Part shown: piece after piece, positions 1-50,567 of the stretch
Layout of the letters: each line of letters opens with the position of its first letter
Numbering within the stretch: position 1 is the stretch's first letter
Source of the DNA: Opitutaceae bacterium
GTDB lineage: Bacteria > Verrucomicrobiota > Verrucomicrobiia > Opitutales > Opitutaceae
Assembly: GCA_002694885.1 (NCBI GenBank)
Contig: NZNM01000020.1
Coordinates: forward strand, 1-50,567
Reading direction: 5' to 3'
Length of the DNA: 50,567 bases
The notes under the pieces: model-generated
Database searches by the model: none
Told to the model about the DNA's origin: nothing
Seen by the model: the letters and a program-made list of their open reading frames with translations, nothing else
Program-made: the position numbers and the translations under genes

Positions 1-2
1 CC

Positions 3-1079
3 GAATTGAATTGCTCCAGACCGATGGTTGTAACCGATCAGGGGATAGGATCTGCTGGGCACCTTGATTGCGTCCTGTCTATCTTGGATTCGGCTGGTCT
101 AAAAGCTACCGTATTCGATGAGGTCAAAGAGAATCCGACGAACGCTTGCATGCTTGCCTGCAAGTCGGTCGCGGAGCTGCGCAATATCGATCTGCTGATC
201 GGTCTCGGCGGTGGTAGCAGTATGGATACGGCTAAAGGCTGCAATTTGCTTCTCACTAACGGCGGTCAGATGAACGACTATCACGGCTATGGCAAAGCGG
301 CAGAGCCTTTCTTGCCTTTCTTGGCCATTCCCACAACTTCGGGGACCGGGAGCGAGTGTCAGTCTTATGCACTAGTGAGCGATGACGAAACGCACGTAAA
401 GATGGCCTGCGGCGATGCCAAAGCCTTGGCCAAAATTGCTTTACTGGATCCGGATTTGACTCAGTCAATGCCCCTGCGAGTGGCTCAGCTAACAGGATTG
501 GATGCCTTGGCCCACGCGGTGGAAACGGCCGTATGCTTGTCGCGGAATACCGTCTCCAACATGAACTCCATGGAATCCTTCCGTTTGATAGCTTCGGCTA
601 TTGAATCGGTTGTTGATGGAAGTTCTAGTGACGAAAGCAGGGCCAGCATGCAATTGGGAGCAGCTCTAGCGGGACTCGCGATAGAGAACAGCATGTTGGG
701 AGCTGCTCACGCGACTGCCAATCCCTTGACAGCTCGCTTCGATGTAACTCACGGTCATGCGGTAGCATTGATGCTCCCGCATGTGGTCCGATTTAACCGG
801 GTCGATTCCACGATTAATGAAATCTACGAGAAGTATGAAACGTTGGTCCCCTGGAACGCAGGGGAAGAACGGAAAATGGAATCTTGGTTGGAACGAATCA
901 TTGCCAAAGCGGAACTACCTAGCTTGACGGAACTAGGAGTGAAGGCGTCCGATGTCGAAAGCCTCGCGATTGATGCTGAGCAGCAATGGACGGGGCGTTT
1001 CAATCCGCGACCTGTCTCAATTAAGGATTTTGAAGGGATTTATCAGTCGGCGCTAGGCGCTGTGGGAGCAGGGGTATAG
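3..1079 (+). CDS. Iron-containing alcohol dehydrogenase (5' end cut by window edge)
   Basis: The protein is a group III (Fe-type) NAD(P)-dependent alcohol dehydrogenase, interconverting an alcohol and an aldehyde or ketone in the cytoplasm; the substrate cannot be read from sequence. Numbering from the TTG at position 6, the nucleotide-binding GGGSSMDTAK lies at residues 68-77, TTSGTGSE at 110-117, and the metal ligands are D166, H170, H235 and H249, spaced as in FucO/AdhB. The extra His that FucO has between the last two ligands is Asn here (ATANP). The frame is open to the left edge and about 25-30 residues of the usual N-terminus are missing, so the true start is probably outside the window. 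It overlaps the next gene by one base (TAGTG), so it belongs to that operon and probably supplies a redox step for its product. Confidence 0.9.
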   Translation, partial: ELNCSRPMVVTDQGIGSAGHLDCVLSILDSAGLKATVFDEVKENPTNACMLACKSVAELRNIDLLIGLGGGSSMDTAKGCNLLLTNGGQMNDYHGYGKAAEPFLPFLAIPTTSGTGSECQSYALVSDDETHVKMACGDAKALAKIALLDPDLTQSMPLRVAQLTGLDALAHAVETAVCLSRNTVSNMNSMESFRLIASAIESVVDGSSSDESRASMQLGAALAGLAIENSMLGAAHATANPLTARFDVTHGHAVALMLPHVVRFNRVDSTINEIYEKYETLVPWNAGEERKMESWLERIIAKAELPSLTELGVKASDVESLAIDAEQQWTGRFNPRPVSIKDFEGIYQSALGAVGAGV

Positions 1080-2302
1080 TGAAGAATTTTCAATGGGGTT
1101 TTTCAGCGGATCGGGGTGCCGCAGGAATCAAACTGGGTCCTGTTTGGATGGGCGCAGTGGCAATGCTGCTATCCGCCTGCCAACCGGGAGGTCCGGAAAG
1201 ATCAGAATCAGCCGATGAGAAATCCGGACCTATCACGAAAAGCTGGGCCCTTCCAAGAGGCGATTCAGGCCTGAGCGGGTCTATTCCCGAAGAGATAATC
1301 GTCAATCCGAAGATTGCCTGGACCTTTGAGGCGGGGTCGCCAATTTCTGGCGACGCGGGCGTGTATGACGGATCGGTTTACGTGGGCACTGACGATGGCG
1401 TATTCTTGGCGATCGATTTCGAGAGCGGCCAAGAAATTTGGCGGCATACAGGCGAAGATGTCATCGAGGCAGAACCTGCGATCACTGAAGATTTGGTGTT
1501 TATCGGAGCCAGCGACGGCCAATTCTACGCTTTGGATCGGGAAACGGGCGAGGAGCGTTGGAAAATCCAGCTGGACGACAAGATAACGGCAGGAGCGAAC
1601 TTGATTGATAGTCCGGCAGGAGATGGGCAATGGGTGCTCGTTGCTGGCAATGATGGATTACTGCGATGCTTGCGAGCGGAAGATGGTCAGGAAGTTTGGT
1701 CGTACATGACTGACAACTATATCAATGGCGCTCCGGCCATGCTCGATAATCAGCGGATAATTTTCGGCGGTTGCGACGCCTTTTTGCACATCGTGAACGT
1801 GGAAAACGGGGAAGCCATAGAGCAGTACGAAACCAATGCCTACATTCCCTCCTCGGTGGCTGTGTACGATGGAGTTGGATACAGTGGAAATTACGCCAAC
1901 GAGGTTTTGGCTTTCGACCCGGGAGATCGGGGCGAGCTGTGGGTTTATTCCGATAGGCAGTTCCCGTTTTTCAGCTCTCCAGCTGTAAATGAGGACTTCG
2001 TGTTTATTGGCTCGCGAGACAAGAGGCTTCATGCCATCGACCGTGAGTCGGGCATCGCGGCCTGGGCTTTCCGCACTTCGGGCCGCGTGGACAGTTCTCC
2101 GCTGGCCTTCAGCGATGCGGTGGTTTTCGGGTCAACGGACGGTTGGCTGTACGCCGTCAGCCAGTCAGATGGTCAAGAACTTTGGAAGGTGGAATTGGGC
2201 GAGTCTTTGCTGGCTTCGCCGATTTTCGCGAACGGACGAATCATTATAGGGACGCAAGGTGGTACGCTTTTCTCATTGGAATCAGGGGAGAGCGACGCAT
2301 AA
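1079..2302 (+). CDS. PQQ-type beta-propeller lipoprotein (BamB-like)
   Basis: This 407-residue protein is built from repeated propeller blades of the PQQ/BamB type, seen as recurring 'G..YAvd..sG...W' segments from about residue 75 to the end (for example 'DGSVYVGTDDGVFLAID', 'DGQFYALDRETGEERW', 'KRLHAIDRESGIAAW'). No quinoprotein dehydrogenase active-site features are evident, so a scaffold or binding role is likelier than catalysis. The N-terminus has a hydrophobic stretch ending in LLSAC (Cys34), a lipobox, so it should be a periplasm-facing lipoprotein. The GTG start at 1079 overlaps the stop of the dehydrogenase gene; the in-frame ATG at 1148 would leave an implausibly short signal. It is followed 12 bases later by a radical SAM gene. 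Its role in the cluster is unknown. Confidence 0.85.
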   Translation: MKNFQWGFSADRGAAGIKLGPVWMGAVAMLLSACQPGGPERSESADEKSGPITKSWALPRGDSGLSGSIPEEIIVNPKIAWTFEAGSPISGDAGVYDGSVYVGTDDGVFLAIDFESGQEIWRHTGEDVIEAEPAITEDLVFIGASDGQFYALDRETGEERWKIQLDDKITAGANLIDSPAGDGQWVLVAGNDGLLRCLRAEDGQEVWSYMTDNYINGAPAMLDNQRIIFGGCDAFLHIVNVENGEAIEQYETNAYIPSSVAVYDGVGYSGNYANEVLAFDPGDRGELWVYSDRQFPFFSSPAVNEDFVFIGSRDKRLHAIDRESGIAAWAFRTSGRVDSSPLAFSDAVVFGSTDGWLYAVSQSDGQELWKVELGESLLASPIFANGRIIIGTQGGTLFSLESGESDA

Positions 2303-2314
2303 AAAGGAGCACGT

Positions 2315-3649
2315 ATGAGCAGTAGTGCAGAAGCCGTGGAAACGAAGGAAAAGAAGCCAACTGAGGCGGGCAATTATTTCATATCGAATTATCCGCCATT
2401 CTCTTTCTGGTCTCCGGGCAATAAGAAGGACGTTGAGGAAGCTTTTCAGAACCCCAACGACGACAACTCGAAACTGGGAGTGTATCATCACATTCCCTTT
2501 TGCCGGAAGCGATGTCACTTTTGCTATTTCCGAGTTTATACGGATAAGAACGCGTCGGAGATAAAGCACTACCTTGATACGACTATCCAGGAACTGGAGC
2601 ACTTTGTCAAACAGCCCAGAATAGCGGGCCGAAAGCCTCATTTCGTCTATTTTGGGGGTGGAACGCCATCCTATTTGTCGGGATCGCAGCTGACAGAGTT
2701 GACTGATAGAATGAAGGCAGTGCTGCCCTGGGACGAAGCAGAGGAGGTTGCATTTGAGGGTGAGCCAGGAACGCTCAATCCTCGAAAGGTGAAGGCGATC
2801 AAGGATATTGGCGTAACCCGCCTCAGCTTAGGTATCGAGAATTTCGATGATCGCATCCTCGAGATTAATGGACGGGCTCACAAAGCGCCGGAAGTTTACA
2901 AGGCTTACGACGCGGCGCGCAGTGAAGGTTTTGACCAAATCAACATCGATTTGATCGCCGGCATGCTCGACGAAACAGAAGAGAATTGGCAGCGCAATAT
3001 CGAGGAAACCTTAAAGCTCCGACCAGATAGCGTGACTATCTACCAGATGGAGATTCCTTACAACACAACCATCTATAAAGAGATGAAGGAGTCGGGCGCT
3101 CTCATCGCTCCGGTAGCGGATTGGCAGGTAAAGCGTCGCTGGGTAAAAGAAGCTTTTGAAGCCCTGGAAAGCGATGGCTACACGATTAGCAGCGGTTACA
3201 CCGCTGTTCTCAATCCGGAAAAGACCAAGTTTGTTTATCGCGACGAGCTGTGGACGGGAGCCGATTTGCTTGGTTTAGGAGTGGCCTCGATTTCCCACAT
3301 AGCGGGTGTGCATTACCAGAATGTGAACGAGATCGGTCAATACACCGAGGCGATTGATCGGGGAGAGCTTCCGATTCACCGGGCTTTGAAAACCAGTGCC
3401 GACGAACGTATGATTCGCGAGTTTCTGCTACAGATGAAGTTAGGGAAAGTGGAAGTTGGCTATTTCAAAGACAAGTTTGGGGTAGACCTGATCGGTCGCT
3501 ATGGTGACGAATTGAGAGAACTGTCAGATGAGGGACTGCTGAAGTTCGACGATAGCGCTATCGAGCTCGAGCGGCGGGGTCTTCTTTGCGTAGACAATTT
3601 GCTCTTCAAGTTCTTCTTGCCCGAACACGTGACCTCGCGGATCGTTTGA
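2315..3649 (+). CDS. HemN/HemW-like radical SAM protein
   Basis: A 444-residue radical SAM enzyme of the oxygen-independent coproporphyrinogen oxidase superfamily. The iron-sulfur motif C-x3-C-x2-C is in 'HIPFCRKRCHFC' near residues 60-71, the SAM-binding 'YFGGGTPS' follows at about 110, and a HemN-type C-terminal domain covers roughly residues 315-440. The start is set by a strong AAGGAG 7-12 bases upstream of the ATG. Relatives in this superfamily include heme synthesis enzymes, the heme chaperone HemW, and class C methylases and cyclopropanases of natural-product clusters (NosN, Jaw5 types). The neighbours here (chorismate-lyase-like, halogenase-like, CoA ligase, exporter) favour a biosynthetic role over heme synthesis, but this is inference. 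Confidence 0.88.
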   Translation: MSSSAEAVETKEKKPTEAGNYFISNYPPFSFWSPGNKKDVEEAFQNPNDDNSKLGVYHHIPFCRKRCHFCYFRVYTDKNASEIKHYLDTTIQELEHFVKQPRIAGRKPHFVYFGGGTPSYLSGSQLTELTDRMKAVLPWDEAEEVAFEGEPGTLNPRKVKAIKDIGVTRLSLGIENFDDRILEINGRAHKAPEVYKAYDAARSEGFDQINIDLIAGMLDETEENWQRNIEETLKLRPDSVTIYQMEIPYNTTIYKEMKESGALIAPVADWQVKRRWVKEAFEALESDGYTISSGYTAVLNPEKTKFVYRDELWTGADLLGLGVASISHIAGVHYQNVNEIGQYTEAIDRGELPIHRALKTSADERMIREFLLQMKLGKVEVGYFKDKFGVDLIGRYGDELRELSDEGLLKFDDSAIELERRGLLCVDNLLFKFFLPEHVTSRIV

Positions 3650-3671
3650 AGCAATCGGAGAAGCTGCCTCG

Positions 3672-4235
3672 GTGCGTCAATTGATCCATCCGCTAGTGTC
3701 GATCCTGAGAGAACGTGGAATCGATCCTTCCTCGTTTTGCTGGGTGGACCCAGAGTCGATACCGGAGCCATACCGACGATTGCTTGCTCATGATTCGGAC
3801 ATGACGTCCACCTTGGCCAATTTTCACGATTCCGAGATCGGACTAGAAGTCTTGGCGGAAGAAAGCGACTCTACGGAGTACTGCCGAGAAGTCATTCTCC
3901 TCTCGAAGCGCGACGAAAAGCCGGTGGAGTACGGGGCGATTCAAATTTGGCTGGAAGCGTTTCCCGCTAAAGCGCGGGAGGCGATTACAGAGGGAAAACA
4001 GCCGTTGGGAGGAATTCTCAATCAAATGGATCGCCCTTATCTGAGCAGCCCGCACGGATACTTTTCCATCGCTGCTCCGGAAATTTGTCACAAGCGCTTT
4101 GAATGCCCGAAAGGAGCGACTCTTTACGGGCGGTACAACACTCTCAGCAGCGAAGACGGGCATGAACTTGCATCGATAATCGAAATCCTGTCTCTGGAGG
4201 ATGGCAGGATAGAAAATGAACGGGAAAGTTTATAG
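3672..4235 (+). CDS. UbiC-like chorismate lyase family protein
   Basis: This 187-residue protein resembles E. coli UbiC, which splits chorismate into 4-hydroxybenzoate and pyruvate. The shared path runs through 'LLAHDSDMT' (UbiC LLLEDSMT), 'CREVILL' (UbiC LREILLC), then a short Gly/Pro strand and 'KQPLGGIL' (UbiC KTPLGRYL). R72 matches the product-binding Arg76 of UbiC, and E171 in 'IIEILSL' is the probable counterpart of catalytic Glu155 (UbiC TELFLP). The spacing between PLG and that Glu is about 18 residues longer than in UbiC, so it is a divergent member. GTG start with GGAG about 11 bases upstream. It lies 22 bases after the radical SAM gene. A hydroxybenzoate supply for the neighbouring CoA ligase is the natural reading; chorismate as substrate is not proven. 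Confidence 0.72.
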   Translation: MRQLIHPLVSILRERGIDPSSFCWVDPESIPEPYRRLLAHDSDMTSTLANFHDSEIGLEVLAEESDSTEYCREVILLSKRDEKPVEYGAIQIWLEAFPAKAREAITEGKQPLGGILNQMDRPYLSSPHGYFSIAAPEICHKRFECPKGATLYGRYNTLSSEDGHELASIIEILSLEDGRIENERESL

Positions 4236-4314
4236 AGAGGTTTGGCTCGTTACTTGATCTCCGCTGTCCCACCGACGAAAATGTTGGGTAATGAAGTATT
4301 AGAAGACAAATCTA

Positions 4315-5586
4315 ATGGTAAGCACAAGGACTAAGTCGTACGACGCCATAGTGATCGGTGGGGGGCCTGCCGGTTCGACCGTTGGAACGTTGCTGGCCGA
4401 AAAGGGCAGGGAGGTTGTCATTTTGGAAAAAAGCAAATTCCCGCGGTACCATGTGGGAGAATCGCTGATGCCCTACTGCTATTTTACCTTCGAGCGTCTC
4501 GGAATCGTCGATCAGCTCAACGAACGGGCTTACACCCAGAAGCATAGCGTACAGTTTGTCACCAGTGATGGAAAGATCTCTGCACCTTTTTATTTTTTCC
4601 AGCACTTAGACCATCCAGCTGCCACGACCTGGCAAGTGAAGCGTTCCGAATTCGATGAGCTCATGCTCGACAATGCCCGGGAAAAGGGCGCTGAGGTGAG
4701 GGAGGAAACCCAGGTTGTGGACTTTCTTTACGAAGATGGGCGAGTGGTTGGGGTGGTCGCTGAAAACGCCACTGGCGAACGCTATGAAATAAACGCAGAG
4801 ATTACAATTGATGCCTCCGGGAGAGATGGTGTTTTCCAGTCTAAGAAGAAGTGGCGTCGCCGGGATCCAAAATTGAATAAAATCGCTATCTGGACTTTGT
4901 ACAAGGGAGCGAAGCGGGATTCTGGATTGGACGAAGGGGCTACTACTGTAGCCTACTTGGAAGACCGTGGCTGGTTCTGGAATATCCCCATGCGGGACGA
5001 TATCGTCAGTTCAGGCATAGTCGCTGAACGCGACTATCTCTACAAAGACACTCGAGACCCCAGGGAGATCTTCGAGCGCGAGATCGAAAACAACGTTTGG
5101 ATTAAAGAACACTTATCATGTGGGAAGCAGTTCGGAGAGTACTGGGTAACGGGTGAATATTCGTACCGCTCGGAGCACTGCGCGGATGATGGCATTGTGC
5201 TGGTCGGAGATGCGTTCGCCTTCTTGGATCCGGTCTTTTCGTCGGGAGTATTTCTAGCTCTGAAAAGCGGAGAGATGGCTGCGGACGCTATCGATGCAGC
5301 CTTAGAATCAGGCGATGTATCCGCGAGTCATTTCCAGGATTTCGGTGAACGCCTTTGCCAAGCGATTGAGACGATGCGCACCCTGGTTTACGCATTTTAC
5401 GACAACGATTTCAGTTTTGGAAAACTGATCAAGAAGCATGGCGACCTTCAGGGCACTCTGACGGATTGCTTGATCGGGGATCTTGTCGATAAGGATTATG
5501 AGCCTTTGATGAAGGCGATCGGCGGAATCACCGAGTTGCCAGAACCGTTGTCCCATGGTCGGGCGGCGATCGAGGCCAAAGCTTAG
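4315..5586 (+). CDS. FAD-dependent halogenase-family enzyme
   Basis: A 423-residue flavoprotein of the flavin-dependent halogenase/monooxygenase superfamily. The FAD dinucleotide motif GGGPAG is at residues 15-20, 'FPRYHVGES' at 42-50, 'GDAFAFLDPVFSSGV' at 298-312, and the halogenase hallmark WxWxIP is present as WFWNIP at 220-225. A lysine (K76) sits in the strand after 'NERAYTQ', where the CmlS/PltA-type enzymes carry the catalytic Lys that forms chloramine. It would use FADH2 from a separate reductase, and none is visible in the window. Many relatives in Planctomycetota and Verrucomicrobiota carry this signature without proven halogenation, so it could be an oxygenase or reductase. ATG start at 4315 with only a weak ribosome site. 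Position between the chorismate-lyase-like and glycosyltransferase genes supports action on an aryl substrate. Confidence 0.8.
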   Translation: MVSTRTKSYDAIVIGGGPAGSTVGTLLAEKGREVVILEKSKFPRYHVGESLMPYCYFTFERLGIVDQLNERAYTQKHSVQFVTSDGKISAPFYFFQHLDHPAATTWQVKRSEFDELMLDNAREKGAEVREETQVVDFLYEDGRVVGVVAENATGERYEINAEITIDASGRDGVFQSKKKWRRRDPKLNKIAIWTLYKGAKRDSGLDEGATTVAYLEDRGWFWNIPMRDDIVSSGIVAERDYLYKDTRDPREIFEREIENNVWIKEHLSCGKQFGEYWVTGEYSYRSEHCADDGIVLVGDAFAFLDPVFSSGVFLALKSGEMAADAIDAALESGDVSASHFQDFGERLCQAIETMRTLVYAFYDNDFSFGKLIKKHGDLQGTLTDCLIGDLVDKDYEPLMKAIGGITELPEPLSHGRAAIEAKA

Positions 5587-5612
5587 CGGATTTCATCCCT
5601 TCTCAAAAGGCG

Positions 5613-5631
5613 CCAGTTTTTTACTGGTTTT
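5613..5631 (+). terminator. Weak hairpin with T-run after the halogenase-like gene
   Basis: CCAGT and ACTGG flank a five-T loop and are followed by TTTT, 30 bases after the flavoenzyme stop. The five-pair stem is short, so this may be an attenuator or chance rather than a true terminator. Confidence 0.25.
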
Positions 5632-5716
5632 AAAACGGAATTCGAACATGGTGGATTTCGATTCGGAGATACGTTTCCTTGAGCAAAGCGAAGCGGTTCA
5701 CAATCTCCACTAGCTA

Positions 5717-7033
5717 ATGAAGATCACGTTCTTAACGCCGGGGACAGGGAGCTATTATTGTGGCGCTTGCATGCGCGACAACGCTCTGGCGAACGCGTTG
5801 ATCAAGGATTGCCACGAAGCGGAGCTCTTGCCGATGTACCTTCCGCTTATGTTGGACGAGGACTCGGAAGGGCAGGAGTCCGACTCGCCCGTCTTTTTTG
5901 GAGGCATCAATATTTTCCTGCAGCAGAAGTTATCGGTTTTCAGACGTTCGCCAGAATGGATCGATAAGTTGTTGAACCAGCCGAACCTGTTGCGCTCCGC
6001 CGCCAAGCGTAGCCATATGACCTCAGCCAGAGATCACGGGCAGATGACTTACGAAATGCTGCGCTTGGATGGAGAGGTCTTTGAAAAGGAACTCAACAAG
6101 CTGTATTCATGGATAAAGGACCATGGCGTGCCGGATACCTTTTGCTTGTCCACGGCATTGCAAGCAGGCTTGGCCAAGGAGATCAAAAAGCAATGGGACA
6201 TTCCCGTGATCTGCTATTTCCAAGGTGAAGACTCCTTTCTCGATTCGCTGCCCGATGATTACCGCGATCGCTGCTGGCAGCTAATGGCAGAACGGTGCCA
6301 GGATGCCGATGCGCTTTTGGCTCCGAGCGAATTTTACGCTCGCATGATGGAGCGTCGCCTTGGGATGGATACTGGAAGAATTCGATTGCAGATAAATGGG
6401 ATCAATCTTGACGGTTTTCAGGCGAGCCATGGAGTTAGCGCCCAGCCTCCGGTTATCGGCTATCTGGCCCGCATGTGCGAAGTCAAGGGACTGCCCCTGA
6501 TGATTGACGCATTCATACACCTGAGGAAGCAGCTAGGAAATGATAGCGCCCGGCTGAAAATAGCTGGAGCGATGACCAAAGGCGATGTTGCCCTGGTCGA
6601 ATCGCTAAAGTCGAAATTGGATCGAGCGAATTTAACGGATTCCGTCGAATGGCTGCCTAATATTTCTCGGGATGAAAAACTCGCCTTCTTGAGCAGCCTC
6701 TCGCTGTTCTCAGTACCCGTTCAGTACGAGGAAGCGTTCGGGCTTTATGGCATCGAGGCCATGGCTGCGTCTGTGCCGATTGTTCAGCCGAATGCTTCCG
6801 CCTTTCCAGAAATAATCGAGACGACAGGTGGAGGCGTGTGCGTGGACATCGAGGGACCAGAATCGTTAGCCGAAGCCTGGCAAGATCTCCTCCAGGATTC
6901 TGAACGATTGAAATCCATGGGAGAACAGGGTCGACTTGGGGTGGAGCAATCCTATTCAATGCAGGCAATGAAGGATGCCTTTTTGGATGTTGTGGAATCC
7001 ATGCGACAACCTGGACTTGAAAGCGATGAGTAG
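5717..7033 (+). CDS. Glycosyltransferase family 4
   Basis: A 438-residue GT-B fold glycosyltransferase. The N-terminal domain starts directly with 'MKITFLTPGTGSYYCGACM', a Gly-rich acceptor-side loop, and the C-terminal nucleotide-sugar domain begins near residue 240 ('PPVIGYLARMCEVKGLPLMI'). The EX7E-like donor-binding signature is 'EEAFGLYGIEAMAASVPIV' around residues 335-353. No signal or membrane segment is seen, so it acts at the cytoplasmic face. Start ATG at 5717 comes 130 bases after the halogenase-like gene, and its stop overlaps the start of the thioesterase gene by eight bases (ATGAGTAG), indicating translational coupling. In this cluster it would add a sugar to the aromatic or lipid product; donor and acceptor are unknown. 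Confidence 0.87.
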   Translation: MKITFLTPGTGSYYCGACMRDNALANALIKDCHEAELLPMYLPLMLDEDSEGQESDSPVFFGGINIFLQQKLSVFRRSPEWIDKLLNQPNLLRSAAKRSHMTSARDHGQMTYEMLRLDGEVFEKELNKLYSWIKDHGVPDTFCLSTALQAGLAKEIKKQWDIPVICYFQGEDSFLDSLPDDYRDRCWQLMAERCQDADALLAPSEFYARMMERRLGMDTGRIRLQINGINLDGFQASHGVSAQPPVIGYLARMCEVKGLPLMIDAFIHLRKQLGNDSARLKIAGAMTKGDVALVESLKSKLDRANLTDSVEWLPNISRDEKLAFLSSLSLFSVPVQYEEAFGLYGIEAMAASVPIVQPNASAFPEIIETTGGGVCVDIEGPESLAEAWQDLLQDSERLKSMGEQGRLGVEQSYSMQAMKDAFLDVVESMRQPGLESDE

Positions 7034-7490
7034 ATTGGAGCCGCAACCCCATTGTTTCGAGTATCGGCGCCGCGTGGAATTCGCGGAAACGGATATGGCT
7101 GGCCTGGTCCACTTTTCCAATTTCTTCCGTTATATGGAGACGACGGAGCATGCGTTTTTCCGTTCTCTCGGGCACGGCGTGCACGAAATCGTTGATGGCG
7201 AATCAGTGGGCTGGCCCCGTGTCCAGTCCTCATGCGATTTCTTCAAGCCCATACGCTTCGAAGACCAGATTGTCATCAGGCTCTCCATACAGGAAATTCG
7301 TCGGCGATCCGTCCGCTACCTCTACTACATTTTCAAGGAGGAAGAGTCGGGGGAGACTTTGGTCGCCTCAGGTCGAATTGTCACGGCTAGCGTCCAATTC
7401 AACCGGCAAACGGGAGATATCGAATCAGTGGAAATTCCCGAAGAACTGAACAAAAAGCTGCAAGGGGCCCTGGAGTCCCAGAAGTCTTGA
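7026..7490 (+). CDS. 4HBT-family acyl-CoA/ACP thioesterase (hot-dog fold)
   Basis: A 154-residue single hot-dog-fold thioesterase of the 4-hydroxybenzoyl-CoA thioesterase/YbgC family. The catalytic signature with the acidic residue is 'FAETDMAGLVHFSNFFRYME' near residues 19-38, where the Asp of D-x-x-G-x-V-x-x-x-x-F/Y is the expected nucleophile or base. The start is the ATG at 7026, because residues upstream of it in this frame lie inside the glycosyltransferase and lack family similarity. This start overlaps the previous stop by eight bases. It probably releases or proofreads an acyl or aroyl thioester made by the CoA ligase encoded 600 bases downstream. The pairing of 4HBT, CoA ligase and a UbiC-like protein is what points to hydroxybenzoyl thioesters. 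Confidence 0.85.
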   Translation: MSRLEPQPHCFEYRRRVEFAETDMAGLVHFSNFFRYMETTEHAFFRSLGHGVHEIVDGESVGWPRVQSSCDFFKPIRFEDQIVIRLSIQEIRRRSVRYLYYIFKEEESGETLVASGRIVTASVQFNRQTGDIESVEIPEELNKKLQGALESQKS

Positions 7491-7549
7491 AACGGCCAAC
7501 TTCATTCCCGCAAAAAAACGATTTTTCTGCCTCTAAATTCTAAGCTTAT

Positions 7550-8071
7550 ATGAACTGGTTAATCTTCTCATTAATGACGGCCCTTTGCTTTGGTCTCTAT
7601 GGCATCTTCCTGCATAGCGGCCAAATTTCCATGAAGGATCCTTCGCTGGGTCGGTACAAGGCATTCCTATTTGTAGGGGTTGCCTATTTCGTTATAGCGG
7701 TATTGGTTCCTTTGATACTGCTGAAAGTACAAGGGGCGACATTGAGTTTTCCTGCCAAAGGAATGGGTCTCTCGTTTGTCGCCGGATTGTTGGGAGCCGT
7801 TGGGGCTTTTTGCATTCTGCTGGCTTTCGGGGCCAAGGGAACACCGGCCGCCGTAATGTCCATAGTTTTCGCGGGAGCTCCAGTTGTTAACGCCATCGTT
7901 TCAATGAGCCTACATCCGCCTAAAGGAGGCGTATCCGCTATTCCTTGGCAGTTTGTCTTGGGAATACTCTTGGCGGCCCTGGGCGGTTGCTTGGTTACCA
8001 TGTATAAGCCTGCGCCAGCCGCGGCGGCTAAAGCGAACACGCCGCCAGCTAAGATTGCCAAAGCCGAGTGA
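7550..8071 (+). CDS. Small DMT/EamA-like integral membrane protein
   Basis: A 173-residue hydrophobic protein with about five transmembrane segments: residues 2-20, 40-62, 72-93, 100-118 and 133-152. It ends in a polar Ala/Lys/Pro tail. The layout matches one half of a DMT-superfamily (EamA-type) transporter, so it might work as a homodimer. The ATG at 7550 gives a clean start; the gap to the thioesterase is 59 bases and the next gene begins 9 bases after its stop. It may move an intermediate or the product across the inner membrane, but substrate and direction are not readable from the sequence. Confidence 0.65.
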   Translation: MNWLIFSLMTALCFGLYGIFLHSGQISMKDPSLGRYKAFLFVGVAYFVIAVLVPLILLKVQGATLSFPAKGMGLSFVAGLLGAVGAFCILLAFGAKGTPAAVMSIVFAGAPVVNAIVSMSLHPPKGGVSAIPWQFVLGILLAALGGCLVTMYKPAPAAAAKANTPPAKIAKAE

Positions 8072-8080
8072 AGCATTCGG

Positions 8081-9337
8081 ATGGATCTCGCTGAGAAGCA
8101 ATTGACGGCTCTCAACCAATTGATTGAGGTCGTCGGGTCGAGCAATTCCTTCTACAAAGCCAAGCTGGAAGCTTGCCAGGGAATGGGCGGCTTCGAATCG
8201 CTGGAAGCGTTCTCGGAGCGAATGCCATTCACCACCAAGGCGGAGATAGCGGAAGACCATAAATGCAATCCGCCTTACGGAACGAATCTATCGTATCCAA
8301 AGGGGCAATATACACGCATTCATCAAACTAGTGGGACGACTGGACAGCCGATTGCCTGGCTCGATACCCAGGAAAGCTGGAGCTGGTTGCTCGACAATTG
8401 GAAATTAATTTGGAAAGCCTGTGGGGCCAAGAAGGGGGATGTCGCTATGTTTCCCTTTTCCTTCGGTCCCTTTCTCGGGTTCTGGTCGGCTTTCGAGGCG
8501 GCAGCCCAAGCGGGCATCCGCTGTATTCCAGCTGGAGGACAGACGAGCCTGCAGCGCCTGCAAATGATAAACCGCTACCAACCGGATTGGCTCTGCTGTA
8601 CGCCTACCTACGCCTTGCATCTCTTATCGGTTGCTCAAAAAGAAGGAATCGACCTTTCTAGTGGCCCGGTAAGGCGCATTATCGTAGGCGGGGAGCCGGG
8701 GGGTAGCGTGCCGGAAGTGAAGTCCCGCATAGAAGAGGGTTGGGGCGGAGCCAAGTTATTCGATCATCACGGAATGACTGAAGTAGGCCCCGTAACCTAT
8801 TCAGATCCGGAGCGCCCAGAATTGCTTCGAGCCATCCACGAAACCTACTTTATCGAGGTGCTGGATACGGAATCTGGAAAACCCACCTTGCCAGGGGACG
8901 TAGGCGAACTCATTCTTACCACCCTGGGCAGAGCCGCTTCTCCACTTATTCGATATCGTACCGGCGATTTGGTTAAACCGGTACCTGTTGAAGGCGAGGA
9001 TCCTCGGGCAGTTGCATTCGAGGGAGGCATTCTGGGCCGTTCAGATGATATGGTTGTTGTTCGCGGGGTTAATCTCTATCCTAGCGCCATTGATGCGGTC
9101 ATTCGTTCGTTCGACGGTATTGGAGAGTATCAAGTCCATATTGATGAAAAGGAATCCATGGTGCAAGTAGCGGTAACAGTAGAAAACCTATCTGCGGCTG
9201 GCGATGATGAGCTCGCTAATCAGGTGCAGAAACGAATGCGGGAAGTGTTCGGTTTGAGGATACAGATAGAAATTGGTGAGTCCGGAAGCCTGCCAGCCTT
9301 CGAAATGAAGGCCAAACGCTGGAATGTTTCGATCTAA
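8081..9337 (+). CDS. PaaK-like aryl/phenylacetate CoA ligase family protein
   Basis: A 418-residue member of the phenylacetate-CoA ligase branch of the adenylate-forming enzymes. It shows the AMP-binding loop 'HQTSGTTGQP' near residue 86, the A5-type motif 'HHGMTEVGP' near 228, 'YRTGDLV' near 295 and a C-terminal small domain with 'GRSDDMVVVRGVNLYPSAID'. These enzymes activate aromatic acids to acyl-adenylates and then to CoA thioesters; some load carrier proteins instead. The length is normal for the PaaK branch (about 400-440). It lies 9 bases downstream of the small membrane protein gene. With a UbiC-like protein in the same run, hydroxybenzoate or a derivative is the likeliest substrate, though this is inferred from context. 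Confidence 0.85.
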   Translation: MDLAEKQLTALNQLIEVVGSSNSFYKAKLEACQGMGGFESLEAFSERMPFTTKAEIAEDHKCNPPYGTNLSYPKGQYTRIHQTSGTTGQPIAWLDTQESWSWLLDNWKLIWKACGAKKGDVAMFPFSFGPFLGFWSAFEAAAQAGIRCIPAGGQTSLQRLQMINRYQPDWLCCTPTYALHLLSVAQKEGIDLSSGPVRRIIVGGEPGGSVPEVKSRIEEGWGGAKLFDHHGMTEVGPVTYSDPERPELLRAIHETYFIEVLDTESGKPTLPGDVGELILTTLGRAASPLIRYRTGDLVKPVPVEGEDPRAVAFEGGILGRSDDMVVVRGVNLYPSAIDAVIRSFDGIGEYQVHIDEKESMVQVAVTVENLSAAGDDELANQVQKRMREVFGLRIQIEIGESGSLPAFEMKAKRWNVSI

Positions 9338-9366
9338 GAGAGTCTCTAAATGAGGAACTTAAGCGC

Positions 9367-10041
9367 ATGATAGAAATCGAGCATCTGATTAAACGGTATC
9401 CAGGCCCGACGGGAGACATTACAGTATTAGACGACCTGGAGCTTTCGGTGGCGAAAGGGGAATCCGTAGCCATCGTCGGACCCTCCGGATGTGGCAAGAC
9501 TACCTTGCTCAATATTCTGGGCACCCTGGACACAGCGACAAGCGGTAGCGTATCCATTGCCGGGCAAGCCCTTGACACGATGAACGACGAAGATCGGATT
9601 CGTTTTCGAAATCAGTCCTTGGGATTCGTTTTTCAGCAGCATTTCCTCCTGCCCCAGTGCACGGTGATGGAGAATACCATAATGCCGCGACTCGCAGGGG
9701 GTTGGGAAGAGAGCGAGGAAGATACGAGATCTCGAGCGACGTCGCTGCTTGAAGAATTGGGGCTCAAGCACCGAATTGACCACATGCCGTATCAGCTTTC
9801 TGGAGGCGAGCGTCTTCGGGCTGCAGTAGCAAGGGCTTTGGTCAATCGTCCATCTATCGTTCTGGCCGACGAGCCAACCGGTTCACTCGATCCCGCTATG
9901 GGAGAACAAGTAGCCGACCTATTCGCCAGTTTGAATCAGGAGCACGGGGTGACTTTGGTAACGGTAACTCACAACGAAGCCTTGGCCGACCGGATGGGTA
10001 CTAAGTACGAGCTGAACAAGGGAAAGCTCGTCAGTCCTTGA
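9367..10041 (+). CDS. LolD/MacB-type ABC transporter ATPase
   Basis: A 224-residue ATP-binding subunit of the LolD/MacB/YbbA class. Walker A 'GPSGCGKTT' is at residues 38-46, the Q-loop is 'GFVFQQHFLLPQ', the signature 'LSGGERLRAAVARAL' lies near 140, and Walker B with catalytic Glu is 'IVLADEPTGSLDP'. This class drives mechanotransmission permeases that extract lipoproteins or lipids from the outer leaflet of the inner membrane or push out periplasmic substrates. The permease gene follows after 180 bases that contain a palindromic repeat, an unusually wide gap for such a pair. It is probably the exporter ATPase for the product of the cluster. Confidence 0.92.
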   Translation: MIEIEHLIKRYPGPTGDITVLDDLELSVAKGESVAIVGPSGCGKTTLLNILGTLDTATSGSVSIAGQALDTMNDEDRIRFRNQSLGFVFQQHFLLPQCTVMENTIMPRLAGGWEESEEDTRSRATSLLEELGLKHRIDHMPYQLSGGERLRAAVARALVNRPSIVLADEPTGSLDPAMGEQVADLFASLNQEHGVTLVTVTHNEALADRMGTKYELNKGKLVSP

Positions 10042-10102
10042 GATATGGTGATCAAGAGAAACGTCCAGAAAGTATGGCATTAGTTGATCAAGTATGCGCA
10101 AA

Positions 10103-10175
10103 GGTAGGGCCGACTGTCCCTAGCTTTTTCCGGCTCAAGTTGCGATTCGGCTGCTTAGGGATAAGCAGCCCCACC
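10103..10175. repeat. GTAG...CTAC-type palindromic repeat, copy 1 (73 bp)
   Basis: The unit begins GGTAGGGCCGACTGTCCCTAG and ends with a perfect hairpin (GGCTGCTT, six-base loop, AAGCAGCC at 10149-10170) plus CCCACC. The first 21 bases match the inverted end of the copy at 16117-16191 at 19 of 21 positions. It sits between the ABC ATPase and permease genes. Two hairpins bounded by GTAG-like ends resemble REP doublets that are spread by RAYT transposases. Confidence 0.65.
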
Positions 10176-10221
10176 ACAAGGGAATCGGGACCCAGCATAT
10201 CACTATTAGACGTGTGCTCCC

Positions 10222-13200
10222 ATGCAGCTAAAGTTCCTAGTTAACAGCCTCTGGCACTATAGAAAGTCGCACCTGGGCGTGCTTGCCGGGACGGTTGTGG
10301 GCGCCACTGTCCTACTAGGGGCTTTGTTTGCCGGGGATTCCGTTAGTGGGGCCCTCAAGCGGCTCGCTTCGCTGCGAGTTGGGCAAGCGGAGTATTTGCT
10401 CACGGTGGGAGACCGATTCGTACGAGAAGACCTTTCCAGCGACCTGGAACGTGGCTTAGGGATCCCAGCGGCGCCTGCATTGATGCTTCGAGGAAGCGCC
10501 TCTCGGTCGGATCGAGACTTGCTCGCGCCCAATGTTCAGGCCCTAGGAGTAGATGCCCGATTTTGGAGTTTTTCTCCATCGCCCGATGGAGGCCCGGATT
10601 TCGAGAAAGCCAATGCGGTTGCAGTCAATCAGCGACTAGCGGACCGTTTGCAGCTTGAGGTTGGCGATGCGTTTGTGCTTCGCATCGAAAAACCGGGTCT
10701 GCTCTCGAGGGATGCGCCGCTATCGGGCAGCAAGGACAACGTCATAGGGATTCGGGTAACGGTGTCGGATATTCGTAGCGACGACCAGTATGGTCGATTC
10801 AGCCTGCAGGCAAATCAGATATCGCCATTTACGGTATTCGCCCCCATCGAGTGGATACAGGATCAGATCGAACGAAAAGACCGGGCCAATTTGATTCTCT
10901 TGGGCTCGAGAGGAGGTGGCGAGCCGGTTGATGACGGGGAGTTTCTCTCCAGTATTGAGCCCTATTTGACCTTAGAAGATTATGGGCTGTCGACGGTGGA
11001 TGTGCCGCTGTCGCAATCCACCGAGATTAGCAGCGAGCGGGTTTTCATAGATGAAGCTATTGTCGCCGCCGTTCAGTCGAGCGTGTCCGAGGTTCAACCA
11101 GTAATCACTTATTTGGCGAATACCCTTCGCGTGGGCGAAAAGGAAACGCCGTACTCGATGGTGACTGCTGCGGGCCAGAATGCGGCTCCCTTTTTGGGGA
11201 GCGATCTGGATTCAAGTGAAGCGACGATAACCAGTTGGCTGGCGGATGATTTGGGGGCTGAAGTAGGCGACTCCTTGGATCTGTCTTACTACGTAATCGA
11301 TGAATCTAGCGAACTGGTAGAGGAGACGACATCCTACACCATTAGAGCCGTTCTGCCTCACGAAGGTTTGGTAGCGGATCAGCTGTGGATGCCGGATTTC
11401 CCTGGCGTAGCCGGTGCGGAAGATTCTGCCGACTGGGATGCCGGAATGCCATTAGATCTGGATAGAATTCGCGAGAAGGACGAGGACTACTGGGACGACT
11501 ACAAGGGCGCTCCGAAAGCGTTTATCTCCCTGGAAACAGGGGAGCAAGAATGGGCTAACCGTTGGGGAGTATACACCGCTTTGCGTGTCCCGACTGAGGC
11601 GCTAGGCAAGGAAGCGTTGAGAGCCTCGGTATTGTCTCAACTGGATCCTAGAATGATTGGGGCCCGAACGCTCCCGTTTCGGAAAACGGCGTTGGATTCG
11701 GCAGTGTCGCCAGTGGATATTGGAGGCCTATTCATCAGCATGAGTTTCTTCCTGATCGTCGCGTCGCTGAGCTTAGTGGCCATGCTCTTCAGCTTTTCTA
11801 TGCAGCAAGTGAATCGGGAAAATGCCTTGCTGGTGTCCTTGGGTATCGGTCCCAAGAGGATCGGTTGGTGGCGGCTGCTCAGTTCATTCATAATTGTTCA
11901 TGTTGGAACACTGCTGGCATTGCCATTAGCAGCTGGATACACTTGGGGCATCTTGAGATTTCTGGAAACGATCTGGAGCTCAGACTCGACTGGATCCTTG
12001 TTCGCGTTCCAGGCCTCTTCTCGAACGATCGCGATTGGGGTATTGGCGAACATGGTTTTGGCCTTAGCCACGATTTGGTACACGCTGCGCAGGCAGAGTA
12101 AAACCCAAGCGAGCTTCCGTTTGCAGCAAGGGTCCGAAGAAACTGTTTTGGGGCAAAATCGGAAGCGAGGGCTTTCTCTGATCGTTGGAATTTGCGGTAT
12201 CGTTTTTGGCGGCGTCACTCTGATCCTATCCCTGCTTCAGATGCTCCCCATCCAAGTAGGCTATTTTCTAGCCGGATTCTGCTGGCTCATTGGAGGTATC
12301 GGGATCTGCGCATCGAGGATTGGGTTGGATCGGGGATCTAAAGGATCCGCCATCGATGCCACCCGTGTTGGCCGATTGAACAATGGTCGGCGTCCGATGC
12401 GAAGCTTGACCGTGGTCGGCACCTTAGCCTGTGGCGTTTTTCTGGTGGTGTCGGTTGCCGCTTTTAGAAAAGAGAAAGATACGAGTGGCAATGATCCGAA
12501 AAACGGATACGGTGGATTCTCATTTTGGGCGGAAACGTCGATTCCCTTGAGCGATCCGGCAGACTACTCGGGACCGGACAATCTCTTCGATGTCGCGTCC
12601 GACGAAGCGATCGCGGCAATTCGCATAGGTGAAGGGGATGACGCCAGCTGTTTCAATCTCAATCAAACCGCCAATCCACGCTTGCTGGGGATGTCATCAG
12701 ACTATTTCCAGGAACGAGGCGCTTTTACCTTTCACTCGATTCGTGAAGGCCTAGACGCTAGCCAAGGTTGGAATTTGTTGAAGGCGGATACGGACTCGGA
12801 GGCCATACCAGCCTTTATCGATAGCGCCACGTTGCAGTGGGCTCTGAAGCGAAAGCTAGGCGATCGGCTCACTTACACGGACAGCGCTGGGCGGCCGTTT
12901 GAAGTGGAGCTCGTGGGGGCCATAAGCGATACGGTTTTCCAAGGCAGCATTCTTATTGATGAGAGAGCATTGCTGGAAAAGTACCCGCAGCATGAAGGTT
13001 ACCAGCTTTTCTTGATCGATGATTGGGGAGGCAGTCTGGATCAACGAAGGGCTCAGCTAGAATCCTGGTTGAGCCCCTGGGGAGGACAAGTCGAGATCGC
13101 CTACGACCGCCTGCAGGCTTACCATGAAGTAGAGAACACCTACATCGCCATCTTCCATGTTCTGGGAGGTCTCGGTGTCATTCTGGGCAGCGCGGGATTG

Positions 13201-13521
13201 GGTGTGGTGGTGGCTCGGAATCTCTCTGAGCGCAGGCATGAGTTTGCCTTGCTCGACGCCATAGGTATTCCCAGCACGGTTCGAAAGAAAATCGTTTTTT
13301 CGGAGTTGCGTTCGCTTGTCGGCTGGGGCGTTGGTGTAGGGCTGTGCGCGGCAGTTGTATCCATCATCCCTTCCATGAGCCATCTAGGAGTGGCCGCGCC
13401 GGTGTTTAATCTTTCACTGCTGATCGTAGCCATCCTGCTCAATGCCGCTTTCTGGTCCTACATCGGCTACCGCGGTAACGCCCCCGTAGTCGCTGACCTG
13501 CAGCGAGACTTCGAGTCTTAG
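10222..13521 (+). CDS. Large FtsX/MacB-type ABC transporter permease
   Basis: A 1099-residue permease with two FtsX-type modules. TM1 is at residues 20-40, followed by a long periplasmic region of about 450 residues. Then come three or four TM segments near 505-640, two TM segments near 655-700, a TM near 725-740, a second periplasmic region, and a final set of TM segments near 970-1090. It is larger than E. coli YbbP (about 800) and LolC/E (about 400), mainly through the first extracytoplasmic domain. The start ATG at 10222 follows the repeat. Together with the upstream LolD-type ATPase it should form an exporter or extractor for a lipid-like product. It is the last gene of the run. Confidence 0.85.
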   Translation: MQLKFLVNSLWHYRKSHLGVLAGTVVGATVLLGALFAGDSVSGALKRLASLRVGQAEYLLTVGDRFVREDLSSDLERGLGIPAAPALMLRGSASRSDRDLLAPNVQALGVDARFWSFSPSPDGGPDFEKANAVAVNQRLADRLQLEVGDAFVLRIEKPGLLSRDAPLSGSKDNVIGIRVTVSDIRSDDQYGRFSLQANQISPFTVFAPIEWIQDQIERKDRANLILLGSRGGGEPVDDGEFLSSIEPYLTLEDYGLSTVDVPLSQSTEISSERVFIDEAIVAAVQSSVSEVQPVITYLANTLRVGEKETPYSMVTAAGQNAAPFLGSDLDSSEATITSWLADDLGAEVGDSLDLSYYVIDESSELVEETTSYTIRAVLPHEGLVADQLWMPDFPGVAGAEDSADWDAGMPLDLDRIREKDEDYWDDYKGAPKAFISLETGEQEWANRWGVYTALRVPTEALGKEALRASVLSQLDPRMIGARTLPFRKTALDSAVSPVDIGGLFISMSFFLIVASLSLVAMLFSFSMQQVNRENALLVSLGIGPKRIGWWRLLSSFIIVHVGTLLALPLAAGYTWGILRFLETIWSSDSTGSLFAFQASSRTIAIGVLANMVLALATIWYTLRRQSKTQASFRLQQGSEETVLGQNRKRGLSLIVGICGIVFGGVTLILSLLQMLPIQVGYFLAGFCWLIGGIGICASRIGLDRGSKGSAIDATRVGRLNNGRRPMRSLTVVGTLACGVFLVVSVAAFRKEKDTSGNDPKNGYGGFSFWAETSIPLSDPADYSGPDNLFDVASDEAIAAIRIGEGDDASCFNLNQTANPRLLGMSSDYFQERGAFTFHSIREGLDASQGWNLLKADTDSEAIPAFIDSATLQWALKRKLGDRLTYTDSAGRPFEVELVGAISDTVFQGSILIDERALLEKYPQHEGYQLFLIDDWGGSLDQRRAQLESWLSPWGGQVEIAYDRLQAYHEVENTYIAIFHVLGGLGVILGSAGLGVVVARNLSERRHEFALLDAIGIPSTVRKKIVFSELRSLVGWGVGVGLCAAVVSIIPSMSHLGVAAPVFNLSLLIVAILLNAAFWSYIGYRGNAPVVADLQRDFES

Positions 13522-13615
13522 GATCAACTAGGGCCAAGATAATCGGGTATTCATTTCGGGCCGAACCGTAGCCGACCTGGAAGGCCAGATAGAGATCGGA
13601 GATGTCAATCGTCCA

Positions 13616-13686
13616 GGTGGTTCTGGAACAAGACAATCAATAGTGTAATTTTAATCTATGTGGCCGTTCGGTGATCGGCCGCTACC
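13616..13686. repeat. GTAG...CTAC-type palindromic repeat, copy 2 (diverged, 71 bp)
   Basis: The unit starts GGTGG followed by a small GTTC/GAAC hairpin and ends in a GGCCG/CGGCC hairpin and GCTACC. Its length and end structure match copies 1 and 4, but the interior has drifted, so membership is less certain. Confidence 0.4.
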
Positions 13687-13710
13687 TTTCGTGTAACAAT
13701 AGAGATTACG

Positions 13711-13728
13711 ATGTATCTATCAATACAT
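13711..13728. promoter_or_regulatory. 18-bp dyad upstream of the SDR gene
   Basis: ATGTAT and ATACAT flank CTATCA, a perfect 6-6-6 dyad in AT-rich DNA 160 bases before the SDR start. It could be an operator for a GntR- or LacI-like regulator; no regulator gene is in the window. Confidence 0.3.
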
Positions 13729-13887
13729 TACAATATGGATAAAATTTAGCGCCAACCTGCTCCCGCGGCTGCGGGATCCAGCGAATTGGCGAAGCTGATG
13801 AGCGATGTTAAAACAATTCTCAAATTATCCTTAATCTTTCCGGGATAGGCTATTGCCATTCCCGATGCGCCCTTCTACACCGGTTTT

Positions 13888-14691
13888 ATGTCATCGGAAA
13901 ATGTATTTGAACGTCTCTATTCGCTGAAAGGCAAGCGGGCTCTGGTCACTGGCGCAAGCAGCGGAATTGGCCAGGCAATCGCAACCTGCTACGCGGAAGC
14001 GGGGGCGACGGTAGGCGTGCATGGGACCAATGAGCAGAAGATTGCCGATACCGTTCAGTCGATTACTGACCGTGGCGGAACCGCGATTCCACTGAAACAG
14101 CCGCTTGCCAGTAAAGCTGATTCGGAAGCCCTGATTGCCCAGGCTGTAGAAAAACTCGGTGGAATCGACATACTGGTCAACAATGCTGGCACCAATCGGC
14201 GAGAGCCTGCGGTTGACGTGACAGAAGAGAATTTCGAAGCCATCATGTCAGTCAATCTCGACTGCGTATTCTGGCTCTGCCAAGCGGCTTATCCGCACTT
14301 GAAGAATTCAGAATGTGGCAAAGTTCTGAATACAGGATCGTTAACGACCCTGACGGGTATAGGAGGTATTTCGGTTTACGGGATGACCAAAGCGGCGGTT
14401 GGTCAATTGACGCAAACCTTGGCGCTGGAATGGGCCAAAGATAACATATGCGTGAATTGCCTGGCTCCCGGATTTATTCGCACCCCATTGACGGAAGCGG
14501 GCCTGTTCAGCGATCCTCAAAAAGTCGCTTTTTTGGACGACCGTATTCCCATGAAACGAGGTGGCGTGCCGGAAGAGCTAACCGGTATGGCATTATTTCT
14601 GGTGGGGCCAGGATCTTCTTACACGACGGGACAAACGTTCGCGGTGGATGGCGGATTTCTGGCCGGCGGATCTTGGCTAGATCGAGAGTAG
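13888..14691 (+). CDS. SDR-family oxidoreductase (gluconate/KduD-like)
   Basis: A 267-residue classical short-chain dehydrogenase. The cofactor loop TGASSGIG is at residues 21-28, NNAG near 97-100, and the catalytic Ser with Y-x3-K is at 'SVYGMTKAA' around 158-166. 'APGFIRTPLT' and a C-terminal 'FAVDGGFLAGG' complete the family pattern. The closest recognisable style is 2-deoxy-D-gluconate 3-dehydrogenase (KduD) or gluconate 5-dehydrogenase, which act in uronate and ketogluconate breakdown. Start is the ATG at 13888. A uronate role would fit the myo-inositol oxygenase 10 kb downstream, which makes glucuronate, but the link is only contextual. Confidence 0.85.
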   Translation: MSSENVFERLYSLKGKRALVTGASSGIGQAIATCYAEAGATVGVHGTNEQKIADTVQSITDRGGTAIPLKQPLASKADSEALIAQAVEKLGGIDILVNNAGTNRREPAVDVTEENFEAIMSVNLDCVFWLCQAAYPHLKNSECGKVLNTGSLTTLTGIGGISVYGMTKAAVGQLTQTLALEWAKDNICVNCLAPGFIRTPLTEAGLFSDPQKVAFLDDRIPMKRGGVPEELTGMALFLVGPGSSYTTGQTFAVDGGFLAGGSWLDRE

Positions 14692-14697
14692 TTCATC

Positions 14698-14771
14698 AGT
14701 AGCTCAGCACTTTAGCCCGAGCAATATTAGATGCCACTAAACGAGGGCACGGGCCAAAGTATTACGCTACC
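14698..14771. repeat. GTAG...CTAC-type palindromic repeat, copy 3 (degenerate, 74 bp)
   Basis: The unit runs from AGTAGCTC to CGCTACC between the convergent SDR and propeller genes. A GCTC/GAGC hairpin near the left end and the total length match the other copies, but the interior is unrelated or heavily mutated. Confidence 0.35.
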
Positions 14772-14774
14772 TAA

Positions 14775-16004
14775 TTATTTGGATACGTAAAGGCAGACGG
14801 CCTTGCCTTGGTTATTGCGGATGAAGAGTTTTCCATCGGCGTAGGCAGGGGGCGCCCAGCTGGTTCCCAGAACAGCATGATGCCGGCCCAATTCCTTAAA
14901 CTCGTTTCCGGCATCCTCTCCCAAAATGACGTGTCCGGAATCCGTGAATACGAGGATCTTGTCTCCTATGGCAATGGGATTGCCTAAGTCGCCGGGAACG
15001 TCGTATTCCCAATGCGTTTTCCCGGATTCGAAATCGATCGCCACGAGATCACCGGGCTTTCCGTCTCCCCCGTAGTGGGCAATGACGCGATCGTTGATCC
15101 GCAGACTCGTTTGGACTTTGAGGCCTCGTTCGCGATCACGGTGGATGATCTCCGGTTCCGGTTGGGTAATATCGATAACCGCGTAACCTTGGCCGTAGCC
15201 GGAGCCCAAGTAGAATTTTCCGTCAAGGTAGTGCGGATTGGTAGCATTGACTCCGTAACTGGTTCGCCAAGGAAACCGGAATACCGGTTCACCGGGGTTT
15301 TGCAAATCGTAGGCGGCCAGCGCCTTCTTGTGGAAAACGGCTGCGTAGTCAGTGCCATCACGCTCATAGAGCACGGGTGTGGAGTAGCCCGACTCTTCTT
15401 CGCCAGCAGCCCAAACTTTCTTCCCGGTCAGTTTATTGAGGGCGACGAGAGAACCTTTCTTAGAGCCTGGATCGATCAGCAGGAGTTCTCCGTAGACGAC
15501 TGGCGAAGCGGCCCAACCCCAGCTTTGCCGTTTTCCGTTAAAGTCTTTGCTGTAATCCCGCTGCCAAAGAACGTCTCCGTTGTCGCTGTTGAAGCAGAAG
15601 AGCTTTCCTTGCTTGGAAACCGTGTAGACGCGATCGCCATCGATTGTCGGGGTGGATGACGTGCCTCCTGTATAATACTTTGCTCCTTTGGGCTCATCAT
15701 AAGTGTACTTCCAGATGACCTTGCCACTCTCGCTGTCGAAGCACCAAACGGTATCTTCGTTGTTTAGATTTCCGAGTGTGAAAACTTTTTCTCCGGCTAT
15801 GGCGAAGGACGAGCAGCCCAGCCCAATTTGGCGGCTCCAGAGGGCTTTGGGCGGCTTCGATGTCCAGTCAGTGTTGAATGCATCGTCTTGGGCGATGATT
15901 CCATTTCCGTTCGGGCCCAGGAATCGGGGCCAATCCGCCTGAGTTGTCTGCAATCCGATAGCGGCAATAGATACAAGGCTGAGGAAAAATTTAGTGCGGT
16001 TCAT
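14775..16004 (-). CDS. Secreted PQQ-type beta-propeller protein 1
   Basis: A 409-residue exported propeller protein. The start is taken at the ATG complementary to 16002-16004, which gives a normal Sec signal (hydrophobic 'FFLSLVSIAAIGL', cleavage after 'TTQA'); the longer reading adds 16 polar residues. The mature protein opens with 'DWPRFLGPNGNG', a motif typical of Planctomycetota/Verrucomicrobiota PQQ-like proteins, and has repeated blades such as 'KVFTLGNLNNEDTVWCFD' and 'GKLFCFNSDNGDVLW'. No catalytic set is visible. It shares architecture with the two other minus-strand propellers at 16228-17661 and 20024-21433 and is separated from the first of these by a palindromic repeat. It probably works in the periplasm; ligand unknown. 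Confidence 0.85.
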   Translation of the reverse strand: MNRTKFFLSLVSIAAIGLQTTQADWPRFLGPNGNGIIAQDDAFNTDWTSKPPKALWSRQIGLGCSSFAIAGEKVFTLGNLNNEDTVWCFDSESGKVIWKYTYDEPKGAKYYTGGTSSTPTIDGDRVYTVSKQGKLFCFNSDNGDVLWQRDYSKDFNGKRQSWGWAASPVVYGELLLIDPGSKKGSLVALNKLTGKKVWAAGEEESGYSTPVLYERDGTDYAAVFHKKALAAYDLQNPGEPVFRFPWRTSYGVNATNPHYLDGKFYLGSGYGQGYAVIDITQPEPEIIHRDRERGLKVQTSLRINDRVIAHYGGDGKPGDLVAIDFESGKTHWEYDVPGDLGNPIAIGDKILVFTDSGHVILGEDAGNEFKELGRHHAVLGTSWAPPAYADGKLFIRNNQGKAVCLYVSK

Positions 16005-16116
16005 AGCGTTTAACCTTCTGAAATGGGTTCCGTTGGTCTGAGAGCAAGGCAACGCAAAAGTTCCGGGATTTCGAGCCTAATTGCGTTTCTTGTTTGTGAA
16101 TGTACCCTCGGATCGC

Positions 16117-16191
16117 GGTAGGCTTGTTGGTCCTCAAATAGCTGCAACAAAGCGCTCCTATTCCGACCGACTAGAGACAGTCAGCCCTACC
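16117..16191. repeat. GTAG...CTAC-type palindromic repeat, copy 4 (75 bp)
   Basis: It starts GGTAGGC and ends with GACTAGAGACAGTCAGCCCTACC-type sequence; read in reverse, the end matches the first 21 bases of the copy at 10103-10175 at 19 of 21 positions. It lies between two propeller genes. Confidence 0.6.
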
Positions 16192-16227
16192 ATAATACCT
16201 CTCAGTTTATGTCAGATTTAATTCTAA

Positions 16228-17661
16228 CTATAAACTGCTTACCGCTTGAAGAGATTCATAGGTTCGCAAGTAGGCGGCGTTTTCTGTAAATAAGGGAGTG
16301 CTTCGGTAGGGCCCGACGGAGTGGCGAGCGATTTCCTCGAATTTCTTGCCGGGTTTGAAAATCACCATATGGCCGTCATCGATGCCTAGATAGATTTTAC
16401 CGCCGGCGAGGGTCATGCTAGGATAGGCCGTGCCTCGGGCTCCCTTGATCTCGTGGGTGTAAACGATCTTGCCGGTTTTAGCCTCGAGAACTGTTATCTT
16501 GTTTTCACGGGTTACTATGTAAACCAGACCATCATGAATGAGGGGGGAGGCGTAGTAGCGGTCGTTTTCCACCTCTGTATGCCAGGCTAGCTCCAAACCT
16601 TTTTTATTGAACGTATCCAATGATTTGGGAATGCGATAGGCGTAGGCATCGCCGTTGGCTTTCTCGACGCCGCTAACGGCATAGATGAGATCGCCCACCA
16701 CGGCTGGAGAATTGAAGATCGACCAGTCGCGAGTGGCATGGAGAAAGACCAAGCCCTCTTGGATGACCTTCCCATCGGAAACCCGGATGACTTCTCCACG
16801 AGGCGTAAAGAGGAATGATTTACCTTCAATCTGGAAAGGAGCAGGGGTGCCGAACACGACTTCCGAAGGAGCTCTCCATATTTCGTCCCCATTCTTTGGA
16901 TTCAAAGCAATATAGTCATCGAATCGCACGATGAGCTTCCCATCCACGATTTGCGGCATAGTGGCCCCTCCCCAGCGGTGGTCAGGATGCTCGATGAATT
17001 TCGACCAGAGCCGATTGCCATCCAGATCGTAGGCGACGACGACGCCGAGTCCGAAAACGGCATAGAGTCGTTTCCCATCATAGTAGGGAGTGTAAGAGCT
17101 ATAGCCGTTAGTATTGTGGGCGGGTGGCTTGACGAATTGGCGAAATTCGGGATCTCCCATCAGAGCTGCTGATTCAGCGTCGAGTGACTCGCGCTCTTGG
17201 TACATGCCCTCGAGACGCTCCTTAATCTCTGTGTTGTCCGGATCGCGGTCGAGTGTCCTTTCAAGCCGGCGCGTATCGCTCCGCAATTTTTGCAAGCTAC
17301 GTTCGACATCGGCGATACGGGCCTTGTGGGCTTGGAGGGCTTCGCGCTTTTGTTCACTCAGATCGTTGAGCTCCATGAGGTCGTTGGAGCGTTCCCAAAT
17401 AATTTTGCCGGTATCGCGGTCCGCGCAAATGAGTAGGGCGGGTTCTGCAGTGAAAATGATACGATCGCTAACAAGAATAGGCGTTCCATTGCTCTTGGAT
17501 GGTAGGGGTGTTTCGAAAAGCAGCTTTGATTCCCACTCGGTTGGAGCGTTGGCTGTGTCGTAAACGCCATTGCGGGTGGTCCTCCAAGATGGGAGGTCGG
17601 CTTTAAGAACGGGGCCCAGGGTCAGAAGTGCCAGGGCAAGGATCGGCGTCTCTATTTTCAT
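16228..17661 (-). CDS. Secreted PQQ-type beta-propeller protein 2 with internal coiled coil
   Basis: A 477-residue exported propeller protein. The ATG complementary to 17659-17661 gives a good signal peptide ('MKIETPILALALLTLGPVLKA'); the longer reading would add 13 polar residues. After the first blade ('LICADRDTGKIIWE') there is a charged segment of about 75 residues, roughly 80-155 of the processed reading, with heptad-like Leu/Arg/Glu spacing ('ARIADVERSLQKLRSD', 'RRLERTLDRD'), very probably a coiled coil inserted between blades. Propeller blades resume with 'YDGKRLYAVFGLGVVVAYDL' and continue to the end. It lies 142 bases from, and divergent to, a TonB-dependent receptor gene. The coiled coil suggests dimerisation or partner binding; function unknown. 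Confidence 0.83.
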   Translation of the reverse strand: MKIETPILALALLTLGPVLKADLPSWRTTRNGVYDTANAPTEWESKLLFETPLPSKSNGTPILVSDRIIFTAEPALLICADRDTGKIIWERSNDLMELNDLSEQKREALQAHKARIADVERSLQKLRSDTRRLERTLDRDPDNTEIKERLEGMYQERESLDAESAALMGDPEFRQFVKPPAHNTNGYSSYTPYYDGKRLYAVFGLGVVVAYDLDGNRLWSKFIEHPDHRWGGATMPQIVDGKLIVRFDDYIALNPKNGDEIWRAPSEVVFGTPAPFQIEGKSFLFTPRGEVIRVSDGKVIQEGLVFLHATRDWSIFNSPAVVGDLIYAVSGVEKANGDAYAYRIPKSLDTFNKKGLELAWHTEVENDRYYASPLIHDGLVYIVTRENKITVLEAKTGKIVYTHEIKGARGTAYPSMTLAGGKIYLGIDDGHMVIFKPGKKFEEIARHSVGPYRSTPLFTENAAYLRTYESLQAVSSL

Positions 17662-17700
17662 ATCGTTTGTCTGAATACTCGGCTTTATTGGTTGAGTCAC

Positions 17701-17722
17701 TCACATACGGAAATGGATGTGA
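17701..17722. promoter_or_regulatory. Dyad between divergent propeller and receptor genes
   Basis: TCACAT and ATGTGA are separated by ten bases, about midway between the two divergent start codons. A second small dyad (GGGA AAA TCCC) lies at 17757-17767. Either could be a shared operator; no regulator is nearby. Confidence 0.25.
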
Positions 17723-17803
17723 AATGTAACGAATTGTCCTTTTTCGTTGTTTGAGTGGGAAAATCCCTTCAACTACACCACTTTCTACAACCTATTCTCT
17801 ATA

Positions 17804-19852
17804 ATGCTCAAAAATTTGACGTTTTTCGCTGCATTTTCCTGTGGCTGCACTGCGGTTTTGGCCCAAAGCGGCTCTGGGGAACTAGATATTTACGAATTAT
17901 CTCCCATCCGGGTAATTGCGGGTGACTCCCTGTCGGAGAAAGCAGGACCGACTAGCGCATTCACCACGGGAGCGGTGGATTTGTACCAAATGCAATCGGT
18001 CCAGGAGACGACGGGATTGGTGCCCAATCTCTTTGTCGCTTCGAGCGAGACTCGAGGTTATGGTGATTCCATTCTTATGCGTGGCATGGGTAATACGCTC
18101 TTTTTCAGCCCGGCTGGCGTAGCTCAGTATATTGATGACGTGCCTTCAGGGGACGTGTTTACCTACTCTTCGGAGCTGCTTTCCGGTAATGCCCTGACAG
18201 TTCACCGTGGAGGAAAAGGAACGGTTTTCGGACGCAATGGACCTGCGGGAGTGATTGAGATTAATAGCTTGAAGCCCATGCAGGATCAGCGCGTAGAAGT
18301 GGGCTTGGAAGCAGGGTCATTCGACAGGCTCGCTTTCCGAGCCAACGTGTCTGGGCCCATTTCTGGATCTGACGTCGCCCACAGCCTGACAGTTTATCAC
18401 AATGAGCGAGATGGCTACATCACGAACGCTTCATTAGGTCGGGAGACCGATACTCGAGAAGCGCGCGGCGCTCATTACAGCCTCTTTTTCTCGCCCGGTG
18501 AATGGAATGCCCGGGTCAAACTCGTCAAAGAAGATATCAATGATGGGAGCCAGCGCTTATCTTCTCTATTCAGCCCGGACCCCTTCGCAGTTGGTTCGGA
18601 TCTGGAAGGCGAAACGCAAATCGAGCGGGGCCAGATTTCTCTGCATCTGGACCGAGAATTGGGATCGGGCGTTTTCAAATCGATAACCGCTCTTCAAGAC
18701 TGGGAGCTCGATCCATCAACGGTCGACCTAGACCTCAGCCCGGACCCGATTTCGACCTCCTGGATCCAGCAGGACCAAAGTCTGTTGACTCAGGAGTTTC
18801 GCTGGGAATCCGATGAACAGGGCAATCCAGTCGATTGGAGAGTAGGGCTCTTTTTCATGGATAAGGATACGAGCGGCGATACGACTCGCGTTTTCCCGGC
18901 TCCACCATTTTTCCCAGTTTTTACAGAAGATACGACCTTTTCTATCGATGAGCAGGAGATCGCGGCCTATGGACACGCGTTTTTCAATATTTCTGAAGAG
19001 TTCGTTATCGATGTCGGCGTTCGCGCTCAAGAAACGGATACGTCAATCGATCGATCCAAGACGTCCCCTGTCGGCGTTGCCCCCGTTCTCGACGATCAAT
19101 CCAATACCTACCTCTCAGCAAGCGCCGGATTCGATTTTAATCTGAGCGAATACGTTTCCATTTTCGGACGCTCTGCAACAGGATTCAAGCCACGAGGCTA
19201 CAGCGCATTTATAAATGACCCGTCGATGGCGGCATTCGCGGACGAGTCCTCCTGGTCTAATGAGATAGGTTTCGCTTTCGCGGCAATTGACGATACGGTT
19301 GAGCTGCGGATTACCGGATTCGATATAAGTATTGATGATTACCAGTTAGAGCGTTCCGTTCCTGAATCTACCGATTATTTGGTAATCAACGCCGACAAAG
19401 TTTCCTCTCAAGGAGTCGAATCCGAAATCGTTTGGCGCCCAGTTCCCAGCTTCGTTCTCGAAGGAGGGCTCGGCTTCAACGATGTTACCTTCGATCGTCA
19501 CATTGATCCCTTCAGTGGAGCGGATTTAGGAGGATTGGAAGTGCCGTTCACACCGGAATACACCATTCGCGGATCAGCGCGCTATAGCTTTGAAAACGGT
19601 TTCTTTCTACAAGGTACTTTTCGCAGCATAGGGGAAACTTTCTTCGACGAATCGAATGCTGGTCTATTTCGTGAAGGCGGTTACGAAGTTTATGACGCTC
19701 AAATCGGCTTCCGAAACGAGCAATTTACGGTCGTCGTTTACGGTGAAAACCTAGGTGACGAGTTTTACTACACCTTCATTAACCCGCAAATCTTCGCGGG
19801 TACGCCTGGCGACCCAGAGTCCTACGGCGTGCGCCTGGATTGGCGGTTTTAG
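17804..19852 (+). CDS. TonB-dependent outer-membrane receptor
   Basis: A 682-residue TonB-dependent receptor. The ATG at 17804 gives a clean signal peptide ('LKNLTFFAAFSCGCTAVLA'); the upstream frame adds 19 residues without signal character. A plug domain follows with 'ILMRGMGNTLF', 'YIDDVPSGD' and 'GKGTVFGRNGPAGVIEI' (residues about 90-165), then a 22-strand-type barrel ending in 'YGVRLDWRF' with the terminal Phe expected for Bam recognition. A TonB-box-like 'ELSPIRVIAGD' lies just after the signal. No SusD partner is beside it. Substrates could be siderophores, vitamins, or oligosaccharides; the neighbouring secreted propellers and sugar genes lean to carbohydrate or polyphenol uptake, but this is weak. 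Confidence 0.92.
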   Translation: MLKNLTFFAAFSCGCTAVLAQSGSGELDIYELSPIRVIAGDSLSEKAGPTSAFTTGAVDLYQMQSVQETTGLVPNLFVASSETRGYGDSILMRGMGNTLFFSPAGVAQYIDDVPSGDVFTYSSELLSGNALTVHRGGKGTVFGRNGPAGVIEINSLKPMQDQRVEVGLEAGSFDRLAFRANVSGPISGSDVAHSLTVYHNERDGYITNASLGRETDTREARGAHYSLFFSPGEWNARVKLVKEDINDGSQRLSSLFSPDPFAVGSDLEGETQIERGQISLHLDRELGSGVFKSITALQDWELDPSTVDLDLSPDPISTSWIQQDQSLLTQEFRWESDEQGNPVDWRVGLFFMDKDTSGDTTRVFPAPPFFPVFTEDTTFSIDEQEIAAYGHAFFNISEEFVIDVGVRAQETDTSIDRSKTSPVGVAPVLDDQSNTYLSASAGFDFNLSEYVSIFGRSATGFKPRGYSAFINDPSMAAFADESSWSNEIGFAFAAIDDTVELRITGFDISIDDYQLERSVPESTDYLVINADKVSSQGVESEIVWRPVPSFVLEGGLGFNDVTFDRHIDPFSGADLGGLEVPFTPEYTIRGSARYSFENGFFLQGTFRSIGETFFDESNAGLFREGGYEVYDAQIGFRNEQFTVVVYGENLGDEFYYTFINPQIFAGTPGDPESYGVRLDWRF

Positions 19853-19933
19853 TTAAGGCTAAAGGAGTAAGGCGTAAGGTTTAATTTTTCCTTTCGTAAT
19901 GCGGAGCGTCAGCTCGCGTTTTCGGTTTCAGCA

Positions 19934-19993
19934 GTAGCACAGGCATCTTGCCTGTGTACTTTCCATCGGACACAGGCTGGAAGCCTGTGCTAC
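19934..19993. repeat. REP-like double hairpin (CACAGGC/GCCTGTG, 60 bp)
   Basis: GTAG is followed by CACAGGC-ATCTT-GCCTGTG (19938-19956), a 14-base spacer, CACAGGC-TGGAA-GCCTGTG (19971-19989) and CTAC. Each half is a perfect 7-bp hairpin, and the outer arms (11 bp, GTAGCACAGGC with GCCTGTGCTAC) can also pair to form one long cruciform. GTAG at the foot of a hairpin is the hallmark of RAYT-mobilised REP elements. It lies between the convergent receptor and propeller genes. Confidence 0.8.
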
Positions 19994-20023
19994 CTTGCGC
20001 GCGCTAAAGCATCGCGCTACGCG

Positions 20024-21433
20024 CTACCCTTTGCTCAGGCAGTATAGGTGCTCGCCGGTGCGGATGAAGATCTGGTCTCCGGCGGCAGCTGGGGATGAAA
20101 GTGTGTAGCTATCATCGAGGGAACTGGCACCCAGTAGCTTGTATTCAGAACCGGCTTGGACGACGGCCACTTCGGCGGTTTCGCTGACCAAGTAGAGCTT
20201 TCCGTCAGCTAAGAGTGGGGACGAGCTGACGCGGCCGATTCCGGTTTCTTCCGGACCCCAAATCGTGGCGCCTGTTTGGGCATCGAAGCAGGAAACCTGG
20301 CCGAAGTCGTTGAGGACATAAAAGTAGGTGCCATCGGAGATGGGAGTGGGAACATCGGGTCCCGCCCGATCTTCCATCTTCCAGGCCAAATGCGATTCCG
20401 TGACATCGCCTTTTCCGTCAACTTTGATTGCCAATAGTGGGGTTTTTCTAGAGGGCGCGTACACGATTCCGTTCGCCGCCACAGGCGATGCAATGATGCG
20501 ATAGTTCCGAGAGTTTTCAGGGTTCAAGCCTCCTGAGCGCCAGATTTCATTACCGGAATTTGGATCATGGCTGGTCACATAAGCGCCACCAGATACAACG
20601 ATTTGGGTTTTTCCATTTACCTCCACGGGAATGGGAGTCGTGTAAGCATCTTTTGATTCGTAGGGAGCGTCAGTGGGTCGATCTACTTTCCAAAGCTCTT
20701 TTCCAGTAGCGCCATCGAGAGCGACAACGTATCCAGGAGCATCGGTATTCTGACCCCGGACGACTCCGAATATGAGCATTTCGTTGTAGAGCAGAGGCGA
20801 TGAGGCAAAGCCCCAATTCAGCCCGAATTCGCCGTACAATTCCTCAAGGTCTTTCTGCCAAAGTTTGCGCCCATCGATAGTGTAGGCAGCCACTACGCCA
20901 TTGCCAGTAGTCGCCCAAACATGTTTTCCGTCGCTAACCGGTGAGGGGGAGCTGTTGTTTTGCTTTCGCTTCAGCTCGTTGCCTTGGTCGATTTGGGCTC
21001 TCCAAAGTTCGGCTCCGCTATCCCTAGAAAGGCAAAGCATCAACAGCTGATCTCCTCCGGGTCCGTCCACAGCAGCTGGGGAGCCGCCCCGCCTTGGTCG
21101 CTGTCCACCTTGGCCTCTCTGACCAGGCCCCCGATTTCCGGGACCTCTTCTGGGAGGGGCTTGGACTTGTTTCGGCTCCGGAGAAGCTTGCTTGACCTGT
21201 ACAGATGGCGACATGACGAACACCCGGTCTCCGACGACAATCGGGGTCGATCCGCTCCAGGCCGGCATTTTGACTTTCCAGGCTACGTTGCTGTCCTCGC
21301 TCCAGGATGTCGGAAGATTCTTAGCGGTAGATATTCCGGTTCCTTCTGGGCCTCGCCATTGGGGCCAATCGGCGAGAGCCGTCGAAGCAGTGATAGCAGT
21401 TGATAGAAGTAAGATGCGATTTATCGATTTCAT
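20024..21433 (-). CDS. Secreted PQQ-type beta-propeller protein 3 with Gly/Pro/Arg-rich insert
   Basis: A 469-residue exported propeller protein. It has a signal peptide ('INRILLLSTAITASTALA') followed by 'DWPQWRGPEGTGIS', the same mature start as propeller 1. Between the first and second blades, about residues 84-120, is a low-complexity stretch rich in Pro, Gly, Arg and Gln ('PPRRGPGNRGPGQRGQGG') that probably forms a flexible surface loop. Blades such as 'LMLCLSRDSGAELWRAQ' and 'VVALDGATGKELWKV' follow to the C-terminus. No PQQ ligands are obvious. Codons and layout suggest it shares ancestry with the other two propellers on this strand. Function unknown; periplasmic. Confidence 0.85.
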   Translation of the reverse strand: MKSINRILLLSTAITASTALADWPQWRGPEGTGISTAKNLPTSWSEDSNVAWKVKMPAWSGSTPIVVGDRVFVMSPSVQVKQASPEPKQVQAPPRRGPGNRGPGQRGQGGQRPRRGGSPAAVDGPGGDQLLMLCLSRDSGAELWRAQIDQGNELKRKQNNSSPSPVSDGKHVWATTGNGVVAAYTIDGRKLWQKDLEELYGEFGLNWGFASSPLLYNEMLIFGVVRGQNTDAPGYVVALDGATGKELWKVDRPTDAPYESKDAYTTPIPVEVNGKTQIVVSGGAYVTSHDPNSGNEIWRSGGLNPENSRNYRIIASPVAANGIVYAPSRKTPLLAIKVDGKGDVTESHLAWKMEDRAGPDVPTPISDGTYFYVLNDFGQVSCFDAQTGATIWGPEETGIGRVSSSPLLADGKLYLVSETAEVAVVQAGSEYKLLGASSLDDSYTLSSPAAAGDQIFIRTGEHLYCLSKG

Positions 21434-21475
21434 GGCGGATGTTGTGGCTCGAATGGCTAGTATTGGTTGAGCGAT

Positions 21476-22492
21476 TTATCGCTCTAGAATGCCGCGGTTC
21501 ACGAGATTGTTAAGACGACGGGCGACGGATTCCAAACCATCGCAAACCGCTTCAGTGTAGGTGCGACCATCGGTGGTATCGATCCCGTGGCGAGGATCCG
21601 CCTCGCGTAGGCCAGCCAGGGCGGGATCCTCATGGTGGAAAAGCTCTACCAGAACGATTTCCAATTTGCCGGTTGCCGCGCAAGCGGTGAGCAAATTGCC
21701 GACCCAGCCATCGTCGGTGGATAGGCATCCGCGGGTCGTCTTTGCGGAAGCGTGGAACATGCTGAAACCATCCTCCCGGCCCATCTCTTCGATAACGGCG
21801 GCATTCTCTTCCATGCTCAGATCGGAGTCGCCGCAGTGGGCAGCGTCTACGAGCACTTTGAAAAACGGCTGTCCTATCGCTTCATTAGCGGCCTTGGTCA
21901 CTGTCCAAGCTTTGCGAATGTCGGTGAACGTCTTAAACTCGATGCCGCGTAGGAACTCGAAGTGCCAGGCTTTGATACAGCTATTCAGTACGTCGGCCTC
22001 GCGGCAAACTCGTGTGTGCAGTTTCACGAGTTGAGCGACTGCATCATCGAAATCCTTGCCGGTGAGCTCTTGTTTATCGGGCTGCATCCATTCCTCGAGA
22101 GACGTGGATGAAACGTGCTCGATACCGTGCTTCTTGGCAGCTTCCAAACCCGCCAGTAATCCCGGAGCGATCTTGTCTTCGTCTGCGGGGTCCATCGGAT
22201 TGCCGCCTGCGACCATCATGATGACATGAGGGGTGAGACCCAGATCCTTGAACCCGGCGAGCATCTCGCTCAGATCATCCTCATCAGCTCCGGGGAACAA
22301 AGCAGTCTGTGAGCAATTCGGGCGGACTTTGGATTGTTCGTTTACGCGTTCCAATTCCGCATTGACCAGCAGCCGTCCGTCCTCCCCTCGTGGGAGCTTT
22401 CCATTCTCGTCGGGCACGAGCCCGCCGACGAACTTGATGTGAGTCGGAACGATTCCGAATTGGACCTTGGGTTTCAGTTCTATCGTAGCCAT
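21476..22492 (-). CDS. Xylose-isomerase-like TIM-barrel protein (AP endonuclease family 2 fold)
   Basis: A 338-residue cytoplasmic protein of the sugar phosphate isomerase/epimerase superfamily. Divalent-metal ligands expected for this fold can be placed: Glu in 'KAWHFEFLRG' near residue 177, Asp and His in 'LVDAAHCGDS' near 214-219, His in 'FHASAKTTRG' near 244, and Glu in 'IVLVELFHHEDP' near 282. Proteins of this fold epimerise or isomerise sugars and inososes or hydrolyse abasic DNA; the exact substrate is not determinable. It lies 43 bases upstream (on the minus strand) of the third propeller, probably in one transcript with it. A sugar or inosose role would fit the nearby inositol oxygenase. 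Confidence 0.75.
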   Translation of the reverse strand: MATIELKPKVQFGIVPTHIKFVGGLVPDENGKLPRGEDGRLLVNAELERVNEQSKVRPNCSQTALFPGADEDDLSEMLAGFKDLGLTPHVIMMVAGGNPMDPADEDKIAPGLLAGLEAAKKHGIEHVSSTSLEEWMQPDKQELTGKDFDDAVAQLVKLHTRVCREADVLNSCIKAWHFEFLRGIEFKTFTDIRKAWTVTKAANEAIGQPFFKVLVDAAHCGDSDLSMEENAAVIEEMGREDGFSMFHASAKTTRGCLSTDDGWVGNLLTACAATGKLEIVLVELFHHEDPALAGLREADPRHGIDTTDGRTYTEAVCDGLESVARRLNNLVNRGILER

Positions 22493-22677
22493 AAATTCGA
22501 GGTAGGGTTCGCTTTGAAAACGTTTGGGAAGGTAATGCGCCCCACGAGGCCTTGAAAAGCTAATTCAATAGGCTGCGCAGGGAATTTCTCGTTGGAGCAA
22601 TTGTCAGCGCGGGAATGTAACGGATTCAAACTTTGCAAATTGCCGGTCAATTGGATTGAGTTTGGGTCATTAGTGAT

Positions 22678-24657
22678 ATGAACGGTTTCTCGATGCGCGT
22701 ATTCAGAATTCCCCTTTTGCGGGCAACGTCATGGCTACTTGGCGGCTTGGCAGTTGGGCTAGGCCAGGATGACAGCCCTCAAGGTCGAGCTCGATTCGAA
22801 TCGGGTGTGGATACAGATGCCAAACCGTGGACGCATCTGAACTTCCTCAACGATCCGGAACAATTCCAATTCGCTATCGTCAGCGACCGTACGGGTAGTC
22901 CACGAGCCGGAGTCTTCGAAGACGCGGTTCGCAAGCTAAACTGGTTGCGACCCGAATTCGTGATGAGCGTGGGGGACCTAATCCAAGGTACGTCTGCGAA
23001 CGGAGATACCAACGCGGCCGAATGGGATGAATTCATGGGCTGGGTAGACCAGCTGGAGATGCCCTTCTTTTTCCTCGCAGGGAACCATGACATTCAGGCC
23101 AAGTGGGTCGATGGAAGAGTGCCGTACGAAGTAATGCGATCCCAATGGGAAGAACGTTTCGGCACGACGTATTACTACTACAAATACAAGGGAGCTTTAA
23201 TTGTCGCCTTGTTTTCGAACGATGGAATCGAGCGGCATATTAGTCCAGAGCAAGTAAGCTATTTCAAAGGCATATTGGCCGACAATCAGGATGCTCGTTG
23301 GACCTTCGTATTTCTGCACCATCCGCTTTGGGCATCTCCGCACGACAGCAACATTCACGAATTCGAGGACCTGCTCCAGGATCGCGACTACACCGTATTC
23401 GCGGGACATCAGCACATGTATCGGCATTTCGAGCGCAAAGATCGAAGTTACTATGTACTGGCAACTACTGGTGGCGGCAGCCCTTTGCGGGGAAATGATT
23501 TCGGCGAGTTCGACCATATCACCTGGGTAACGATGACGAATGAAGGTCCAGTATTGGCCAATATCCGTTTGGACGGGATCCTTCCAGATGATGTAGCGGG
23601 CGACGATGTAGCCTACTATTCTTACCTGCTTACCATGAGCGCGGAAGTGGATACAAACGTGATCCTCGAAGAGCGAGATGGGAAGTTAGGGGAGGGCGTG
23701 GCCTATCTGACTTTCTGGAATCGCTCGCCCCATGCTATAGCTTACCGAGGATCGTTTTCCCACAGTCATCATGCCCATACTAGGCCGGGCAATCTCGAAG
23801 TCGCCTTGAAGCCGGGCGCTAGTAAAACGGTGGCCGTCGACATAGAGCCCATGGCTGCCTTCGCCAGCGACGACCGGGTCTTTCTCGAGTTCGATGGCTG
23901 GGTTTCTTTCGATGAGCCCGGTTTGCCAGGGCTCGAAATTTCGGGAAAGCACGCTATCGAGCTCAAGAATCGGAAGATAGAATTGGCTGCTCAGGAGTCG
24001 CTGGTTTTCTACGACAGCATCGAGTTTGATTTCGCCATCTCCCCGGATATTGGGGAGATTCGCTACACTCTGGATGGCTCGAAACCCGATCGAAGCTCGA
24101 GTATCTACACCGCTCCAATATCGATAGATCGAAATGCCACGTTAAAGGCTCGACTATTCGCGTCAAACGGCACGCCCAGCGAGGTAGACACGGTAAGTTT
24201 CCAAGAAATCGAGCCCAGCCAAGGGCTGATATGCGAGTATTACGAATATGGTGACAATCGTTCGCTGCGCTATGCCTTGCCGGATTTTTCCCTCATGGCT
24301 CCGACGACATCCAAAGCAGTTTGGAAAATCGATCCGGAATCCGATTCTAGGCGCGAAGAAAGCTTTGGCCTGGTTTATAAGGGATTCATCGATTTGCCTG
24401 AATCAGGAGACTACATTTTTCACTTGGAGTCCGATGATGGCGCGAGACTCCTGATCGATGGAAGGACCGTGGTTGACGACCCTAGGAAACACCCATTTCG
24501 GGAAGTGAGCGGGGAGATCAGACTGGAAAAAGGGCGGCATTCATTCGAGCTGCAGTATTTCCAGCACAAGCAGAAGATGCGTTTGGGGCTCGAGCACACC
24601 TTGCCGAGCGGAAAGCGGCGACCTGTGTCTACTGAAAGCTATTCTTTTGGAAATTAG
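22678..24657 (+). CDS. Secreted metallophosphoesterase with chitobiase-type and PA14 domains
   Basis: A 659-residue exported protein in three parts. Residues 1-30 are a signal peptide (start ATG 22678, or the ATG at 22693). Residues about 60-300 are a calcineurin-type metallophosphoesterase with 'IVSDRTGS', 'SVGDLIQG', 'LAGNHDIQ', 'FLHHPLW' and 'FAGHQHMYRHF'. The first motif reads D-R-T rather than the usual D-x-H, so one metal site may be altered. Residues about 450-510 form a chitobiase C-terminal-like (CHB_HEX_C) domain ('IRYTLDGSKPDRSSSIYTAP'), and about 515-655 a PA14 domain ('YIFHLESDDGARLLIDGRTV'), both often carbohydrate-binding. It probably removes phosphate from a polysaccharide or nucleotide outside the cytoplasm. 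Confidence 0.88.
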   Translation: MNGFSMRVFRIPLLRATSWLLGGLAVGLGQDDSPQGRARFESGVDTDAKPWTHLNFLNDPEQFQFAIVSDRTGSPRAGVFEDAVRKLNWLRPEFVMSVGDLIQGTSANGDTNAAEWDEFMGWVDQLEMPFFFLAGNHDIQAKWVDGRVPYEVMRSQWEERFGTTYYYYKYKGALIVALFSNDGIERHISPEQVSYFKGILADNQDARWTFVFLHHPLWASPHDSNIHEFEDLLQDRDYTVFAGHQHMYRHFERKDRSYYVLATTGGGSPLRGNDFGEFDHITWVTMTNEGPVLANIRLDGILPDDVAGDDVAYYSYLLTMSAEVDTNVILEERDGKLGEGVAYLTFWNRSPHAIAYRGSFSHSHHAHTRPGNLEVALKPGASKTVAVDIEPMAAFASDDRVFLEFDGWVSFDEPGLPGLEISGKHAIELKNRKIELAAQESLVFYDSIEFDFAISPDIGEIRYTLDGSKPDRSSSIYTAPISIDRNATLKARLFASNGTPSEVDTVSFQEIEPSQGLICEYYEYGDNRSLRYALPDFSLMAPTTSKAVWKIDPESDSRREESFGLVYKGFIDLPESGDYIFHLESDDGARLLIDGRTVVDDPRKHPFREVSGEIRLEKGRHSFELQYFQHKQKMRLGLEHTLPSGKRRPVSTESYSFGN

Positions 24658-24712
24658 CGAGATTCTGCGAGTATAATGCGGGGATCTCAGCTGAGTATTG
24701 GATTGCCCAATC
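24647..24712 (+). promoter_or_regulatory. Candidate promoter and palindromes before the inositol oxygenase gene
   Basis: A perfect TATAAT (24672-24677) has TTGGAA 19 bases upstream. Two palindromes follow: CTCAGCTGAG (24686-24695) and GATTG-CC-CAATC (24701-24712), placed where a repressor could block initiation. The start codon is at 24760. Confidence 0.35.
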
Positions 24713-24759
24713 TTCGTTTACTGTTTTTCTAAGAGCTAGAATAATCGGAGATCAGCCCT

Positions 24760-25632
24760 ATGAGTGACGCGTCTAAAGAATCGAATCCCTTGGAAAATAT
24801 CGAGCAGTGGGAAGATTTCGTAGAAACGGCAACCTATCCGGAGCCGGAGCATAAGAAGCGAGAAGACTATCGCAATTATGATGACCCCGCCCGGGATTGC
24901 GTTCGCGAATTCTATCGCCTCAACCATAAGCACCAGACCTTCGATTTCGTCATGAAGAAACGGGAGGAGTTTCTGGGGGAGCGTCGGGAGCGCAAGGAAT
25001 TGACCATTATCGAATCTATCGAGCTATTGAATACGCTCGTAGACGATTCCGATCCGGATATCGATTTGCCGCAAATCCAGCATCTCTTGCAGACTTCCGA
25101 ATCTATCCGGGCTCGCGGATGCGATGATTGGTTCGTCCTAGTGGGGCTGATACACGATTTAGGAAAATTGCTTTGCGTGTTTGGAGAGCAGCAATGGGCA
25201 GTAGTGGGCGATACCTTTCCAGTCGGGTGCCAGTTTAGCGATAAGATAGTCTATCCGGAATTTTTCGCGGACAATCCCGATTCTCAAGACCCTCGCTACA
25301 ATACGAAACTGGGGATCTACGAAGAAGGTTGCGGCTTGAGAAACGTCTACATGTCTTGGGGGCACGACGAGTACATGTATCAGCGGGTTAAGGACTATTT
25401 GCCGGATCCTGGACTTTACATGATTCGCTACCATTCTTTTTATGCCTGGCATCGAGAAGGTGAATACGAGTACTTGCTCGATGATCACGACCGAGCTATG
25501 CTCCCTTGGGTAAAGCGATTCAATCCATTCGACCTTTACACGAAGAGCCCGAAAGAGCCCGTCTGGAGCGAGCTGCGGCCCTACTACGAAGACCTCATCG
25601 CCAAATACCTGCCGCCCACATTGAAGTGGTAG
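24760..25632 (+). CDS. Myo-inositol oxygenase (MIOX)
   Basis: A 290-residue inositol oxygenase, which uses a mixed-valent diiron centre and O2 to open myo-inositol to D-glucuronate in the cytoplasm. All six iron ligands of the mammalian enzyme can be placed: H108, H132, D133, H202, H225 and D258. Segments such as 'LVGLIHDLGKLL', 'WAVVGDTFPVGC', 'MSWGHDEYMYQ' and 'NPFDLYTK' are nearly identical to animal and plant MIOX, and length is the same (285-290). The ATG at 24760 sits after an AGATCAGCCCT leader. MIOX is mainly eukaryotic and scattered in bacteria, suggesting old horizontal transfer. It is monocistronic here and convergent with the SulP gene; a uronate route could involve the SDR and TIM-barrel genes nearby. 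Confidence 0.96.
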   Translation: MSDASKESNPLENIEQWEDFVETATYPEPEHKKREDYRNYDDPARDCVREFYRLNHKHQTFDFVMKKREEFLGERRERKELTIIESIELLNTLVDDSDPDIDLPQIQHLLQTSESIRARGCDDWFVLVGLIHDLGKLLCVFGEQQWAVVGDTFPVGCQFSDKIVYPEFFADNPDSQDPRYNTKLGIYEEGCGLRNVYMSWGHDEYMYQRVKDYLPDPGLYMIRYHSFYAWHREGEYEYLLDDHDRAMLPWVKRFNPFDLYTKSPKEPVWSELRPYYEDLIAKYLPPTLKW

Positions 25633-25648
25633 GTTCTAGATATTTGGC

Positions 25649-27442
25649 CTATCGCTTTTCCTTGGCGTAGATTGAGACTTTGGTTTCCCGGTCGCCAATT
25701 ATTTCCTTGGCCCGCTTGAGGGCCTTGGCTGTGGCGAGGGTGGGATTGGATTCTTCGTCGGGAAACAGGTTTCTGGGTTTAATTATATCCACCAGGCCCG
25801 AGTTATTGAGAATGCGCATGGTATCGGGGCGAACTTCGCTGACCAGGAGAATGCGGTCCCGTTCGTTCATGTATTTAATCAGCTCCTCGAGGGCCATGCA
25901 GTTAGTAGCATCGAGATTATGAGCGTTGCGCAGTTTCATGATAACTACTTTCAGGTTTTCGGCATCGCTGACGCGCCGCATTTGATCACGGAAAAGCTCG
26001 GCTGCTCCGAAGAAAAGCTCTCCTTCGACGTGAACGATGGATACTTCGAGATCCCCGCGTTCTTCTCTCTTGTTTAGCTTCCCGAGCTGGCCTTCCTTGT
26101 CGAATGCGTATTCCACGATTTCCGGATTGGCTACCTTTTTTATGAATAAGGCGATGGAACAGGCGGTCCCCACGTATATGGCGAAGTCGAGGGCGAAGAC
26201 CAGTCCGGTGAGGAAAGTGACAAAGAAAGTGATGCTATCGGATTTAGTCGTCTTGGTGACCATGCGTAGCTGATGAGCGTTGATCAGAGATATCCCGATG
26301 ACGACAACGACGACTGCAAGCGACGCGCATGGAATGTATCCAATCAATGGAGCTAAGACGAAGGCTCCGGCTAACACGATAAGACCTGAAAGCAGGCTGG
26401 AGATAGGCGTTTTAGCCCCGCTGCTTGAATTTAGTTGAGAGCGAGTAAGCGATCCCGATGCGGCCATACCCGAAAAGAGTCCGCAGGCGATATTGGCCAT
26501 TCCTGAACTGAGCATCTCTTGATTGCTGTCCAAGCGATCTCCTTCTCGGGCAGCCAAGGATTTTCCGATCGAGTTCCCTTCCAGAACGCAAAGGAGAGCG
26601 ATAGCCATGGCTGGAGTAAGCAGCAGATTGACCGAGTCAAAGTCTACTTCGGGCAGGGAGAGTCCCCAGCCAGCTAAGTTCAAGCTGGGCATCAAGGCTA
26701 CGTGCAAATCCGGAGAAAATTTTTGGGCTACGAATGCGATAGCCGATGAAAGCGTTAGCGTGAGAGCGACATTTGGAAGTTCTCGCGCGTAGCGTTTCAG
26801 CCCGAGGTAGATTAGCGCTGTGACTACGCTGAGACCAAGAGTGGGGAGATGCGTGTTGATCAGCCCGTTAATTGTCTGGCTGGCGACTTCGAAGAAAGTA
26901 GTTGATGGAGCATCGGCCGGGAACTCGAAGCCAAGAGCCTTTTTGATTTGATTAGCAATGATGAGGGCGGCGGCAGCGGTTATATACCCGGTTATGACCG
27001 AGCGGGAGATATATTGGATCAAGGTGGCGATTCGCAAGTAGGCTCCGACCACCAAGAGCAAGCCTACCATTACGAGAAGAAGGGACAGGTGTTCTACCGC
27101 TTTGTCTCCAGACAGCCCGATTGCCGCGAACGAGCTCATGACCATTACCGAAGTGGCATTCGTGGGCCCTAGGACAATGAAACGCGAACCGGCGAACAAC
27201 ATCCCGACGATGGAGGCGACCGCAGATCCGAAAAGGCCGTAGGACAGGGGAAGTCCGGCGATAACTGCGTAGGCCATGCCCTGCGGGAAGGCTAGCAGGG
27301 CTACGTTGAGAGCAGCCCGAGAATCCGCGGTTAGGTGGGAGGCGCTGTAGCCCGCGGTGGTTTTCCGCAGGGGAAAGAGATCGAGTGATCTCGTCAGCTT
27401 CCATCTTTTGCCGTTCTTCGATTGAGGAGAGGCTTCTGCCAT
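25649..27442 (-). CDS. SulP-family anion transporter with STAS domain
   Basis: A 597-residue SLC26/SulP inner-membrane transporter. About 12-14 membrane segments fill residues 40-430, including the SulP region 'ALLAFPQGMAYAVIAGLPLSYGLFGS' and 'TNATSVMVMSSFAA'. A C-terminal STAS domain covers about residues 450-560 ('VSIVHVEGELFFGAAELF', 'VIMKLRNAHNLDATNCMALEEL'). Members carry sulfate, bicarbonate or dicarboxylates; no carbonic anhydrase gene lies beside it, so the ion is not certain. It is divergent from ispH across about 116 bases and ends 16 bases from the convergent inositol oxygenase stop. Confidence 0.93.
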   Translation of the reverse strand: MAEASPQSKNGKRWKLTRSLDLFPLRKTTAGYSASHLTADSRAALNVALLAFPQGMAYAVIAGLPLSYGLFGSAVASIVGMLFAGSRFIVLGPTNATSVMVMSSFAAIGLSGDKAVEHLSLLLVMVGLLLVVGAYLRIATLIQYISRSVITGYITAAAALIIANQIKKALGFEFPADAPSTTFFEVASQTINGLINTHLPTLGLSVVTALIYLGLKRYARELPNVALTLTLSSAIAFVAQKFSPDLHVALMPSLNLAGWGLSLPEVDFDSVNLLLTPAMAIALLCVLEGNSIGKSLAAREGDRLDSNQEMLSSGMANIACGLFSGMAASGSLTRSQLNSSSGAKTPISSLLSGLIVLAGAFVLAPLIGYIPCASLAVVVVVIGISLINAHQLRMVTKTTKSDSITFFVTFLTGLVFALDFAIYVGTACSIALFIKKVANPEIVEYAFDKEGQLGKLNKREERGDLEVSIVHVEGELFFGAAELFRDQMRRVSDAENLKVVIMKLRNAHNLDATNCMALEELIKYMNERDRILLVSEVRPDTMRILNNSGLVDIIKPRNLFPDEESNPTLATAKALKRAKEIIGDRETKVSIYAKEKR

Positions 27443-27537
27443 ATTGAGCGTGCAACGATCTCGAGTTACCCAGAGTAAATCCAGCTAATAGTTTGGATTG
27501 ATAGAAACGCGATATTCGCTCGCGTCGACGTCCTGAA

Positions 27538-27561
27538 TAGGATTTGGGATAGAGTCGAATG
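27538..27561 (+). promoter_or_regulatory. 24-nt block abutting the ispH start, shared with hisC
   Basis: The block from TAGG to the ATG includes TTTGGGATAGAG and matches the sequence at 31272-31295 before hisC at 22 of 24 positions. Similarity stops at the ATG. It may be a promoter for a short-leader transcript or a shared translation signal. Confidence 0.45.
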
Positions 27562-29298
27562 ACTGCTAAGCCAGGCCCCTATCAACCGGACAATCTCCGC
27601 CATCGTCTCTACCTGTTTCTGGGAAATAACAAGGCGATCTTGCGGCGGGTAAAGCATCCTGACGGCAAAGAACATTTGGAGGGTCTTGGAGACTGGAAGC
27701 CCTTGGCTTTGGAACTTATAGAATCGGATGGCGGTAGTCCCGTGGCGATTGGCAGCGTTGAAGGGGAGGTTCAGCTTTATTTTGCCAACATGGAGCGCTA
27801 TGACGTTCCCAGGCAACTTGCTGATGCGGGATTTGACGCTTATGCCATCGGTAGCTTCTCTTCTCAGGAACTCTCTCCAGGTCTGTCACGTGAGCTCGCC
27901 AGCGATTTGCCGATGATCCGATCGAAGGCCAGTCGCATTCCCTATTTGAGGTTCAAAGGGACTGACTACATCTACCGTTTTCGGACAGAGAAGCAGAGGA
28001 ACCGGGATGTCTATCACATCGATGACAATTCCTTGGCTCTATATCATAGTGAGCTTTGCCAAGCTATCAAAACGGTTAAGCGATCCAAAGAGCGATCGGC
28101 GTCGACTCCGGCTAGTTTGGATTTCGGAGCTGTCGAGTATTTGCTGCCCAGCCACTTCGGTTTCTGCCTGGGTGTGCAAAACGCTATAGAAAGGGCCTAT
28201 GAAACAATCGCTTCGAATCCAGGGCGACGGGTTTTCATGTTGAGCGAGCTGATACACAATCCCTTCGTCAACGAGGATTTGAAAAAGCGAGGGCTTCTGT
28301 ATTTGCAGAGCGACAAAGGAAAAGCGGTGATAGACCCGGGTTCGGGCAAGCCCCATTGGGACACGCTTAGCGATCAAGACATCGTGATTATACCAGCTTT
28401 TGGAGCTCGCGACGAGGACAAGGTGAGATTAATCGAAAAGGGTCTCCCTTTGAACGCGTATGATGCGACGTGTATGCTCGTCGAAAAAGTTTGGAAAGCG
28501 GCGAAACGGTTTGGCGAGCAGGGTTACACTGTGGTGATTCATGGAAAGGCGGAGCATGAAGAGACGAAAGCGACGTTTTCCAATAGCGTAAAACACGCCC
28601 CCTCGATTATCGTTCGAGATATGCAGGAAGCCGAACAGCTGGCTTCCGTGATTTCCGAAAAAGATTCAGGCCAGCGAAAGCGTCTGTTCCAGCCATTTGC
28701 CAAGACCTGCAGCCAAAATTTCGATACAGATCGAGATCTATCTAAATTGGCCATCGTCAATCAGACGACCTTGTTGCGAAACGAAACGCTGCGAATAATC
28801 GAACGACTCGAAGAGGCATTGCGTGAACGTTACGGCGCGGCCCATATCGAAGAGCACATGGCAATGAGCAGTAAAGGCGACACGCTTTGCTACGCGACCC
28901 AGGTAAATCAAGACGCCTTGTCAGCGGCAATCAATCAAGGGGCGGATGTGGCCATTGTTGTTGGTGGCCGAAACAGCTCGAACACCTATCAGCTTTATCG
29001 ACTTTGCCAGGAAGCCTTCGGTGATCGCGCATTCTACATCCAGTCGGAGGCCAATATTCTGTCTCATGATCGGATCGAGCATTTCGAGTTTCCCTACGAC
29101 CCCAAGAATCCCAAACAAGGTGGTTTGGAGACGCGCTCTTTTCTGCCAGAAAACAAGAGGCGACTGAGGATTCTTTTGACGGGGGGAGCCTCCTGCCCGG
29201 ATGGATTGCTCCAGCAGGTCATCATGAAAATCAATGGCTATTTCGATGCCGGAGAACTCCGCTGTATTGAGGATGTGATTACAAATATTAATCGGTAG
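27559..29298 (+). CDS. ispH: 4-hydroxy-3-methylbut-2-enyl diphosphate reductase with long N-terminal extension
   Basis: The last enzyme of the MEP isoprenoid pathway, reducing HMBPP to IPP and DMAPP with a [4Fe-4S] cluster. The three cluster cysteines are in 'FGFCLGVQNA' (about residue 203), 'DATCMLVEKVW' (about 304) and 'GDTLCYATQVNQDA' (about 441); 'VNQTTLLRNET' matches the conserved QTT segment and 'IHGKAEHEE' the substrate His loop. At 579 residues it is far longer than usual bacterial IspH (about 310-400). The extra 190 residues at the N-terminus have mixed alpha/beta character, no signal peptide and no domain I recognise. ATG start at 27559 directly follows a block shared with hisC. The extension could be regulatory or a redox-partner interface. 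Confidence 0.9.
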   Translation: MTAKPGPYQPDNLRHRLYLFLGNNKAILRRVKHPDGKEHLEGLGDWKPLALELIESDGGSPVAIGSVEGEVQLYFANMERYDVPRQLADAGFDAYAIGSFSSQELSPGLSRELASDLPMIRSKASRIPYLRFKGTDYIYRFRTEKQRNRDVYHIDDNSLALYHSELCQAIKTVKRSKERSASTPASLDFGAVEYLLPSHFGFCLGVQNAIERAYETIASNPGRRVFMLSELIHNPFVNEDLKKRGLLYLQSDKGKAVIDPGSGKPHWDTLSDQDIVIIPAFGARDEDKVRLIEKGLPLNAYDATCMLVEKVWKAAKRFGEQGYTVVIHGKAEHEETKATFSNSVKHAPSIIVRDMQEAEQLASVISEKDSGQRKRLFQPFAKTCSQNFDTDRDLSKLAIVNQTTLLRNETLRIIERLEEALRERYGAAHIEEHMAMSSKGDTLCYATQVNQDALSAAINQGADVAIVVGGRNSSNTYQLYRLCQEAFGDRAFYIQSEANILSHDRIEHFEFPYDPKNPKQGGLETRSFLPENKRRLRILLTGGASCPDGLLQQVIMKINGYFDAGELRCIEDVITNINR

Positions 29299-29348
29299 AC
29301 AAGCATTTTTCCGTTGCCAAGGCGGATCGGATTGATTTGCAAATTCTC

Positions 29349-29876
29349 ATGCCGATCTACGAATTCTATTGTAAGGAAAACAATACGATCTACTCGTTTC
29401 TGGCGAAATCGCTGGCCTATAAGGATGCTGTGCCGAAGTGCCCGGAAAATGCTGCGTTTACCATGGAAAAGCAGGTATCCGGTTTCGCGTTTGTCGGGAA
29501 AGCCAAGGACCCGTCGGAGGAGGGCCCCATGGAAGGCATGGACGACGCCAAGATGGAACGCATGATGGCCGAACTGGAAAAGGATATGTCGGGATTCGAT
29601 GAAGACAATCCCGACCCGAAGCAAATGGCCCACGTTATGAGAAAAATGGCGTCCTTGACCGGCGAGAAACTGCCCGGAGAAATGGAAGAGATGGTTGCCC
29701 GTTTGGAGGCGGGTGAAGATCCCGAGCAATTGGAAGATGAATTTGGCGATGCTCTCGGCGACTTGGGAGACGATATAGAAGGCGAGGAAGGCGGGCGTCT
29801 CAAAAAACTGAAGCAGCGTCTAATGGGGCCAAAACGGGATCCCGAGCTTTACGATATGGCCGCGTTTTGCGATTAG
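29349..29876 (+). CDS. FmdB-like zinc-ribbon family protein with degenerate Cys pairs
   Basis: A 175-residue protein that begins 'MPIYEFYC' and has 'VPKCPENA' and 'VSGFAF', the framework of the FmdB/CxxC putative regulatory proteins. In the family each zinc knuckle is C-x2-C; here the second Cys of both pairs is missing ('CKENN', 'CPENA'), so zinc binding is doubtful. Residues about 60-160 are acidic and Met-rich, helical, ending in a basic patch and 'LYDMAAFCD'. The start is the ATG at 29349; the upstream TTG reading adds only four residues. It follows ispH by 50 bases on the same strand. Function unknown. Confidence 0.75.
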   Translation: MPIYEFYCKENNTIYSFLAKSLAYKDAVPKCPENAAFTMEKQVSGFAFVGKAKDPSEEGPMEGMDDAKMERMMAELEKDMSGFDEDNPDPKQMAHVMRKMASLTGEKLPGEMEEMVARLEAGEDPEQLEDEFGDALGDLGDDIEGEEGGRLKKLKQRLMGPKRDPELYDMAAFCD

Positions 29877-29899
29877 GCATCGCTATTGCGAATGGACGG

Positions 29900-30970
29900 C
29901 TAGAATCGGTTTTCTGGTCCCTTCACATTACCGTCCCCGGAAAGGAGGATGGCGATCGGACGCGTTTGCGGGAAATGGGACAGAATGATTACCGCGATTA
30001 CGGTGATTGGAACACAGAGGAACATGCCAGGGATTCCCCACAGCGTGCCCCAAAGCCCGAGCGACAACAGTATCACCAAGGGACTTAGATTTAAGGAGCT
30101 TCCCAGAAGCCGCGGTTCGAGAAAGCTCCCGATCATCATCTGAGTGGCCGTTATCCCCCCGATAACGGAAATGATCGGCAAAGGGCTGTCGAATTGGATC
30201 AAAGCGAGTAAAGAGGGAAAAGCGGTTGCCAGGATCGAGCCGATTGTGGGGATGTAGTTGAAAAAGAAGATAAGCATTCCCCAGAAGGTAGCGAAATCGA
30301 GACCTACAGCAGCCATGATTCCCCAACTGACAAAGCCCGTGGTCAGGCTCGTGAAGGTTTTTACGCCGATGTAGGTGCGGGTATCCTTGTCGATCTCCTC
30401 TATGATCTTCGCGACTTCGCTCTCGTGAAGATTTCCGGCGGTGATGGCTTTGATTTTGGGACTGAAACTACGTTGCTCGAGGAAAAGGAAAATAACGTAT
30501 ATGCTGATCAATCCAGCACTCCCAGCCAGCGTACCCAATGCGGCCGCCACATCGCGCACGACGTTGGCGAAGTCGAATTGGCCAACGAATTCTCTAATTG
30601 GCGGCGGTTCATCAAACGGAAACCAGCTGTACACTTTGTCGATCAACGGCCCGATCTTAGCCTGATACTGTGGAGCAACTCGAACGACGGCGCTTACGTT
30701 TTGGGTTATCAGATTGAAAAAGACACTCAGAATGCCAACTATGATCGCGACCGAGGCCATGTATCGAAAGGGAGCAGGTAGACTTTTCCCGCGAACCTTC
30801 AGTTTCCGTATTGCGAAGGACAGCGCGTTGATCAGATACCAAATGAATACCGCTAGTATCAGAGGTATGATCAGCTTTTGACCGATATGGAGGATAAAGA
30901 AGAGGGTAACCGTAATCCCAAGCCAGAGGAAGGATCGGGCGAGAGCGGAGTTCGTTACCTGTTCGTTCAT
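29900..30970 (-). CDS. AI-2E-family (PerM/TqsA-type) permease
   Basis: A 356-residue inner-membrane protein of the AI-2 exporter family. Membrane segments are at about residues 13-45 (two), 67-87, then a long loop, and 150-170, 205-235, 238-265, 270-290 and 305-335, the usual arrangement with a central soluble loop. 'FFNYIPTIGSILATAFPSLLAL' is the best conserved family segment, with the 'PTIG' turn. Members export autoinducer-2 or act as Na+/H+ or Li+ antiporters; no quorum-sensing gene is nearby, so transport of ions or metabolites is as likely. Convergent with the FmdB-like gene (23 bases). Confidence 0.9.
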   Translation of the reverse strand: MNEQVTNSALARSFLWLGITVTLFFILHIGQKLIIPLILAVFIWYLINALSFAIRKLKVRGKSLPAPFRYMASVAIIVGILSVFFNLITQNVSAVVRVAPQYQAKIGPLIDKVYSWFPFDEPPPIREFVGQFDFANVVRDVAAALGTLAGSAGLISIYVIFLFLEQRSFSPKIKAITAGNLHESEVAKIIEEIDKDTRTYIGVKTFTSLTTGFVSWGIMAAVGLDFATFWGMLIFFFNYIPTIGSILATAFPSLLALIQFDSPLPIISVIGGITATQMMIGSFLEPRLLGSSLNLSPLVILLSLGLWGTLWGIPGMFLCVPITVIAVIILSHFPQTRPIAILLSGDGNVKGPENRF

Positions 30971-31292
30971 GAATTCAGTCTAGGGGATAGTTTTGGATCG
31001 TTATAAAGGATCAAAGGGGGGTTCGGCGGAATTTTCCACAATTATCGATACCAGGCCGCGAGCGCTCCTTAAAAGCCATGATTCGGAAGCATTCTGACGG
31101 CAGGTAGATACTGTTCGAATCTGATAATCGAAGGGCTGGCCCTTATTGAGCATTTCCTAACAATTTGCGCGACAATAGCTTTGGTAAAGGCGAAGGATGG
31201 TGAAACTAAAAAGAGTTAAGTTGGTCAATCCGTCTAATCGAAGACCATTTCACTTGTAACGGGGCTCGAGGTAGGCTTTGGGATAGAGGCGA
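30971..31292. other. 322-bp intergenic region upstream of hisC
   Basis: No gene is visible. It contains a 14-bp palindrome, AAGGGC-TG-GCCCTT, at 31131-31144 and ends with the block shared with ispH (31272-31295). Promoters for the permease (minus) and hisC (plus) should both lie here. Confidence 0.5.
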
Positions 31293-31295
31293 ATG
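31272..31295 (+). promoter_or_regulatory. 24-nt block abutting the hisC start, shared with ispH
   Basis: It matches 27538-27561 at 22 of 24 positions, with TTTGGGATAGAG in common and the ATG at its right end. GAGG eight bases before the start could also serve as the ribosome-binding site here, but the ispH copy reads GAGT. Confidence 0.45.
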
Positions 31296-32390
31296 TCTCG
31301 ATACAATAATATGGTAAAAACGGAATTGCTGTCGCAACCGGTCTATCAGCCCGGAAAACCGATCGACTACGTCGCTCGCGATTTGGGACTCGATCCGAAC
31401 ACGATTGTTAAGCTAGCTTCCAACGAGAATCCTCTTGGGGCATCCCCGTTGGGGATCGCTGCAGGCAAGGCGGCTATAGAGGATATACATTTGTATCCAG
31501 ATAGTGGATGTTATGAGCTTGTCAAAGCTCTATCTAGCTGGTGTGGAGTGGAAATGGACCAGTTGATCGTCGGCAATGGATCGAATGAGATATTGGAGCT
31601 GATAGGCCATGCTCTAATAGGTGAAGATGACGAGGTTGTGATCGGCCAAGGAGCGTTTATTGTCTACAAGCTCGTAACCATGCTTTTCGGTGGAAAAGCA
31701 GTCGAAGTCCCTACTTTGGAACATCGTCACGATTTGAATGGAATGCGGGAAGCCATAACTAGCCGAACGAAAGTCGTGTTTCTGGCGAGCCCTGACAATC
31801 CGAGTGGTTCTGCAAACGCAAATCAGGACATAATAGATTTCGCGGAATCGCTTCCCGATTCTGTTTTGTTCGTATTTGATGGCGCGTATTCAGAATACTT
31901 AGATGACCCACCTGATCTGCGACCGCTGATAGAGAGAGGAAAACCAGTTTTCTGCACGCGAACGTTTTCTAAAATTTTCGGATTGGCCGGGCTGCGTATC
32001 GGCTATGGGTTTGGCGATCCGGAACTGGTAGCTCTGCTCAATCGAGCTCGCGAGCCCTTCAATGTGAACGCGGTTGCCCAAGCCGCGGCATTGGCGTCTC
32101 TGGAGGATAGGCAGTGGCTGGATGATTGCCGCAAGGCGAATGCTCAAGGAAGGACGGCGTTGGAAAACCGAATTTCGGCACTAAATATTGAATACATAAA
32201 AAGTTCGGCGAATTTTGTGACAGTCCGAGTGGGTAACGGGATTGAGGCATTCGAATGGATGCAGAAAGATGGAGTGATCGCTCGACCGCTGGCCCCTTAC
32301 GGAATGAGAGAGTGGATCCGCATATCAGTGGGCAAGGAATACGAAAATGAGCGGGCGATCGCCTCTCTCACTTCGTACTTGAATCGATAG
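31293..32390 (+). CDS. hisC: Histidinol-phosphate aminotransferase
   Basis: A 365-residue PLP-dependent fold-type I aminotransferase of the HisC family, converting imidazole-acetol phosphate and glutamate to histidinol phosphate. It shows 'KLASNENPLGASP' near the N-terminus, 'GNGSNEILELI' for the phosphate site, 'SPDNPSG' at about 170, and the PLP lysine in 'TRTFSKIFGLAGLRIGYGFG' at about 228. The first ATG (31293) has a Shine-Dalgarno-like GAGG; the ATG at 31311 is an alternative. It is not in a his operon here and stands alone. Some relatives prefer phenylalanine or tyrosine keto acids, so an aromatic aminotransferase role is possible. Confidence 0.92.
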   Translation: MSRYNNMVKTELLSQPVYQPGKPIDYVARDLGLDPNTIVKLASNENPLGASPLGIAAGKAAIEDIHLYPDSGCYELVKALSSWCGVEMDQLIVGNGSNEILELIGHALIGEDDEVVIGQGAFIVYKLVTMLFGGKAVEVPTLEHRHDLNGMREAITSRTKVVFLASPDNPSGSANANQDIIDFAESLPDSVLFVFDGAYSEYLDDPPDLRPLIERGKPVFCTRTFSKIFGLAGLRIGYGFGDPELVALLNRAREPFNVNAVAQAAALASLEDRQWLDDCRKANAQGRTALENRISALNIEYIKSSANFVTVRVGNGIEAFEWMQKDGVIARPLAPYGMREWIRISVGKEYENERAIASLTSYLNR

Positions 32391-32438
32391 GGGCGGTCCG
32401 TCCATGCTTTGTAGCGTGTCTATCCGTGACCGTAGCGA

Positions 32439-33761
32439 GTGAATTTTTCGTCGAATGAGTTAATAGTATTCGGAGCATCGGTAATCGCTCTTCTGTTCGC
32501 GAACGCGATATTCGTGGCCACGGAGTTCAGTCTAATCAAGTTGCGTTTCACTCGGTTTGGAACGAATCAGGAGGACGAGGCCAGGAACTCGAAAAGCATC
32601 GCATCGCTGCTCGATGATTTGAGTGAAAGCCTCCGGCTGATTAGGTTTGGCACAACGTTTTGCTCAATCGCGATCGGGTTTCTCTGCGTTCCGCTTATTA
32701 TAGCCACTTTGAATTCACTGGAGTGGTTGGGCGAATACCAGATACGAATAGCTATCGCTTTGGGATTCGTCCTGGCAGTTGGTATCCATTTTGTGATTGG
32801 GGAACTCGTTCCACGATCGATCGGCATGCAAAACTCTGTGGGCGTTCTCAAGGTGATCGCTCGACCTCTCGGTTTTTTCAAGGCCGTCGCTTATCCCGTC
32901 TACGGCCCATGCATTCGGCTAGCTGAAGCGATGCTCAGATTGATGGGCTACGAGCCGAAGTCGGATTTCGATTCAATCGAGGTCGATTCTCAGATCCGTT
33001 CGATCGTCAGTGGAGGCGACGAGCTGCCGGAGGTGACCGAAAGCATTCTCAGCAATGCCATGGATTTGCGTAAGCGCGTGGCGCACGATATCATGATTCC
33101 TAGGAATCAGCTAAGCTTTTTTGATACTGAGGATTCCATAGAGGAGAATTTAAGCGTGGCTCGCGAGACGGGTCACACCCGTTTTCCTGTGTGCGAAGGC
33201 GACTTGGATAGGTGTATTGGCATTGTCCATATCAAGGACGTATTTCGCACGGGAAAGTCCACTCAAGAGATCGAATTGCATCAGCTAAAGCGGCCGATCT
33301 CCCGGTTTTCCACTGATGAGCCCTTGGAAGCTGTTTTGCAGGAGTTTCTCAAGCAGAAGCAACATTTCGCCCTGTTGATTGACGAGTTTGGCGGAGCCGT
33401 GGGGGCTGTAACGCTTGAAGATGTATTAGAAGAGTTGGTGGGCGAGATTCAGGATGAATTCGATTTGGATAGAGAGATGATTTCCCAGTTGGGGGAGAAA
33501 TCGTTTTTGATCGATGGTTTAACGCCCTTGCATGACGTTGCGGAAGAGATTGGCGTGGAACTCGAGTCAGAAGAAGTTTCCACATTTGGAGGTTTCATTA
33601 CCCTAAAGTTGGGGAGAATGCCTCATCTGAATGAAGTGTTCACGATTGATCGACTCCAGGTTACCGTGGGCAATGTGGATGATCGGAGAGTGATTGCAGC
33701 GTCAGTAGAAGTTTTAAGCGAAGACGACCATCGAGAAGAGGAGGGAGAGGAAGCTAGCTAG
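32439..33761 (+). CDS. CNNM/CorC-type protein with DUF21 and CBS domains
   Basis: A 440-residue membrane protein of the HlyC/CorC (CNNM) family linked to magnesium or cobalt efflux. A DUF21 (CNNM) transmembrane domain fills residues 1-195 with segments near 8-28, 70-90, 100-125 and 130-150. Two CBS domains follow at about 215-345 ('DIMIPRNQLSFFD', 'IGIVHIKDVFR', 'FGGAVGAVTLEDVLEELVG'), then a CorC_HlyC domain at about 355-430 ('FLIDGLTPLHDVAEEIGVEL'). The GTG at 32439 is the annotated start. It probably senses adenine nucleotides and extrudes divalent cations. Confidence 0.92.
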   Translation: MNFSSNELIVFGASVIALLFANAIFVATEFSLIKLRFTRFGTNQEDEARNSKSIASLLDDLSESLRLIRFGTTFCSIAIGFLCVPLIIATLNSLEWLGEYQIRIAIALGFVLAVGIHFVIGELVPRSIGMQNSVGVLKVIARPLGFFKAVAYPVYGPCIRLAEAMLRLMGYEPKSDFDSIEVDSQIRSIVSGGDELPEVTESILSNAMDLRKRVAHDIMIPRNQLSFFDTEDSIEENLSVARETGHTRFPVCEGDLDRCIGIVHIKDVFRTGKSTQEIELHQLKRPISRFSTDEPLEAVLQEFLKQKQHFALLIDEFGGAVGAVTLEDVLEELVGEIQDEFDLDREMISQLGEKSFLIDGLTPLHDVAEEIGVELESEEVSTFGGFITLKLGRMPHLNEVFTIDRLQVTVGNVDDRRVIAASVEVLSEDDHREEEGEEAS

Positions 33762-33885
33762 AAACAGGTAGGGACTCCCCCTCCAGGAGTTTGGTAGTTC
33801 GCTTATTGGCTTGAGTTTCCGAGACCTTTGTTTTTGTTTAGGGTTTCCGACTTTCAAACGAATCCAGAACAGAAACGAGTACGAA

Positions 33886-34998
33886 ATGCAGACGCTTCCT
33901 CCAGCGCTGATAGCTAAACGTGGCCTTGTTGGCCTCGCGTTCTTGGTCATAGGCGGTGTTTCCGCCTCTGGAGACGCTGATGGGCAAGAGTTGGAAGCTG
34001 TTCGGAATCAGGAAGAAAGAGAATATGTAGTACCGATATTGGAGTATTCCTTTGACCGGGACTTGGACCACGCTTCTCCTCCGAAATACAAGTCTGCAAA
34101 AGCGTCTGGACTACCGCTTGCTCTCCGTCATCGAATCGACGCCCTTTGGTCCAGGTCCAAGTATTTCGCTGATTACGATCGAACTGCGTCGGAATTTCCC
34201 GTCGTTGCGGAAGTTCGTTACCGATTGAGGTCCTCCCCCTGGTCTGATCCTGAAAGGATGGCCCGAGCCCGATTGTTAGATGGCACGCAATTTCAAGCGC
34301 TTGTGACCCGAGAGTTTGACCGGGGCCAGCACTTCGAGATGTCGACCGCGTTGCAGCATGGGACTGCTTTGATTGAAGGGTCGGATCCTGCGATACTAGA
34401 GCAAACGAGCCTGCCCTTGGAAGTCCGTGTAGGACTCAATGAAAGTGCTGATTTGATTGCGGGTGTAGAATTCCAAACGTCGCGTCTACTAGGAAAAGGA
34501 GAGAATGCTCAATCGTTTGAACAATCGGCGAAAGTGGGATTGGGCGCCGAACTTGGCGACGAGCTTTATGGTCAGATAACTGCAGGAACGCGATTTTCCC
34601 AAATGGAAGGGAAGAGCGAAGACGCCTTGGACGTGGATGCCGCTTTGGTATGGCAATCGGGCTCCGACACGCAGTATTCGTTGACCTTCAATCGGTCGAC
34701 TCGCCCGTCTTCATTGACCAATGATTTTGTCGACTCGCAGACGGTGTCTATGTCGGGCGACGCCACGTTGTCCGATATGTGGTCCGCCTATTACGGAATT
34801 TCCCGCAGCTGGATCCAGGTGGAGCCTCAATTTGGGAAGGATATTGAAATCGATAGCGGTGAAGTAGCGGTTGTCTTTTCGCCAACCCAGACAATCCGAT
34901 TTTCGGGAGGCTATATTTTCCGCAGCGGAAGCTTGAACCGCTTGAACGAAGATGAGGCCGAGCAGATCATCCGATTTTCGGCTTCCCTGCTCTATTAG
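33886..34998 (+). CDS. Predicted outer-membrane beta-barrel protein of unknown function
   Basis: A 370-residue protein I cannot assign to a named family. The ATG at 33886 gives a signal peptide ('KRGLVGLAFLVIGGVSASG'); the longer reading from 33811 adds 25 non-signal residues. After a polar segment of about 90 residues it shows alternating strands ('LPLEVRVGLNESADLIAGVEF', 'YGQITAGTRFS', 'TQYSLTFNRSTR', 'VAVVFSPTQTIRFSGGYIF') and ends 'FSASLLY', an aromatic C-terminus that fits Bam-dependent barrels. It is convergent with, and 11 bases from, the Sua5 gene. It may be a porin-like or structural outer-membrane protein. Confidence 0.6.
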   Translation: MQTLPPALIAKRGLVGLAFLVIGGVSASGDADGQELEAVRNQEEREYVVPILEYSFDRDLDHASPPKYKSAKASGLPLALRHRIDALWSRSKYFADYDRTASEFPVVAEVRYRLRSSPWSDPERMARARLLDGTQFQALVTREFDRGQHFEMSTALQHGTALIEGSDPAILEQTSLPLEVRVGLNESADLIAGVEFQTSRLLGKGENAQSFEQSAKVGLGAELGDELYGQITAGTRFSQMEGKSEDALDVDAALVWQSGSDTQYSLTFNRSTRPSSLTNDFVDSQTVSMSGDATLSDMWSAYYGISRSWIQVEPQFGKDIEIDSGEVAVVFSPTQTIRFSGGYIFRSGSLNRLNEDEAEQIIRFSASLLY

Positions 34999-35009
34999 TT
35001 TTACTGGCG

Positions 35010-35987
35010 TTATCGGTAGGATGCTCGCCGAAGGCGATCGTTTATTGTCAGTCCAAGCCCGAGCTCCTGCGCTTCTTCGGCCACGATTTTCTTGTAATCC
35101 CCAGCATCAATAGACCTGAGTTTGGCGTATAGCTTTTTGGCTATCTCATTGAGATTCCCGTTGTCGGAAAGCCAGTAAATATTGTCAGCTAACACCCGGT
35201 TGGGCTTGCGGAGCACTAAATAGGCGAGTTGTGAATCGGATTCTCGTAGCTCTTGATCCGAGATGGGATCCGTTCGGAGCTCCACGGGAATTCGGGGACT
35301 ATAATGTTTGGGAAGGGACCCTGGAGCGATGTGAACATCTGCCGCCGATTTCACGGGGGCTTCAATCCGTTGGCCAAGGGCGTTTTCGATATCCGCCACG
35401 GGCAGCGCCCCATAGCGCAGAATTCTGGGCCGTTTTGGGTCGCGAGCGTCAATTATAGTGGACTCCACACCCAAGGAGCAAGGTCCCCCATCCAATATGT
35501 AGGCAATCTTTTCGCCGAGATTGGCATCTACATGATCGGAGCGCGTTGGACTAATGTAGGAAAACGGATTTGCGCTGGGCGCGGCGATTGGGAATGGGCA
35601 GCCTTCCATGAGGCTTCTAAAATCAGGATGGCTTGGACTGCGAAGAGCGACTGAGTCCAGCCCGGATGTAACCATATCGGGAACGATCGGCTTTTTGCGG
35701 AGAACGATCGTTAGAGGACCTGGCCAGAACGCTTCCGCTAGGATCCTTGCGGTGGGATTTGATTCGCTGTATCGTTCAATGTCGGAAAATCCAGATAGGT
35801 GGCAAATCAGCGGGTCGTTTGAGGGGCGTCCCTTGATTTCAAAGACCTTTTGGCACGCCTTCGGATCCAAAGCATTGGCGCCCAGCCCATATACGGTTTC
35901 TGTCGGTAAGCCGGCTACTTCCCCAGAAAGCAAAAACTCGCGCAGCAAGCGCAAGTTTTCTTCGGTGGGTTTCAGTATTTCAGCCAC
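35010..35987 (-). CDS. sua5: L-threonylcarbamoyladenylate synthase (Sua5/YrdC)
   Basis: A 325-residue two-domain Sua5 enzyme, which makes threonylcarbamoyl-AMP from threonine, bicarbonate and ATP for tRNA t6A37 formation. The YrdC domain covers residues 1-205 with 'GLPTETVYGLGANA', 'KGRPSNDPLICHL', 'FWPGPLTIVL', 'RSPSHP' and 'APSANPFSYISPT'. The C-terminal Sua5 domain begins near 'APGSLPKHYSPRIPV' (about 235-250), the conserved linker that gates the active site. It is downstream of rpsR with 55 bases between them, probably co-transcribed, which links tRNA modification to translation. Confidence 0.95.
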   Translation of the reverse strand: MAEILKPTEENLRLLREFLLSGEVAGLPTETVYGLGANALDPKACQKVFEIKGRPSNDPLICHLSGFSDIERYSESNPTARILAEAFWPGPLTIVLRKKPIVPDMVTSGLDSVALRSPSHPDFRSLMEGCPFPIAAPSANPFSYISPTRSDHVDANLGEKIAYILDGGPCSLGVESTIIDARDPKRPRILRYGALPVADIENALGQRIEAPVKSAADVHIAPGSLPKHYSPRIPVELRTDPISDQELRESDSQLAYLVLRKPNRVLADNIYWLSDNGNLNEIAKKLYAKLRSIDAGDYKKIVAEEAQELGLGLTINDRLRRASYR

Positions 35988-36042
35988 TGATCCTTGGCGG
36001 CCATGGGCCTGGGCGTGACCGTGGCGATTTTGGCGTGAACAC

Positions 36043-36234
36043 CTACTGCATCATCAGCATGTTGCGAGCGCGTTTGATCGCCTTGTTGATCTTGCGCTGC
36101 TGCTTTGCTGATAGACGGGTGATTTTCCGGGGCAAAATCTTGCCAGTTTCGGTGACGTAACGGCTCATGATGTGAGCGTGGGTGAAATCCAGCTCTTGCG
36201 GCGTCAGGCTCCGGTTTGGTGTTTCGCTACTCAT
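36043..36234 (-). CDS. rpsR: 30S ribosomal protein bS18
   Basis: A 63-residue small-subunit protein S18. The conserved core is 'YVTETGKILPRKITRLSAK' followed by 'QQRKINKAIKRARNMLMM'. The start is the ATG complementary to 36232-36234; upstream residues in this frame do not resemble S18. It is shorter than E. coli S18 (75) and lacks the Arg/Phe/Cys-rich N-terminal segment, which is compatible with a zinc-free form. It is outside the usual rpsF-ssb-rpsR-rplI context and instead heads a two-gene unit with sua5. Divergent from the tRNA-Arg gene. Confidence 0.88.
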   Translation of the reverse strand: MSSETPNRSLTPQELDFTHAHIMSRYVTETGKILPRKITRLSAKQQRKINKAIKRARNMLMMQ

Positions 36235-36374
36235 TAGAAGGGGGGAACGTATGCTGGTAAGGTGCCTTGTCAATATCGGAAAACAGGATTTTCTAGGGAA
36301 GTCTGACTTTACAGAGACCGCAAGTTGAGGCAAAAACCTGGCCGATGAGTGGGGCCTCGGTCCCATTCCCCGCT

Positions 36375-36446
36375 GGGGCCATAGTTCAACGGATAGAACA
36401 AGCGTTTCCTAAACGTTAGATCTGAGTTCGATTCTCGGTGGCCCTA
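36375..36446 (+). tRNA. tRNA-Arg (anticodon CCT)
   Basis: A 72-base cloverleaf folds cleanly. Acceptor GGGGCCA pairs with TGGCCCT (one G-T at the tip), D-stem GTTC/GAAC, anticodon stem AGCGT/ACGTT with loop TTCCTAA (anticodon CCT at 36408-36410), four-base variable loop and T-arm CTGAG-TTCGATT-CTCGG. The discriminator is A and CCA is not encoded. It reads AGG codons. Confidence 0.93.
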
Positions 36447-36473
36447 GGGGCGGTAAGATCGCTTAGCGAAATA

Positions 36474-36707
36474 CTAGGATGTTGCCAGATCCGGTAAAAC
36501 GGCATCGTCCACGATAGCCTGATTTACAGGAGAGTATGAAGGGCGAATGACGATAACCGGGACCGCCATCGATTCAGAGTCGCTCTGCGCGGCGATATAG
36601 GTTCGGGCGGCGTCTTCGGCTTCAGCTTTTGTGGAAAACCGATAGCCGATTTGCTCGCAGTTAACGAACGCTCGCCAGGAAGTGATAGGAGGACGGTAGC
36701 CTTTCAT
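36474..36707 (-). CDS. Small hypothetical protein
   Basis: A 77-residue reading frame with a balanced composition ('SWRAFVNCEQIGYRFSTKAEAEDAARTYIAAQ'-type helix-rich middle). No family is recognised and no signal or membrane segment is seen. The start ATG lacks a clear ribosome-binding site. It lies convergent to the tRNA and 155 bases after purN on the same strand. It could be a genuine short gene because no better frame explains this stretch. Confidence 0.5.
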   Translation of the reverse strand: MKGYRPPITSWRAFVNCEQIGYRFSTKAEAEDAARTYIAAQSDSESMAVPVIVIRPSYSPVNQAIVDDAVLPDLATS

Positions 36708-36862
36708 AGAAGGTTGGTTTTGTATTCGATTGCGGAAGGTCAGTTTGACATAGACAAGAGTAGGGTCAAGGTCGCATTCTTGTTACATCTGTCAAGGGCC
36801 TGGGCGAATTGACGCGAACTATATCCAACACTTGTATCCACCAATCCTCGAGCCCAGACTAT

Positions 36863-37462
36863 TTATGCAGACGGTAAGGTGATTTTTCCGCTGACGATCT
36901 GAGCGATTGTATCCGGATAAAGACTATGCTCCAAATAGAGAACCCGGCTTTGTAGAGATTCGGGGGTTTCGTCGGGCTCCACGCTAATAGATTTCTGTTT
37001 GAGAATGGCCCCTTCATCGTAGTTTTCATTGACTAGATGGACGGTTGCTCCCGTTTTCTCTTCTCCAGATTGGATCACCGCTTCGTGTACGCGAATGCTA
37101 TACATGCCTTGGCCGCCGAATTTAGGGAGAAGCGATGGATTAATATTTAGTATGCGATTGGCATAAGCCTCAAGCGTGCATGGACCGAGGCGCTTAATAT
37201 AACCCGCGAGCACAACGAGATTAATTTGGTGGGCTTGCAATGCGTCCCTAATGGAACGATCTAGATCGTCGGGGTCCGGACGCGATTGTCCATTTAGGAT
37301 TTCAACGGTCAAACCGGACTCGCGGGCTCGGGTAGCAGCCATGGCCTTGGGATTATTGCAGACCAAAAGGGATGGCGAGGCGAGAATTGTTCCATCAACG
37401 CAAGCGTCGATAACCGCTTGCATATTGCTACCGTTCTTCGAAGCGAGGAATCCCAGTTTCAT
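36863..37462 (-). CDS. purN: Phosphoribosylglycinamide formyltransferase, catalytic His replaced by Asn
   Basis: A 199-residue PurN-type enzyme for the third step of purine synthesis, transferring formyl from 10-formyl-THF to GAR. The start is the ATG complementary to 37460-37462, giving the family-typical 'MKLGFLASKNGSNMQAVIDA' with the phosphate loop at residues 7-13; the longer reading adds 15 residues. 'INLVVLAGYIKRLG' and 'NENYDEGAIL' (D149, E. coli D144) are in place. The catalytic N-x-H of the family (E. coli N106 and H108) reads N106-I-N108-P here, so the histidine is lost through a single codon change (CAT to AAT). Activity may be reduced, or the sequence may carry an error. Confidence 0.9.
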   Translation of the reverse strand: MKLGFLASKNGSNMQAVIDACVDGTILASPSLLVCNNPKAMAATRARESGLTVEILNGQSRPDPDDLDRSIRDALQAHQINLVVLAGYIKRLGPCTLEAYANRILNINPSLLPKFGGQGMYSIRVHEAVIQSGEEKTGATVHLVNENYDEGAILKQKSISVEPDETPESLQSRVLYLEHSLYPDTIAQIVSGKITLPSA

Positions 37463-37597
37463 CAAATTAGGACCTTTAGCCTGGCCCAGTAACAGAGCAA
37501 CCGCCATTCGTCAGAATAATTTGAGGTTGCGGTTCTAGATCGGATTAATCCGTGGGAAGGACCGTCGATGTCGTAGGCGTTGCGCTAGCTTTGATCG

Positions 37598-38401
37598 ATG
37601 GCGGAGTCGGTGGAGCATCGGAAATTGAAACGATTAGCCAGATTCTGGCTCAAGCAGGAGAAATGCGATGCAGTCGCTTGCGAGATTAGGCTGCCGCTCT
37701 CGAACTTTCGAGTCGATGTTGCGGGATACCGTTCGTTGAAAAGCCTGTCTGGTGAGCCTGGAACGACTTTCGCAATCGAGTGCAAACAGTCCCGATCCGA
37801 CTTCTTGAGAGACGCGGGCAACGAATCGAGTATCGTAAGCAATCGTGATGCGTCTATGCGTCGGATTTCAAAATTGCGGGATCTGCTAGCAATGCATTTG
37901 CCGCATTGCCGACTATACGATTCCCTATTCGCTGAGTACGATACTTACGATTTCTCCGGCTGGAGACACGATGTCTGGTTTACGCTGAATGCCGAGTACA
38001 TGCGGTTGTCCCGAAGAGTTAGGAAGGGGCTGAAATTCGACAAAGTCGTTCGCTATGGCTGCGCCCGATATTGCTATTTAGTCGTGTCCGAAAATGTGAT
38101 TCGAAGCGAAAGCGAGTTGCCGCTGGGATGGGGATGCCTAGAAGCGAAAGGCGGCCGCTTAGTAGTATTGAGAAATGCGTTGCGTCTTGAAACAACTGCC
38201 GCCGCTCGACTAAAGTTGCTGGAGAGAATCGCCCGAGCAATGTGCCGGTTAAAAAAAGGTAAAATGGGCCACGATGGACCCGACTCCGACGATGCCGCAA
38301 TAGTAGGCGAAGTGAATCAGTTTCCCGCGAGTAACGATCGCGATCATCCATTGGCAGGCGAGAACGCCAGAGATGAAGGCGGCTATAAAGCCGGCCAATA
38401 A
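37598..38401 (+). CDS. MmcB-like PD-(D/E)xK nuclease-fold protein, 3' end overlapping uppP
   Basis: A 267-residue protein whose N-terminal 110 residues match the pattern of MmcB-related DNA repair proteins: E29, D40 in 'FRVDVAGY' and E61-C-K63 in 'FAIECKQSRSDFLRD' form a PD-(D/E)xK active-site set. The middle is basic ('RRVRKGLKFDKVVRYGCARYCYLVV'). From about residue 218 the frame runs 153 bases antisense into the end of uppP, and the composition of this tail looks unlike the rest. One extra A in the seven-A run at 38251-38257 would end the protein at a TAA just after 'RLKK', so the true end is uncertain. Function probably nucleic-acid cleavage or repair. Confidence 0.7.
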   Translation: MAESVEHRKLKRLARFWLKQEKCDAVACEIRLPLSNFRVDVAGYRSLKSLSGEPGTTFAIECKQSRSDFLRDAGNESSIVSNRDASMRRISKLRDLLAMHLPHCRLYDSLFAEYDTYDFSGWRHDVWFTLNAEYMRLSRRVRKGLKFDKVVRYGCARYCYLVVSENVIRSESELPLGWGCLEAKGGRLVVLRNALRLETTAAARLKLLERIARAMCRLKKGKMGHDGPDSDDAAIVGEVNQFPASNDRDHPLAGENARDEGGYKAGQ

Positions 38402-39040
38402 GGGGATGGTGGATACGCTACTGCTGGCCAAACCTCCATCTAGTATATCCTTAGCGTTGGCTCCGATGATGGGGATCAAGACCATCAGAAATGAGAAGCG
38501 GGCCGCCTTTTTCTTGTCTATTCCCAAAAGCAGCGCCACTGCGATCGTCGAGCCCGAGCGAGATATTCCTGGAAGCACGGCGAATGCTTGAGCGATGCCA
38601 ATTAGAAGCGCCTTGGTCTTGCTAACTTCTTTCCCTTCGTGGGGAGCGTAGTAAGTGAAGGCGAGCAATCCGCCCGTGATAAGCAGCATGCAGCCGACTA
38701 GGAGTACGTTGTTGCTAAACAGCGATTCGATCTCCTCTTTGAAGAGCAGTCCGATTGCGACGACCGGTAGCGCGGAAATTATGATCTTAGCTACATATTC
38801 AGTAGGCTCGTTCCAGCGGAACTGGAATATGCCCCTGATCAAATCGAATATATCGCGGTGAAAGACAACTATTGTGCTAAGAACAGTAGCCCCATGAACA
38901 ACAACGGTAAAGGTGACGTCGCTAGTCGCCTCGATGCCGAGTAGCGATTTTCCCAGCTCCAAATGTCCACTGCTGCTGACGGGAAGAAACTCCGTCAAGC
39001 CTTGGATAATTCCTAGGAGAATCGCTTCCAACATTGACAT
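38249..39040 (-). CDS. uppP: Undecaprenyl-diphosphatase
   Basis: A 263-residue integral membrane phosphatase (BacA/UppP) that recycles undecaprenyl diphosphate for peptidoglycan and polysaccharide synthesis. The two active-site motifs are 'EFLPVSSSGHLELG' near residue 20 and 'LPGISRSGSTI' near 155. About eight membrane segments are seen, and the C-terminus 'HFAYYCGIVGVGSIVAHF' is typical. Its last 51 codons overlap the convergent MmcB-like frame. UppP activity confers bacitracin tolerance when abundant. Confidence 0.96.
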   Translation of the reverse strand: MSMLEAILLGIIQGLTEFLPVSSSGHLELGKSLLGIEATSDVTFTVVVHGATVLSTIVVFHRDIFDLIRGIFQFRWNEPTEYVAKIIISALPVVAIGLLFKEEIESLFSNNVLLVGCMLLITGGLLAFTYYAPHEGKEVSKTKALLIGIAQAFAVLPGISRSGSTIAVALLLGIDKKKAARFSFLMVLIPIIGANAKDILDGGLASSSVSTIPLLAGFIAAFISGVLACQWMIAIVTRGKLIHFAYYCGIVGVGSIVAHFTFF

Positions 39041-39162
39041 CTTGGGTGGTGATTAAACGTAGTTGCTGGACAAATAGGCGAGTGGGAATGGCGAATGCTT
39101 TGGGTAATCGACCGGGTTTACCTATTCTTGACGAGAATAAGGTCTGCTAGCTCCAGGCCGAA

Positions 39163-40035
39163 CTAAATGGCTGTGAGTAGATCCGAAACCATAGCCGATG
39201 CCTGACGATCGTATGGAGAACCAAACAGATTGTAGTGGTTTAGGCAGTGATAGAGGTTGTACAGAATCCTTCTTTGTTCGTATCCAGAATTTAACGGATA
39301 AGCCTCATTGTAGCTCTTATAGAATCTCGGATCGAATCCTCCGAAGAACTCTGTGAAAGCGATGTCCGTTTCGCGATCGCCATAGTAGCAACATGGGTCG
39401 AACAGAAAGGGATCCTCATGGTGATCGAAGGACACGTTTCCCGACCACAAGTCTCCGTGCAGGAGGGAGGCTTCTGGCTCGTAGTCAGCAAAGAAAAGCG
39501 GAATCGATTCCAGCAGGGCTTTGCTATTAGCCAGTCGAAATCCTTTGTGGGCCGCCAAATCTATTTGAAACGTTAGTCGGTGCTCTTGGTAGAAGTTGAT
39601 CCAGTTGTCTCTGGGGGTGTTTATTTGCGGAGTTGCGCCGATTGCATTGTTGCGGTTCCAGCCAAAACGGGGGCTTGAAAATCTATGAAGGTTGGCAAGC
39701 TGTTGCCCCAAAATTTCCCAGCTCCTCTTTCCGGGCCTGCTTTGCGGGATGTATTCAAGCACGAGGTATGATTTTCCGTCACTAGTTCCAGAAGCAATCG
39801 GAGTAGGAACCCGAATGGCTTGCGTCTCAGCGAGTTCTCGAAGCGAGGCAATTTCATTGTCGAACTGCGGCAGAAAGGAGGCTCGATTTGTCTTCAGGAA
39901 AAAGGCGTCTCTCGAGCCTTCGAGCTTTTCAGCTTGGTTGATGCAGCCCCCGCCAATTGGCGAGCGGTCGACGATGCGAAACAAGTTTCCAGTAGCCTTG
40001 GAGATCGCCTCTTCGATGGACTTGTAGATGCTCAT
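39163..40035 (-). CDS. Fructosamine kinase family protein
   Basis: A 290-residue kinase of the fructosamine-3-kinase/choline kinase fold, which phosphorylates ketoamine adducts on proteins to start deglycation. N-lobe 'IGGGCINQAEKLEG' and 'AFFLKTNRASFLPQFDNEIASL' carry the ATP loop and Lys-Glu pair. The catalytic loop 'SLLHGDLWSGNVSFD' (about 190-204) and the 'PCCYYGDRETDIAFTEFFGGF' segment (about 213-233) are hallmark FN3K. It is followed on the minus strand by a phosphatase gene upstream (52 bases), a pairing often seen in bacteria, where LMW-PTP genes sit beside FN3K genes. Confidence 0.93.
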   Translation of the reverse strand: MSIYKSIEEAISKATGNLFRIVDRSPIGGGCINQAEKLEGSRDAFFLKTNRASFLPQFDNEIASLRELAETQAIRVPTPIASGTSDGKSYLVLEYIPQSRPGKRSWEILGQQLANLHRFSSPRFGWNRNNAIGATPQINTPRDNWINFYQEHRLTFQIDLAAHKGFRLANSKALLESIPLFFADYEPEASLLHGDLWSGNVSFDHHEDPFLFDPCCYYGDRETDIAFTEFFGGFDPRFYKSYNEAYPLNSGYEQRRILYNLYHCLNHYNLFGSPYDRQASAMVSDLLTAI

Positions 40036-40087
40036 GGGATTTCGACGCTTTAAATTGAAAGCCTCGGAGACTCCGGGAACTTCAAAG

Positions 40088-40579
40088 CTAATTTTGTCTT
40101 CTTCGAATTTCCTCTAAGAGACCGCGACACCCGTCTTCCAGGAGGTCCAACACTTTCTCGAAACCCTCTAGGCCTCCGTAGTAGGGGTCAGGTACTTCCT
40201 TCGCTTCAAAATTGCTGCAGAATTCGCAAAACATGCGGACTTTGCAAAGGACTGACGTATCGGGAGCCAGGCGTTTCAGGTCGTCAAAATTTGACTGATC
40301 CATAGCCAAAATCAAATCGAACTTGTGGAAGTCCTCGGCTTGTACGCCCCGGGCGCTTCCAGTCATTGGGAGACCTCTCCGTTTGCCTGCGTCTGACATT
40401 CTAGGGTCAGGCGGATTGCCCTGGTGAGCGTCCATTGTGCCTGCCGAGTCGCATTGGATATGAGAGGCGTCGGATTCTTCGAGCAGTTTGCGCATGACGT
40501 TTTCCGCGCTCGGAGACCGGCAGATATTTCCCCAGCAGACGAATAAGATAGAGCGAATTTCGGATTCGATTGAAGACAT
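40088..40579 (-). CDS. Low-molecular-weight protein-tyrosine phosphatase
   Basis: A 163-residue LMW-PTP. The catalytic P-loop C-x5-R is 'VCWGNICRSPSAE' near residues 14-26, and the general-acid Asp is in 'VPDPYYGG' near 128. The start is the ATG complementary to 40577-40579; a longer reading adds 16 residues before the first strand. It probably shares a transcript with the fructosamine kinase gene downstream. Members act on tyrosine phosphates of capsule or signalling proteins, or on small phosphorylated sugars. Confidence 0.93.
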   Translation of the reverse strand: MSSIESEIRSILFVCWGNICRSPSAENVMRKLLEESDASHIQCDSAGTMDAHQGNPPDPRMSDAGKRRGLPMTGSARGVQAEDFHKFDLILAMDQSNFDDLKRLAPDTSVLCKVRMFCEFCSNFEAKEVPDPYYGGLEGFEKVLDLLEDGCRGLLEEIRRRQN

Positions 40580-40694
40580 AGGGTGGATGGAAAGCGGTAG
40601 TGGAGCGCCGATTCGCTTGTCGGGCAACTTTGAAGGTTTATCCGTGTTTTATCGATTGCCGCGGGCGTCTTCTTCAATTAGCGTAACGGGTATT

Positions 40695-41012
40695 GTGATA
40701 GACTTGGTTAAAAAGACCGTTCTTGCTGGCGTTGGCGCTGCTGCGTTAACCAAGGAAAAAGCGGAAGAGGCCTTGGGAGAATTGGTGGACAAGGGGAAGC
40801 TGTCCGCAAACGAAGCCAAGGAGACCGCGGAAAAAATTGCTGAAGATGGAAAGCGAGAATTCGAGTCGGCGACCAGCCAACTGCAGGAGAAATTCGACGA
40901 GCTTTTGTCCAAAGCCGGTTTTAACCAATCTGAACGCATAGACGAACTGGAGACGAAAATTTCGGATCTTGAAGCTCGATTGAAAGCGCTTGAAGATTCC
41001 GGCTCAGAGTGA
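40695..41012 (+). CDS. Small coiled-coil (phasin-like) protein
   Basis: A 105-residue helical protein. The GTG at 40695 is chosen because the frame upstream (from 40488) lies antisense to the phosphatase gene and has no family character. It starts with a short hydrophobic patch ('VKKTVLAGVGAAALT'), then an Ala/Glu/Lys-rich helix with 'EEALGELVDKGKLSANEAKE' and a Leu-heptad end ('IDELETKISDLEARLKALED'). The architecture resembles phasin-like or DUF-type polyhydroxyalkanoate-associated helix proteins. Divergent from the phosphatase gene. It may associate with UbiB, whose gene follows, as such small proteins often sit next to ubiB in bacteria. Confidence 0.7.
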   Translation: MIDLVKKTVLAGVGAAALTKEKAEEALGELVDKGKLSANEAKETAEKIAEDGKREFESATSQLQEKFDELLSKAGFNQSERIDELETKISDLEARLKALEDSGSE

Positions 41013-41102
41013 CGTTCGCGCCATTGGGCGACTCCACTATTATTGCTGGCGAACGACGCGCGACCAGCGGGGTGGCATTGCAATCCGAATACCTGATTTC
41101 CT

Positions 41103-42754
41103 ATTAAGACTTTCGATCTACTTTCAAACTTTTCTCGAGTAAAAGAGATCGTCACGGTGTTGGCCCGAAATGGCTACGCGGACCTGCTTCATCGACTGGA
41201 TCTGCCTCCGCGAATTCTCAGCGCATTTGGAAATGGCTCGAGCGAGAGGCTAAACCAATGGGAACGCATTCGCAGCGTTCTCGAGCAACTGGGGCCGACG
41301 TTCATTAAATTCGGACAGCTGCTAAGCATGCGTCCAGATGTGGCCCCGGAGCCTCTGATTATTGAGCTGAGAAAGCTGCAGGAGCGGGTGCCTCCGACGG
41401 ATTTCGGCTCAATACTGCCAGAAATTGAGAGCTCCCTACCCAGATCTATAGAAGATGTTTTCGAATCGATCGAAGAGACTGCTGCGGCCGGGGCCTCGAT
41501 GGCGCGGTTCATTTCGCTGTCTTGAAGGAATCCGGGGACCACGTTGCCATAAAGGTTCAACGGCCTGGTATCGAAAAGACGATCGATGCCGATTTTGACA
41601 TACTTATGTGGTTCGCTCGGCAGGCCCACGAGAGAATTGAGGAATTGAAACCCTATGATCTGCCTGGAGTAGTGGATACGCTCAGAAAAGGGTTGGAGCG
41701 GGAGCTCGATTTCAGGTTCGAAGCTCGGAGCATGGCGTTTTTCGAACTTCAGAATCCGTATCCAGAAACTGTACACGCTCCGAGCGTATATGAATCGCTT
41801 TCCTCGAAGCGAGTTCTCGTGATGGAGCGGATTGATGGAAAGAGATTGTCCGACTTCGAAACGGATACGCCGGAAGCAAAGCGAATCGCCGAAAACGGGT
41901 CCAAGTCGTTATTTCATCAAATTCTAATTGCCGGGTTTTTTCATGCGGATCCTCACTCGGGAAATATGAGGTTCTTGGACGATGGTCGCCTTTGTCTCTT
42001 GGATTGGGGACTGGTAGGGCAGCTGACACGACGCATGCGGTATGGGCTCATGGATCTTTTCCTGGCTTTCGTTCAAGGGAACGCTGAAAGCGTGGCTCGC
42101 ACGGCGATTAATTCGGCCGATTCGGGATCCGCCATCGATGAACGAACAATGGAGCGGGAAATCATGGTTGCTATGCGCGAGCATTATAATCCCGAGACTG
42201 GGAAAGGGGACATTGGACGAGCAATCCTCCAGTTGTTGCACATATTCGGGCGAAACGGAATTGATCTCGCCAGGGACTACTCGTTGACAGCGAAGGCAAT
42301 TCTCTGCGTCGAGGAAATGGGTTATAAGTTGGATTCGCAGTACAATCTAAGGAAAGCATTCGAACCTGTGCTCATGGAATTGATGAAGGAGCGACGCGAT
42401 CCCTCCCGATTGTTGAGCGGCGCCAGGCATAGCTTTGTTCAGGGATTGCAGTATTTGCAGGGGCTACCCGAAGAGCTGCGTCGAATCTTGAAAAAAGTGG
42501 AGAAGGATAGCCTCAAGGTTAACCTTCAGCACAAGGGTTTGGACAAGTTGGACTACACGATCAGCGACGCTAGTAACAAGATCACGTTAGGGATCATAAT
42601 TGGCTGTCTGATCGTAGGCTCGTCGCTGGTCATCACGACGGATATACCGCCACTGCTTTTTGACATCCCAGTGATCGGGTGGATCGGGTACGTCATGTCG
42701 ATGATTCTCGGGGTTTGGGTAGTCATCGATATATTTCGCGGCAACCGGCGTTAA
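41103..42754 (+). pseudogene. ubiB: UbiB/ABC1-family atypical kinase, broken by a frameshift
   Basis: The locus encodes a UbiB-type ABC1 kinase (quinone synthesis and lipid homeostasis) in two frames. The first part has 'LEQLGPTFIKFGQLLSMRPD' (the KxGQ motif) and ends at 41525; the second, open from 41522 to 42754, has 'VAIKVQRPG', 'FFHADPHSGNMRFLDDGR', 'CLLDWGLVG' and two C-terminal membrane segments near residues 365-405. Between them the expected 'ASMAQVHFAVLKESG' is recovered by adding one base after 41505 (GCGC-GGTT to GCGCAGGTT). The family-like N-terminus ('FDLLSNFSRVKEIVTVLARNG') begins before the GTG at 41157, and no ATG exists there; ATT at 41103 is in the expected place. The combined length, about 550 residues, is normal. 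It is a pseudogene or has a sequence error. Confidence 0.85.
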
Positions 42755-42857
42755 AACTCGATCGTGTGCCCGCATCGCTTCGGGATAGACGATCTTATTG
42801 GTCCCGAGTGGTTTTAGAGGCAAGTCATTGATAATCCAACTTTAATGAATTTCAATG

Positions 42858-42874
42858 ATACCCCCATAGGGTAT
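42858..42874. promoter_or_regulatory. CsoR-type operator (ATACCC-N5-GGGTAT)
   Basis: A perfect 6-5-6 inverted repeat, ATACCC-CCATA-GGGTAT, matches the consensus bound by CsoR/RcnR-family metal or sulfide sensors. It overlaps a possible -10 element (TATAGA, 42872-42877) about 90 bases before the next start. No csoR-like gene is in the window. Confidence 0.5.
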
Positions 42875-42962
42875 AGATTACCCTTAAATCAAACTGTAGA
42901 AATCTAACATTTTCTTTAAATGCGGAGCCGGCTCATGAAAGTGGAAGCCAATAGAAATCTCA

Positions 42963-43250
42963 ATGGACGACCAGGTTCAAAGTTCGCAGCACGAGTCTCT
43001 GATTGGAGGCAAGCGACCGCTTGGGCCTAAAGATTGGGAGAAGCCGGATTTCTCCAAGGGTCGAAAGTCGCGATTGTCGCTGCGGCCTGGAGCGTCGAAA
43101 ATGGGATCGGAGGCTGCCCCTACCAGAGGTCGCGTAGTGTCGACAATACCTTTACGCGAAAAAGAGTGCCCCTTGGAGGAATCTCTTGAGGACGCGAAAG
43201 CCAGACGCCAAAACTTCCGCGAGATCTTCGAGGCGGGGATTAACCGCTAG
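42963..43250 (+). CDS. Small basic hypothetical protein downstream of a CsoR-type site
   Basis: A 95-residue protein rich in Lys, Arg, Gly and Ser in the first 65 residues ('SLIGGKRPLGPKDWEKPDF'), then an acidic-basic helix ('ESLEDAKARRQNFREIFE'). No family is recognised and no signal peptide is seen. The ATG at 42963 lacks a clear ribosome-binding site; a better site (GGAG) precedes an overlapping 31-codon frame at 42935. Its stop overlaps the convergent SYLF gene by four bases (CTAG). A CsoR-type operator lies 89 bases upstream, so it may be metal- or sulfide-regulated, if real. Confidence 0.5.
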   Translation: MDDQVQSSQHESLIGGKRPLGPKDWEKPDFSKGRKSRLSLRPGASKMGSEAAPTRGRVVSTIPLREKECPLEESLEDAKARRQNFREIFEAGINR

Positions 43251-43948
43251 TAGCCGCCGTTTTCGTAGAATGTCAGGCGATTGATCAGCGCCTGCGCTTC
43301 GCGAGGAATATCGAACCAGTCGCTCAAGACGATTTCAGGAGCATTGAAAGGCGTGTTGTAAAACTCCTTGGTTGCGATGTTGTCGGGTTTCACCCAACCG
43401 GCTTTAACCGCGAAGCCGGCAAAAAGCCCTTTCGTCGTGGTATACACGAGAATGTTGGCGTTCTTGTAGTCGCGTCCTTCTTTTCGTTCCGTTAGGACGC
43501 CGACTGGTCCTGCTACGGCTGATGCATCGGAGCTCAAATCAAATCGGCCGGTGTAGGCCCGCCGAACGGTTTCGTCATCCATGATGACGTAAACGGTGTC
43601 GATCTCCTTGACCCCAAGCTGAAGTCCGACATTGGCCCCCCCAGTGGAGACGAATGCGGGTACGCCCCACTTTCCGTTCAATGGGTTTTTGGCGACTAAT
43701 ACGCCTAGACCGCCATGCCCGCCAACAAAGAAGCCTCCACGGTAATTGAGAGTCAGGATAATCCCCTTGGCTTGTTGAAGAATGGAAGCCGGAATAGCGG
43801 TTTCCTTCTTAGCCATGATTTCCTCGAGGATGTATTCGCTGTTAACGATGCGCGTAACGAGATTTTCTCGCTTGGGAGCAGCGATTAGAGAATTGGCGCA
43901 AATTGCGAGACTTAGAGCGATTGCGAGGTTCCGGAAAAAGCGGTTCAT
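43247..43948 (-). CDS. SYLF/YSC84-domain lipid-binding protein
   Basis: A 233-residue exported SYLF-domain protein. A signal peptide covers residues 1-24 ('LAIALSLAICANSLIA'), then the domain with 'ILQQAKGIILTLNYRGGFFVGGHGG' (about 56-80), 'VPAFVSTGGANVGLQLGVKE' and 'ANILVYTTTKGLFAGFAVKAG'. SYLF domains bind phosphoinositides in eukaryotes; bacterial members are periplasmic with poorly known roles in envelope integrity. It ends against the small basic protein gene and has a 20-base dyad just before its start. Confidence 0.88.
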   Translation of the reverse strand: MNRFFRNLAIALSLAICANSLIAAPKRENLVTRIVNSEYILEEIMAKKETAIPASILQQAKGIILTLNYRGGFFVGGHGGLGVLVAKNPLNGKWGVPAFVSTGGANVGLQLGVKEIDTVYVIMDDETVRRAYTGRFDLSSDASAVAGPVGVLTERKEGRDYKNANILVYTTTKGLFAGFAVKAGWVKPDNIATKEFYNTPFNAPEIVLSDWFDIPREAQALINRLTFYENGGY

Positions 43949-43967
43949 TTTATCTTAGATGGGAGCT

Positions 43968-43987
43968 ATACGGGTAGGTTCCCGTAT
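43968..43987. promoter_or_regulatory. Dyad just upstream of the SYLF gene
   Basis: ATACGGG and CCCGTAT flank six bases, 20 bases before the SYLF start codon. It could be a repressor site or a 5' leader hairpin. Confidence 0.3.
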
Positions 43988-44128
43988 CGACGATTGACGA
44001 ATTTTGCGGATTATTGGGGAGTCCAGGCCATGATTGCAATAGAAAGGCGCGGATTTGCTTATGGACAATGGGTTCTTGGAAATGAGCGTTGATACCCTGC
44101 GGCATCTTTTCACATTCATTTAGCTTCC

Positions 44129-45916
44129 ATGCCTTTGTCTCAAAGAATGTATTACCGGAGGTTGAGACGGAAGCTATCCCGGCTCTTAGAAGCCTTAGCG
44201 TTAAACCAGCAGCGGCGCTTCTATTTGTTGGCGGTTCTGATTGGCGGATTGAGCGGGCTTTCCGCGGTAGCGTTTCACCAGAGCATTCATTGGGCGGAAG
44301 AAAACTGGATTCATCGCGTAGCTGAGTTGTCGGGCGGTTGGTCTATAGTCGCGCTTATCTTGATGCCGGCTTTGGGAGGATTGATTGTAGGATACATGAT
44401 CAAGCACTGGGCTCCGGAGGCGGCAGGTAGTGGTATCCCTCAAACTAAAGCGGCCTATTATTTAAAGTTCGGCCGTATTAGTTTCAGGGCCGCGGTGAGT
44501 AAATTCATTCTCGGAACCATCTCTATTGGATCAGGCGCCAGCCTTGGAAGAGAAGGACCCACGGTGCAACTGTCGGCAGCTTTGGCTTCTTCGGTAGGTA
44601 GATGGTTCGGTTTAGCCCCTCGGCAAGTGATGTCGCTTATCCCGCTAGGCTGCGCAGGCGGAATAGCGGCAGCGTTCAATACGCCGCTGGCGGCGATAGT
44701 GTTCGCAATCGAGGAAATCATGGGCGACCTGAAGCATCGTGCATTCGCGGGAATTGTCATGGTTGCTGTGATCGCGGCTGTAATCGAGCGTTCGCTATTA
44801 TGAACGAACTCCATGTTTCAAGTTCCGCCGCATCCAGAGTCGCACGCCTTGGGCACACTAGCGTGGAGCTTGGTATTGGGGCTGGTGGCTGGGTTTGTTT
44901 CCCATGCATTTGTGGAAGCTCTTTTGGTTGTGAGAGAACGCGTTAAGCTGGTTCGAGGGCCTTATGCGTGGATGATGCCAGGTCTCGGTGCATTGGCGAC
45001 TGGCGTAATCGGCGCGGCCATATTCGCTAGCTGGGGAAAATTGGGAATCTTTGGTATCGGCTATTCGGACCTGTCGGCCGCCCTTTTCGGTTCGCTGGGT
45101 TTGGCGGTTCTCGTGGTTTTATTGATCGGCAAAATAGCAGCCACTGTGTTTTCCTATGCTAGTGGAGGAGCTGGAGGCATTTTCGCGCCAACCTTGTTTA
45201 TTGGAGCCATGCTCGGGGGGATTATCGGATCGTTAGCCGATTTAGCCGGCTCGCAAAATTCATCGATGCCGAGCGCGTTGGCATTGGTGGGAATGGGGGC
45301 CATGTTCGCGGGAACGATTCGGGCGCCCGTTACGTCGATCTTAATCATTTTCGAACTTACTGGCGACTACGGTCTGATCCTTCCAATAATGGCGGCCAAT
45401 CTTTCTTCATACGCGATTGCGACCAAACTTCGGCCTGTACCCATTTACGAAGCGCTTTTGCTTCAGGACGGAATCAATCTTAGGAAGTTTCCAATTCTCA
45501 AGCCCGACCGGGGATGGCAGAACTTGCCGGTAAGCGCGATTATGACGAATACCGTGCGCACGCTAGAGTCTCGCCTCCAGCTTGAACGGGCGAATATGGA
45601 AATCAAAAACGAGCGGTTTAAGATCTACCCGGTTGTGGATACGGAAGGAAAATATATCGGGCTTGTGCACCGAAAGGGAATCAGAGTAGTCGGAGAGAAG
45701 GAACCCGACAAGCTAGTGAGAGAAATATTTGTGGCAAAGAAGTTTCCCAAAGTGTATCCGGATATGACGATGCGAGAGGTTGCCAACCGATTTGTGGATA
45801 CAGAGTGGAGCGCGATCCCGGTTGTAAGTCGACTAGACGAAGAACGCGTTGTAGGAATCGTGACGCTGCACGATATTACCCGCCAGCAGATCCTCCAAGA
45901 GAAGGACGCGAAGTAG
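44129..45916 (+). pseudogene. clcA: ClC-family chloride channel/antiporter with CBS domains, interrupted by in-frame UGA
   Basis: The locus encodes a ClC Cl-/H+ antiporter in one frame broken by a TGA at 44801-44803. The first part (224 residues) has 'GSGIPQTK', 'GREGPTVQLS' with the gating Glu, and 'GIAAAFNTPLAAIVFAIEE' with the proton Glu. After the stop come ACG AAC TCC and an ATG at 44813, and the second part (367 residues) has 'GGAGGIFAPTLFIGAML' and two CBS domains at about 245-360. Reading the stop as GGA gives 'IERSLLGTNSMFQVPP', a normal ClC junction, so a single G-to-T change explains it. The joined protein would be 595 residues. Re-initiation at 44813 could give a split product, but the break falls inside the membrane domain. 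Confidence 0.88.
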
Positions 45917-45994
45917 GCAGGAGGGGTCAAACTAGCAAACGCCACGAACTTTCCTTCATTTCCGCCATTTACCCAAACTTTTTGGCAAGTGGTA

Positions 45995-47278
45995 TTAGGT
46001 CTTGATTTGCCCGTCGCCTACAATCTTGAACTTGTAGCTGCACAGTTCGCGAAGCCCCATAGGACCGCGAGCGTGAAGCTTGTCTGTGGATATCCCGATC
46101 TCGGCCCCGAGCCCAAATTCGAAACCATCAGTAAAACGCGTACTGACATTCCAGTACACGGTGGCGGAATCCACTCCATTGAGAAATTTTTCCGCAGCCT
46201 CTTTATCTGTAGTTAGAATGCAATCACTATGCGAACTGCCATAGGAATTAATGAAGGCGATTGCTTCCTCTGTGGAATCGACGATTTTGATAGATATTAT
46301 CAGGTCGAGATATTCGGTTCCCCAATCATCGTCCTGAGCAATTTCGGACTCTATGTCGCAGGTATCTAGAATCGCCTTTCCCTGAGGATCCGTCCGCAAT
46401 TCTACGCCTTCACCTATCAAGGCTTTGGCGATTTCTGGTAGCGCCTTGTTGGCGATATCTCTATGAATCAGGAGATTTTCCGCGGCGTTGCAGACGCTGG
46501 GCTTCTGGCACTTGGCGTTAACGATGAGCTCTTTGGCCTGGGCAATATCCAGTTCTTTATCAGCGTAGAGATTGCAGATTCCGTCGAAGTGCTTGATCAC
46601 CGGGATGTGACTGTGCTCAGCAACAAAGCGAATTAGACCTTCGCCGCCGCGAGGTATGATGCATTGGACTTTATCGTCCAATTTAAGAAGCGTATTCAGG
46701 GCAGACCTGTCCTTTGTGGGGATGAATTGAGAGGCCTTTGGCGGCAGACCGCTTTCCTCGAGCGCTTGAGTGACAAGTTTCGCCAAGGCGATGTTAGTGT
46801 GATAGGCCTCTTTCCCTCCTCGAAGGATACTGGCATTGCCGGATTTTAAGCAGAGTATCGCGCAATCAACCGTCACATTGGGTCGGGACTCGTAGATGAT
46901 GCCGATAACGCCGATAGGCACGCGTACCTTTTCAATAGAGAATCCTTGGGGGTGATCATAGGTCTCCAGCGATTCTCCGAGTGGATCGGGAAGCTCGGCG
47001 ACTTGTCGAGCGCCCGCTAGCATATCCGATACCATCCGATCGCTTAGCTCCAATCGCTTGAGCATAGCTGGTGTAATTCCGTTTTCGCCTGCGGCAGACA
47101 AATCTTTGGCGTTCTCCGCTTTCAGTTTATAGACGTTTTGCTCTATTAGCTTGGCCAGCTTAAGAATGGCGGTGTTCTTTTGCTCGGTTGGCGAATTGGC
47201 CAAAACTAGCGACGCTTCCCGGGCATCGCTGGCGATTTGATTAATCAAAGACTCCGTATCAATTGCTTCTGTTGTCAT
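45995..47278 (-). CDS. proA: Gamma-glutamyl phosphate reductase
   Basis: A 427-residue ProA of the aldehyde dehydrogenase fold, reducing glutamyl-5-phosphate to the semialdehyde with NADPH in proline synthesis. The start is the ATG complementary to 47276-47278, giving 'MTTEAIDTESLINQIASDAR'; the longer reading has 28 unrelated residues. The cofactor-binding 'GVIGIIYESRPNVTVD' is near residue 118 and the catalytic Cys is in 'KCQKPSVCNAAENLLIH' near 255. proB is not adjacent. A terminator lies between it and the upstream lipoprotein gene, so proA has its own promoter. Confidence 0.95.
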   Translation of the reverse strand: MTTEAIDTESLINQIASDAREASLVLANSPTEQKNTAILKLAKLIEQNVYKLKAENAKDLSAAGENGITPAMLKRLELSDRMVSDMLAGARQVAELPDPLGESLETYDHPQGFSIEKVRVPIGVIGIIYESRPNVTVDCAILCLKSGNASILRGGKEAYHTNIALAKLVTQALEESGLPPKASQFIPTKDRSALNTLLKLDDKVQCIIPRGGEGLIRFVAEHSHIPVIKHFDGICNLYADKELDIAQAKELIVNAKCQKPSVCNAAENLLIHRDIANKALPEIAKALIGEGVELRTDPQGKAILDTCDIESEIAQDDDWGTEYLDLIISIKIVDSTEEAIAFINSYGSSHSDCILTTDKEAAEKFLNGVDSATVYWNVSTRFTDGFEFGLGAEIGISTDKLHARGPMGLRELCSYKFKIVGDGQIKT

Positions 47279-47360
47279 GGTCCAAAATAGTTGGAGAAAA
47301 GAGGATGAGGAAAGGCCTTGCGGCTGCAATCTTTTCGTTGGATTGGCGTTTTTTGAATAC

Positions 47361-47388
47361 AAAAAAGCAGAGCTCGATTGAGCTCCGC
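47361..47388 (-). terminator. Rho-independent terminator of the coiled-coil lipoprotein gene
   Basis: On the minus strand a nine-pair stem (GCGGAGCTC, loop AATC, GAGCTCTGC, one G-T pair) is followed by TTTTTTG. It lies 30 bases after the lipoprotein stop and 83 bases before the proA start. Confidence 0.85.
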
Positions 47389-47417
47389 TAGCCTGGAAAT
47401 TCGTATTAAGCAGCTGG

Positions 47418-47959
47418 TTAAAATAGCTTCGGCACTCCTACGCCAGCGCCTTCGAGCATCTTCGTAACTTTCCCGAGGAGGTCTTGAGCGACTTGGTATT
47501 CCTTTTCGTACTTCGTCTTGAAAGGCTTGAGCTCTTCGATCGTATCTGGGTCGAACTTGGCAACCATGTCCTTGAGCTTCTGAACGCTCGACTCGAGATC
47601 AGGAATCTGCTCTTTCACGACTTTCAGAACTTCGTCTGGCAGCGAGGCTTTTAAGAAGTCATACTTCTCCTTGATGCCCGACATTTCGCTAGTGAGATTT
47701 TGGGTGATGGCATTCATCTCCGAAAGCAAGGCTTTCTTTTGATCGGCTAATGCTGCGGCGACTTCGGCTTTAAGTTTGTCGGCCTGATCTTCGGCCTGTT
47801 TCTGAACATTTGCTAGACCGCTTTTGAGGTCGTCTTTGGTGGCCGATTCGGCGGCTTGCGGAGCGTCTGCAGACGGCTCGTCAGAAGATTGTGAGCAACC
47901 TGCGAAAAAAGGCTGGCAGCTGAAATCGAAGAGATGGACCAGTGGATATTAATTTTCGT
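47418..47959 (-). pseudogene. Coiled-coil lipoprotein with apparent frameshift in its signal peptide
   Basis: From 47897 the frame reads C-S-Q-S-S-D-E-P-S and continues for 159 residues of Ala/Lys/Glu-rich helix ('LKSGLANVQKQAEDQADKLK', 'LSEMNAITQNLTSEMSGIKE', 'DEVLKVVKEQIPDLESSVQK') to 47418. No start codon precedes it in frame. The bases upstream encode a typical lipoprotein signal ('KINIHWSISSISAASLF') in another frame; one extra T in the six-T run (47905-47910) joins them as 'ASLFFAGC', an ideal lipobox. The codon where Met is expected is ACG (47957-47959). It is either broken, wrongly sequenced, or started unusually. It would be a periplasmic, envelope-anchored helical protein of unknown role, upstream of a terminator. 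Confidence 0.65.
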
Positions 47960-48053
47960 AGATTGACACAGAAAACTGGAGGCGAAGCAATGTTTAAGCG
48001 GCAAATATTCGGCAACATTGTTCTGGCCAAAAATCCTGTAATAAAACGGATTC

Positions 48054-49052
48054 TCAGTCGAAAAGCTGTTGATGCAATTTGCTGGCTTGATCCGCCGATA
48101 GGCGAGGGCCGAATTTTGAGACGACTTTCGATGCCGCGAGGCTGGCAAGCGCGCCAGCCTCTTCGAAAGTCTTGTTGTGAGTTATTCCATATAGAAAGGC
48201 TCCAGCGAAGAGATCTCCGGCTCCATTTGTGTCTACTGCGTTTGTCTCAAATGGTTGGATACTGTAGGCATTATCCCCGTCAAAGACGATCGCCCCTTTC
48301 GCTCCAAGGGTGACGACAAAAGACTTGGCGATGTCCTTAAGAGCATCCTGGGCCTTCTCGATCGTTGCAGCGCCCGTGTAAAGAAGAGCTTCCTCTTCGT
48401 TGCAAAAGAGAAGATCTACACCGGATCCTACGACCTCTGCCATTTGATCTTTAAAGTACTTCACCATACTCGGATCTGAGAACGTGAGGGCGGTCTTGAC
48501 GCCATTCTGTTCAGCCAAGCGTTTAGCTTCTATCATAGCGGCTCGACTTTGGTCGCCAGTTACGAGGTAGCCTTCGATATAGAGATAGTCGGATTCTCGA
48601 AGCGCCTCGATTGCGATTTCCTTATTAGAATAGTTAGCGGTTATGCCCAGGTATGTGTGCATGGTTCTTTCCGCGTCAGGTGTTGTCATTACCAAGCACT
48701 TTCCGGTAATCCCTTCTTCGTGATTTCCGGGAGAGAGGTTTGTATCCACATTATTTGACGTAAGATCCTCATGATAGAAATCGCCCATCTCATCGTTGGC
48801 CACTTTGCACGAGTAGAAGCAGCTAGCTCCGAATTGCGCTGCTCCAATAATGGTATTGGCTGCCGAGCCTCCGCATTGCATGTCGCTGCTAGGCAGATGG
48901 ATCGCTTCGACTAGCTGATGCTGACGGGTCTCGTCGACCAAGGTCATAATCCCTTTCTCGATCGCGTGTTCTTCAACGAACTGGTCGCTTACTTCAGTGA
49001 CAATGTCGACGAGGGCATTGCCCATTCCATAGATGTGGTATTTGCTAGGCAT
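48054..49052 (-). CDS. PfkB-family adenosine kinase
   Basis: A 332-residue ribokinase-fold sugar or nucleoside kinase. The start is the ATG complementary to 49050-49052 ('MPSKYHIYGMGNALVDIV'); the longer reading adds 53 residues without family similarity. 'GGSAANTIIGAAQFGASC' near residue 55 is the substrate side and 'VDTNGAGDLFAGAFLYG' near 283 is the PfkB signature with the catalytic Asp. The adenosine kinase subfamily is likely from 'MGNALVDI' and overall layout. It would phosphorylate adenosine to AMP in purine salvage. Confidence 0.9.
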   Translation of the reverse strand: MPSKYHIYGMGNALVDIVTEVSDQFVEEHAIEKGIMTLVDETRQHQLVEAIHLPSSDMQCGGSAANTIIGAAQFGASCFYSCKVANDEMGDFYHEDLTSNNVDTNLSPGNHEEGITGKCLVMTTPDAERTMHTYLGITANYSNKEIAIEALRESDYLYIEGYLVTGDQSRAAMIEAKRLAEQNGVKTALTFSDPSMVKYFKDQMAEVVGSGVDLLFCNEEEALLYTGAATIEKAQDALKDIAKSFVVTLGAKGAIVFDGDNAYSIQPFETNAVDTNGAGDLFAGAFLYGITHNKTFEEAGALASLAASKVVSKFGPRLSADQASKLHQQLFD

Positions 49053-49179
49053 AATTGACGAAACTTGGGTGGAAATAGCGGGTTGAGATCGACGAAAGCT
49101 GAGACCAAATCGTTGCCAGCGAGTCGCGCAACACAAATTCGAGATTGATCGACTAAAGCTGTCTCGCCTAAAGTCCGCC

Positions 49180-49380
49180 ATGGTTAACGATTTGGTCGAC
49201 GAAGTCCGCAAGCTGCTAGAGGCGTATCCACCTTGGTTGGTGATAACCTGTCTAGTGATTGTAAGCGCAGGCGCTCTTTATGTCGTTTGGCGGATTGTTA
49301 AGTTCGGTATCGTCTTGGTAGTGACAGCCTTGCTTGTGGCTTTAGTGGCTTTCGCGGCCTGGACCCTATTTATTGCCTGA
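49180..49380 (+). CDS. Small membrane protein
   Basis: A 66-residue frame with a charged amphipathic start ('VNDLVDEVRKLLEAYPP') and two hydrophobic segments at residues 19-36 and 43-64 separated by 'WRIVKFG'. No family is recognised. It begins 128 bases upstream of, and divergent to, the adenosine kinase start and ends 54 bases before pyrG. The composition supports a real two-pass membrane protein. Confidence 0.6.
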   Translation: MVNDLVDEVRKLLEAYPPWLVITCLVIVSAGALYVVWRIVKFGIVLVVTALLVALVAFAAWTLFIA

Positions 49381-49410
49381 CCTCGGGATCGAGCGCTAGG
49401 TTCTAGTTGA

Positions 49411-50567
<1,157 letters not shown>

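Follow-up and report, generated by a model that had tools for sequence, protein, structure and literature searches.

A probable flavin-dependent halogenase of an Opitutaceae bacterium keeps company with radical SAM and chorismate-lyase-like genes

There is demand for flavin-dependent halogenases as tools for halogenating C-H bonds selectively. The nearest precedent that we found for a chorismate lyase together with a flavin-dependent halogenase is a bromophenol pathway that we call Bmp5/Bmp6-type. In this pathway, the 4-hydroxybenzoate for a flavin-dependent halogenase comes from a chorismate lyase (PMC10579414). A review describes Bmp5 as lacking the WxWxIP motif, and states that the Fx.Px.Sx.G motif lines the tunnel in flavin-dependent halogenases (PMC8407142). 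In the literature, WxWxIP is suggested to prevent monooxygenation or hydroxylation (PMC8407142; PMC10696468), and a further paper mentions halogenases of Verrucomicrobia within a clade of tryptophan halogenases (PMC6644159).

The DNA considered here, which we refer to as the window, is a stretch of 50,567 nucleotides from an Opitutaceae bacterium (contig NZNM01000020.1, forward strand). It carries on the plus strand, at 4315-5586, a complete open reading frame (ATG to TAG, 423 codons) for a flavin-dependent halogenase-type protein of 423 aa, hereafter HAL; we likewise use CL for a chorismate-lyase-like protein (3672-4235) and rSAM for a radical SAM protein (2315-3649). The original prediction had assigned to HAL the WxWxIP signature, as WFWNIP at residues 220-225, and a lysine at residue 76, and both were found at these positions. 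A six-frame translation of the window contains a single WxWxIP, whereas 200 base shuffles gave 0.065 on average. HAL also has the FAD motif GxGxxG, as GGGPAG (residues 15-20), and the tunnel motif FxxPxxSxG, as FLDPVFSSG (residues 303-311). We examined conservation in two alignments, A1 (the window HAL plus 18 proteins; 19 rows) and A2 (the window HAL plus 47 proteins from the best 80 of 581 related loci; 48 rows). K76, W220, W222, I224 and P225 are invariant in both (19/19 and 48/48 rows), as are the GGG stretch and FxxPxxSxG; in A2, G15, G17 and G20 as well as F303, P306, S309 and G311 are each present in 48/48 rows. The best Pfam family for HAL is Trp_halogenase (104.7 bits; cut-off 21). 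Its best NCBIfam match is the CmlS model NF033113, at 203.4 bits, far under the equivalog cut-off of 900; we read HAL as a relative, not as CmlS proper. A plasmid search for HAL matched 213 records, all with less than 60% identity, and no close relative was found on these plasmids.

An AlphaFold2 model of HAL, built from the 48-protein alignment, has a mean pLDDT of 91.8. The nearest solved fold is that of FasV (8zop; Z 50.0, rmsd 2.0 over 386 residues), followed by Bmp2 (Z 48.5), PltA (47.5), ChlB4 (47.3) and Mpy16 (47.2), with 3nix (46.6), CndH (44.4), RadH (42.9) and CmlS (37.3) lower in the list; the model superposes on all of these at 1.9-2.9 Å. K76 is aligned to the equivalent lysine in FasV, CndH, CmlS, ChlB4, PltA, Mpy16, Bmp2 and 3nix, which agrees, by alignment only, with the suggestion that it is the candidate catalytic lysine. 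The proposed check on whether K76 sits near the end of the flavin tunnel came out favorably, if indirectly, the aligned lysine lying in a model that superposes this closely; on the alignment, K76 would be the catalytic lysine at the tunnel end. A maximum-likelihood tree of 51 rows (midpoint root for drawing only; some branches long) places HAL inside a 48-row group (support 96/95) with all 8 halogenase-kind references, of which Bmp2 joins weakly (88/78, on a long branch). WxWxIP and FxxPxxSxG are present in 49/51 rows; both are missing from Escherichia coli FixC, and the 3nix piece stops short of them. A lysine occupies the K76 column in 51/51 rows; since this includes FixC, the column alone does not discriminate. 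The phylogeny called for in the original prediction thus groups HAL with the halogenase-kind references and not with FixC, and the claimed kinship with CmlS/PltA-type enzymes, acting on phenols, pyrroles or carrier-bound acids, is borne out by sequence, predicted fold and tree. On the same three grounds, the assignment of HAL to the two-component flavin-dependent halogenases of the phenol/pyrrole/carrier-bound kind, and not to FixC/geranylgeranyl reductases, holds, and HAL is probably a genuine, active halogenase of this known kind.

Other halogenase-like genes were seen in related genomes. Weaker HAL-like proteins (29-35% identity) occur in other genomes of the order and group separately in the tree; those at loci L023-L032, about 31-35% identical to HAL, have the same motifs and form their own branch. 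Two f33 genomes have an extra halogenase-like gene, 27-28% identical (L137, from 11099; L141, from 7643 and 10341), close downstream of the 51% homologue, and genome G261 has a third halogenase-like gene, 33% identical, on the opposite strand.

The company that HAL keeps was surveyed in 387 genomes of the phylum, with limits of our own choosing (E 1e-90 for HAL, 1e-60 for rSAM and 1e-10 for CL) applied to the top candidates of each genome (4 for HAL and rSAM, 8 for CL), such that a weaker homologue would escape. HAL was found in 19 of the 387 genomes, rSAM in exactly those 19, and CL in 17 of them and in none of the 368 genomes without HAL. The corresponding Fisher values are 1e-32 and 9e-28, and treat as independent genomes that are related; it is fairer to say that the same seven families contain both HAL and rSAM. 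In the window's genus, HAL is present in 11/11 genomes searched. Moreover, the three genes co-occur without being adjacent: in six f33 genomes (G154, G261, G264, G273, G291, G307) rSAM and CL lie together but on another contig than HAL, and in G036 about 20 kb separate rSAM and CL from HAL on a single contig, within a cluster where glycosyltransferase, thioesterase and ligase genes are found as well. That the three genes occur together even where they are not neighbors speaks for a common pathway.

Where the genes are linked, the arrangement is nearly constant. We compared the best 80 of the 581 related loci, which were picked by HAL similarity, a choice that favors conserved context, and counted neighbors by tblastn (at least 45 bits, on HAL's strand, within 11 kb). 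By this count, CL is present in 77 loci, rSAM in 74, a thioesterase in 61, a glycosyltransferase in 59 and a ligase in 38; the ORF caller undercounts in GC-rich contigs, giving CL in 61 loci (window included) rather than 77/80. Both rSAM and CL lie directly upstream of HAL, in the same direction, in 63 of the 65 loci whose upstream DNA exceeds 2.5 kb, the exceptions being L074, without rSAM, and L120, without rSAM and CL. By their titles, these best 80 loci are mostly from Verrucomicrobiota, with five from Armatimonadota/Chthonomonadaceae and two from Planctomycetota/Phycisphaeraceae. The order rSAM, CL, HAL, thioesterase is found in 4/5 Armatimonadota-labeled contigs (L128, L129, L130, L132), and the ligase comes next in three of these four. 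Thus, we define a radical-SAM/chorismate-lyase/halogenase module, which occurs also in contigs labeled Armatimonadota and Planctomycetota, and the near-constant company of rSAM and CL points to a pathway. Among open-licence papers, as represented by their titles or the openings of their abstracts, we found no description of this module, and the pathway around HAL is apparently undescribed.

The substrate of HAL is suggested by CL (3672..4235, plus strand; 187 aa), which the original prediction had called chorismate-lyase-like. The window protein has no Pfam or NCBIfam match, and 33 CL members matched only 7 families at chance level, none of them chorismate lyase; a search of PDB sequences with the CL profile likewise gave no chorismate lyase (best E 1.9, an alginate lyase). 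The relation is visible only by fold and by direct comparison with E. coli UbiC. The CL model (pLDDT 92.5) matches the DUF98 protein 2nwi (Z 17.1) and UbiC (1g81; Z 12.6), and in hhalign CL pairs with UbiC with a probability of 87.7 (E 3.4e-6), including the PLG and GR stretches. Since UTRA sensor domains share this fold at Z 12.4-13.2, tying with UbiC, the fold alone does not prove CL to be a lyase. UbiC has an active-site Arg and Glu. R72 of CL pairs with a UbiC Arg in hhalign, and R72 and E171 are both identical in 33/33 rows of the CL alignment (A3), with E171 outside the part aligned by hhalign. The chorismate-lyase-like label is thus upheld by predicted fold and UbiC profile match, and chorismate lyase is the likeliest reading of CL from model and sequence. 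Because CL has the predicted fold of chorismate lyases, a 4-hydroxybenzoate-type substrate for HAL is plausible.

An intact CL is missing from 3 of the 19 HAL genomes: it is broken in G010, by two internal stops and a frame change (L035:11402-12200), and was not found in G005 and G417. All three retain HAL and rSAM. Thus, either HAL does not strictly need a linked lyase, or the CL losses are recent. In G010 (L035) and G005 (L037), both of the window's genus, HAL and rSAM are intact around the broken or undetected CL; stops also lie within the matched stretch of CL in G308 and of HAL in G389.

From 6 to 14691, every gene of the window lies on the plus strand, and no gap exceeds 366 bases. The window begins with the contig, inside a gene (1-1079) for an iron-containing alcohol dehydrogenase whose N-terminus is cut by the contig start (6..1079; a counterpart in 34/80 related loci), followed by a PQQ-repeat (BamB-like) beta-propeller protein (1079..2302; 48/80) and the HemN-like rSAM (2315..3649), with the CxxxCxxC cysteines C63, C67 and C70 in 22/22 rows. 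Downstream of HAL come a GT4-family glycosyltransferase (5717..7033; 59/80), a 4HBT/YbgC-like thioesterase (6975..7490; 61/80) that overlaps the preceding gene as called, its start being uncertain, and a 173-aa hydrophobic protein (7550..8071; 51/80), which matches no Pfam or NCBIfam family and is, by reading only, a putative membrane protein. These are followed by a PaaK/FlxY-like AMP-forming acid ligase (8081..9337; 38/80), an ABC transporter ATPase, "LolD" by reading (9367..10041; PF00005, 120 bits; 35/80), and an FtsX-type ABC permease (10222..13521; PF02687, 31.1 bits; 29/80), all likewise on the plus strand. Further downstream, at 14775-21433, three PQQ-repeat (BamB-like) genes surround a gene with a TonB-receptor plug domain. 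Upstream DNA of relatives has PQQ-repeat proteins, a sodium/solute symporter, an aldehyde-dehydrogenase-family protein and an AMP-binding-like protein (under the Pfam cut-off). The HAL cluster has no flavin reductase gene; PF01613 is present in 16/20 HAL genomes and was not found in the window's own genome (97% complete), which has one FMN_red protein.

We considered that the cluster might be tied to aryl polyene synthesis. Neither a ketosynthase gene nor a carrier protein gene was recognized in the HAL cluster. Four ketosynthase matches were found in the window's own genome. On contig C129 (L157, G000), ketosynthase, SDR and lipid-A-acyltransferase-family genes adjoin at 1030-4206, possibly a lipid or aryl polyene cluster. 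When we searched for this ketosynthase in 40 genomes, 20 with HAL and 20 without, copies of at least 50% identity were found in 6/20 genomes with HAL (own included) and 1/20 without; G009, G022, G350, G389 and the six f33 genomes had only weaker copies. The ketosynthase does not track with HAL, and we rejected it as a required partner.

What these data show is the family, fold and motifs of HAL and the co-occurrence of the three core genes; from them we infer catalysis, substrate, order of steps and product as follows. By analogy with its family, reduced FAD supplied by an unlinked reductase would react behind the WxWxIP strand with O2 and a halide, either chloride or bromide, and the resulting hypohalite would pass down the FLDPVFSSG-lined tunnel to Lys76, which would halogenate an aromatic ring. 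This ring would most likely be 4-hydroxybenzoate, made from chorismate by CL, and it may be halogenated free or as a thioester that the acid ligase would make and the 4HBT thioesterase release. The constant partner rSAM probably changes the carbon skeleton, for instance by methylation, and in some species the glycosyltransferase and ABC pair would complete and transport the product. Taken as a whole, this scheme, in which HAL halogenates a 4-hydroxybenzoate-type ring in concert with CL, rSAM, ligase and thioesterase, is the one we favor, with moderate confidence. Counting against it are the three genomes that keep HAL and rSAM but have no intact CL, the loci L074 and L120 with their missing partners, the lack of flavin reductase and recognized carrier protein genes in the cluster, and the tie of UTRA sensor domains with UbiC in the CL fold comparison.

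If HAL were instead a flavin monooxygenase of the halogenase fold, it would hydroxylate or otherwise oxidize the CL/rSAM product without halide, for example towards a quinone-like cofactor. The constant pairing with rSAM and CL across whole lineages is as reminiscent of basic metabolism as of an antibiotic pathway, p-hydroxybenzoate hydroxylases appear in the HAL fold list (Z about 34), and habitats in the record titles of relatives include groundwater, ponds and the sea. Set against this are WxWxIP and FxxPxxSxG, which no row of A1 or A2 lacks, the former being the motif suggested in the literature to prevent hydroxylation (PMC10696468; PMC8407142), and we consider a monooxygenase unlikely. 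Less likely still, HAL may halogenate a substrate unrelated to CL, such as a carrier-bound pyrrolyl or tyrosyl group, with the neighborhood shared for other reasons: as far as residue 406, the C-terminal part of HAL aligns with PltA and ChlB4, which are carrier-dependent, and CL is lost or undetected in 3/19 HAL-keeping genomes, but the restriction of CL to HAL genomes (17/19, against 0/368 others) includes the unlinked cases, and the cluster has no recognized carrier gene. That HAL is a geranylgeranyl-reductase or FixC-like oxidoreductase is highly improbable: TIGR02032 (GG-red-SF) gives it 135.1 bits, under the cut-off of 158.8, and although the geranylgeranyl-reductase-like fold 3oz2, like p-nitrophenol 4-monooxygenase, reaches Z 35.5, only 1.8 below CmlS, it lies 14.5 Z units below FasV, and FixC, without WxWxIP, falls outside the HAL group of the tree together with two 27-28% paralogues.

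What is new here is the HAL/rSAM/CL co-occurrence module; the kind of enzyme that HAL represents is already known. Other halogenation pathways are not known to have such a radical SAM enzyme as partner. The clade is large (581 related loci), its tie to a chorismate-lyase-like gene predicts a substrate, and the pairing lends a working role to three genes that are unnamed or loosely named in family libraries. We suggest, tentatively and at somewhat less than even confidence, that the product of the module is an undescribed hydroxybenzoate derivative, halogenated (or halogenase-processed), and a standing metabolite across whole Verrucomicrobiota lineages that is shared with Armatimonadota and Planctomycetota; it may serve as a signal, as a redox mediator or in membranes, and not as an occasional antibiotic. 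The product could be sought directly in hosts that are named to species and strain, among them Chthoniobacter flavus Ellin428 (L112) and also Haloferula rosea KCTC 22201 (L076).

Xanthomonadin/arcuflavin and flexirubin aryl polyene clusters share with the HAL locus a chorismate-derived hydroxybenzoate and an AMP ligase (PMC3949708); the ligase of the HAL cluster matches FlxY at 129.5 bits, under the cut-off of 520. In contrast to those clusters, the HAL cluster has no ketosynthase gene. Compared to the Bmp5/Bmp6-type pathway, which uses a P450, the HAL cluster has a radical SAM protein, a ligase, a thioesterase and a glycosyltransferase; moreover, HAL has WxWxIP and Bmp5 is reported not to (PMC8407142), so that HAL is not of the Bmp5 type. 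Among solved structures, the Cytophaga hutchinsonii flavoprotein 3nix resembles HAL in fold (Z 46.6), in the lysine and, in the N-terminal part of the sequence that was compared, in a TWQV stretch; it counts against our reading that this protein is among the closest solved relatives, since it too carries the lysine and its record assigns it no established function. FasV (8zop), Bmp2 (5bva), PltA (5dbj), ChlB4 (7fco), Mpy16 (5buk), CndH (3e1t) and CmlS (3i3l) share with HAL the lysine, WxWxIP, FxxPxxSxG and a near full-length fold (Z 37-50). HAL is 27-32% identical to these seven solved halogenases in structural alignments and forms its own clade, and, unlike them, it is partnered with radical SAM and chorismate-lyase-like genes.
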